From Bugula neritina (Eukaryota; Bryozoa; Gymnolaemata; Cheilostomatida; Bugulidae), in assembly GCA_964035545.1 (NCBI GenBank), contig OZ037768.1, positions 22,472,819-22,532,818 of the forward strand: a stretch of DNA of 60,000 bases, in the 5' to 3' direction. Under the pieces are notes generated by a model that saw nothing but the letters and a program-made list of their open reading frames with translations, was not told the DNA's origin and ran no database searches. The position numbers and the translations under genes were made by a program. Of the stretch, positions 1 to 60,000 are shown one piece after another (the stretch's first letter is position 1; every line of letters starts with the position of its first letter).

Positions 1-1193
1 ACCCTATCAATCAATACAGCGGGACTTTATGTAATAGTAGCCTAGTAGTAGCTAAATACTAGTAGCTTATACACCAGCCAACTTATTTTTCATCTCATCA
101 GCTTTATATTTATGATGGTGTACTAGACCTTCATGTGTAGTATGCTGATCCGTTAGCTCCCTCAAATGGGCTAGAATTTGTGTGAGAATACAAAATTATC
201 ATTATATCATCAATTGTTTTACCTAAAGTTATAGACTATCTTTAATATGTAATATCAATTTTCATTTTTATTCACAGCTTATGATAGTTTATAATAAATA
301 CATACATTTGCAACGATGCCCACACTCAGCTAGTTTTGACCAGCTCATATGCCGTTAAGAAATACGTTATTTATAGTAAATCAACCATTGTTTAGGGAAT
401 AAAATTACTGCCCCCCTCCCCCCCCCCCCCCCCCATCAATCTAAATGATAATTTGCAGAGCATCCTGGTGATATATCACACCTGCATACTTCAGTGAAAC
501 TTTGTGCCAATTTGATTAAAAACTCTGCCAAAATTTCAACTTCAATTTCTCACAAATCATACAACTCCAAGTTAAACTTGCTATGACATTTTCACAACAC
601 TTGGAAGTATTGGCTATGTTATCGTCCAATATTTCATTGCTAGTGCCAGATCAAACCATTGCAAAACAATATCTAGTCATTGAAACATTATAGAAAGTTT
701 AGATTATAGTCACTTTACCCCTGGTGTGGAAAAATTACAATCAGAGCTTTACAAACCTGAATGTATTCATATTATTCTTCAACTGTATTAGACAAACAAG
801 ATATTTCTAACATCAAAACCAGCTAGCTTACAATTCAATTAAATAAAACAACCGGATAAGTTAAACTAAAACTAGCAAGCCTAATGCATTGTCTTCACAT
901 CTTTAAAAGCTTAACCCTGAGAACGGCTGCAAAAATACAAACTAAAACAAGATTTGGACAAGAACAGAACATTACCTGAACTGCAAATTAAACAGACTAT
1001 AATAAAGGCTAAAAACCCTGAGTACTGCAACAATAAAAATTAAAATAAAGATTCAAACCTACCACAAGTAATTGAAAGTATTTCAACAAGCAGAGCATCA
1101 AATAGCACCAAAAACGTATAGCGAGTGAGATTGCATTTACCATCACCGGTTAAACTACACCCGTTACCTGGCTACAGTTGAACTACACTAGAA
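1..1193. other. Intergenic / 3' flank, no gene seen
   Basis: No coding segment recognised. It lies downstream of the minus-strand carrier gene and probably contains its 3' UTR. A poly-C run lies near 412-434. The rest is AT-rich sequence without obvious repeats. Confidence 0.5.
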
Positions 1194-3870
1194 TCACATG
1201 ATCGTAGAAATGTATTCATAACACGCCCACGTGACGGCAGCCATGGCAGTTCTACGCAGGATACGGGGCAAGATCCCAGACACAAAACCTGTGAGTCCAC
1301 CAACCTGCAACAGACAGTGGCTTTTACTAGTACACTCAGTGTATATTACATATTATATGACTCACCCTGTATATATGTAGAATAGAAGATATGACTCACC
1401 CTGTATATATGTAGAATAGAAGATATTACTCACCCTGTATATGTGTAGAATAGAAGATATGACAGGTTTTCTCTCTGTCTGCATGTAAGTTTTGACAACG
1501 TCTGCAGGTTGTGTGAGAATGGAGGCTGAAGTTCCGGCAGCCACACCAGAGGCGAGACACAGAGACAGCTTGACAAGTCCCTCATACCGCTCTACAAGTC
1601 AGTATATGGTAGCATCACCTTCTACACATGATGCAGCTTTAGTTTGAGACGTACTGGAGAGCCCGCAGTGAGTGTCCACAGGCTGTACAGAGACTAAGGC
1701 TAGTCTCACATCACATGCACCACAACAAATCATATTTTACCAGAAATGATGCAAAAATAGTATCAAGTAGTTGAACAATGCAGTTTCTGCTACAATGAAG
1801 AACCTTTAGTATTACAAGTAAAAAGTATAAGACCACTGCTCTACAGTTTACTTAACGCTGAGCGGTCAGAGCTCACATACCTGCAGATACTAATTTCTTG
1901 GCTCTGGTATAGAGCAAGAGATAGAGAGAGCTGAACGGTACGTCCCTTACTAAGGTAGCTAGAACTCCGCTATATAACCCTCTGGGACCTTCTGTTTTGT
2001 AGATAGTCATAAGAGCATTCACTACACCACTGTACTTGTATACCCCCGACTACAAATATAACTACACCACTGTACTTGTATACCTCTGGCTACAAATATA
2101 ACTACACCACTGTACTTGTTTACCCCCCCCCCCGACTACAAATATAACTACACCACTGTACTTGTATACCCCCGGCTACACATATAACTACACCACTGTA
2201 CTTGTATACCCCTGACTACAAATATAACTACACCACTGTACTTATACATCACCTTGGCGACTACAAACATAATTACTAACTTATTCATACAACCCTGAAT
2301 ACAAATATAACCACTACACCATTGTAATTATAAACCTCAGCTTTCCAAATACAATAGGTATATCTCAATACCTATGACACACTTATACCCATGAATATCA
2401 TATTCCTTTATCAGCAGTAATGGCTGATTAATTAAAACGACCAAGAACTAAAATGATGAACTAAAAATCCTTTCTGTAACCCACTGACCTCGAGACGTGT
2501 TTTGATGACTGTGAAGGGAAGCAGAGTGATAACAGATAGAGATCGTGCAGTAGCGCCCATGGTTAATATCTGCAGGCTGGTGGGCGTTGGTGAACTAAAA
2601 CAGCCAATAAGATTCATCCATTTAGCCCAGTAGACTAGCTACGCTCCTTCACTATGACATTCTGCATTTACTCAAAACACTTGAAGTGACACACTGATTC
2701 TAGACCCAATGACAGCTTCATGATTGATGTCTATACTATATGACAGACACAGTATTTACCTTAAATTAGACTGCAAAGCTGTGAGAGTACAGAAATACAG
2801 GCCTAGCCCTGGCACACAGCGGAGTAAAGCCTGAAACACATGGCATAAAATGATTAATTGAAGCATTAGGTGGGTTTGTCATATAAACATAGCATTAAAG
2901 TAAGGTATCCTTTCACCCAGTGGAACAGTTATTCTCAGAAAATCCTACAACATGTTAATTTCAGAAGAAAAAGCAACTTTAAAAAACCAGAATACTGCCT
3001 GATAGAGGAATAACCTACGGGAGTGAGTCCCTTCCACAAGGCAAACACACCTTCATTCTTGACGACATTTCGATATATACTGAGTACTCCCGGAGAGCGC
3101 CCTCTATGTGAAAAGAAACACGACAAGTGAGTGAAGATAAGACTTGAGTTATACTAGGGTTGACTCGAGAAGTGAGTGAGCACTAGACTTGAATTGCAGC
3201 AAGTAATAAGTAATAATAAGTAAGTAATACTTGGATTTAAGTTAGATATCAAGAGTCTGAAAACCAGATACTTGGGGATTGTAACAAGGTGAGTTTAATA
3301 TTAAAATCCTGCCTAAAATTACGTAAAATCTTTCTTACAACTTTCTGTTTAATAGGACAATGAATCGTTCGAAGAAAAATTATCAATATTTCATTCTTTT
3401 GATGAACTTAAAATGGCAATTAATATCTGAATCACAATAATATTACTATGCTTATAATGTAAAAGATATACATGAAAGATAACAGAACATCATAACTTTA
3501 TTCCTATGAAAATAACTGTAAAAATCTTGTGAATTAAAATAGCAAAAGTAGTATCAAAATATACCATAATAAAACAGTAGTGTTAAGAAGTAGTGAATAA
3601 CGAAATGTTTGCCTAAACCGGAATTGGCTACACAACAAAGCCAGTTTCTTTAAGAACACATAAAGTACTGAAACGAGGCCAGACTACCAGCATGTTTCAT
3701 ATTAATAACTGACGGTTGGCTTTGAAAGGAAACATGAAAAAATATCCTCCCTACCCTTGCAGGGTCTTGTCCCTCTGTAGACGAGTTTTCACGAGGTCGA
3801 GAGGCTGTAGTACCACCGTAGAACAAGTTCCGCTGAGAGATCCTGCCACAAAGGACTTTATTAGTGGACT
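1194..3870 (-). CDS. SLC25A38: Mitochondrial glycine carrier SLC25A38/Hem25 (N-terminal exon missing)
   Basis: Mitochondrial inner-membrane carrier of the SLC25 family; the SLC25A38/Hem25 branch imports glycine for heme synthesis. Exons on the minus strand: 3755-3870, 3019-3103, 2760-2830, 2489-2576, 1881-2049, 1434-1591, 1194-1304. All phases match and give 265 residues to the TGA. Three carrier repeats are visible: [22 protein letters not shown] and [11 protein letters not shown]. The middle repeat has lost the acidic residue of PX(D/E)XX(K/R), as SLC25A38 proteins do (PITVIK in human). [10 protein letters not shown] and [15 protein letters not shown] also match this subfamily. The family is about 300 residues, so about 30 N-terminal residues are missing. 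The first exon listed is preceded by a pyrimidine-rich tract and TAG acceptor, so a short upstream exon with the ATG should lie between about 3.9 and 6.3 kb; I could not identify it. Two introns carry repeats built from splice junctions. Confidence 0.92.
1359..1461 (-). repeat. 34-bp tandem repeat of a 5' splice site
   Basis: Three donor copies 34 bp apart: the GTGAGT complement sits at 1428-1433 (the functional junction of the carrier exon ending at 1434), 1394-1399 and 1360-1365. Each unit carries the exon end ACATATACAGG followed by GTGAGT. Using an outer copy would add 34 or 68 nt and shift the frame. Confidence 0.85.
2022..2275 (-). repeat. 40-bp tandem repeat of a 3' splice site plus exon start
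   Basis: About six 40-bp units beginning inside the carrier exon 1881-2049. On the minus strand the unit reads TATATTTGTAG, then the exon start TCGGGGGTATACAAG. The first unit holds the functional acceptor (exon start 2049). Later copies keep the TGTAG acceptor and about 28 nt of exon sequence. One copy near 2120-2133 has an expanded C-run, and the last copies are degenerate. Confidence 0.85.
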
Positions 3871-3873
3871 CTA

Positions 3874-4640
3874 CGGAACATAGTGCCAGTTTTGATGGGT
3901 AGCAACAAGGGAGGGGAGGGAATGGATAGCAATATAAGGGGGTAGGGTAGATAACAAAATAAAGGGATAGGGTTCAGTGAACATAAAATTTACTAAAAAA
4001 AATTAGAGATTATGATTTCACTTTCATAGAATGCATCACAATAAAGTCAACCATAAATCAGTGCAATAAATTGAGAATTTGTATGAAAGTTTGCATTTCT
4101 TTGACTGCTCCTTACCATTGCAGTGTCCCCAGTTTGAACACTCATGTCTATAGGTATGTGTATGTTTTCTGTTTGTTCATGCCAGCTGCTCTAAAACATT
4201 ATAATGATTCTATATTATATATCTCAATGTATATCAAGCTATCAACTACATAACCACTAACAAATATTATTGATTTCACAGCTGCAAGTTTGTAAGTTCT
4301 CCGGTATACTTACAGCTAGTGTTTGAAATACTATTACTAATACTAATAGTAAAACTAAAAGTATTCCTATTAGTATTACTATTACTATTAGTGTTAGTAT
4401 TACTATTAGTATTAGTAAATTAGTATCACTATTACATTTACTATTACTATAAGTTAATGTATAACTATAAGTATAGTATTACTACAACTATGTCTATTAC
4501 CCAGTAAATGTAATACTATTAGTTTTACTATTACTATTAGTATTACTATTTACTACCTATTAGAGTATTACTATTAGTATAACTATAACTATAAGTATTA
4601 CTAATGTAGTAAAAAATATTATTAGAGCCATCGAGCAGTA
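3874..4640. other. Intergenic with AT-rich TACTATTAG array
   Basis: There is no gene. From about 4321 to 4616 the sequence is an irregular array of TATTACTATTAG-type units. A related array in the opposite orientation starts near 5600. Confidence 0.5.
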
Positions 4641-5575
4641 CACGTTGCGTCAAGTTGACGGCCCTGAATAACAATATTGTGAATATAGAGACTAGGTCAA
4701 GGTGATTTTTATCGGACTTGCAAGTTAAATCATTCTGGCAATATAATTTAACTAACTCAAAGCTAGGTCAACTAATTTTGATATATTGTGATTGGTTGAT
4801 ACAAGCTGTAATGCTAATTTTATATTAAATTTGTTGAGTTTTATAAAATTTTTGTATGTAAATAATTGGTTGTACTCCAAGACGTCCGTTTTGTGCTCCA
4901 AGACGTCCGTAATATGGATATAAATAGAGTTGTAATTTTTAGTAGCAGTCAGTCGACTGTTGCCTGTTGTAATGTTTATAATTGACTCTTATAAATATAA
5001 TAAATTTTATTCTTTGCGAAATACTCTGCTCTTTGATTAGGTTGCTATTGAGTTGGCAATAGTGGTGGTTAGTTTCTATAGGTTTGTCAATGGTGATTAC
5101 TTGCGCTGCAATTCCTGTTGAATCTCGGTGATTCAAATCCCAGGAATCTGATTTCTGTCACTGTCTCTGACTACAACTGCTGTGATATAAATCGGCGAAC
5201 CATAGCCGTGTCCCTGTCACGCTCCAGCACTGTTACCGAACACCAGAAATCATTTTTTCCACTGTAGTGACTCTCTTGCGTTGCGGAATTCCTGTCGAGT
5301 CTCTGCGATTCGAACATCAGGAATTAGATTTCTGTCACTGTCTCTGACTACAGTTGCTGTGATATAAATCGGCGAACCATAGCCGTGTCCCTATCACACT
5401 CCAGCACTGTTACCGAACACCAGAAATCAATAGTCACTGGAAAATATTAAAATCACATTAGCAAATAATTTGGCAACAAACAGTATTAGATAGTTTAATT
5501 AGTTTTCCGCACAAGGGAATTCTATTCCGGCCCTCATTGTTAAGTGAGATTACTTACCGTCAATAGTGACACCTG
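4640..5575 (+). mobile_element. Probable solo LTR of a retrotransposon
   Basis: The stretch has LTR architecture: a TATA box (TATAAATAG, about 4919), then a possible R region, then AATAAA at 4999-5004. After about 5571 comes TGGTGTCAGACAC, which resembles a primer-binding site for initiator tRNA-Met. Two direct copies of about 180 bp lie inside: 5149-5250 is nearly identical to 5329-5430, sharing GATATAAATCGGCGAACC. No gag-pol reading frame follows. The ends are approximate because no clean target-site duplication was found. Confidence 0.4.
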
Positions 5576-5597
5576 GTGTCAGACACAAATTCACTTC

Positions 5598-5830
5598 ACT
5601 AAGTCTAATAGTAATAGTAATACTAATAGTAGGTAACAGTAAGAGTAATACTAATAGTAATACTAATAGTAATACTAATAGTAATAGTAATACTAAATAG
5701 TAATAGTAATACTAATACTAATAGTAATACAGTAATACTAATAGTAATAGTTATACTTATACTATAGTATTAGTAATACTAATACTAATACTAATAGTAA
5801 TACTTATAGTTAATGTTATAGTAATAAGTA
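5598..5830. repeat. AT-rich TAATACTAATAG array
   Basis: An irregular array of TAATACTAATAGTAAT units. It is the reverse complement in style of the array at 4321-4616, so the two flank the LTR-like segment as long imperfect inverted arrays. Similar short arrays occur at about 6580-6740, 28500-28570, 54300-54490 and 55140-55340. Confidence 0.7.
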
Positions 5831-7117
5831 ATAGCTAAAACCTATAAAAAAAAACACAACTTAAATTTATTCAATTCCGAAGTTGAAACAATTAACATAC
5901 AATATAAAGGCTACGTGATGATTTCAAAAGTCAGCTGCAACGTGTCCAATATCTCCAGGAAGACACACCTTTATTTGCATCATCCCACACTCAGATTGAG
6001 ACGGTACCAATTATAACCTAATTTAGCCATCATGGAATTGTTAGAAGCAGCGCAAATTAGATAATAATCGCGTGCAGGATCTGTAAAAACGTCGTTATTC
6101 TAACCTCAAAGTCGCAACACCAAACTCGATTGCTTCAAACTAATGCGTTTAGTAACTACCGATTTTGTGCTGCTTCAAACGATTCTTAACCATTTATGAT
6201 CATGGCGGAGGTAATGTAGTAGTTCTGAACCAATTAAAACATGAGAGAGAAACCTTGACCGAAGCAGGACTTCATATCAAATAATTCTAATTACAGGTAG
6301 ATTCCCTTTACAAACCCATAAATGTACTGTATAAATGTACTGCAATTAAAAAGGGGTTTATTGACCCTTTTTGGACTACTTCAAGGACGTTTTTTTCCTG
6401 GTCAACTGCATTAGATATATTATTAATAATAATGTAATTATATTGATCAATTATTATCATGTTAAATTTAATAATAATAAATAGTATTACTAATCCTCGG
6501 TTTAATACTAATAGTATAAAGTTAGATTTATCTTAATCATACATTTTATTATAAAAGTAGTTTATTTAATTTTATTTTTTATCACTATCAGTATGAGTAT
6601 GAGTATCAGTAAAACTGAAAGTAAAAGTAAAACTAATAGTAAAAGTAAATGTAATCAATTACTATTAGTATTACTGCATTAGTATTAGTATTACTAATAG
6701 TAATAGTAATACTGTATAAGTGTATTACTAATAATATTGCTAAATACTATGTTCTATATTTTACAGGCATAGCTGTTTTTTGCCATGCCTTTATCACAGT
6801 TTATGGCTTATGATTTTAGTTAATAAATGATGCCGCCAGGCTAATGTTTACCCTGTAGGCTGTAGTGCTTATATAATTATACTTATAGTTCTATTTCTAC
6901 AACTAGTTTAAATATGCATTCTCATTCCTCATACTGATGCAAACACTTTTCCATGCTTCAACTTCATGCTTTTATTATTGTGATTATTAGATCTAATATA
7001 ATGAGTATAATATAAGAGTATGCATTTTAGTAACGCTTTGTTTTAAAGAAACCTGCCTCATAACATTGTTGCAGATATTTTACCTTCTTCTGTTTGTCCT
7101 AAGCTGACTCTACCACT
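5831..7117. other. Intergenic, probable divergent promoter region
   Basis: It lies between the minus-strand carrier gene and the plus-strand seven-pass gene. The carrier's first exon may be here or further left. No confident coding segment was found. Another TACTATTAG-type array lies at about 6580-6740. Confidence 0.4.
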
Positions 7118-10100
7118 ATGCCAACACCAAGGGTGAATTTTGCTGACTTGAGAGCGTGAGTATATGCATTAGGATGCTACTAAATCGTCAAGTTGTAAAC
7201 TTATTCAATCTATTTGAGATTAATTAATCTTGCAAAAAAGGATTTTAATTTTAGTTTGAAGTATCTTTAATTTTTATTTTGCAAAAACATTTTGGAATTT
7301 TTGTGCAGTTATCCGATAAATAAATGTGTATATATAGTTATTTAGTAATAAACATAGCAATTCAAAGTTGTTTGTTTTAATAAGTCACAAAAATCACTTA
7401 ATTCACTACCATAGTGTTCAGTTATAGAGAAACTTGACTATTTTAAATTATTTGGCAGAGATAATGGATCAGCCCTAAACTCCAGTTTACTACACTCTCA
7501 CCATTACAAACAGTCCGGTCACCTACCGAACGCCTTTTACGTCACACTCTGCGCCATATTTCAAGTGGAGACAAATCCTGCTGACAGGTATGACTCAAGT
7601 GTAACTTTTTACTATTTAAATGGCTATTTATTGACTAAGTTTATGTTTCTGTATGTTACCAAAAATGTTAATAACATTGTATAGCTGTATGCTACTAGAA
7701 TTGTATAGCTGTATGCTACTAACAATGTGCAATGATAATCTAATTTAGTAATAATATAATATAATAATACCAATAATCTAATATAGTATTACTACCACCC
7801 GCGCAGGACCACTGCGATGAAAGGTGACCAAAGGTGGCCATAATGTAATAATATCAATGATCACTATGTTGATCATTGATATTATTACTAAGTTCATAAT
7901 AATATAGTGCAACAACAATATAATGTAGTAAAAGTATAATCTATACACTGCAAAATTTTGTAGAGCTGTTATTGGCAGAGCAGTGTTTATCTTAACAGTG
8001 CTGATATCATTGGGCTACCTGGTAGCAGACATAACTTTTACTATATGGGATATCAAGAGTGGACATACTAAACAGACTGTTACTACAGGCCTGTTCAGCA
8101 TATTCATTTCACTCATCTGGTAGGTGTATCAGCATATTATTCATTTCACTCATATGGTAGGTGTATCAGCATATTCATTTCACTCATCTGGTAGGTGTAT
8201 CAGCGTATTATTCATTTCACTCATATGGTAGGTGTATCAGCATATTATTCATTTCACTCATATGGTAGGTGTATCAGCGTATTATTCATTTCACTCATAT
8301 GGTAGGTGTATCAGTGTATTATTCATTTCACTCATCTGGTAGGCGTATCAGCGTATTATTCATTTCACTCATATGGTAGGTGTATCAGCGTATTATTCAT
8401 TTCACTCATATGGTAGGTGTATCAGCGTATTATTCATTTCCCTCATCTGGTAGGTGTATTAGTGTATTATTCATTTCACTTGTATGGTCTCTGTTTTTGC
8501 AACATATTTTATTCAGAATTATTTTGTCTTGCTATAAGACAAACTCGGTACTGGTTAAAACATAATTTTCTTTTCTTTGGACTTGGCCTTTCATTAATTT
8601 AAACTGAAAACCTTGCCTTTTGGGTGCTCTCTACACACATACGCGAACAGACACACACATTTATTTGTTTTACCTATTTCGTATTGTTGAGAGTTGTCTT
8701 ATATTGGCAGGGTCACTCTGGGTATGTATGCTAATAGATTGGGAAGACGACTGCTAAAAAGCTCATCAGTTGTAAACGACTTGAGACTTCATTCCAAGAC
8801 AGTATTTAAAGTGCCGGCTGCAGTGCTTGTAACTCTATTAGCTCTAGTCGTTGTTACTATCTCTAACTACAGGTGTGTACCTGTGGCAACTGTGAGAAAT
8901 TACAGTAGTCACTACAGTAGCTACAGTAGCTATAGTAAATTTACTAACTAAATACATGATTTTTACCTCCTGCTTGTTGTGTTTGGTTTTTGTGTCGCAA
9001 CATACACTTTAGAAGTTTAGACCATAAAATGTTGCATTATGTTATATATTCTGTAATGTATAACTGCGATGATATGTTTTTTAGAAATAACACATCATAC
9101 GTATTTTAAAAAGATTATCAATGACAATTCAAAATAAACCATCGATTTATTATAATGGAATAATTCCTATATATAAGTTCTTCTGCACTAACTGTTGCAG
9201 TGCATTCAAATTCTACTGGGACTCCAAGGCGTGTGTCGAAGTTTCATTGGACGGATCTCTCTGTAAAGTCATATTTATCCTCCGTATTTGCCAGACCTTC
9301 TTCCTGTTGCTTTTCAATTGCTGCGTCGCCACAGCCGTCCTCTCCATATGCAGAACTCATACTATTGGTAAGTTTTAGATCTTAGGCTATTAGTTAATTA
9401 GTTATATATTATAGTATGTGTTACATGAATTGTCTTCCCTTTTCTTAGGAGTTCGCAGGTTCCTAAGAGCTCTAGAGAATGATGGGCAAACTTGTGAGTT
9501 GAAACACCGTAAGAGGTTTATGAAGGCACAGTTTTCCGCTTCCCACAATCTCAGTGGTAAGTACTTAATACTTTAGTAATTACTGCTAGTAGTAAGTAGT
9601 ATGTAGTTACTAGTAGTCAGCAGTATATAGTCACTAGTGGTTAGTAGTATATAGTTACTAGTAGTTAGTAGTACAGTTACTAGTAGTTAGTAGTATATAG
9701 TCACTAGTAGTTAGTAGTAAATTCTCAGGTTACAAATGTTGGTGTTCACACAGACGGTATAACCATACTAAATAAAAATTTAGGATTTATCTCTATACTC
9801 TTATACATACGCTAATTCAAACCGATGCAATGCATGTACATGATTGTTTAACTTTTACACTTTCATTTTTTGAGAATAGATGTTTTAGGCACTAGTAGAT
9901 ATGGGGTTGTCCTATCTTCTACAAAACGGTCACATGATCAACAAGTGTTTGTGCTTTAGAACTTTATCTGCCAGAACGATGTTATCACGAAGACTCTGAC
10001 TCAGATACTGGTAATGAGGAGGGGGATAACACCCCCCTACTTAGTTACGTGCAGAATCCAGAATCAGGGGCTATAGCCAGCAGCTCTAATGACACATCTA

Positions 10101-11697
10101 TTCAGTATTCTGGACCCAGGTCTACAGTAAGTGTAATCCATCATTATATTGTTATATATTCACTATATATTCACGTAGGTTGAGAGTTGTCTTCTTTTAA
10201 ATGAGTTTATAGAATACTCGTTTCTAAACTTTGCTTATCATAATAAACTGATGTGTTTGCAGGTAACACCCACTCCTGATGGTTTAATCCTCAGTAAAGA
10301 TGATATACTCTTCTCTTACTGGAAGTTGGCTGTGAGTTGGAAAAAGTGTAGCTATTGATAAAGCAGACAACTTCAATATGTATTTCTTATAGTGCTAGTT
10401 GCATCTGGAATAATATATTGTATTGTAAAGGATTTTTGTTTTTAGTTTGGAGGGGGATCAAAGCCTACCTCCTGATTTAGCTATTGTGTTGTGTAACTTA
10501 GGCTATCACTGTAGTTATTATTTAGCAGAAGCATAAATTCACACAGCACCTGATTGTTATGTTAATTGTTAAGTGACCACTCACTTACAACAGTTGAGTT
10601 TACTGGTAATAATCTTATTTTTAGTTCAAATCATGCAAGCATAAATGATAAGGTTGATTCATGTTTTGGTCATGTGATCTGTTACAGAGTCGTATGCGAA
10701 TGACGTCACGCGTATTACAAAGATGGATGGCTTCGTGGATAGCATTTACGATTCTGTGGCTTTTGAAGTGGATCATCACCTGGTTGCATCACCCGTCTTC
10801 GTACCTGGAGATTGCTCAGTTCGTCTTACCTCTACTCATGACGCTCATTCTTTGCACCGCTTATGGAGAGGCCAATGGCGAAGCGGCAAAGATAATATCG
10901 GTAAGTGGAGCTAACTTCTAAATTCCAATGTCCTTGTATGTATTTGTAAAATGAAAGTATCAACATTAATGCATTATTTAGACTTTTAGTAAACGGATAT
11001 TTATAATTATTTTTACTTCTCGTTTCATTTGTAAAACAATTTTTAGCTATGTGTTAGCATTTTTGTATTGTCGCTTTTATTATAGCATAATTAGTACAAT
11101 GTAATGTGCATAATTACATGTGCATAAGAGAAAGCGAAGTAATGAAATTTATTTTTGCAAATTAAATAAAATAGCAGTTCGATAGTTTATCCAATTAGTG
11201 AAGTAAGGTTCTGTGCTCATCTTTAAACCTCCTCGCCATTTTGGTTGTAATATATTTTGTCCTAGGTATTATATTATTTTATTTAATAACAGTATATATT
11301 ATATTATTTTATTTTGTTAATAGTGTATATTATATTATTTTATTTAATAATAGTATATATTATATTATTTTATTTATTAATAGTGTATATTATATTATTT
11401 TATTTAATAATAATAATATATATTATATTATTTTATTTATTAATAGTATATATTATATTATTTTATTTAATAATAGTATATATTATATTGTTTTATTGCT
11501 TCACTTCATAGAGTATAACTCCACTACAAGACAGGCTGGATGTGATCAGAGCTCTACCCAACATCAATATTGGTATGACTTTATACAGCAAGCCCATAGA
11601 GTACAGCGGCATCTTAGCTGTAGTGGCAGCCATTGGCTTAGCCTTGTCTTCTAGAATGATCCTTGATGAGTTTCTACCTCCCAGCCCGCACAGTTAA
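7118..11697 (+). CDS. Predicted seven-transmembrane protein, candidate gustatory-receptor-like
   Basis: Ten exons: 7118-7155, 7459-7587, 7964-8119, 8711-8872, 9201-9367, 9449-9556, 9960-10126, 10263-10331, 10688-10900, 11512-11697. All phases join, giving 464 residues from ATG to TAA. Hydrophobic segments, by eye: about 62-80, 95-114, 142-159, 185-212, 345-365, 375-395 and 436-454. The N-terminus (about 60 residues) is polar, and a long acidic linker (HEDSDSDTGNEEGD) sits between segments 4 and 5. There is no signal peptide. No rhodopsin-type DRY or NPxxY motif is visible. The layout (polar N-terminus, seven passes, long loop between TM4 and TM5, short C-terminus) resembles the insect-type gustatory receptor-like superfamily, but I see no diagnostic motif, so the family is inference. 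Intron 3 contains tandem copies of its own donor site. Confidence 0.8.
7845..7888. repeat. Short palindrome in intron 2
   Basis: An inverted repeat of about 19 bp per arm (TAATAATATCAATGATCA and its complement) with a loop of about 6 nt, in intron 2 of the seven-pass gene. Confidence 0.7.
8095..8480 (+). repeat. About 37-bp tandem repeat of exon 3 end plus donor
   Basis: About ten units reading CATTTCACTCATCTG, then GTAGGTGTATCAG. The first is the true end of exon 3 (8119, GTAGGT donor). The others repeat about 20 nt of coding sequence and the donor through intron 3. Confidence 0.88.
9560..9722 (+). repeat. TAGTAGT-rich minisatellite after exon 6 donor
   Basis: Irregular units (TACTAGTAGTTAGTAGTATA) begin a few bases past the exon 6 donor at 9557. 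They contain GTAAGT-like and GTATGT-like steps near the junction, but the exon edge is not clearly repeated. Confidence 0.6.
11250..11492 (+). repeat. AT-rich minisatellite in intron 9
   Basis: About 30-bp units of ATTATATTATTTTATTTAAT with TAATAG steps, ending about 20 nt before the exon 10 acceptor at 11512. Open frames through it are low-complexity artefacts. Confidence 0.75.
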
Positions 11698-12990
11698 CTT
11701 TATTACTCACAACCCTCAGTTTACACAATCAAGATTTATTCTCCCTTTGTACTCTGTCATTCCTATAACTTCATTACATTCTTTCCCCTGGAATTCCATA
11801 CTCCCCAAGGTGGTTTTATTGGTGCTAAATAACTATTTCCTGATGATTATTCTCTTTCTTCCGAATATATATTGTATTATTATTTTATTTCAGTGTATTT
11901 TATACCATTTATAATGATAAATATTTTTGTATATGCAATATTATAAATTCCTACAATGCTTTTTTTCTTTTTAGAACTAGCACACATTATTTAGGCGCTT
12001 TTATGTCTCAAATTGGGTGCTGTAAATTCACAAATCAACTTTTTGTTAGATGCAATAAGCCATGCAATAATTAATTTATGTTATTTTATAGTAACACACA
12101 ATATTATAATATATTGATTTTTGTTGAAGAACAATAATAAATATTGAAACCACTCCTAATTATTTTAGACAAATCAATGGTCAAAATAAAAGAAAATATT
12201 TTCAATGATCCCATTATGTTTAATTAGAACTCTTGTACTTTCAATAGGCCTATATTATCTGAATACCATCACTTCTCTGTTACTGGCTCTAACCTACACA
12301 CATGCAGTTGGGTGAAAATCAAGGTTTTGGAATGCTAGATATTTTTCAACAATTTAAATTTGCAAGCATTGGTTTCACAAAGTCATTTTAGCATCTTGAC
12401 CTAAAAAATGTAATCTTTAACATATAAAATTTTGATGGCAATATGCCAAAGAGTTATATAATATGATTATTGTGTTATAAGCATCAGGTGGACATAACTA
12501 ACAATGGAGCCATCTAAACTCTCACAGATATTTCAAGGTATCTAGAATTTAGGGATCTGAAACTTCAATGCTCAGAGAATAATCTAAAATCTAGCCAGCC
12601 GAACACGTTAGTGTTAGTAAAAAGAGCACATTGAGGCGCAGTAATTTTTCAATTTTTCTAATTATTGCTATTTTGGGCTCGGGTTTTTGCACAGACATAT
12701 TAACTTTTGTTGCTACCTTTTTTCTTCTAAAGCACAGGCTCTTTATAATTCAGAAAATGATCTAGCTATATAGTCGAGTATCAATAATTAGTGTCAGGGT
12801 TGGTGGTTCAGAGGTTTGTTTGATGCTCTAATATAGCACACACTGTGCCCTGCTGGTGAATGCAACTCAACAGGACCATGGATGATGCCAAAATCATCTT
12901 CAACTATGTTGAACAATAGAATAACCAGTCGTTTTGTCAGGATAGAGTAAGGTAAAACTTTTGACCATTGGTTATTCACACTATAAACAA
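11698..12990. other. 3' flank and intergenic
   Basis: Probable 3' UTR of the seven-pass gene, then AT-rich sequence. Open frames in 12794-13054 have no family signal. A plus-strand segment near 12885-12955 could encode a short basic N-terminus for the next gene, but its splice phase does not join cleanly. Confidence 0.4.
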
Positions 12991-12999
12991 GGCTGTTGA

Positions 13000-13496
13000 T
13001 AGATTTCATTATTTGCAACATCTCATGTTGTAGTAACCAATAAAGATGGAACAAAAAACATTACAAAGTTAGTTGTCTTTGGAACAATTGGTTTAGCCGC
13101 AACTGCAGGTGCTTCATATGCTATCTATGTTTCACTTGGTATGCCGTTTCACCAGAACCGATGCAAATTTGTTTGGTAAGCGCTAAGACGGTCAGTGTAT
13201 CGTATATGCTGTGCGCAGAAAAACTGGATTTTACTTGTAAATTGCTGAAATATTTGTCTAACTTCCTTTTCTTTGATCTTTAATGTAACAATTCTTTAGT
13301 AACAATTCTAACGATATTTTGTTTATTTAGGAGAAAAGCTATGAGGACTTTCAGAACTTTCAGCCAGACATTTGTGCAGCCGATTCTCCAGTCAAGGGCC
13401 AAGGATTTTCAAAGAGTTGCCGATTTTATCGAGGAAAAATTTAGTATCCAAGACGGCTTCCTGATGAGTCACCCAATCATTATCAACATACATTAA
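13000..13496 (+). CDS. Small single-pass membrane protein (5' end unresolved)
   Basis: Two joined coding segments: about 13000-13175 and 13331-13496 (TAA). The junction is phase-matched (TG|GTAAGC, then TTTATTTAG|G). The protein has a hydrophobic stretch, KLVVFGTIGLAATAGASYA, then a basic amphipathic tail (RKAMRTFRTFSQTF) and an acidic end. I do not recognise the family. The size and basic tail would suit a small organelle-membrane subunit, but that is only inference. The frame is closed just upstream of 13000, so the start codon must be in an upstream exon. It lies tail to tail with SMC1. Confidence 0.45.
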
Positions 13497-14128
13497 CATT
13501 ACTCATACATAGTATTTACCTGTATTAGGGATTTATTATATGCTGGCATATTAGCAGTTAATTATTACAATAAATATATTCTCTTAATTTCAGACTGGTA
13601 ATTTTTGTACTTTTCCACATCAACAGAAATCTCAAAATTTACTGACCAATATGTTTTGCACTCTATAAAATAATATAATATTCTAAAATACAGGACAACA
13701 AAAGTGTCCAGAAGGTTGTCAGTTAATAATGCATCACCTTTCCGTATGTATCAGCATAGAATCTACTCTTTTGATGCACATACATTTAGTATGCTTCTTG
13801 TGGCACTAAACATTATTTTTAAGCTGCAGAAGAGCTTTAAACAAGCTTTTGTCTGCAGTCTCTATTGTATCTCTCAAACGGAAGTGATCTAAAACACTAG
13901 ACTTTCGCTAAACAAATATTTTTGAAGTAAAATTTTTTCCACGGAGTTGAGTTTCAAATAGAAGAATAGCGACAAATAGTTCAAGAAGTTCTATTACGAG
14001 CAGTTACACATTTTATTAACAATGTATATGAAACTAAGAAATGTAAACATGAAACAAAATAAAAATGATGCAAAAAAATTGATGCAGAAGAATGAAACGC
14101 TACTAAAGTATGAAACAGTCCAACATGG
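13497..14128. other. Shared 3' flank of small gene and SMC1
   Basis: There is no gene. On the minus strand, AATAAA occurs at 14012-14017, about 115 nt past the SMC1 stop codon, and is the likely SMC1 polyadenylation signal. Confidence 0.5.
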
Positions 14129-17100
14129 CTACCGGTGTCGTGTGGGTGTCTTGACCGGGCTCTTCCTGTTGTTCTCCAATGTGTTATCTGGGTACGGAGT
14201 TAGATCCAGAGTGACCACCCGACTCTCCACACAGTCTCCTTCCTGAACGTGGAGATAGTGAATAATTAGGTCATGGGAGTGTGAGTAATTAGGTCGTAGA
14301 AATGTGAAAAATTAAGTCAAATGTAGTGTAAAGAGTGAAATATATAACAAATGCTATAAGGCAACTGGACATGGTGAATGGCATGCTATATTGATAAATT
14401 GTTATTCTAGAACCAATGTAGAACCTGTATATTTATTTATATTATTTTATTAGTGTATCTCATCATCTAACATACGTGATTAACCATAAATGGTTAGGAT
14501 ACTAACTCTAGGATATATAGTTAGGATACTAACCCTAGGATATATATGGTAATGATACTAACCCTAGGATATATATGGTTAGGATACTAACCCTGGGGTA
14601 TATAGTAAGGATACTAACCCTGGAATATATAGTAAGAATACTAACCCTGGGGTATATAGTAAGGATATATATGGTAAGGATACTAACCCTAGGATATATA
14701 TATAGTAAGGATACTAACCCTAGGATATATATAGTAAGGATACTAACCCTAGGATATATGGTAAGGATACTAACCCTGGGGTAGACGCCGATCAAAGCAT
14801 CAACATGAGAGTAGAATTCTTCTTTCAGAGAAATTACTATCAGCTGGAAGTTATTTTCCGCCTCTTCTTTCATAAATGCAGCAACCTACAGGTAAGTATA
14901 GAGTAACCTACAGGTAAGTACAGAGTAAGTATGTAGAGCAACCTACAAGTAATTAGAGTAACATACAAGTAAGTACGGAGTAAGTACAGAGTAAGTACAT
15001 AGTAACCTACAGGTAAGTACAGAGTAACCGACAGGTAAGTACAGAGTAAGTATGTAGAGTAGTTAGAGTAACCTACAGGTAAGTACAGAGTAAGTATAGT
15101 AACCTACAGGTAAGTACAGAGTAACCTACAGAGTAAGTACAGAGTAAGTACAGAGTAAGTACAGAGTAACCTACAGGTAAGTACATAGTAACCTACAGGT
15201 AAGTACAGAGTAAGTACATAGTAAGTACAGAGTAAGTACAGAGTAAGTACAGCATACCTTGCCGATGTTAGTGTTGTCCAGGGCAGCATCAACTTCATCC
15301 AGGACAAAGAAGGGAGCAGGTTGGAAGCTACAAGACAGTATATACAGTATACAGTATACAGTTATACACTATACAGTTATACACTGTATACAGTATATAC
15401 AGTGTACAGGTATACACTATACAGTATACACTATACAGTATATACACTATACAGTATACAGATATACAGTGTACAGTTATACAGTATACAGATATACACT
15501 ATACAGTATATACACTATACAGTATACTGTATATACACTATACAGATATACAGTATACTGTATATACACTATACAGATATACAGTATACAGATATACACT
15601 ATACAGATATACAGTATACAGATATACACTATACATATATACACTATACAGATACACACTATACAGTATACTGTATATATACTATACAGATATACAGTAT
15701 ACAGATATACACTATACAGTATACTGTATATACACTATACAGATATACAGTATACAGATATACACTATACAGTATACACTATACAGATACACACTATACA
15801 GTATACTGTATATACACTATACAGATATACAGTATACAGATATACACTATACAGATATACACTATACAGATATACTCTATACAGTATATACTCTATAGTC
15901 CATACAGTATATACACACCTGTGCATGGCGAAGAGAAGTGCCAAAGCGGCCACAGTTTTCTCGCCACCAGAGAGGTTGTCCATTGGTCTGAACCTCTTCC
16001 CTGGCGCCACGCAGTTATAGTTGATACCCTCCAGGTACGGCTCCTCTACGTTCTCAGGGCCGAGGAAGGCCTGGGCACTGTTGTTTCTGGTGAGACTCTA
16101 GACAGAAGAGACAGAGAATAGAGTGTCCAGAGAGTAGTATAATACATAGTAGTGGAGACAAAGGTAGGGCAACCCTTGAATATACATAATCTATTGAATT
16201 AATACAGAGAGGGAACAGCTGTGGTCTAGCGATTAGAGCATTGGCTTAGTAAACACCAAGTCATGGGTTTGAACCCCAGTAAAGGCCATTGGTGATGTTA
16301 GGAAGAGCATCCAGTCATAATTGCTCCTGTGTCACATCCAAATAAGTCATCAGCCCGCTTTAAAACCATTTTCATCAGAGGTTCTCACAGGGATAGTGAC
16401 TATAAACTTCCGTGAGTTTTTATTTAATTAATATACAGATTATATAAGCCAACCTTTCACCCAAGTGAGTTTATAACACGCAGATATATAGACAAACAAT
16501 ACGAAACTTATGAATCAAGAGAAAACACGCTACATGCTCTTACTTTGTAAATGTCGTCGATTCGATCTGCCACTTTCTCGAAGCACTTGTTGAACTTGTC
16601 AAACCTCTCTCGTCTGATCTTCTCAAATATCTGTTTAGTCTTTCTGGCGGATCTCTTGGCTCTCTCAAACTCATCTGCTGTTTCTACGAACTTTTCCTGT
16701 ACTGTTTCCAGTCTACAATACAGTATGTGTACATTATTACACACTCTACTACAGTACGTGTACATTATTACAAACTCTACTACAGTACGTGTACATTATT
16801 ACACACTCTACTACAGTATGTGTACATTGTTACACACTCTACTACAGTATGTGTACATTGTTACACAGGCTAATACAGTACGTGTACATTTACTCCACAC
16901 AGTATGCGCACACTGCCAACACAACTCTGTGAGAGACTCACTTTTCCAGAGCTCTGAGATTGGGTGCAGCTATACGCTGTATGGTAGACTCCAACTCTGA
17001 TATAGCTCTGATCAGTTGCTCCTCCATACGTTGTACTTCTTCACTTCCGTCCAACTAATAACATGACGCAAATGTTATACATTACTTTACGTTACTCTAC

Positions 17101-20100
17101 ATATAATACATTAAAATACGTTACTATACTGCACTACTTATATAATATAATATTATGAATCATAATAATCGCATACATTTTAATAACGGTGTAGTGTGTA
17201 CATACTAATACTTTTATATTTGTGTAAAATATTCCATAGTTTATTACTACTGTAAACTGCAATGACAACTAATTCCATACCTCAGCTAGATCTGAGTCGA
17301 GCCCAGTATAGTTTATTTGTATCTTGGCTTCCTTAGCATAGAGCAGTTTGGCCTCCTGACTAGAGCGATTGTCCACAGCCGGAGAGTCGGTGTCCTGTGA
17401 TGAGAGCTCCATGTCAAGGTCGTTGAGGGTTCCGCCTTTGGTAGGCACACGAATATCATCCATCTACATATGTTATGTAATACCAGTGACTATATTATAC
17501 ACTAGTGACTAGTGTACAGTTACTATATGACTAGTGTATAGTTACTATATGACTAGTGTATAGTTACTATATGACTAGCGTATAGTTACTATATGACTAG
17601 CGTATAGTTACTATATGACTAGTGTATAGTTACTATATGACTAGTGTATAGTTACTATACGACTAGTGTATAGTTACTATATGACTAGTGTATAGTTACT
17701 ATATGACTAGTGTATAGTTACTATATGACTAGTGTATAGTTACTATACGACTAGTGTATAGTTACTATATGACTAGTGTATAGCTACTGTATGACTAGTG
17801 TATAGTTACTATATGACTAGTGTATAGTTACTATACGACTAGTGTATAGTTACTATATGACTAGTGTATAGTTACTATATGACTAGTGTATAGTACGTAC
17901 CTTGCACTGCTGGAGTAAACTATGTCTGTCGCTACGCTTCTGTTCCAGCCGATTCTCCGTGCCGGTTATCGTCTTCTGGATCACATTGATCTCTTTAAAC
18001 TGTGCGCTCAACCTCTTCTTTACTTCACTGATCTCTAGCTCCACGTGCTCAAACTGAGCCTTTAGAGTCGTCTTTCTTGTGTTTAGCTCTTCTTTGGAAT
18101 TCAAATCCTCTTCTATACTCTACAAGATTAACAGATATTTTATTGTAATCCGCCAGGAGACCTCAGGATTGATTTGAAATACAATTTCTGGCACATAGAC
18201 ATGTTCCCATGAGCACTAACTCTAAATTACACCATGCATCTAATTAAATAGTGACAAAATGATTTGACTATTTGTGTAGGGAATGTATTTATAGTAACTC
18301 ACTGCTAAAAAGAATTGTGCTAAATTGATTATTTTAAAATGCATAACAAATGACACAATTACATACAAAACAATCAAAGTATACTAAAATTATATTAAGA
18401 ATCACTCTGCTATATTTAACATCACTGTGCCATATTTAGTATCAACAAGTTATATTTAGCACCACTCTGCTACATTTAGAATCACTGTGCTATATTTAGA
18501 ATCACTGTGCTATATTTAGCATTACTGTGCTATATTTAGAAACACTGTGCTATATTTAGCATTACTATGCTATATTTAGAAACACAACAGATCTAACAAC
18601 ATAATACACCCGTCACCTCCATCTGTCTGGTTTCCTCCACTTTCAGTTTCATCAGTTCTTCCTCATCGTCAGCGACAGCCTGCGTCCACTTGTTCACCTT
18701 TGTCTTTGTGTCCTTTGACCTTTCGAACTCCAGCTGCTCCACCAGGCGATTCTTCTGGTTGTCCATCTCCAGCTTCTTCTTCTCTCTGGCCTGTTGTTCC
18801 TGGAGCTCCCTTTCTTCATATACTCTGTATTGTATACATTAGATAGTATATACTCTGTATTGTATATTAGATAGTATATACTCTGTATTGTATATTAGAT
18901 AGTATATACTCTGTATTGTATGCATTAGATAGTATATACTCTGTATTGTATGCATTAGATAGTATATACTCTGTATTGTATATTAGATAGTATATACTCT
19001 GTATTGTATATTAGATAGTATATAGTCTGTATAGTATATTAGATAGTATATACTCTGTATTATACATTAGATAGTATATACTCTGTATTGTATATTAGAT
19101 AGTATATACTCTGTATTGTATATTAGATAGTATATACTCTGTACTGTATATTAGATAGTATATACTCTGTATTGTATATTAGATAGTATATACTCTGTAT
19201 TGTATATTAGATAGTATATACTCTGTACTGTATATTAGATAGTATATACTCTGTATTGTATATTAGATAGTATATACTCTGTATTGTATATTAGATAGTA
19301 TATACTCTGTATTGTATGCATTAGATAGTATATACTCTGTATTGTATGCATTAGATAGTATATACTCTGTATTGTATATTAGATAGTATATACTCTGTAT
19401 TGTATATTAGATAGTATATACTCTGTATTGTATATTAGATAGTATATACTCTGTATTGTATATTAGATAGTATATACTCTGTATTGTATATTAGGTAGTA
19501 TATACTCTGCATTGTATATTAGATAGTATATACTCTGTATTGTATATTAGGTAGTATATACTCTGCATTGTATATTAGGTAGTATATACTCTGTATTATA
19601 TATTAGATAGTATATACTCTGTATTATACATTAGATAGTATATACTCTGTATTGTATATTAGATAGTATATACTCTGTATTGTATATTAGATAGTATATA
19701 CTCTGTATTGTATGCATTAGATAGTATATACTCTGTATTGTATATTAGATAGTATATACTCTGTATTGTATATTAGATAGTATATACTCTGTATTGTATA
19801 TTAGATAGTATATACTCTGTATTGTATATAGACACTACTACTATATACTACCTGTTATTACATAATATATACATACTGTATAATCTACCTGATATTGTCA
19901 ACTCCTATTTGGGTACAGAAGTCTGCAAAGATTCTGTCCTCCACTGTATTCATCTTCTCGCGAACTTCTAAGATCTTATCCTGTCGCTGCTCCATTTTCA
20001 TTTCCATTTCTCTCATCGCAGGCTGAAAAGGAAGTACACTTGTAAATTGGCAGCAGTATCACCTACAGCAACGAGTTCTCCATAACGTAATGACTGAAGC

Positions 20101-23100
20101 AGATGGAATAAGTAACCAGATATACGACTCACAGCAAACTTGTCCAGCTGCTTCTTATAGTTGCTGATATCTTGATCGTTCTTGGTTATCACTTTGTTCC
20201 TCTACAAGATCATAGCCCAGGAATAAGATGCTGCAGGTTACACACAATATACTAGCGTAAGCATCCAACAGCATTTCCTAGTTCTAAAGTGGCACAGTTA
20301 TCGCCATGCTATATATAAACATCTTGCATATGAAATAATGCCAGCTGGTGTGTGAATGTAGCCCGGAATCCTCACCGTGTTATCCCTGTCCTGTATGGAG
20401 TACTTGAGCCGCGTCTCGTTCCCCTTGATCTGAGACCGGATTGTGTTGAGCTCAGACTCCTTTCTCTTTGCCTTCTGCACTTCCTTCAACTCCTCCGTCA
20501 GCTGATTTCTCTTCTGCTTCAGTTTGTTCACCTGCTTTTCATCCCACCTTCTAGCCTTAGCTTTCAAGTCACTGTTGGGGGACGCAACAACAAGCTTCCA
20601 TGGTTTGGTTGAGAATAAATATAACTAAAGTACTAGGATTTGTCTTCTCTGCTAGTCACAGTAAAATAGTTAAAATTGCTAGTCTTCTTCCCTAAATAAC
20701 TGCTACACAAGTGAAATTTTGCAATCACTATATATAAAATAAACTAGTTATAACCACTAGTCATGAGCTATGCAGACTATACACACTACAGTCAACACCC
20801 ACCTGGCACCACCAGAGATAATTCCAGACTTCTGGAAGAGAGTTCCATCGAGGGCCACGGCTTTGTGTCTCTGATCCATGTTGTAAGCAACCTACAAAAA
20901 CAATGAGTGATACAGCTGAGAGAAATGGTGGAAATGTGGAGCCACCACATGTCACTACCTGCGAGCACCTGCCTTTACCTGTGAGCACCTGCTCCTACCT
21001 ACCAGCACCTGCACCCACCTGTCTAGCGTCGTCAACAGTCTCGCAGACCAACGCGTTTCCACACGCATACAGCAGAGCTTTCTTGATAACCGGAGGGTCG
21101 TATCTGATGACATCAAACACCAGCTTCACATTGGCCGGCTGCCGTATCTCCCTGTACACAAACAATACTGAGATGATGAGGGTGTAGAGGGGTATTAGTA
21201 AGAGCAGAGAGAATGTGAGGCTAGGGGTTATATCACCCCCTACTCATTAGAAGTATCACTTAATGTTGAGATTTATTTTGGATTCAATATGTTTATAAAA
21301 AAGTTTCCACATATAATAAATGACCAGACTGAGAGTTTAGTGTAGATAACCATTTATTTCGATGATAATTTGAAATAGTAAAATTTCTTCATAACGCCTG
21401 AATGAGAAGAAAACTATAACAGTTTTAATAAATTTCAGGAAGGTGCAAGTTTCAACAGTTGGACCAATCTAAGGCGACGTCACAAATACCTTAGCTGCTC
21501 CGTGATTGGCTTAGTCTTGAGGTTGTCCAGAGGTAAGAAGGTCTCTGGTTCTATCCTCTGCTCCTTCATGTACTGGATACAGTCCTGGGCCGTCCTCACA
21601 CTGTCACAGACTATGGCGTCCATGTCCTTGCCCATCACCTTGGTCACAGCCAGGTGGTAGCGCTTGTGGGTGGGTACGCACATGTCCAGCAGCCTGCCAT
21701 GCTGCAAGAACCATCAAAGATAGAGGAGCCAATGATAGGTTTTTATGACACCTTGTAAATACTTGGAATGAGCTTCTATTTTAAGTAATCCAACAGAGTT
21801 CCGACTATTTTCCACTTTTGTTCATGTCAACTTATTATAGCCAGTATTTACACTGAATTTCACAACATGTTTTCATGTCTTTGATATGTAATAAATCAAT
21901 CAATAAAGATGAAACAGTCCTGGCTTACGCTGTGTGTAATACAATGAGATCTAGCCTACACTGTGTGTAATACAATGAGATCTAGTGTAGTGTAATGCAA
22001 TGAGATCTAGTGTAGTGTAATACAATGAGATCTAGTGTAGTGTAATGCAATGAGATCTAGTGTAGTGTAATGCAATGAGATCTAGTGTAGTGTAATGCAA
22101 TGAGAAAGAAATTTTAAACATTTTCCAGAAGAAAGGAAACGCCGATACGAAAACATACCACTCCGGGATACAGTCTCTTCAGATTGTCAATCAGCTCGGC
22201 TTTTCGCTGAGCTCTCGACGACTCATTCTTATCAACACGGGCCTCCCCCAGCTGTCCCACAACATCTTCCAGCTCCCTGTTGATGGAATTTAGTCTATCC
22301 TGAGCCCCTTCTACCTCCACTGACAAAGTTGCTTCGGTTGATCTTTGCTCAGCAATTGTCTTCTCGCTGGTCCTGCATATGGAATATCATACAATGATTA
22401 GCCTGCGTACTTTATTAACATACATAATAAAATAATAAAGTTGATAAACAACAAGTTTTTTATAAAAATTTAAGTAGTTTCTGCCACAAATTGGTTGTGT
22501 AGAGGTCATTGCATCAAATGGTGAGGCACACAGAGTACATCTCAGCTCAGAATAGTAACGCTTCAAGGGGAGATAAATCAAAGGAGCTCAAACAGACTTC
22601 AGTAGTCTGCGATCTCCTCATAATTGGCTATATTATCATCACAGCTGACAGATGTGTGACACCACATGTCACAGTATGTCACCACATGTCACAGTATGAC
22701 ACCACATGTCACAGTATGTCACCATATGCCACAGTATGCCACAGCATGCCACAGTATGTCACCACTTGCCACAGTATGTCACCACATGTCACAGTATGTC
22801 ACCACATGTCACAGTATGACACCACATGTCACAGTATGTCACCACATGTCACAGTATGTCACCACATGTCACAGTATGACACCATATGCCACAGTATGAC
22901 ACCACATGTCACAGTATGTCACCACATGCCACAGTATGCTGCAGTTATCTACACAGCTAGACGCGTTGCAAAGCAATGCATATCTCTTACGCTATGTACT
23001 CCGTCAGCTTTTCTAGACGGCGGCCATTATCTTCTTTCTCGTTTTCTTTCTGTCTAATCTTAGCCATCAATTCATTGCGCATTCGGTCTTCATTGTCCAG

Positions 23101-26100
23101 CCTATACATATAGATGGAACTTGGGTATACGAAATACTGCTAGTTATATGGTACTACAGACCAGTTACACGGTACTATAGACCAGTTACATGGTACTACA
23201 GACCAGTTACACGGTACTACAGACCAGTTAAATGGTACTACAGATCAGTTACATGGTACTACAGACTCACTTGTCTTGGTCCATCTTCTGTTCTCTCTCC
23301 ACTGAGTCCAACTCCTGTGCATACTTGGCCGACTTCTTAGCTGCTTCTGATTTCAACCTTTCATATTCCTTCATCTAAAATATCATTCACCATATACTGA
23401 CACCTGACAGATACTACCTACCGACACCTGAGAGACACCACACTGACACCAGCCAGACACTATACTGACACCTGCCAGACATTTTACTGACACCTGAGAG
23501 ACGCTATACTGACACTTGATAGGCACTCTCTACTGACACCTGACAGACATTTTACTGACACCTGACAGACATTTTACTGACACCTGAGAGACGCTATACA
23601 ACAGATATCTTTATGTGGATATAAAACAGTGGTAGGTGGTAGAACATCACACAGAGCAAGGTTACAGGGAAGGTAACCAACTGCCCCACCTGTTTACTCT
23701 CCAGCTGGAGGTTACGACCCTGAGACTGGGACTCCTCTGCCAGTTCCCTCTCCCAGTTCCTCCTCCTCTCTTCAAACTCTTCAAGCTCCCTCTCCAGGTC
23801 AGCAATCTGCAGAAGGGTAATTGAAAGCAACTGCAATCTACAGAAAGTTAGTTGAAAACTACAATCTGCAGAATGAGAGTGGAAGTGTCATGAATGCTAC
23901 ACATTCTAGCTGAGCAGATACAATATTCAACAAAAGAAGCAAAATAATACAAAAAATCAACGCTAACAATACCTCATATGACACAAGCATAACACAAAAT
24001 AATAAACCATTACATAAAATCTTTGCTAACTAGTAAGATTGTCTAGTAAAATATGCCACCACAAGCTTACTTCCTTCAGATGCAACTCATGCGACTTCTT
24101 GGCTGCTTTCAGAGATTTCTTCTCAACCTCCAGCTTCTTCACCATGTGGGTTGTCCTCTCCTTGGCTTTGATATACAGAGGCTTCTTCTTGTTGAGATCA
24201 TTTTCCTGTTAGAGATCATTGGGTTTGTAGGGAGACACTGTAGCTTATCACAGAGGAGAGGTCGAGCATAATGTTATTATATAGCCATTGTAGTAACTAC
24301 TGAGTACTACTCCCAGTCATAGTAACTACCACTGAGTACTACTACTAGTCATAGTAACTATCACTGAGTACCACTGCTAGTCATAGTGAACACTCACCAA
24401 AAGCTGATACTTGTTCTCCAAGGAAGCCAACTCTCTGTTCACTGTCCCCTGCTCTTTCTTCTTCAGTCGAACTTCATCTTCTACTTCCTCTCTTTTCTTC
24501 TCTTCTTTCTTCAGCTTCTTGGCTACAAACATGAAAATATTTCATGACAATTTGATAATTCTACCAGCATCAGTGAGTTGGCTAGGTTACAAATTTAGTT
24601 AAAGGTTTGTCTTGGTTGACAAGTCAAATTTTATATTTAATTTTCACATTTTCAAAAACTACCAGGTCAGTGTTTATTACTAGGCTGATTCATAGTCTGA
24701 ATTTCTTTCCACAGCCAACGGCCGAAATATATAAACATGTCTATGTTTTCAATATAGCACTGCTACTACAAGAGGACATATCTATAGAAATTAGTAATTT
24801 GAAACCCACTAATAAGCTACAAGTTATGATGTATTTATCATAGGAGGTAGGCTGGGTTGGACTAGATGGAATTTACAAGTAAATTCACAGTAACAACTAA
24901 TCAGAATGATTGCAAGGCCAGCTCTTCTCTGATAATAAATATATTAGAAATTGTCCCCCCCCCATCAGAATAGTACGACTTACAATGGGACTTCAACTCT
25001 TTCTCCAGGTGTTCTATGTCTTTATCATTATGGTATAACTTGAATAGCTGCAGTTCTAACTTCTTAGCTGCCTGTAACATGGGATGGGCCTTAGTATTTT
25101 AGTTAGTTTTATAAAAATTACAGCAACCATGTTATCCAATATACAGATAGTAAATGCCATTCGGGGACCTGCAGGCTAAAACACAATCAATAACTTTATA
25201 ATGTCCAAACTTCTTATGACTCAACTGCAGAAGTTAACACAAACTCAACACTCATAATTATAGCAGCAAAACACAACTGTTGCACACTGTTTGCTGTCAT
25301 CTTGAGCTCCTTGCATTACACGTTCTGCACAACTTACACATACTACACCATTGCCTGTATACACACACCCAACTATGACATCACTACATACACACACGCA
25401 ACTATGACATCACTGTGACTACAAAACGTCAACTAACCATCTGCTGAGAGAGTTTCTGGTATTTCTCTGCCTCTTCCTTCTCAACTCGTGCCTCTTTCTT
25501 CTCTGCTGCTATTCCCTTCTTCTTCGTGAAGTTGAACTGGGTTTCCTCTTCCGCCTTCTTCACGTCTGACTTGGCAGTTTCATACTGATCTTTCAGCTCT
25601 CCAGACCTAGAGGTAGTAGTAGTGGTAGTAGTGGTAGTAGTAGTAGTAGTACTAGTGGTAGCAGCAGCAGTAGTAGTAGTAGTAGCAGTAGTAGTAGTAG
25701 CAGTAGTAGTAGTAGTAGTAGTAGCAGTACTAGTAGTAGTAGTAGTAGCAGTAGCACACGCTATGAGTTACATACTTGCTAATCTTCTCAAACATGGCCG
25801 TACGGTCTTTAGCGTTCTTCATGGCGATACTCTCCACCTCTCCCTGGTACACCAGGAAGTTCTTAGCCTTCACCAAGATGCCGATTGACTCTAGTGCCGC
25901 AACGTAGTCCGCCTCAGAACACCTCTGTTTGTGAAAGGAAAATCAATACTGCATACAAGCAAGTAGAGTGTAGCTTTATAACATAAACACCAGTGAGTAC
26001 ATTACATACATGTGTAATTATTTATTATATAACACTTATATAACTACTCTCATAATAATATAAGTATTATCTTTAAATATATTCCACATTGTATTATAGA

Positions 26101-27642
26101 TTACACTATATTATATCATTAATATATATAGTATATATACAATATTGCATAACAAATAATATTCTACAGGATACACAATATTACTATTGTGCATTATATT
26201 GTAAAACCCACAATACTATACCATATATATCACTGGTACATGTAACACTGTATTACACATAGTACTGTATCACGTAATACTACACCGTATACTGGTATAT
26301 GTGATACTGTATTATTAGTGTGACACCACACAGCTCCTACCTTGCCATTCAGCCTCCACTCAGAAGATGAACCAACAATACTTCTGGTAAAGTGAGTCTC
26401 CTCACCGGAGTCGTCATCTCTATATATTGCAGTGATGTGGGCCTTAGTAGCTACTGGTTTTCCCACAGGCGCACCGTGAATCAGATCCTATAGGAGAACA
26501 CAACTCTGTAGATATTAATTAAAAATTCTAAAACTGTAAATGATTTACTAGAACTTTTGGTTCAAACTTATTTATAGACAACTGGTTATATAAATAGAAT
26601 AACTAAACTTTGTAGTTATTTAATAATTCAAAATTGAAACAGATGACCTAACCTAGTTTTCATTCAAATAATTCAACTAGTATTTATTTATGCATTGAAG
26701 GGTTTCTATCTTACAAGTTAGTCTAGGTTCAGAAGCTGATTTGCTTTACTAAGGCAATGCATTGGGAAATTCCAACATGGAAACCTTACAAGGTTAATTT
26801 AGCAAAACTCCCTCAAGATGTTGAGGTTCGCGAATACCACAACTTTACTCACACTCAGCTTCCTGACCCTCAAGTGTGACGGCCTTTCTCCTAGCACAAA
26901 GCTGATTGCATCCATCAAGTTTGACTTTCCTAAAACAGGTTAAAGAATTTATGCTAATAAATTTGCTTGGCTTACTCCATCTCTATATGTATTTGACTAC
27001 AGGCTAAAGATTTGTAATTATAGTTATTGCACACCTACAATATTGCAGTCACAATGAATATGCATAGTGACATCTATCTTTAATCCCTATGGGTGTGGTA
27101 TAACATATTAATTATAATATAAGCATCAAATAGATATACAAGTTAAAAAGGTCTTTTATTAATTTGAGTACTAAAATAATAAATCATAAATATTTTAAAT
27201 GGGATCATAAATGATTTTAGTATAACTAGAGATGTAACTCTAAAAACTCTAAATTGAAAATAAATTTCAAAATAGCAAAACATTACAACAATTACAATGG
27301 TTACAAGGCACTTAACAGCAGCTTGATTCCAATCCAATACCAAAATAAGTTTTATATTTACATCACTGATTAGTGATTACACTTTAAGTTTATTATGAAT
27401 ATCAATGTACACTTACAGTTACTCTTAAAATAAGAATTGTCAACTAATAACTTATTTAGACTTTCAACAGAACATCAATAAAATTAAATAGCCTACAATG
27501 AAATTTAGATTAGAATAACTCAAATTTTACCTGAACCATTTGGTCCAATAATCGCAGTGAATCTAGCAAAGGGTCCAATTATCTGTTTTCCTTTCCATGA
27601 TTTGAAGTTTTCGATTTCCAGAGAGTGCAAAATCCCAGGCAT
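14129..27642 (-). CDS. SMC1A: Cohesin subunit SMC1
   Basis: Core ATPase of cohesin, which pairs with SMC3 to entrap sister chromatids. The 27 minus-strand exons are: 27531-27642, 26853-26929, 26341-26487, 25776-25924, 25438-25606, 24984-25071, 24398-24522, 24071-24205, 23690-23806, 23271-23374, 22991-23101, 22159-22372, 21490-21701, 21019-21151, 20803-20891, 20376-20571, 20133-20201, 19889-20022, 18617-18824, 17901-18119, 17281-17463, 16942-17054, 16544-16712, 15919-16097, 15258-15327, 14775-14885, 14129-14242. They join in phase into 1,248 residues (human SMC1A has 1,233). Walker A GPNGSGKS is at 33-40 and is split by intron 1. The first coiled coil runs to about 515; the hinge follows from about 517 ([14 protein letters not shown] to GIISGG). 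The second coil is followed by signature LSGGEK at 1133-1138 and Walker [13 protein letters not shown] with catalytic E1162. [10 protein letters not shown] and [19 protein letters not shown] are SMC1-specific. The gene looks complete and functional. Almost every larger intron is filled by a different minisatellite. Confidence 0.97.
14490..14780 (-). repeat. Tandem donor-site repeat in SMC1 intron 26
   Basis: About ten units of around 30 bp. On the minus strand each reads CCC(C/T)AGG, then GTTAGTATCC. The unit nearest the exon holds the functional donor (exon end 14775), and the rest extend into the intron. They keep the last coding bases TACCCCAGG or close variants. Confidence 0.85.
14886..15250 (-). 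repeat. Tandem acceptor-site repeat in SMC1 intron 25
   Basis: Many variable units. On the minus strand the core is ACTTACCTGTAG, then GTTACTCTG, matching the true acceptor and exon start ACTTACCTGTAG, then GTTGCTGC (exon start 14885). On the plus strand the same units read CAGGTAAGT, the consensus 5' splice site in antisense. Confidence 0.88.
15330..15912. repeat. Palindromic TATACAGTATAC minisatellite, SMC1 intron 24
   Basis: About 580 bp of CAGTATACAGATATACACTATA-type units, rich in self-complementary GTATAC and TATA steps. It occupies almost the whole intron between exons 24 and 25 and starts within about 10 nt of each splice site. Long open frames on both strands are products of the repeat. 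Confidence 0.85.
16214..16432 (+). mobile_element. tRNA-derived SINE in SMC1 intron 23
   Basis: The head has Pol III boxes: A-box-like TGGTCTAGCGATTAGAGC (from about 16222) and B-box-like GGGTTTGAACCCC. The body includes GTTAGGAAGAGCATCCAG, typical of animal tRNA-derived SINEs. It ends near CGTGAGTTTTTATTTAAT. The 3' part matches a second copy at 56855-56945. Confidence 0.7.
16716..16892 (-). repeat. 28-31-bp minisatellite at SMC1 intron 22 acceptor
   Basis: On the minus strand the units read GTACACGTACTGTAGTAGAG. The true acceptor context is GTACACATACTGTATTGTAG, so the units look like partial copies of the acceptor region. Confidence 0.7.
17485..17895 (-). repeat. 22-bp minisatellite, SMC1 intron 20
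   Basis: About 19 near-identical copies of a 22-bp unit (GACTAGTGTATAGTTACTATAT on the plus strand, with TATAC and GTATAG variants). It starts about 6 nt from the donor at 17900. The donor itself (GTACGTACTATACAC) differs from the unit (ATAGTAACTATACAC) at the GT core. Confidence 0.9.
18385..18595. repeat. About 21-bp minisatellite, SMC1 intron 19
   Basis: Roughly ten units of ATCACTGTGCTATATTTAG with point variation, ending about 20 nt from the exon 19 donor. Confidence 0.8.
18822..19840 (-). repeat. 28-bp minisatellite made of an acceptor site, SMC1 intron 18
   Basis: About 36 copies of a unit of 28 bp (30 bp in some copies) filling almost all of a 1,064-nt intron. On the minus strand the unit contains CAATACAG, then AGTATATACT. 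The true exon 19 junction is CAATACAG, then AGTATATGAAG (exon start 18824). Every unit therefore repeats the acceptor and about eight exon bases. Confidence 0.92.
21935..22103. repeat. 25-bp minisatellite, SMC1 intron 12
   Basis: Six or seven units of GTGTAATGCAATGAGATCTA type. There is no resemblance to the adjacent splice sites. Confidence 0.8.
22655..22940. repeat. 20-bp minisatellite, SMC1 intron 11
   Basis: About 14 units of GTCACCACATGTCACAGTAT with GTC/GAC/GCC variants. The ACATGT core is self-complementary. Confidence 0.88.
23155..23268 (-). repeat. 21-bp minisatellite, SMC1 intron 10
   Basis: About five units of TACAGACCAGTTACATGGTAC type. It begins a few bases after the exon 10 donor, but the donor is not copied. 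Confidence 0.75.
23395..23598. repeat. 22-bp minisatellite, SMC1 intron 9
   Basis: About nine units of ACTGACACCTGACAGACATT with variants, between exons 9 and 10. No splice-site copy is seen. Confidence 0.75.
24288..24392 (-). repeat. About 36-bp repeat beside SMC1 exon 7 donor
   Basis: Three units of ACTGAGTACTACTAGTCATA type, starting directly after the donor GTGAGTGTTCACTATGAC. Confidence 0.65.
25608..25757 (-). repeat. (GTA)n/(GCA)n triplet array filling SMC1 intron 4
   Basis: The 169-nt intron 4 (25607-25775) is almost entirely GTA triplets with interspersed GCA and GTG on the plus strand. On the minus strand it is a CTA-rich pyrimidine tract running into the acceptor ACTACCTCTAG. Confidence 0.85.
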
Positions 27643-28902
27643 TTTGAATCAAATTCAATTATCAATGTGATACTGATAGTGATACTCACACTAACAGTAA
27701 ATACAAACTATGGCTTTTCAGTTGTATATTTTTAGTTTTGATCTGAGTAGTAACGGTAGTGAGACTCAGAGTCGGACTGAGTTTATTAAAAGTAAATCTA
27801 ATAAAAGATTAACTTCAAGGCCAAGACGGATAAACTTAAACTTACAAGTACAAGCATGAATGCTATATTAACATAGCAATTTCCATCGGTTTAAAGGGAC
27901 AACTTACTTTAACACACTACTAACGGTTATTACAATTAGCAGTTGAAGAAGTTAGTAGGAGTACAAGCAGTAATTGCAAAGCTGCTAAGTGTGAACAATT
28001 ACTTTTACTTTAACTTTTAGTTTAACAAAAACTACAAGTGATCGAAGGCGATTTTATCTAAGCGCCAAGAACTCGCTACTTTCTTAGACTATTAGCCCAA
28101 AAACTTACGGATTTACCCAATGAACTCAATAATATTATTATTAATATAATTATATTTCCAGTTCAGTGGAGCCAACACTACCGCATTTGTTGTGTTTTGT
28201 TCGGAGTTATGTCCCCCAACTACTGCACCAATTCACCACCAACTCGGTGCTGCTTATAGAACCATTCGCTGAGCCTGAAGATACTCCTGGAGTACATATT
28301 AATCATTATAATTCATTAATTATAATCACTTAATGCATGCGTTTGGGTTATGTTGATAACAATGACATTGACAAATTATTACAATAATAAAACTATTTTT
28401 ATTTTAAATTTATGCATGCTGCATGTGTGAATAAAACCTATCAGCATCACTATCACTATGACTTAAACTATCAGTATCAGTATTACCATTGCATTATGAT
28501 TATCATTATGATTATGATTATTCGACTTAGTACTAGTAGTATTACTATTAGTATTACTGTATTACTATTACTATGCCAGTATACGTATCAAATTCAATAT
28601 GACCATGGATCAGAATAGTATAGCGTATAGGTATACATATGACTATAGTTATTCTTCGTCTTACTCTTAAAGTTAACCCAGACTTAGAGATTTAGTCTGA
28701 GATTCATTCTGATCCATCAGACACCAACTTTAAGTGATAAGTTCCCAGAGTCATGTCTAGATAGTAACTGTAATATATGTTTGTGTTGCAAAACTGTTTA
28801 AATATTATGCTACATTCTGTGTGTTGTAGGACTTCTTTGTAGCTTAGCAGGTGTCCACAAGTATCATTCCTTTCACAATTTTTGTGAAATATAGCATCAG
28901 TG
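27643..28902. promoter_or_regulatory. Divergent promoter region, SMC1 / zinc-finger gene
   Basis: 1.26 kb between the SMC1 ATG (minus) and the zinc-finger ATG (plus). It is the least AT-rich around 28150-28290, a possible shared core promoter. No TATA box or other element can be assigned with confidence. A TACTATTAG-like array lies at about 28490-28570. Confidence 0.4.
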
Positions 28903-31720
28903 ATGGAGTTTATGAAACTTAGTGGTAAGTCACTATGCGATGAATAACTATAAGTCTTTTTAAGTTTTTCTTTTTTATTGCTGGTAAAATAATATATGGC
29001 TATTTAAAATGCAGAAATTTGAAATGTGTAAATGTTATTACTATTTAACTGGAGTTATCTTATTATGCTTTAAGTTGCATGCAAATTAGCTTTGTTGATG
29101 TTTTAAGTTCATTTCTCTTGTGAAAACTTTTACTCTTCCAGAAGTTGTTGTAAAAAGCAAGCAGAATGATTGCAGTGATTATATAAATAACTCACCTGTA
29201 AAAATTATAGTCATTTTGAAGTAAATGATACCGAGAATTTTAAGCAACGCACATTTATAAAAATTTACATATTTTTTGGATATCCAAACAATATGTTCTT
29301 TTGGTATTAAATAGGAGCTTAGATTTTTCGCTTTCTCCTAAATGGCATTTACAAACATGAAATTCTTTAACTTATTGGATTTACTTCTTATCAGCATCTT
29401 TCTGGTCAAACTGTGTGGAATAATGCTAACTCGTCTAAGCAGTTTCCAAATTATGTTTAATATGGTTTTCATTTGAAGTCACATATAGCTTTATTATTTG
29501 TCTTTTGTTTTTAAGAAAATTCTTGGTTCTATTTATGAAATGATTAAAATTTTAGCAGAGAGTATAAAGACTGAGCCTGAGCCAGCTACTGCACACGAAA
29601 ATGAGGTTGAACTACCTAGGGGTGAGGATGTGTCTATTTATATTTGTTAGTAAAGTTGGTTTGTCAGTCAGTTAGTCAGCCAGTCAGTCAGGATCATCTC
29701 AAGAAGTTCAGCAATAAAATTGTTTTGTGTGTCTATGATGTTTATTTGCTTGAAAGCATATTGTAATGACTACGGTAATTGTTTATTAGAGATGAAGCTA
29801 CCCTGTCTGTGTCTAAGCTATATCATGCTCTGTGAATAAAGTGCAACTAGCACCCTGTGAAATTCTGTAGTTAATTTATGTTTCAGATGTTGAGGTTAAA
29901 ATAGAGCATGTCTGCAATGATTTGGAGTTTTCATTCATTAAAAGCCATGCAACAGCCGCCTATGTCGTTAATCCAGGTATGAGTCATAACAGAACAAATA
30001 TAATAATAGACCCTTTCCAGAGGTCCCCCGATATCCCCTTAACAATTAAGAGTTGTGTCCTCCTAAAGTGAATAGGTTGAACCTTTGTATAAAAAGCCAA
30101 CTCATTCAAAATTTAGAGTTTGGCTGCTACTTGAAATTCTGATTATGCTATAGAATTGTTCTTTTAAGAGATAGATAATTTAGTATAAGCATACATATTA
30201 GCAGTTGAAAACATTTTAAAAATATTTCTCCATGGAGAATTTTGAAGAAAATAAACTTGAAAGCATTTATGTGGTTTTAGTTGCTGAGCAATGCTGAAGT
30301 GGCACTTCAGCATTGCTCAGCAACCAAAACCACAAAAATGAGTTTAAGTCTATTTTGTTCAGTGATTTTTACTTTGGGAGGACACAACTCTCAATTGTGA
30401 GGGGGACATCGGGGACCACTGAAAAGAGTCTATTGCCGGTGATTTTATATGCAATTTTCACTTAAAGATGTTAAGGCATTTATTATAAAGAAATATCTGG
30501 CAAAACTTAATAATCTCAAGCATTATTATGTATTTTGTGAAACCAGCATTTTGAATTGTCAAACAATAGGGTGATGCTACTTATGATGATCATAAATAGT
30601 TTGGAACTTATAGTGGCATTAATATGTTGTCATTTCGACTGTAGAAAGGCAGTGGAATTCAGTCATCTATTCACAACCCACAGAAGACCTTGACACAGGA
30701 AATCAAAGCTTTTCGCAGATGGAAACTTCTAGAAATGTGAAGGAGAAGTACCCAACGTCTGCTACAGAAGATACAGCAACAAATTCTTATCAATGTAGCA
30801 TCAGATCTGTTGAGCATTCGAACTTAAATATACGTAAGAAAAGTACGATAATTAAGAAAGGTAAAAAAACTAACTTTACAAGCATCAAGAAAAGTGCAAA
30901 ACGTAAGAAAAGTACGAAAAGTTCCAAGTGCAATTCCAGTCATAATCACAAATCTGGGCAACATCAACAAATGGCGGCTCATTATCAAGAAAAATACTCG
31001 ACTAGTAATCAAAAAAGTAATTCTGAACGTAGTCAGAAGTCCCAAGATGGAGACAAGGCGTTTTGTTGCACCGAATGTAATTTCCAATGCAATAGCAAGC
31101 GAATCCTAACCAAGCATATATTTACACACGAGTATGATAAAACAAAAATACCCATGAAGTATAAATGCGTTGAATGTTTGCTCGTACTTTCATCGAAAGA
31201 AAGTTTGAATAAACATATGGCTATTCACACTGAAGGTAAACCCTATCGTTGCACTCAATGTGCTTATAGTAGCCGAGTTCATAGTAGTCTAATGTATCAC
31301 ATGATGATTCATACTGGCCGGAAGCCTTATAAGTGCAATGAATGTGATGCTGGCTTCAGAGCAAAAGATGTGCTAAAAAGACACATGATGATGTATCACG
31401 GAGCAGAAAAACCATTTCAATGCACTCTCTGCAATTATAGGTTTGGACGGAAAAATCATTTAGTTCGGCACATGAATAGCCACACTAAAAACCTACCTCA
31501 CTGGTGCGTAATGTGCGACTATAGAAGCAGTACAAAGCACAGTTTGATGTTGCATATGGTTAGGCACGCAGCCGAGAGACCTAACCAATGTCCTGTGTGC
31601 AGTGTGAGGTTTCCGTCAAAAGAAGCTTTATTTGAGCATCTCGAAACTCACGCTAAGAAAGATGAGGAGACCCTAGACCTGGAAACATGGAATCAAACAG
31701 TGACTGTTGAGCTTATTTAA
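28903..31720 (+). CDS. C2H2 zinc-finger protein, seven fingers
   Basis: Exons 28903-28924, 29556-29621, 29887-29976 and 30645-31720 join in phase into 417 residues. An optional segment after the acceptor at 29141 is open but does not keep phase. The N-terminal region is acidic and unstructured (SIKTEPEP). Residues 85-198 are Lys/Ser-rich and basic, suggesting nuclear localisation. Seven tandem C2H2 fingers follow from about residue 199: FCCTEC, YKCVEC, YRCTQC, YKCNEC, FQCTLC, HWCVMC and NQCPVC, each with a paired H-x3/4-H. Linkers are partly TGxKPY-like (HTEGKPY, HTGRKPY), as expected for DNA-binding arrays. Several fingers have the aromatic-poor CxxC-Y-R/S style seen in RE1-silencing-like and ZNF-rich invertebrate proteins, but no orthologue can be named. 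Intron 3 (29977-30644) carries a foldback element. Confidence 0.88.
30004..30435. mobile_element. Foldback MITE in zinc-finger gene intron
   Basis: About 430 bp with long terminal inverted repeats. The left end (from TAATAGACCCTTTCCAG at about 30004) matches the complement of the right end (to AGAGTCTATTG) over about 65 bp, both including AGAGTTGTGTCCTCC. At the centre-right is a near-perfect hairpin: 30271-30300 pairs with 30304-30333, 30-bp arms, one mismatch, 3-nt loop. It has no coding capacity. Confidence 0.85.
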
Positions 31721-32709
31721 CCTTTTAGGTTCACATCTGCATTTCTGTTTTATGAGCTAATGTAGTGGAATATGATTACGAAAGTTAGAAAGACTTTGCA
31801 GCTACTGAAGTGGTAATGGCACTTGACCAGAGAAAAATAGATGAAGTTTGTTCAGTCTACTTTTTTTAGTGTTTAAATTCAAGTCTTGTAAAATAATCTG
31901 TTGATAGTTGATAGAACTCAATATTTCCTGAGTTTGCAATGTATTTTACCATTTTTGTATTGGAATGCTTACAATAGCTAGTTTTTTTTACATTTTTATG
32001 TTAGCTTGTTGAATTTGTATGCATGACAGTAGTTTATAGTTGTTGAATCATGAAAAATATTTAATACATCTTTACAATTGTAAAAAGACGTGTGTTTATA
32101 CACAATGTTATGAACATGGTGCTAGTAATAGTGAATAGTATAAATATAAGTGAGAACTTGTAACATCTTAGTATCACTGTAACATTTCATGGCTTGCAAT
32201 ATATAAAAACATTAATTTGATATGTTATGATTGAGTCTGTTCACCTCACACTACCTCGAACTACTGCTGATGCAAAACATGGTATAATTTAAAGGGCTAT
32301 CATATGTCTAGCAACTGTTTGGAGATTCCTTTCAAGTGTGTTTTATTGCCATTTTAGTATGCCCTGTTTCAACCCACAGCTTTTTATTTCATAGTTCATT
32401 TAAATATGGGGAAAAGAAACACTAGGGATAAAAGCCACTGATTTCATTTTCCACACATTTTATTATTGACTTCAGCTAAACACATCTTTATTGCCTTACT
32501 CATCCTTACCATTTGACTGACCCCATAAGCTAGTAATTACTGCTGCCAATATGCATTATTATAAATATTTTTGCTGTTTGATGTGGTGACAGCCAACTTG
32601 ATTAATGGGGTTTATATACTAGCTCCTAGACTGCGAATAAATTGCTTGATAAACAATTTACCACAAAAATTCTTTGTGGTTTATTCTCTCCTAATTTACT
32701 GCGACAATT
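31721..32709. other. 3' flank of zinc-finger gene
   Basis: AT-rich 3' UTR and intergenic sequence; nothing else recognised. Confidence 0.4.
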
Positions 32710-33487
32710 CACCGGCTTTCCATGTACCGATCTCAGATCGATCTCGCTGAGATCGATCTGAGCATACCTCTCAGATCGATCGTTTTTCCATGAGAAGTGT
32801 CAGATCGATCTCACGGAGTTGCCTCCTCTTAAGTGAAGAGTACTTTAATAGTATAATTTGTTCACAAATCTGGATGATTAAAGCTGCTGAGGTTAAAAAA
32901 CAAGATTGTTGATGTCTAAAAATTAATGGTGCTTGTAAACAATACGCAACAAAGCTTTTAGTGTAAAGTAATATAGCCAATTTAAGATAATCACTTTTAA
33001 TTTTTTAGCTCAACAGCTTAAATAAAATTAATAGCTATCTTGCAGATTATTCATAAACTTACAGGATTGTTAAGCTTGAAATTACGCAGCAAATAACTAA
33101 TGAAAGTAAGTTTTACTAGTCATTTAAATTCAATTTAAATGCTCCAATTTTTTGTAATTTCTATGGACTATAATTTTATATAATTGAGTTTTTTTAATCA
33201 TAGTACTGAAAGTCAAAGTTTTGGCATCTGAAAATGTGGCTATCGTAATTATTAAGTAATTTGCTTAGTAATTATCAATAAGTTGTCATTTTTATCAGCA
33301 GACAACATTTTAGCGAACAGTCTTTTTCTACTTCTCAGATCGATCTGGAGTCTTTCCATGGATCGATCTCACTGAGATCGATCTGAGTTCGAGCTCTACA
33401 GACCGACCAGCTCAGAACGACTGAGATCGATCTTTGACATCTTTCCATGGATCGATCTCACTGAGATCGGTACATGGAAAGCCGGTG
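32710..33487. mobile_element. Nonautonomous TIR element with GATCGATCTC repeats (full copy)
   Basis: About 778 bp bounded by perfect inverted ends of at least 27 bp: CACCGGCTTTCCATGTACCG at the left and its complement at the right. Subterminal regions at both ends hold many GATCGATCT and CTTTCCATG motifs in both orientations, likely transposase-binding repeats. The AT-rich core (about 33098-33340) has no transposase frame. The core and right end recur at 43920-44307, which defines a family. Confidence 0.88.
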
Positions 33488-33909
33488 ATTGTTTTCCCAA
33501 ATTTATTGAGATACTCACTGAACTGAAACTATAAGGGTTATAGTTCAATGGAGACACTAAGCAGTGTGTTACTATTTGAATATTTATTTCATGATAGGAC
33601 AACTTTACAAGGTAGTCTTGGTTTTTATTTCTCAAGTTTATAAAGCTGCTCTCAGTTAAATTATGAAATGCAATGTCCTTGTGATTACAACTTTCAATCA
33701 AAAATTCCTTGTTATGGGAGGAAACACTTTTATATGCTTCTGTTGTATAAAATTTCTTCTGTTAGTTAACCAATACAGTTATTAGGATGATCAGATGAAC
33801 ATTCACACACAATACTCCATGAGTTTGACGATCCACCAAGCTGTTAGAAGTTAAGAATCTTGTTACTCCCTTCCACTTCATTCACTTTGTATAATTACTA
33901 AAATATAAT

Positions 33910-33982
33910 TGCCCTCACTGGGATTCGAACCTGAGACCTCTGGCTTGCAAACAGGCACGCTAACCATTACACCACGGGGAAC
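33910..33982 (-). other. tRNA-like sequence (pseudo-tRNA or SINE head)
   Basis: It has a perfect A box (TGGTGTAATGG) and B box (GGTTCGAATCC) at tRNA spacing. The acceptor, anticodon and T stems pair poorly, so it is unlikely to be a working tRNA. No SINE body is evident. Confidence 0.5.
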
Positions 33983-35440
33983 ACTAGGTAAACTCAACAC
34001 AACAATTACTACTGCAGAAAAACTTGACCTCTCAAATCTTTTTGCTCTCCAATGGTAGATTTGTAGTAGATAACTTGATAAAGCAAAACTTGATAGGTAA
34101 AATTTCAGTAGTTAGTCCCAAAGAAAAGATAACTACCAATCAAAATAGTTTGGCTACACTATCGTATATAATGGTCAACATGGCGGTGTGGTCTAACATG
34201 AGCCCGTGACTGCTAGTTTCAGAAGTTTAGGCCATGTTGCATACAAATAAGCATCTGATAGAGGGTTTGCCAGTAGATTCCTTTGGTCCTCTTGTAGGAT
34301 CAGAAGGTAAGGGAAGACAACCCTGACTGCAAAGTCTAATAAAAAATCTTGACCTACATGCTAGCATGCTTCTTGCTGTGGGTCGTAGGGCCACTTGTTA
34401 TTGTGATAAACAATGACAAGGGCAGATGATTCTATGCAGCTGTGACAATCGCACAAAACCTTAGCCAAAGGTCACACAAAGGTCATCAAAATATTACCAG
34501 CTTGAGGTGATGAACTGTTGCCGCAACACACATAGCTAAATGCATATAACTGGGTTGACTGCAGATATTAGCTAGAAAAGTCCCATGCCTCCATTGTTGG
34601 CTAGCAAACAATATATGCAAATGTGTAACTAATTCTAGACTCGATGGCCAGTAAACAGGTTTTTGAACTTTGACGATTGGAAAACATAAATTAAAATTGA
34701 AACTGATGAAATAAACATTTTCAGGAAGTAATGTTGGGATGAAGAATTTCTAACTGACACAGCAGAAAAACTCACTGAGGTGATGGAAAAATTTCATTAG
34801 CCTGAATTCTAAAACTGTCCATTAATTTGGGTTAGAGCACAGGTTGAAACTTTTGGAAGAACATAACTTCTTGTGCTATATTTCTGATTTAGAATTCATG
34901 GGCTTTTTTCATTAATGCACTTACCTCAAAAGGCTCATGCTTAGTTTCAAAAATTGTTATTTTATCTTGAAATTGGCATTAGTTTTAGCTCAACATATGC
35001 GAATAATTTTGTATTTTGTATTCATAAGGCTTTGCTGCATGTTTTATACATTGGAGCTAATTTTCTACTCATTGGCTGAAAGGAGAACCACATATCCTTG
35101 ACATAAATGTGAAGCAGTGTGGAAAATTCTGGAAGAAAATTAGACACTTTTACAAATATTTCATATATAGCAATAAGAATATATTTTATTTTATGTTTGC
35201 ATTTTATCAGCACAATACAGGCAGCTGCAACTATTATCCGTATACTAGTTTTACAACATTTGATGAAGACATGGTTAACGTAATATGGTAATATAATATA
35301 AAATACATTGAAATATTAAAGAGACAAGCTTCTTGAATAGCTACATATTATCATGAAGTGTAAATTATTATTACATAAAAATGGTCAGTTTTGTAAGGTG
35401 CCCTTTGCTTTAGTAGTTTAACAAAAATTCTCAACTGTAA
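33983..35440. other. Intergenic, nothing recognised
   Basis: AT-rich; no gene-like exon structure on either strand. Confidence 0.4.
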
Positions 35441-35609
35441 AGCATTTTGAGCTCTATCCAAGTGGCTGTCAAATTGTATGAGTAAAATAAGAGAACATTA
35501 TAGTGTTTTTTGCAAATCATAGTGTTGGTTACCGTCATTTGTTTTTCTTTTTCTTGCATATTATATATTGCATATTATTTGTGTGTGTAGAACGGAGGAT
35601 GGTGAATAG

Positions 35610-36948
35610 TTAGTTGACTTGAGTTTGGCATATAATGTCGGGAACTTTGCTGCAAGAACTGCCTCCTGGTGGCCTACCCGGAGAACCTGATTGACCAAAT
35701 ATTGACTTGTCACACTGTGTATCTGCTCGTAGACTTGGGAAATCTCTGATATTCTTACAGAGAATCTGATATACTGCTCTGCAAGTAAAAGGTCCCCCTT
35801 GGTGTTTGCCCCTCCTATAGCAACCCACATCTCCAAGCTGAAACATATTAAACATATAACAGGTTATAGAATTGGAAATCGGAAAAAACTATTTATGTTG
35901 AATGTTATATTATAGTGATGGTAAGACAGCCTGCGTTAAAAAAACTATAACACTACTTGTTTTACCTAATGTTGTGTTGACCAAAAGTTAAACTGAAATG
36001 CTTTCAGAATCTTTTAAGTTATAAGTTATTGCAACTAAATATTTATATTTTTACCTAAAGTGATTTACTGCGTTAGCTCAACAATTACATAGATGAATAT
36101 ACTTGTTTAAATAAAATGGAGTTTTTTACATCATCTACAAACTTAGCTTTACAAACAGATGAAGGTCATGAATCTTATACCTTTACCTGAAACACAGGCA
36201 ATCATTCTTTAAATAAGCTTTTTAATTACGTCTGCATAAAACTTACTGAAGTTTGAAATAATTAGTAAAAAAGATTATCATGAAAAATGAGAAAAAGTTG
36301 TTGCACAATTTTTGTTTTCCACTTTCCTATAAAAGTAGTTGTAAACAAAACATTTTACAAAAAATATTGTCAATAAGTTTTTAACACAAATCTTTGCAAT
36401 TTAGCAGTTTTCTACGCAACATAATGCATCAGTACACGTCTGCTACTTGAACAAGGCAAAGCGGAGATAGGCAAGGATTTATTAGTACATGTATTCACTA
36501 CAAACCTCCTCAACTATGGTCCCTGCGGGAGCTCCTTTTGGCCCAGGAGGTCCCGCCTGTCTCCGATATCTCTTTAGATCTGGGTGCTTTGCAGGATTTG
36601 AGGAGCTGGGAGTTGGTGGTCCTTTCAGTGTAAGAGTAGGCTTGGCATCCTTTAGCTGTACAACAGAGTTCAAACTTGATAACATTAAACCCTTTGTTTC
36701 ACTTTTATCATGCTGAAGAGCTCCATGCAACTTACATATAATAGATGTTACATTACCTCTGTAGCCTATATCATGTAACAAATTCAACTTGCCTTGCAGT
36801 CAGCCTTCTCGTGACATTCTTTGATGGCATCAGCATTAACCTCCCTCAATTGTAGTGCAGCTATAATAACACAGAAACACAAAACTGTAACACTGAGAAA
36901 CTTTAGAAGAGAATAGGTACGTCTGCTCAGTATGTCCTTCACATCCAT
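35610..36948 (-). CDS. Small secreted collagen-like protein, copy A
   Basis: Three exons: 36793-36948, 36506-36655, 35610-35837; 177 residues. The first intron has a GC donor (TGCAAG|GCAAGT). Residues 1-34 are a basic start and hydrophobic core (FLSVTVLCFCVIIAALQL), a signal peptide or signal anchor. Then come a Cys pair, a Pro/Ser-rich linker, a furin-type site RYRR at about 80-83, a short Gly-X-Y run (GPPGPKGAPAG), a Cys-containing domain (CYRRGKHQGGPFTCRAVYQ), and a second short Gly-rich run near the C-terminus. The layout (type II anchor or signal, RXRR, minimal triple helix, Cys domain) suggests a processed extracellular collagen-like peptide. I do not recognise a named family. Compared with copy B, the C-terminal Gly run has lost 9 nt in frame. 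The open frame is intact. Confidence 0.75.
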
Positions 36949-38547
36949 GACTTACAGCAGGTACAGGTAACAATTGCGATGCTAATGCTTACATATGGCT
37001 TATATATAACTCATCATCATACTGCTAAGTTGTTGGCTTAATTTGCAGCAAAATCTTTTAGCTCTTGCCAACATTTGTTATTGCTAAACCAGGAAAATAT
37101 GTAAATTAAATAACATTGTGCCATACTGTGGTAATATCCCAATATGTAAAGTTTTATTTAATGTTCCAAGTACATAGCATTTTTGTCCTTCTATTAAAAC
37201 TGTTTATAGACATGTGCACCTGTCAATTCCTTATAAATTGTCCCACATCATGCATGTGTTATTTTTAATAGGAGTGAAGGATGTGAACTCACAAATGTGT
37301 AGCAGCCCAGTATGTGGCAAATATTATGTTATTTGTACTACAAGTAAATAATATATCATATAAACTACTAAATTGTTAACTCTACACGCATGCACACACG
37401 GTATATTTGAAGTTTATTTCTTGCAAGGACTAACTTGTATTTTCATACAAGGTGCAGTCTCAGCAAACGAGGACGAACTACAGAGGGCTGGAAGATTTCT
37501 TAAACTTGGCCAGAAATCAAAATTGCAACAAAATACAAAGACTTGCGCAATAAGCAGAATGCAAAATATGAATGTAGGTGTAAACGTTTATTAAATATTA
37601 ATGCAAAACTTATATATGAACTGATAAATTAGAAAAAATGATATCAGTGTGGCTCATATGACTGAAAGTCATTTATTGCAATAAATGGATAGAAGTATTG
37701 TGATGGTATAGTGTCATAAGAACAAGTGTTGAGAAAGCTTTAGTTGATTGCAATTTAATGTAAATGTACAAGTTTCAGCCATGTTTTGAGTTTCTAAACT
37801 ACATTCAGAATAGGTTTTGGGCATTCCTAAAATAATCCATATAGGTAAGAAGCCTTACTAGTATGTTAAATGTCATCCTAAATGTAAGCAAAAAATACCT
37901 TTTCAATATAACATTGAAACAAATAAGCTTATATCAATATTGTATACAAAGTGCAGATCTAGCTCAAGGTAAGTTTGGTGGTATCATATATGGCAGGTCA
38001 TTCTAGTGACAGTATATACACTTTGTTTCTGGTGTAACTCCACATTAGGTCAGTCAGCCTGCCATGCACGCTGACTGAAAGTTCAATCGTACAGTCACAC
38101 TGTAGATTGCATTAAAAAAAGTTGCAGGGTGTCTAAAATATTATAACTAAACTGCAATGAATCTGGTTTCATGTTTATAAGGAGTTGTTCTCTTTAAGGA
38201 ATAAATCCAGCTTTTCATGAGCTCAGTTATCTTATTTTTCACATTACCTACACCAAAATTTGTAGTTGCAATTTCTAATTTTTTAATGATTTACCTGACG
38301 GTTAACGCAGCTATTTTTAGCTTTTAACTGAAACTAAAAATCAAACAATAGAAATATTACACCAATTTTATAATTATTTCATGAATTTCAGTTTAAGAAC
38401 ATCAAATTAAAAATTAATTTTCTATGACGGAGTTTGTAAACAGCATTTTTCATATTGAAAAAATTGTCATAAAATGAATAGAACTGCCATACAAAGGAAA
38501 AAAATTTGCGTGTGATGTTATAAAAACAAATACAACTGTACAGACTA

Positions 38548-39268
38548 CTAACTTTTATGTTTTGCTGACTTGAGACGATATTTAGTTGGTAACACAGAGA
38601 CACCATACACAGGTCTTATTGTATTGGTTGTTAATGAAACTCGTCTCTGTGAATAATAAGATTTGTGAGGGGCAATACAATCTCGCCCCCTCCTAGAGTT
38701 GGGTGCTGTGCTAGGTCTACAGTCTAGAGTCGACTCATTAAAGTCTAGCTGCTGGGTAGTGGCTCGCAAGTCTAGGGGTTGTCTTACCGACTTCTTAGCC
38801 TGAGAGTACGTGTAATGACTAGACTTAGGTCTACCCAGCTGAGTCTGGCGCTGATTCAACTTTTTCACTGTACTAATTTCCTGACTACACGAGTTGCATG
38901 ACGAAGGTCGCGCTGCCTTTTTTGTCTTACCAACATTATTGTCAGCAGTGATTCTAGTATAGCCTGTATATTGTTGTGATGCGCAGCACCCACTACATGA
39001 CTTCTTGTTACAAGAAGGACACAACAGAGATTTCTCAGGGCAATCTCCGACACACGCTACTTGGGTGCAGTCTGCAGTGCACTTAGAATTGACCTTTGAA
39101 CTCTTAGCGCTTTGAACTCTACTTCTGCACAGCGCACTTTTTGTCTGATGTATTGCGGGTTTTCGAAAATCTAGAATCTTCCACTTTCTCGGTGGCCAGC
39201 TGCAGTCTCTGAAATTCGAGACACCTCATGAGTATCGTAGCCTTGTCTTTCCGCACAGTTGGCTTCAA
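38548..39268 (-). pseudogene. Orphan copy of the terminal exon of the Cys/Arg-rich gene
   Basis: About 90-95% identical to the last exon (42222-42950) of the minus-strand gene upstream. It keeps a good acceptor (TGTTTGTAG before 39268) and the same stop. Small indels near 39120-39160 shift the frame, so splicing into it reads a stop (TAG at 39119-39121) after about 50 codons. Downstream, the original frame is still open for about 160 residues, including SCNKKSCSGCCASQQYTGYT. No upstream exons accompany it; it was carried along by the tandem duplication. Confidence 0.8.
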
Positions 39269-39373
39269 CTACAAACACATCTTGAGCACTATCCAAGTGA
39301 CTGACAAATTTTATAAGTTAAATGAACATTATAAAGTAGTGTTTTGTACAATTCATAGGGTAGTTACTGTTAT

Positions 39374-41023
39374 TTATTTTTGTTTTTCTTGCATATTTAG
39401 CAAATATAAAAAGTGCTTGCAATGTTTTTTATTATTCATATGTGTAAAACAAAGGATGGTGAATAGTTGGTTCAACTTGAGTTCAGCATAAAATGTCCGG
39501 GACTTCGCTGCAAGCACTGCCTCCTGGTGGCCCTGGCTCACCACCCGGAGGACCTGATTGACAAATATTGACTTGTCACACTGTGTATCTGTTGATAGAG
39601 TTGGGTAATTTCTGATATTATCACAAAGAAGCCGATATACGGCTTTGCAAGTAAAGAGTACCCCTCGGTAGTATCCCGTCCTTTGGCAATCCACATCTCC
39701 TAGCTGAAACATATTAAACATATAACAGGTTATAGAATTGGAAATCGGAAAAAACTACTTATGTTGAATGTTATATTATAGTGATGGTAAGACAGCCTGC
39801 GTTTAAAAAAAACTATAACACTCTTTGTTTTGCCTAATGTTGTGTTGACCAAAAATTAAACTGAAATGTTTTCAAAATTTTTTAAGTTATAAGTTATTGC
39901 AACTAAATATTTATATTTTATACATATTTTCAACTAAAGTAATTTACTGCGTTAGCTCAACAACTACATAGATGAATAAAATACTTGTTTAGTTAAAATG
40001 GAGTTTTTTACATCATATCTACAAACTTAGCTTTACAAACATATAAAGGTCATGAATCTTATACCTTTACCTGAAACACAGACAATTATTCTTTAAATAA
40101 GCTTTTTAATAACTGCATAAAACTTACTGAAGTTTGAAATAATTAGTAAAAAAAATTATCATGAAAAATGAGAAAAAGTTGTTGCACAATTTTTGTTTTG
40201 CACTTTCCTATAAAAGTAGTTGTAAACAAAACATTTTACAAAAAATATTGTCAATAAGTTTTTAACACAAATCTTTGCAATTTAGCAGTTTTCTACGCAA
40301 CATAATGCATTAGTACACGTCTGCTACTTGAACAAGGCAAAGCGGAGATAGGCAAGGATTTATTAGTACATGTATTCACTACAAACCTCCTCAACTATGG
40401 TCCCTGCGGAAGCTCCTTTTGGCCCAGGAGGTCCCGCCTGTCTCCGATATCTCTTTAGATCTGGGTGTTTAACAGGATCTGAGGAGCTGGGAGTTGGTGG
40501 TCCTTTCAGTGTAAGAGTGGGCTCGGCATCCTTTAGCTGTACAACAGAGTTCAAACTTGATAATACAGTGCTCCACCCATATCTCACGGATTCATTTCTT
40601 ACGAAATTCCATAGGTCATGAAAAGGGCCTGGACCCCCGTTTTGTGGCTTATGTGTGTATAGGAACAAAATAGCCAAATTTAACACATATGTGATTTTTT
40701 AGTCTGGTATTCTACTATGTCACGAATTGAGGTTTTAGGACCTGCAGCTTAGTGAGATATAGAGAGAGCACTGTAATTCACGTATTTTGTTTCATTTTCA
40801 TTATTCTGTAGAGCTCAATGCAACTTATAATAGATTTAACGTTGTTTCTGAATATTTAATAAATTCAACTTGCCTTGCATTTAGCTTTCTCCTGACATTC
40901 TTTTGAGGCATCAGCATTAACCTCCCTCAATTGTAGTGCGGCTACTATAACACAGAAACACAAAACTGTAAGAAACCTCAGAAGAGAATAGGTACGTCTG
41001 CCCTGTGTATTTTTGACATCCAT
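39374..41023 (-). CDS. Small secreted collagen-like protein, copy B (frameshifted C-terminus)
   Basis: Exons 40874-41023 (GC donor, as in copy A), 40387-40536 and 39374-39703. Signal segment, RYRR site and GPPGPKGASAG are conserved with copy A. In the third exon one G is missing relative to copy A (TTTGTC for TTTGGTC), just after CDKSIF. The frame then leaves the Gly-rich tail and continues to a stop at 39374-39376. In the alternative frame the ancestral tail is still visible (GPPGGEPGPPGGSACSE). The copy may be a recent pseudogene, may make a variant C-terminus, or the G may be a sequencing error. Confidence 0.65.
40566..40773. mobile_element. Mariner-type MITE (TA target, CAGTGCTC ends)
   Basis: 208 bp with inverted ends CAGTGCTC and GAGCACTG flanked by TA, and subterminal ATATCTCAC and GTGAGATAT. 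It sits in intron 1 of collagen-like copy B about 30 nt upstream of the exon 2 acceptor. It is absent from the same place in copy A, so it inserted after the duplication. It is related in inverse orientation to 59122-59310. Confidence 0.85.
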
Positions 41024-42221
41024 AGCTAGCAGTAAGTACAGGTAACAAATTTCACTCTAGCGTTTGCATGTGGCTTATATATAACTCATCGTCCAACTGC
41101 TAAGTTGTTGCAGCAAAATCTTTCAGCTCTTGCCAACATCTGTTGTTGCTAAACCAGGAAAATATGTAAATTAAACAACATTGTACCATGCTGTAGTAAT
41201 ATCGCAATACTTACAGTTTTATTTAATGTTCCAATTACATTCTTGTCTTTCAATTAGAACTGTTTATAGGCATGTGCACCTATCGAATTTCTTATAAATT
41301 ATCACACATCACGCATGTGTTATTTTTAATAGGTGTGAAGGATGTGAACTCACAAACTAGTAGCAGCCCAGTATGTGGCTAATATTATGTTATATTTGTA
41401 CTGCAACTAACTGATATGTCATATAAACTATTAAATTATTAAATCCACATTAATTTCATGCGTATACTTTATGATTCAGGTTTTTGACTAAGTTTTTTGT
41501 TCATATTGCAAGTAATAAGACAAAAACCTGCAAGAAGTGAACAGTCAGTATAAGTTATATGTCAGCCACAAGTAAATCATAAAATTATCTCTTGCTAAGA
41601 CCAATTTGTATTTTCATACAAGTTGCAGTCTCAGCAAACGAGGAAGAACTACAGAACATTAGCTGAAAGATGTCTACAACTTTGCCAGAACTTAGGATTG
41701 CAACAATACAAAGACTTGCGCAAGAAGCAAAATGTAGATATGAATGTATGTAGGTGTAGCCGTGTAGGTGTAAAAGTTTATCAAACATAAATAAAAGCTT
41801 AATATAGTATTGGAATATATATTGAAGTATATTATCATTAATTGGAAATAATCATATCAGTTAGGCTGGATCTTGTTTAATGACTATCGAATAAATCTAG
41901 CTTTTCTTGCACTCAGTTATCTTAATTTTTCACATTACATCTAACTTTGTAGTGGCAATTTCTAGTTGTTTGATTAATGACAAAATTACTTTGAAAACTA
42001 AAATCAAACAATAATATTGCTACAACAACTTTATTTTAAAAAAATATTACACAAATTAAAGTTTAAGAACATCAAATTAAAAATTAATTTTCTATGACGG
42101 AGTTTGCAAACAGCATTTTTCATATTGAAAAAATTGTCATAAAATGAATAGAACTGCCATACAAAAAAAACAACAAAATTTGCGTGTGATGTTATAAAAA
42201 CAACTACAACTGTACAAACTA

Positions 42222-45200
42222 CTAACTTTTATGTTTTGCTGACTTGAGACGATATTTAGTTGGTAACACAGAGACACCATACACAGGTCTTATTGTATTG
42301 GTTGTTAATGAAACTCGTCTCTGTGAATAATAAGATTTGTGAGGGGCGATACAATCTCGCCCCCTCCTAGAGTTGGGTGCTGTGCTAGGTCTACAGTCTA
42401 GAGTCGACTCATTAAAGTCTAGCTGCTGGGTAGTGGCTCGCATGTCTAGGGGTTGTCTTACCGATTTCTTAGCCTGAGAGTACGTGTAATGACTAGACTT
42501 AGGTCTACCCAGCTGAGTCTGGCGCTGATTCAACTTTTTCACTATACTAATTTCCTGACTACACGAGTTGCATGATGAAGGTCTCGCTGCCTTTTTTGTC
42601 TTACCAACATTATTGTCAGCAGTGATTCTAGTATAGCCTGTATATTGTTGTGATGCGCAGCACCCACTACATGATTTCTTGTTACAAGAACACAACAGAG
42701 ATTTCTCAGGGCAATCTCCGACACACGCTACTTGGGTGCAGTCTGCAGTGCACTTAGAATTGACCTTTGAACTCTTAGTGCTTTGAACTCTATTTCTAGA
42801 CAGCGTTGACGACGCACTTTTTTGTCTGATGTATTGCCGAGTTTTCGAAAATCTAGAATCTTCCACTCTCTCGGTGGCCAGCTGCAATCTCTCAAACTCG
42901 AGACACCTCATGAGTATCGTAGCCTCGTCTTTTCGCACAGTTGGCTTTAACTACAAACACATAGTTATGCTTTTGAAAATATATTTTTATACCAACAAAT
43001 ATAATATAATGGTAAACACACAAGTGATTAATGACTCATCTATTTTAGTTGAGTCATTAAAGTTTAATGTTTTAAAATCATAGAAGATATTCAGTCCCAA
43101 ACTAGAATATCTTTAGAAATATTCACTTTCCTCGCCATCTAATATTTTGACAATAAGTAAAAAACCATCTAAGCTTTGCATCATTTTCATGTCACCCCTA
43201 ACACAGTGCTGCTTCTAGTGATATTCAAATTCTACATGCTAATCACGTATACTATTATAGAAACCGTTGAATCGTGTTGTTATGCTGTTACACAAACCTC
43301 CAAACTAGCTTCTCGTTCTGCAATAGCTCGGAGATCTAACGACATTAACTCCGGTGAGAAGATGCTGTTGAACTCATAATGAGGCTGCCGTATAAACGTA
43401 GCGTCAAAGTCATAGCGATATCTGTCTTTCTTTCCTTCAAACACAGCTTCGGCGTCAAGTTTCTCCGGCCTCAGTGATTGGCTCATCTAAATCAAAATTT
43501 ATCAGACATACTGTTTAATTGGCCACTATTTTAGTCAATCATCCGATCATACTAAGTATAATAAAGTTATGTAAAAAAAACACACGTGAGAACAACTAAT
43601 GCATGGTTTTTAAAATTGTTGAAATAACACAATGCTACAGCAGATGAACCTTTTGATCATGTAGCCAGTAATTATTATTTTTTTATGTTACTTTTTGTAC
43701 ATTAATAATTTCCATTCAGTTGTGAAAAATTACCTTCGTCCATGTAGAGTCTGGAGTTGATGGAATTTTTTCATATAATTTATAAAACTGAATATGTATA
43801 GTATTCCCTAGAGATTCCTTCTGCTGAGTTTAATATTTGGAGTTGTCAGACAGAAAGTGCACGAAGCATGACTTGAGCAAAATCTAGCATATCTGGATAC
43901 GACTGAATGCTAAAATCACTAATGAAAGTAAGTTTTACTAGTCATTTAAATTCAATTTAAATGCTCCCACTTTTTCTATCTTCTACCGTCTATAATTTTA
44001 CATAATTGAGTTTTCTTAATCATTTTGATGAAAGTCAAAGTTTTGCCACCTGAAAAGGTAGCTATTGTAATTATCAAGTACTCTGCTTAGTAATTAACAA
44101 TAAGTTATCATTTTTATTAGCAGACAACATTTTAGCGAGCAGTCATTTTTCTGCTTCTCGGATCGATTTTTCGTCTTTCCATGGCCTTATTGCCTTGAGA
44201 TCGATCTGAGTTCGACCAGCTCAGAACGACTGAGATCGATCTTTGACGTCTTTCCATGAATCAATCTCACCGAGATCGATCTGAGATCGATCCATGGAAA
44301 GCCGGTGAATCAAACTTACTAATACTTTACATACCTTTGGCACCTTAATATGACCTTTATCTGGCGGTATCAGAGGTTCGGGAATTGTCTCATCGTCTGA
44401 TTTATCCTCATCTGTAATTACAGCTTTTCCATTTCTCAAATTGGAGTTGTCCTCTTTGCTTTCTTTTTCAATCTAATACGAAATAATAACTATAACTGAA
44501 CTAAATAGAATATCTCATCTAGCTTTCGAAACTTAGGATTCGAATTGCTGATCAGTCAGTAAGAATGATATATGAATAGTGTATTGCGCAACAAATATAT
44601 ACTCAAGTGTTCTATTTATTGGTATAAAATTTTAATAACTTGAAGCCTTGACTAAGTCAGGATGGCCAAACTCTCACCACACGTGTATTATTGGGTTGAA
44701 ATGGCCGTGATTCTATTTCCTCCTCTTCATCACTACTCAAACTAGCGACTCCACTTGTGCTACTTTCAGATCTCAGTTTATTTAAACGAAACTTTGGAGT
44801 TGCTGGATGCGTAGGCTGAGGAGTGAGTACAGTGTGCGTCTCACCTACAGGATATGGTTGAGTGAACATCCCTAGCAAACAGGTATTACAACAGTATATT
44901 GGTTCATTTATTATGCAGACTTTGCAATTTAGCATGTGTGTGTATGCATATATTCATATGAATATTTATTTGAAGGAAATTTCAAAGTGCAACAGCTTTA
45001 CGTTTAAATGAAATGCATATCATGTGAAAAGTTACAAAAAAAAATTTGAAAAAGTTCATTTTAACTACTGCTTATGCTGCATGGTTTCAAGCAGTAGACT
45101 CTCTGATATTATGACTTTTATCTACTTTTGTTACATTTAAATTAATTCACCTTGAAGAAAGACAACTCCCATTAGAGGTACAAAAATCAATTTCTTAACA

Positions 45201-48200
45201 TTTGACTTTTTAATAATTACATAGAATACATATTGCACAGAATCATGTTGAAGAGCAATATCAGTGTTTTTAATTATTTTTGATAGATCAATCAAAACAG
45301 GGGTGGAAGAATCAAAACAGGGGTGGATCAAGCAGAACAGGAGTTGACAGCTCAGATAAATTAATAACACAAGGAAGAGTGGGTTGAAATTATCAGAACT
45401 TTCAGTTCTACAAATTGTACAATTTAATATTGGCCTGACATCACAGAAATGAATATATAAAGTACTAGCACAGTCTATCCAATGCTTTACCTCTACTATC
45501 CTTCCCAATGATGGTTACTTTCTCCCCAAACTTTGACTCGATGCCGGTGTCCTGATCGTGCTGCAGTTCCGTGACGATGTCAGCCGTCAGCATGTCATAG
45601 TCTCCCCATGTCACATCCTGTGCCGTCTGGGAGTTCAAAATGTTAGATGATTTTGGTCGACTACGGCTAGAGGGTATAGCAGTTCGAGGTCTCCTCTCTC
45701 TGTAAATATTTACCAGGTAAGAGAATTTCTTTTATACTGACACTAAGTAGAGCAAACTCTATATTATTATGTTGAAGGGCAAAGTAACAGCTGTGATGTG
45801 TTGTGATTATCCAGTAGCCCCTGTAGTGTAATAGATAGCACCATGGTTTACAAGTTGGAGGTGTGCGGGTTCAATCCCTGGTTGGAGCAGATTTTTTTTA
45901 ACAGACTTGAAGACAAGGAAGAGCAAAATCTATAAACACTATAATAATTATTGCTACCTTCTTGGTCATAGATTGCAAAATATACTGGATTTCAGTTTGT
46001 TACCCTTCAATATAGTCTACTAAAATGTACGAAATTGCTCACTCCCATTTTTTGGTAAATTAAAACTTAAAGAATCCCTGACACACTTCACTTATGTAGT
46101 ACTAAAATATTCTTATATATGTTAGTTTTCATTTGCATACTGTTTTAAGGTTGGATCCCTAAACAATTTTGTTTTATAATGAATTTTGTGCAAGTATGTA
46201 CTGAAATGATTTGGGATTTCTGATCGCTTGGAAATGACATTTTCGGTCAGCTTTGACTTCACCACTACTATAAAACTTATACTAATTATAGCTAACTTTC
46301 ATTGCATGCTATTGTTAGCTGCTGCACTGCACAGCATGATCATTAATATGGCTTAAAAGTTCAAAGTTTAAACTTGTGAAACTATATTCTCCCTATTTGT
46401 TTGCACCATCTTTTTAACTTCCATAGATTGATTTGGCCACATAAATTGTGAGTCAGTTATAACAGCCTAGATAAACATGTTTCTAGTTGGTTCCAAACAC
46501 AGCTCAATAGTAATAGATGACCTCATAAATGGCTGACAAGTTTGGCTCCTAACTCATTCCCAAGTTTTCAAAGAAACTAACATCTTTGCACACCAACACT
46601 ACAAACTAGGACAAACTAAGACAACAATAGAAGGTAAACAACAGCTTTATATGAAATCAGCATCTATTGGATAGCAGAGAATGAATTAGGTGGGAATTGT
46701 TTAACAGCGATAAACAAACAAGCAATTAATATGAGAAGATATTATCATATATGTTTGCGTATTTCACTATTAATTATTTGCAACTAATTTCAAGTGTTTG
46801 TTTTATGTAATGGCAGCTTCACATTACATAATTGACAGTGAGAACATTCCTTCATGATTGATAGGTGATTAATAGGTGACTGATATGTGATTGATAGGTT
46901 ATTGATAGATTTTTGATAGGATTTTTTGAATAATTCAACAGCATGGCTTTTACATTCAACACTCACACTATCATCTGTATATATCGTTGAAAAAATATTG
47001 TAAAACATATGCAAATGAGTCTAAAAAACTTCATAAATATGAAACAATCGCAAGAGTAGATTTTTACTGTCTGCTGTTTTAGTAACTCGATGGTTCTAGC
47101 TTTAAATTTAGCTTCAAAAGTTAATAACAAATTTGTTACCAATTTATATCTAAAAAAGTTTTTAAAAAGCATTGTGTCAAACAATACCAATGATCCACAC
47201 CACATCAAGATAAAGTTAAGGGAGGGAGAGGGTGTTACCTGTCGTCTACTATACGGTTCACTGGTCTACACCTGGAGTGAGAACTCTCTGGTCTACACCT
47301 AGAATGAGAGCTCTCTGGTTTGCTGTGAATGTAGGGCTTCCAGGTCTGAGTATCGCTGAAGGCTTTATTACTGACAGCGAGTTGTGACCGGTATAAGCAG
47401 GTGCTGTTTCCCTCGTCAGTAGTGGCACCCTTAAACCGCTACAACGAATAGTTCACTACTGCATGCATACAGGGATACACAACATACAGCTACACCTTAT
47501 TTAGGGTATTATGTATTAACAGAAGCTATGCTTGCAATATACAGCAGCTTACTCTTTTATGAAAGAAAATTAGTTGAGGTAGCATTAAAATATTTTACAA
47601 GCAATGACCTCTGTTTATAAACACCATGACCTCTTCTAGCGCTTGGCTTCAAAAACATTTATCCACAATGCATTTCAACAAAAAGAGGAATTAGCAGCTC
47701 AAACTTGTGAATAAAGTTTAGTGTTTAAATCCAACCAATAGAAGAATTAATCTAGCAGTATAATAAGTACCTTGACAGGGGAGGCAACTTGTTTGATGTA
47801 TATTTATTATCACAATTAGCTAACGAAAGTGAAAGTTTTAAGTTAGATTCCAACGTTCCAACTATTTCATATTCAACCATTACATAAATGTGATAACATA
47901 AAGTAATAAAATATTTAATAGATAATATTTTCACTAAAGTATAAAATAAAGCAACCTCCCTAGGTAATTGAACGGTGAATGAGATATAAAAGTGGGAATA
48001 CTGGAAAGGATAATATAATATTATTGATTAGATTTGAGATTATATAACATAGAGGGCATAATATGACACACTACACCAGTGCCCTTCTATACAAATCGTG
48101 GCACGCAGATCGATTTATTGAGATTATTAGGCATGAGATGAGCACATGTACGGATCACGTGTCACGACTCGAGTAGGTTAATCGTGAATGACACAATCAT

Positions 48201-51200
48201 TATAAGTAGATGAATAAATCCTTTACTAGATAGTGTATACAATAACCAACATAATATCAATTAGAGAAATAAGATAAACAAGGCACTCATCACATGCGGT
48301 CATGCTTGAAATGTCGTCTGCTGAATGTAAACATTGATTTTATAATGCCGAACTGAGCAAATAAGGAATTTGCCTGCAACAAGCATTTTGTTTTCAAACT
48401 TATATTTTAAGCTACTTTAATAATTCAACAAAGACTATGCAGTTTTTCAAGTGTTTCTAATCTTGATACAAGTTTAACTAGCATGATTTAAACAAAACAA
48501 AAGAATTATTTAAATAATTTAAGCTTCTTCTAAAACCAAATGAAAAATGTTAAAAACTGACCACAGCTTTTACAAATTTTTAAAATTATGAAACGTTGTT
48601 TTAACACTGGATATATTTACTTATGGATGGCTACGCTTGGTTTTTTGAAGTTGTCTGCTTTATGCTTTACCAGTAATCCAAGTCCTCAATAATTTATGTT
48701 TTATGGCATCTCTCTTTTGTTTTAATAGTAAAAGAAAGAGGCAACATGTGACCACCACTTTTGTTATTATATTGAATTAAATTTTATATCATATTAATTT
48801 TTAATTAAATATATAATTATCATTTCCTTATATACTTATATTATAATTTACAGCTTAAACCACTGCTATCAACTGTTGCTATAATAACAATCATGATCAT
48901 AAATATTCAACCAGATATAATACACAGTATTGGTTTAGGCCAAACAAAACAGTAATATCATCTAGCTACTGTGTAATATTATTTGAGGAAACTGGACTTC
49001 AATCAACTTTCAAGATTCATTTAATAACAGTATGACACAATGTGGGGTTTGGTATAATCAATGATAGTGGGTGAATATCGAGGAGATTTTAAAGTAGTTA
49101 TTAGAGCTGTATGGGGCTGTTGTGTTGTGTTAGAGAAGCCATCTTTGAAGTACGCAGCTTATATTACAGCACAGAGAAGTGGTTAATTACAGCATCCTAG
49201 TAACCCATAAGTAGAGGGGAAACTAATTTCTGTATGAAAAACTTCCCTTGAGCTCTAATAATCTTTGCAGGGGGGAGGAGGATGAAAGGGGGAGGAGAAA
49301 AGGGGGAGGGGGGAAAGGGAAAAGGGCCAGAACTTAGTTCACCAATCAAACAACTTATTATAATAACATTGCTAAAAGGGAGACGAGAATCTTCTCTAAG
49401 GTTTAGAAAAAATTCGCTCATATCAAGCTGAACATTATTCATATTCTTCTATAAAATAGATTATATGTAATTTACTATGGATGATAAAAGTGTTAGCAGC
49501 ATTGAAAATGCATGAAAGTGTTCTAAATGGCACAGGAAACTGTGTTTTAGTTGTTTGAAAATGTTGAAATGATAATATATATAGATGAATTCTGCAAACA
49601 TTCTTATATCTTAATATTAATCTTATAATATATTTTATTATTAATTTTATGTCTATATGATACTAATATCATGTATATCAACATACCATATCATATAATA
49701 ACATTGTATTAATTAACTGTATAGCCTACTACACTATACTATATTGTACTATACCTTATTACACTACACTATACTATAAAGTAGGCTATATACTATACAC
49801 TATAATACACTATACTATATACACTATACTATATATTATACTATACACTATACTCTATACACTATACTATATACTATACACTATACTATACACTATACTA
49901 TATTATATACTATACTATATACTATACTATATACTATACGACACTATACTATACTAATATATATACTACACTACACAACACTAAGCCTTGGGACCTTATC
50001 TCATTTCTTCACTCTAGAATAGGGGAACTTACATTGAAACCAAGGCCTTTGAACCTATTGGAAAGGTTCCAACTCACATCTCTCAGCTGATCTGTTAAAC
50101 GTCTGAATTCAGTCTATAAACAAGATATAAATTCTTACAATGATACACCAACATCCTGTGAAATACATGAGTACACGAAAGGAGGGCCATTGATTATCAT
50201 AGGCAATTTTAGTCCAGGAGTTTTTTTCTTAAATGAACAAATCTTCAAGTAATATTCCAACTCCATGTATTGTAGTCTGGTATATAGCAACAGGGAAGTC
50301 TGGTGTCAAGTGAAGACTTGTCACATGACATGCAGAAGGATGAGAGTATCAAATAAGAGGAAAGTGGGACAGCACACTGGAAACTTATTGAGGGCAAATC
50401 TTTTTTAGCTTAAATTTTTAGTAGCTTTTTGATTTACAGCTTTATAATATTTTATATAGTAATTTTCCCGTACTACAGATGTATCTGCGAGAGAGTTGAT
50501 GTTAACAAGAACTTCCCATCAACAGAAAATAGGGGCAGTAATGCTTAAAAGATTGGGTTTTTAACTACTGCAGTGGTTCTCTAAAAGCTAATGATACTTT
50601 TTCATTAAATTACCCACACATCTACCACTCACTTATTAAGTTACTCACTAATAAGTTAATTAATTTAAATATAATAATTATTATTCATCAGGATAGATTT
50701 ATTTGGAGTTGTTAGTTCAACCTGTTCTGGTACAAGAAATTCCTAAGTCCTACAGTTTGAAGTTTTGTTGAGTCACTTACAGTTTCACTATTACCAGTCA
50801 ATAGTCACAATGATTGCTAGTCACACAATCCTATTAGTCACTGGTAAAAGTCAGCTAGTATCACTCTGGAGTCAGCAGAAATTCGAAGTAGTTTAAAGAC
50901 TTCTACACAAGAAAACTAACATATAAACATGTATTACAAGATTGGGCAGAGAAAAGAGGAGACTAGCTGTCTACGTGTATAACATAACTGAGCTTCATAA
51001 AATTACCATGCTCATTTTAGCTCTGGGTTGGGACGTGTGTGATACCCTCCATTCAGCTGGATTAGTAAATGTCTACATAAAAGTTAGTACTGGTCACATA
51101 ATGTAAAATTACAGTACTTATTAAACAAGTTTAGCTAAAATACTTCTATTGTGGTAGCATATTTAATGTAGGCGCAGGATTGGAGAAAAGGTTGTGTAGT

Positions 51201-52391
51201 ACATGCATGAGAAACATTGAACAAGGAGTTATGAGCTCTATAAAATTTTAACTCTCGTTCTACACTCAAAAACTTAGATGAAGAAAACTTAGGCTATTGA
51301 AAGTTCCCCCCTGCTATGGTGCAATAAATAGAATTTTCAGTGATTAAGGTATTTTAGGTGATAATAAAAACATCTAATTATGAAGTTGGAATGTAAGCCA
51401 AGGGAAAAATATGCATGCAGCAAAGTCAAACACAGACTATAAACAATTAAAATAGACATCATGCAAATTTCGAATTAATAACATTAATATTAGAAAAAAT
51501 TACCCATTTTTCTGCAAATGGAAATAAAAATAATTAATCTTATTAAAATGAAACGAAACTCTTAATAGTAAAAAGATTATCACCTTTATTTTGTAGTCCA
51601 TTGAGAAATACAAGTAACTTACCTTGGTGAAATGAAAGAGAGGCTGGTTGAGAGTTTCCATCACACTAGGAGTGTACGTGTGGTCTGCAATAAATTTATG
51701 ACCTGATGATCAGTAAACTATATCAGATATGTAAACCCCAGTGTAGAATATAGCGTAGCTTAGTGCATTGCATATAGTCAAGCCTGTTACAATCACCAAG
51801 ATCATTTGACAGCATTCCAAAAAATATCTAACCATAAAACACAATTTCAATTACAATTAGCCAACTTAAAGAAATTATACTGTTAGAAAACATGAGCTAA
51901 AAGACTAGAAAGCTGTAATAATATAAACTATTATTATAAAAAATATTCTAATTGATAAGGCTACACGCCTGACCAGTTTCAGTCGCTAAATCCACAGAGT
52001 GACAAGTGAGAGAGTGAGCTAAAACAATTGCTAGAAATGAAGACAATTAGTTCTCACCATTCAGAGAATTTAACTCAGCGCTGACGCTGTGATTGCCGTG
52101 ACTGGCGGTGCTACACCACGTTTTCCATTTTAGCGTGTTTGTATCGAGAGCAGAAGAATTCGTATCAACTCCTTCAGGAGTTTGACCGAAGTCAGAAGTT
52201 TCTCTCCAAGCGTTAACAAAGTTCATACTTGGAAGTGTTCCCACTAATCCACTAGCCTTTAATTGTACAGCGCTGCCGAGGTCAGCATGCTGACACGAAG
52301 TTGATGACACAGAATGACCTCTTAATTTGTCTTTTCTAGAAACACGATAAATAGCTAGAAGAGAATTGTCTCCTTTGTCAGGAAGAGCCAT
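42222..52391 (-). CDS. Uncharacterised Ser/Arg/Cys-rich protein, ten exons
   Basis: Exons: 52058-52391, 51623-51684, 51007-51072, 50033-50113, 47239-47438, 45491-45699, 44678-44871, 44335-44472, 43298-43486, 42222-42950. All phases match, giving 733 residues from ATG (MALPDKGDN) to TAA. No enzymatic motif, signal peptide or membrane segment is visible. The sequence is polar and Ser/Arg-rich with conserved-looking blocks (LFHFTKTEFRRLTDQLRDV, WGDYDMLTADIVTELQ, FDATFIRQPHYEFNS). It has an acidic SSDEEEEIE patch and a helical, possibly coiled-coil stretch (LMRCLEFERLQLATERVE). The last exon is Cys-rich (CTADCTQVACVGDCPEK, CSCNKKSCSGCC) and then basic. A nine-residue unit, PESSHSRCR, is tandemly duplicated in exon 5. 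I do not recognise a family; the style resembles intracellular scaffold or ciliary proteins, but that is a guess. Its last exon is duplicated downstream. Confidence 0.8.
43920..44307. mobile_element. Truncated copy of the CACCGGC TIR element
   Basis: Core and right end match 33098-33487. The left end is missing. It lies in intron 8 of the Ser/Arg/Cys-rich gene, ending 28 nt before the exon 8 donor. It keeps the GATCGATCT and CTTTCCATG repeats and the terminal AAAGCCGGTG. Confidence 0.85.
45816..45889 (+). other. tRNA-like sequence (pseudo-tRNA or SINE head)
   Basis: A-box-like TAGTGTAATAG and B-box-like GGGTTCAATCC at tRNA spacing, followed by a T run. Stems pair poorly. It is intronic in the Ser/Arg/Cys-rich gene, in the opposite orientation. 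Confidence 0.45.
49255..49330 (+). repeat. Purine-rich G-run tract
   Basis: About 70 nt of G/A-only sequence with several runs of four to six G (GGGGGAGG, AAAGGGGGAGG). It could form a G-quadruplex or triplex and lies in intron 4 of the large minus-strand gene. Confidence 0.7.
49700..49975. repeat. TATACTATAC array
   Basis: Irregular ACTATACTATATACTATAC array of about 270 bp in the same intron, low complexity, with no splice-site resemblance. Confidence 0.75.
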
Positions 52392-53700
52392 GTTTTATTG
52401 AGAGGTGAAATGATTACTGCAAGCTAATGAAAAGCTTGGCTTTAAATTACTATATGCCACGCAGGTGATTTTATATTGCTATTCTAATCAATAGTGTAAT
52501 AATGATATCTCTTTGAGAATTGTTTGGGTGTAGCTTTTAATATGAGAAACTTTGAGAGCGTGTTTAGTTAGGAATTATGCAATTCTATTAGATTTGGGTA
52601 ACAGTTAATTTGCAATCAAAGCATTTGTGAGTACAATAACAAACAGTTCCATTTGAAAAATTTGTTTACAATCCTAAGCAACAGACAAAAGTTATATTCT
52701 GTGTTTGCATAATGCTGATTAGTTTGTTATAAAAAGCAATAAGGAGAGTCTACTTTGATATAGAGTAGCGGCATTAGTTAATCTTGATAAACACAAAAGA
52801 GGAACTCAATATAACCTAGAAATTGTAATTCAATTGTTTGCAGAACGGAGACTGTGAAATTGAACGAATAAACCCATGTGCACACAATTAATAAGTATAT
52901 ATAATATAGAGGTGTGCATGTGCGTAGTTGGTAATTAAGGTTTGTAAAGCTAAAAGTTTACAATATAAATTTAAATTTCCTACTGCACTTAGAATGAAAT
53001 GAACGTACTGCTATCTTAAAAAATTCAAATGCTGTACACAGTTGGTTAAATGAAGACCTTCAAAGCACTTTTTCCACCAGACAAATTTAATATTACTGCC
53101 AAGAATATCTATTACAATATCCCTGTTGCCTGTACCTATTACCTGTAAATATATTATAGCCTGTATATTATTTACAAGTATATACTACACTGCATATATC
53201 ACCTGTATATATTGCTTATTACTTTTTGTATGTACACAGATGTATACTCCAGTGAGTAAAAACATATAAATAAGTAAAATTATCTTTTGATAATTCATGT
53301 GGGATTGTGACAATAATATAAGTTTAAACCCAAAATTTTATGCTGGCAATAGAAAATTCAACAAAACACTAAAATGTTTAGTTGTATTCAAAAAACTTAA
53401 TTAAACTTGGAAACATAGTGGAAGTCAAAAATAGCTGGAGTCAGAAATATTTAGAAGACAACACCATATAAGTCTATTTAGTGTTGCATCATGATCATAA
53501 TATTATTTTGCCATCCTATTAAAGTTTTACTAATCATAACAAAAAGGCCATAACTCCTAAATAAACTGCACACACAAATAATAGAAACTAAAATCTAAAT
53601 GGAAAAATAAATTTAGATAATATTGTATCATTGTCAGTGTAACAATGACAACTGATATTTTTACAAAAATACAACAATATTAATATTATAGATAATATTG
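52392..53700. other. 5' flank of the large minus-strand gene
   Basis: AT-rich sequence upstream of the ATG at 52391; the promoter should lie here. Nothing else recognised. Confidence 0.4.
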
Positions 53701-54255
53701 TGATAGATTCTCGTCCTCTACTGTTTTCAAGTAACTGCGTGTGTCAGTATTATAATTACTGTTGCGTATATTTTGAATGCTGTAATTGTAGCTAAGTTGC
53801 ACTAGCTTTCTAATGCCTTATTATTGTGATTAAGCTTTCAGTATAATGTAATTTTCATTAAATACGCATTTCCAGAGTTATTTTCCCTTTTTGCTATTTC
53901 ATCGTTTTGCATTAATACTGATACTGGAAATTTGTGTAGCTTTTATGAATGCCTTCAATAGGTTGTTATTATAGCTAAATTCTTGGCCTATTGAATTATT
54001 CATTCTCCTTTGTCTATTTTTCTTTTGTTACTGTCAAGCTTAACTTTCTTTTGTCTGTTGGAACATTCTAGATGTGAATTCTTGTGTATAAAAGCAGGCG
54101 AGTTTCCAGTGTAGATTCAGACTACTACTGGAGCTCGCTGGTAGTAGGACCACATAAGCTGTATCTGATGCAAATAAAGTTTATCTTTCATTCGTATTCA
54201 AATACTTGGCTTATTCTCTCTAACGCAAAGAGTATGTTCAAGCACTAGTTGCATT
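53700..54255 (+). mobile_element. Probable solo LTR
   Basis: TATAAAAG at 54087-54094, a GC-richer stretch with the inverted repeat CTACTACTGGAGCTCG / GCTGGTAGTAG, then AATAAA at 54173-54178 and a T-rich tail. This is LTR-like and parallels the 4.6-5.6 kb element in layout but not in sequence. Ends and target duplication were not determined. A lone Pol II promoter with a short transcript is an alternative. Confidence 0.35.
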
Positions 54256-56790
54256 CATAACCCACAGTTTACTACAATATTTTAATTTATTGCATTTTGA
54301 TTGAGTCAGAGCTAATAGTAATACTTATACTAATATTAATAGTAACATCAATAAGACAATGCTAATTACTTTAGTAACCATATTATGATCTACTAATAGT
54401 ATTATTATCAATAGTAATATAACTATAACTTATACTTATAGTATAGCTCAGAGGCATAGGTATAACTTATAACTTACAAGTTACAAGTAATACTAATAGT
54501 ATTACCTTAGGCCTGAGTCCTAGGCCTAGGGCTTAGGCTCAGGCCTTAGTTTTAGTCAAAGTACAATTATATATTTATTAGCAATAAGTAAACATCACAA
54601 TCTCTATATACTCATACTGCAATTTTAGAGTAATAAATTACACAAACTGGGAGTAAAAAAGGCAACCATTACCAGTGTCAGTGTGTGGTTCCCACAAAAC
54701 GCTTCAAAAATTCCTAAGATACCAGGTCAAGGACAATTTTTATGAGCCTTGGCGTTTAAGTTAATTCATTAAATGCGGTAGCCCTGCGATTGGACACTCA
54801 ACAGATCTACTCAAGAATTCAAACTATTAGGCTATTTTAGTTTTCTACCACTAGCATGGAAAAGTCTATTAATCACTAAAAGTAAATGAAAACAATTTAT
54901 GTTGTTGTATACAAAATTCATTGCCACCTGTACCTTTTTATATCACATGTCTTGATGAAGCAAAAACTATTAATAGCATAATGATAATGGTAATCCTAAA
55001 TACTATAATAATAAATCATTTTGATCTACTTCTAGATTTATTGATAATCATAATCATAATGATATTAATTATTATAATTATTATTTATTATTAAATTAAT
55101 CAATAATAATAATGATATTATTAATAATTAATAGTTATTTATTATTATCAATATTATAATGATTGAATTTGATCACATACTCATAGTCATACTTATACTG
55201 ATACTCACAGTCAATGTCATATTAGTACTGATACTAATAATCATAATGGTATTGATGCTATTACTATTACAGTTACTATTAGTATTAGTATTACTATCAT
55301 AGTGATACTCATACTGATAGTGATAGTGATACTCATACTGATATTCAATTATAGTGATGTTGATAATGATTAGCTGAAGTTGCAGCATTACTCACTATAC
55401 TTAGTCATTACTGCATAGGGCTTAACTCAAAAAAATTAAAGTAAAAGTCACACTGTGCACTGTGAGTATAAGTATTGACATATAGAAAAAAATTGTGTTA
55501 TTTTAATATTAACTTTCACTTTGTTTTGCCAGAGTGAGAATTTTAGAGTCAGGGTTGGTTAATGAAATTTAAGTATCACTTTTAGTAGTAATTTAAATTA
55601 TGATATAATATATCAAAAATAAATATAATGTACTCAGAATGTTGATTATATTAATGCTTAATTTGTATGCACTTAATGAAAATAATGGATTCAATAAGTT
55701 TTTATTTCAGTTTAATATAAATTAACAATTGACATAAAAATAATGCATTGTTTTTTAAATTCTTACTACCACCAGCTTCATGTGAACTATCATTGTGAAA
55801 CAATATTTGAATCATGCATTAAGTTTGAAACATCTTCTCACTTTCCATCATTGGCATGGCGTGCTAGAATTTTCTGTATTGTCAAGTTTAAGCCGTATTC
55901 TTTTAATAAAATTGCTTTCTAAGTTAACTGGTGTGTTGATTAAACTGTGCAATATATTATAACCATGAAACAGTTTCACTCTTTAATATTTGTAATGTGT
56001 TAAAACGAAGAGTAAATTAAGCTTGTATTAGTCATGCATTATAATATAAATATAATGAAAACTTTTCATGCAAATAGAAATATCTCCTGCTACAGGTTTT
56101 CTTAAACATTTCAAGATCACTAGTGGCCTTGTAGCATTTGTTCTTACAGCTTGGTAATAGCGTAATGTATAATATAATAATGTAATATATAATGCTCTTG
56201 ATAGCAGTTCTATTGAGAGAGTTCTAGTAAAATTGCAATAATAATAATTGAAACATTTTCTTTTACCCTAAAATGTAGTTAAATTTAATTTTAGATGATG
56301 TGGGTACTTGTTCCTATTTAAGTGCATATGTTTTGCTTGCAGTTTGGGGAGTCGGTTGCTCATTGTAGAGAAAGGTAGTTCTATAAGTTGTCATAGTGTG
56401 ATGAATTTTGTTATATTTGATGTTAACTTTCTGCAGACATTACCATATTGTTTCATTGAAAATAAACACTTTTCTCTATTATTTGCTATTTGTTTAAACT
56501 CTTAGCTTATTTGGCTTATTATGTAATGGTGGCATCATATCATGTAATTTATACTGACAGCTGCTATATTCTGTTTTACTGGGTAGATATTACAGTTGCA
56601 GCCATTCTTGTAATGTACTATTACTATTAAGCTGGTTATGCTCAATATACTAAACCGCTACTTACTTAAAGTGTCTGTTGATTTTTAATAGGTTTAAAGA
56701 GATCACGAGATAATCTAACCTCAACAAATTTCCACACAGCTCTCTTTATGCTTGTCTAAACCTAACTTGAACATAGAAAGATGAATATAC
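54256..56790. other. Gene-poor AT-rich region with simple arrays
   Basis: TAGTAATACTAATAG-type arrays at about 54300-54490 and 55140-55340. A GC-richer near-palindrome of AGGCCTGAGTCCTAGGCC type lies at about 54508-54550. No gene seen. Confidence 0.45.
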
Positions 56791-56798
56791 ATACTCCT

Positions 56799-56839
56799 AT
56801 TCGTACTACTACCTCTAGCCTGGAGGTAGTAGTACGAAT
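56799..56839. repeat. Perfect 17-bp hairpin
   Basis: ATTCGTACTACTACCTC and its exact complement are separated by about 7 nt. It lies just upstream of the SINE fragment. Confidence 0.8.
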
Positions 56840-56854
56840 CTCAGTCAAGGTCAT

Positions 56855-56945
56855 CAGGAGAAGACAAGTCCGCTTAAAAACTCCCTTTCGATCAGGGGGT
56901 TCTCACAGTAATGGAAACTATAAACCCATACGTAAGTTTTATTGG
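56855..56945 (+). mobile_element. 3' fragment of the SINE family
   Basis: It shares CCGCTT-AAAA, GATCAG-GG, GGTTCTCACAG, AACTATAAAC and CGTAAGTTTTATT with the 3' half of the SINE at 16214-16432. Confidence 0.65.
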
Positions 56946-58870
56946 ATTTGTGTTGTTGTTTAAAAGTTGCCTTCTCTTGCTTTATAGAGATTGTGGGTAA
57001 ACAACTCTTAATTTACATACAATTTCATGTAGCTTATCTTTGTCAATATACTTTATTTTGTCCCTGTATATGCATGTAGCTTAGAATGTGCTGGATTTAA
57101 TGACTAAATCAATTTACTAAGTTGTTTGCAAGATATTGGTTTGGTAAATCAAAGGGAGCTTATACCGTGTTTACTTTTGTGGTCTATAGTCAAACATTTT
57201 TTGTAAGGAAGTCAATTATTTTATTAAACGAAAGTTTATTATTGTCGAGTTTTTAAATGAAAAATAATATTTTATACACTAAATACTTTTAAGTAAAAAT
57301 TTTTTTAGCCTATTGACTTTTTTTATAAGAATAGAAGTTGTGTTGTGCGCTAGTGCTCAGTCTATTCAGAAGTGTTTCATAATATCTATATGATTACTTA
57401 ATTGTTGGAATAGCTGAATCTGTTAGTAAATTGCAAGTTTTTTTATGATTTGATGTGTGGGTTTCAACTGTGAACTTGTGAAGAATTTAAATGATATATA
57501 ATTGGTGGTGTTTTTATTGTATAGTTGGTTTGAAGTTTACTTGCATTATTATAACATAGAGACTTGCCATATACCATAGAATAGTTGAATTATAGAATAG
57601 TTAAACTATAGAATAGTTATCCCGCAGAATCATTATAACGTAGAAACTTGCCTCCACTTTTAATGTGTTGTCATACATGTGATAGCACTGAGCTTGATTC
57701 TCATCAATTTGATTTGCTTAATGATTTATTGATTCTTGTCTGTTTAATTGAACGAGTGAATGATTTATTTGTTCATGTCATTAGCGGTTTTAATTTCTTA
57801 AAAATCATTTTTATGATTTATGTTATTTATAGATATGATGTTTAAAATGGCTAGGCTTGGTGTCAAAAAAGCATTTTTGCTGTCACTTATTTATCCTGGC
57901 AGAAGACCAGATTTTTGTTTCGTTTGGTTTCTGTTAATAGAAAATATAGAAAAACTGGTGAGTTTGGAATAAACTTGTACAAGCACCTACACCATCATGC
58001 CTAAACTTTTTTTGTAAAATAATAACTTTCTGCATATAATAAATTAATTTTATGAGTTTTTTGATAAATATATGACTCATGTGGTGTGGCAATATTAGTA
58101 TTACTTTTTCATCTTTCATGGAAGAATATAACAGGCTTTACTGAAGTAGTGAACTGTTAGTTTGAGTTACTATTTACAGTAATGGATGCTATGAATATTT
58201 AAAAGCTGATTTTGTTTTACTGTTAGATTAATGTAGTTAATAAACTTTTTAAAGCCATTGTATAATATTTTAACTATTGAATTGCTATAATGTACCATTC
58301 AACTTACACTTTGTGTATTCAGTCTGTTACATCATATTTTATTGAAGTCGTATTTGGATGATGTTTTTCAATGTATTTACATCATCTTGTTTCTAAAAAA
58401 TGTAACGTAAGGGATTTGTGTTCTCAATGTGGTGAATGGGTTTTACTCAGTACAGGATTAGACTGTTGAGAGAAAAGATGATTCCAAATATACGGACACA
58501 CTGTTAGCAGACTGAGAGTGTATGTGTTACTTTAGTGAATAAACTGGGGAATATACTCATGAATTCAAATTGCCTGAGTTTCTAAAATTTGTAAATTGTT
58601 ACTGCGCAAGGGTTTAGATTTAGCTTGTGAACTCAGGCTAGTTTTCATGTGGCATGTTTTTATTCAGGTCCCTTGCTATGTTATTTTCAGTAGTAAATTG
58701 CTCTCATATTTTCACTGTGTTTATAAATACTTTCTCTAAATAAAACCACAAACAAATACAACAGACTATATAGATTATATAGATGATAGGGTGTCCCCTT
58801 TCTGTGCGGCCCTATTGTTTGTTTGTGTTGAGTTCACATTCTCAAATTCTAGTTGACTTTTTTCTCCCAG
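56946..58870. other. Gene-poor AT-rich region
   Basis: No exon-like structure found on either strand. Confidence 0.4.
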
Positions 58871-58871
58871 C

Positions 58872-59115
58872 TACATCATTGTTTGTCTTGATGATTCAAA
58901 AACCGGCCTTCCCTCTTGTCACAGTGTTGTTTACATGTTGCAATGGTTCAGTTTTGAGGAAAGCTAGCCACAAAATTAAGATTCTTTCAATTAAGAAAGA
59001 TAACTTGCTATTCAATGGATGCAGATTGTATATAACCCCTCTCCGAAAGGACTTTGGGCTGGTGCATGCCAAAGCACAGTTTTCTATTGCTGTACCACCT
59101 ACCAATATGAGGAAC
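58872..59115 (+). CDS. Possible internal exon, unknown protein
   Basis: It is open from a pyrimidine-rich acceptor (TTTTTTCTCCCAG, ending about 58871) to a possible GTAATA donor. The translation has well-mixed composition (NGSVLRKASHKIKILSIKKD and GLVHAKAQFSIAVPPTN), looking more like real protein than repeat. There is no family, start or neighbouring exon, and a MITE begins 7 nt downstream. Low confidence. Confidence 0.22.
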
Positions 59116-59121
59116 GTAATA

Positions 59122-59310
59122 CAGTGCTCCCTCTGTATCTCACTAAGCTTCTGGTCGAAACCTCAATTTGCGATTTAATATAATACCATTAAATTTGGCC
59201 ATTTTGTCTCTATACACGTATACATAAGCCACAAAGCTGGGGCCCAAGCCTTTCTCGTGACCTGTGAAATTTTATGAAAAATGGGTCCGTGAGATATGGA
59301 AGGAGCCCTG
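59122..59310. mobile_element. Mariner-type MITE, second copy
   Basis: TA-CAGTGCTCCCTC at the left and GGAGCCCTG-TA at the right, with internal ACATAAGCCACAAA and ATTTGGCCATTTTG. These match the complement of 40566-40773. Confidence 0.8.
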
Positions 59311-59641
59311 TATAGTCAAAGCATATAAATCAAATTTAGCTTCCACAGTGCAAACTCATGACTACTGACTTATTGTTGAAATGAACTTGTTTATTAGGCT
59401 TATACAATTTGTGTGCTGGTAATTATTTTGGGGTGGATTAAGGGTCTACAATCCCTTAAGCATTCATTATACCTACACATTTATTAGGTTATTTGTCAAT
59501 TTTGGGCAAATTGAAAGGTTGCCAGCAGCCAAATATATCAGACTTCATTTTTACCTCTTTATCTCACTGCGACTATAAATCAAAAGTTAATTTGTCATTC
59601 TAATCTTGCAGCTTATTTATCGTTGTTGATACTAAACAGTC

Positions 59642-59784
59642 ATGGCTAAGCGGCATGCGCTAGGATCATTTGTTCAGCCAATCAGAATGCAGCTCATTTC
59701 GGCGTACAGCTATACTCTGGAAGAAATAAGGACAGTTCAATCTGTACAGTTCTTCAACAATGACAAGAGCTTTGGAGAGTGTTG
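59642..59784 (+). CDS. Possible first coding exon of a gene leaving the window
   Basis: ATG in a good context (GTCATGG), 47 codons plus 2 nt, then TG|GTGAGA. It encodes MAKRHALGSFVQPIRMQLIS, continuing through YTLEEIRTVQSVQFF. A CTTGCAG about 30 nt upstream could be a 5' UTR acceptor. The product is not recognised. The rest of the gene would lie beyond 60000. Confidence 0.4.
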
Positions 59785-60000
59785 GTGAGATATATATTAT
59801 TATAGTATCTCTTGTGGGCATTTTACATGCATTTCTATGCATTATTTTATATATTATACATAATGTCAAGTATCGTATGATTATTTACTATGTATTGTAT
59901 TTTATTATATTATAGCATGTATTGTGTTATAATATGGTATATCATATTATAGTTTACTATGTTATTTATATTATCAGCATTATATTATATTATCGTGTAA

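What the first reader, a model, noticed from the sequence alone, without database searches (positions are those of the whole stretch)
1359..19840. Minisatellites built from splice junctions in several unrelated genes
In at least six introns of three genes (SLC25A38, seven-pass gene, SMC1) the repeat unit contains the intron's own functional splice site plus 8-28 nt of exon, and the array starts exactly at the real junction. Both donors and acceptors are affected, and unit lengths differ (28, 34, 37, 40 bp), so it is not one mobile repeat spreading. It looks like a recurrent local process that duplicates exon-intron boundaries outward into the intron, leaving ladders of decoy splice sites. Tandem duplication of splice-site sequence is known as an intron-gain model; expansion of existing junctions into minisatellites at this frequency is, as far as I know, not described.
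Basis: partly seen in the sequence, partly recalled or inferred. Interest (0 to 1): 0.88.

Follow-up and report, generated by a model that had tools for sequence, protein, structure and literature searches.

The report
Splice-junction minisatellites ("mirages") in introns
Short repeats in this animal's introns often contain copies of the gene's own splice site; this is real, but the same kind of structure was described in lancelets years ago, and it occurs about as often as chance duplication in small introns would produce.

Summary
I built gene models for SMC1 (27 exons), SLC25A38 (8), the seven-pass gene (10) and, from another contig, SMC4 (25): 66 introns, all GT-AG, open frames. In the three window genes seven arrays contain the exon-proximal splice site plus 3-30 nt of exon, donors and acceptors alike. 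SMC4 and SMC2 add five, plus one in a truncated intron, so it is not local to this window. Of 74 junction-like decoys with a testable frame, 71 would give a premature stop or frameshift; 3 would not.

It is not a new kind. Tandem repeats spanning exon-intron boundaries were named "mirages" in lancelets (PMC3087553, passages). Nor is a junction-seeking process needed: 12 of 44 arrays reach an exon, against 8.8-15.9 expected if arrays fall anywhere in these short introns with 10-30 nt of exon overlap tolerated. Two things stay unexplained: arrays lean to the donor end of introns, and they fill 20-67% of intron bases in some genes, 0-10% in others. The host has a bilaterian-type mitochondrial code and is otherwise unidentified. 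Reading: local tandem duplication filtered by selection.

The parts
1355..1463 (-). SLC25A38 intron 7 donor array, 34 bp x 3.2; exon 7 ends at 1434, so 30 nt of exon lie in the array
   Evidence: TRF; model; offset; two decoy donors score like the real one, both give a premature stop or frameshift
2021..2243 (-). SLC25A38 intron 5 acceptor array, 40 bp x 5.4; exon 6 ends at 2049 on this side, 29 nt of exon in the array
   Evidence: TRF; model; four decoy acceptors, all premature stop/frameshift
8101..8488 (+). Seven-pass gene intron 3 donor array, 37 bp x 10.6; exon 3 ends at 8119, 19 nt of exon in the array
   Evidence: TRF; model; nine decoy donors, all premature stop/frameshift
14496..14777 (-). 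SMC1 intron 26 donor array (two overlapping TRF rows, 27 and 29 bp); exon 26 ends at 14775, 3 nt of exon in the array
   Evidence: TRF; model; of three decoy donors only one would damage the message
14887..15252 (-). SMC1 intron 25: array (TRF period 11) fills the intron, from 5 nt after the donor to 1 nt before the exon; units carry copies of the acceptor
   Evidence: eight acceptor-like decoys
18818..19829 (-). SMC1 intron 18 acceptor array, 28 bp x 35.7; exon 19 is 18617-18824, 7 nt of exon in the array
   Evidence: TRF; 35 decoy acceptors, all premature stop/frameshift
20955..21021 (-). SMC1 intron 14 donor array, 20 bp x 3.3; exon ends at 21019, 3 nt of exon in the array
   Evidence: TRF; no decoy passed the similarity threshold
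23803..23873 (-). SMC1 intron 8 acceptor array, 31 bp x 2.4; exon 9 is 23690-23806, 4 nt of exon in the array
   Evidence: TRF; two decoys, both premature stop/frameshift
17506..17894 (-). SMC1 intron 20 array, 22 bp x 17.7, starts 6 nt after the donor junction (near, not across)
23142..23266 (-). SMC1 intron 10 array, 21 bp x 6, starts 4 nt after the donor junction
16719..16890 (-). SMC1 intron 22 array, 31 bp x 5.5, ends 6 nt before the acceptor junction

Best explanation
These are 'mirage'-type minisatellites. A local tandem duplication (unit 20-40 bp in the window cases; replication slippage or unequal exchange) sometimes happens to straddle an exon-intron boundary. It survives because the spliceosome keeps using the copy next to the exon, so the mRNA does not change; the extra copies lie in the intron and can expand freely. 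Shown: arrays cross the junctions of the gene models, the exon-proximal site keeps the frame, most decoys would not, the units are largely unrelated, and the number of junction-crossing arrays fits neutral placement in short introns. Inferred: the slippage or exchange mechanism, the use of exon-proximal sites in RNA, and selection as the filter.
For: Gene models with all 66 introns GT-AG and open frames. SMC1 aligns to PDB chain 7w1m_A (SMC1A) without gaps at the array-bearing junctions of introns 8, 14 and 18; the printout stops near residue 950, so introns 25 and 26 were not seen. The SMC2 N-terminal part aligns to chain 9f5w_A without gaps over 1-238. SMC4 matches 9f5w_B over 17-1240, alignment not printed. 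So for those junctions the exon part is ancestral coding sequence and the copies went outward. A gene finder trained without the gene recovers 52 of 52 SMC1 and 45 of 48 SMC4 junctions. Neutral-placement nulls. 71 of 74 decoys with a testable frame would damage the message. Arrays cover 1.9% of exon and 36% of intron bases in the three window genes.
Against: Arrays are not uniform inside introns: 14 of 29 lie in the first fifth of the free space (p 6e-4); with arrays in the last 25 nt set aside, 12 of 21 (p 2e-4) (looked for after the fact). They are uneven between genes: 42% of SMC1, 33% of SMC4, 44-67% of the SMC2 pieces, but 0% of the SMC3 piece and 0-10% of two ABCB genes. Pure neutral slippage predicts neither. 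Three decoys (two in SMC1 intron 26, one in SMC4 intron 7) would keep the frame, and 17 SMC2 decoys were not tested for it. The gene finder did badly on SLC25A38 (6 of 14) and the seven-pass gene (5 of 18) when left out. No RNA was seen.
Confidence: 0.7

Rival explanations
1. A junction-directed mutational process (for example linked to transcription, R-loops or the change of composition at exon ends) makes duplications preferentially at splice junctions, above all near the donor.
For: Donor-end bias of arrays inside introns; seven donor-facing array edges at 0-9 nt against 2.6-3.7 expected; introns of the three window genes have 36% array coverage, the rest of the 110 kb 5%.
Against: No excess of junction-crossing arrays at realistic tolerances. 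Units of near-donor arrays that do not cross the junction carry donor motifs about as much in sense (p 0.017) as in antisense (p 0.029). In 24 further introns known only from the gene finder, 8 arrays occur, none reaching an exon.
Confidence: 0.16
2. Intron gain by tandem duplication (Rogers model): some of these introns were born from the array, donor and acceptor being two copies of one exonic AGGT.
For: In a few introns the array fills nearly the whole intron (SMC1 i25, SMC4 i11 and i18, one SMC2 intron). The lancelet globin paper proposes this route (PMC3087553, passages).
Against: In 11 of the 12 exon-reaching arrays the far edge lies 14 nt or more from the opposite junction. Intron ages could not be tested, and degenerate copies were not searched for.
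Confidence: 0.06
3. Assembly artefact: falsely repeated or collapsed sequence.
For: Not tested against reads.
Against: Several arrays are only 2-6 copies and under 230 bp; copies differ from one another; the same kind of structure occurs on C4 and C7.
Confidence: 0.03

Closest known systems
Mirages of lancelets (Adh3, globins Gb6/Gb9, troponin C, PGBD5; PMC3087553 and PMC3902484, passages seen; the 2002 Adh3 paper not held)
   Same: Minisatellite-like tandem repeats spanning exon-intron boundaries, 5' and 3' boundaries, several unrelated genes, many but not all units keep AG/GT, said not to disturb splicing
   Different: An unidentified animal whose mitochondrial gene order does not fit a lancelet (recalled); window units 20-40 bp, like Adh3 (10-72) and unlike the globins (150-160); allele and somatic instability not testable here
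Human minisatellites at exon-intron boundaries of segmental-duplication genes (PMC2812944, passages seen)
   Same: About 30 bp units, some at exon-intron boundaries
   Different: There the repeats are reported to create novel or alternative introns; here the exon is unchanged and expansion is outward
[quoted passage not shown]
   Same: Tandem duplication that copies splice-site sequence
   Different: Here existing introns are enlarged; no new intron is shown

Membership tests
Mirage minisatellites | Tandem repeat spans an exon-intron boundary | tested here: met
   12 of 44 arrays in 83 introns, plus one in a truncated intron left out of the count
Mirage minisatellites | Both 5' and 3' boundaries affected | tested here: met
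   7 donors and 5 acceptors among the 12
Mirage minisatellites | Unit length 10-72 bp (as in Adh3) and differing between introns | tested here: met
   20-40 bp in the seven window arrays (the 40 bp row of SLC25A38 intron 5)
Mirage minisatellites | Many but not all units keep AG/GT | tested here: met
   0 to 35 junction-like decoys in each of 13 arrays examined
Mirage minisatellites | mRNA spliced normally | not testable with these tools
   Only reading-frame evidence
Mirage minisatellites | Allelic and somatic length instability | not testable with these tools
   One assembly, no reads
Intron gain by tandem duplication | Both splice sites are copies of one exonic proto-splice site | tested here: inconclusive
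   By array edges, 11 of 12 have the far edge 14 nt or more from the opposite junction, SMC4 i11 within 8 nt; degenerate copies not searched for

The most novel reading that the evidence does not exclude
In this lineage a mutational process tied to transcription or to the 5' ends of introns seeds minisatellites in introns of particular genes (cohesin and condensin SMC genes among them, perhaps because they are expressed in the germ line), so that splice junctions are copied again and again and introns grow from their donor ends.
Probability: 0.15. Interest if true: 0.62.

Novelty: new member of a known kind. Interest (0 to 1): 0.36.

Why it matters
It extends junction-spanning minisatellites, which in the library I could search are named as such only for lancelets, to another animal, and supplies a placement null by which they need no special targeting. 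It also offers natural test cases of splice-site choice: up to 35 near-identical acceptors or nine donors in a row, of which the exon-proximal one keeps the frame.

Tried and rejected
One mobile repeat: rejected, units largely unrelated. A link between the SMC1 28 bp array and the satellite at the start of C1 and in C225 (77-79% identity): the satellite unit is a different AT-rich 26-mer, so I treat the match as composition; not tested further. The first gene-finder runs over-predicted tiny exons or linked distant genes; I used them only to propose exons, then fixed these by frame, GT-AG and homology. SLC25A38 and the seven-pass gene rest on frame, GT-AG, for the former the carrier domain, and my recall of human SLC25A38; leave-one-out recovery was 6 of 14 and 5 of 18. 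Extending array edges beyond TRF moved five edges by 1-10 nt and changed no conclusion. Organism: in COX1 of contig C295, read against PDB chain 7o37_a, 13 AGA and 1 AGG codons stand at Ser in 6 cases, at Arg in none (others Thr, Ala, Gly, Pro, Val); ATA at Met in 15 of 21; TGA at Trp in 9 of 9. That is the code of most invertebrate bilaterians; glass and some calcareous sponges are said to read AGR as Ser too (recalled). The gene order nad6-cox1-atp6 (genes named by eye, atp6 also) does not fit the lancelet order as I recall it. Left out of the counts: the SMC2 donor array in a truncated intron (L012 reverse strand 3194-3247), an array in a cut intron of L015, and arrays outside modelled introns. 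SMC2 and ABCB arrays were entered by hand into from the TRF rows. An earthworm paper (PMC12783039, passages) has intronic minisatellites, not said to span junctions in the passages I saw.
Full report
WHAT IS THERE. The window lies on contig C4 of a 215.8 Mb assembly. I assembled gene models: SMC1 (minus strand, 27 exons, 1248 aa), SLC25A38 (minus, 8 exons, 281 aa), an unnamed multi-pass protein (plus, 10 exons, 459 aa, no Pfam match at 0.001) and SMC4 on contig C7 (25 exons, 1254 aa). All 66 introns are GT-AG and the frames are open. SMC1 matches PDB chain 7w1m_A (SMC1A) over residues 3-1232, SMC4 matches 9f5w_B (SMC4) over 17-1240. A small gene finder trained on the other genes recovers 52 of 52 SMC1 junctions and 45 of 48 SMC4 junctions, but only 6 of 14 and 5 of 18 for the two smaller genes.

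ARRAYS AND JUNCTIONS. With TRF (period 10 or more, score 50 or more, overlapping rows merged) 34 of 66 introns hold 38 arrays; 9 arrays reach at least 1 exon nt, 5 at donors and 4 at acceptors. Seven of the nine are in the three window genes, two in SMC4 (intron 7 donor, 2 nt; intron 11 acceptor, 15 nt). SMC2 (two 3 kb loci, partial models) adds three in complete introns (acceptor 10 nt, donor 5 nt, donor 1 nt) and one donor in a truncated intron where 20 exon nt plus the donor are present twice. The SMC3 piece (4 introns) has no array; two ABCB genes (7 introns) have two arrays, none at a junction. Total: 83 introns, 44 arrays, 12 exon-reaching. A further 24 introns predicted by the gene finder alone hold 8 arrays in 5 introns, none exon-reaching.

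IS IT MORE THAN CHANCE. I placed each array at random in its own intron, allowing it to overhang into the exon by up to m nt, since such a duplication leaves the mRNA unchanged if the exon-proximal site is used. Expected exon-reaching arrays: 5.7, 8.8, 11.1, 13.0, 15.9 for m = 5, 10, 15, 20, 30; observed 12; P of at least 12: 0.003, 0.12, 0.42, 0.71, 0.94. With m set by unit length the expectation is 12.9. Restricting to arrays with 60 nt or more of free space: 6 of 30 against 2.7 (m 10, P 0.04), 4.8 (m 20, P 0.34), 6.5 (m 30, P 0.67). The observed overhangs run from 1 to 30 nt, six above 5, so the larger m are the fair ones. Junction-crossing arrays are then about as common as neutral placement predicts, because the introns are short (medians 245-366 nt in the four full genes) and the arrays long.

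WHAT NEUTRALITY DOES NOT EXPLAIN. Arrays inside introns lean to the donor end: 14 of 29 in the first fifth (p 6e-4), and 12 of 21 when those within 25 nt of the acceptor are set aside (p 2e-4) (only arrays with at least 40 nt of room). This was found after looking and needs an independent set; in the 8 arrays I see no such lean. Array coverage is 42% of SMC1 intron bases, 33% SMC4, 26% seven-pass gene, 20% SLC25A38, 44-67% in the SMC2 pieces, but 0% in the SMC3 piece and 0-10% in ABCB; 5% in the rest of the 110 kb around the window and 4% in 50 kb of C1. Units of arrays that do not cross a junction show no sense-specific splice-motif content.

HOW IT PROBABLY WORKS. Where I could see the alignment, the exon part of the arrays matches SMC1A (introns 8, 14, 18) and SMC2 without gaps, so the exon is the source and copies went outward. 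The exon-proximal site keeps the frame in every model. Of 74 junction-like decoys with a testable frame, 71 give a frameshift or premature stop; 3 do not, and 17 SMC2 decoys were not tested. Many decoys score as well as the real site (for example 35 of 35 in SMC1 intron 18 within 1 unit or better). Choice of the exon-proximal site fits exon definition, in which the sites flanking a short exon are paired (recalled, not tested). Duplication by slippage or unequal exchange is inferred.

COMPARISON. [quoted passage not shown] a later paper adds troponin C and PGBD5 (PMC3902484, passage). The original Adh3 paper is not held. Human minisatellites at exon-intron boundaries are also in print (PMC2812944, passages). 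My nine searches (listings) pointed to no further animal with mirages, in an open-licence library only; most listed papers were not opened.

HOST. COX1 on contig C295, with a second copy on the large contig C6, reads TGA as Trp, AGR never at Arg positions and most often at Ser, and ATA at Met in 15 of 21 positions of a PDB COX1 chain: an invertebrate bilaterian-type code.

VERDICT. Real, recurrent, already known as a kind, and at the frequency expected from neutral placement. The donor-end bias and the gene-to-gene unevenness are the parts worth a genome-wide test.

Noticed in passing
small contigs C11-C290 of G000: Many of the kinase matches listed on small contigs read through TAA and TAG, as in ciliates with reassigned stops: the assembly seems to contain a ciliate cobiont.
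   Followed up: no
G000:C6:11172832-11175412 and C6:6348261-6348860: Copies of mitochondrial cox1 and atp6 (first place) and atp6 (second place) inside a large contig: nuclear insertions of mitochondrial DNA, or a misassembly.
   Followed up: no
G000:C1:1-45140 and C225 (L003, L006, L008): Long arrays of a 26 bp AT-rich satellite at the start of C1 and in C225, perhaps subtelomeric.
   Followed up: partly
window 36500-45700, minus strand: Duplicated exon blocks encoding near-identical peptides (e.g. TTQQLDFNESTLDCRPSTAPNSRRGRD twice in the predicted translation), in a stretch with few minisatellites.
   Followed up: no
window 7118-11697, plus strand: The seven-pass gene (459 aa) has no Pfam match.
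   Followed up: partly
SMC1, SMC2, SMC4 versus SMC3 and ABCB introns: Strong difference in minisatellite coverage between genes; the array-poor genes sampled lie on C1, the array-rich ones on C4 and C7.
   Followed up: partly
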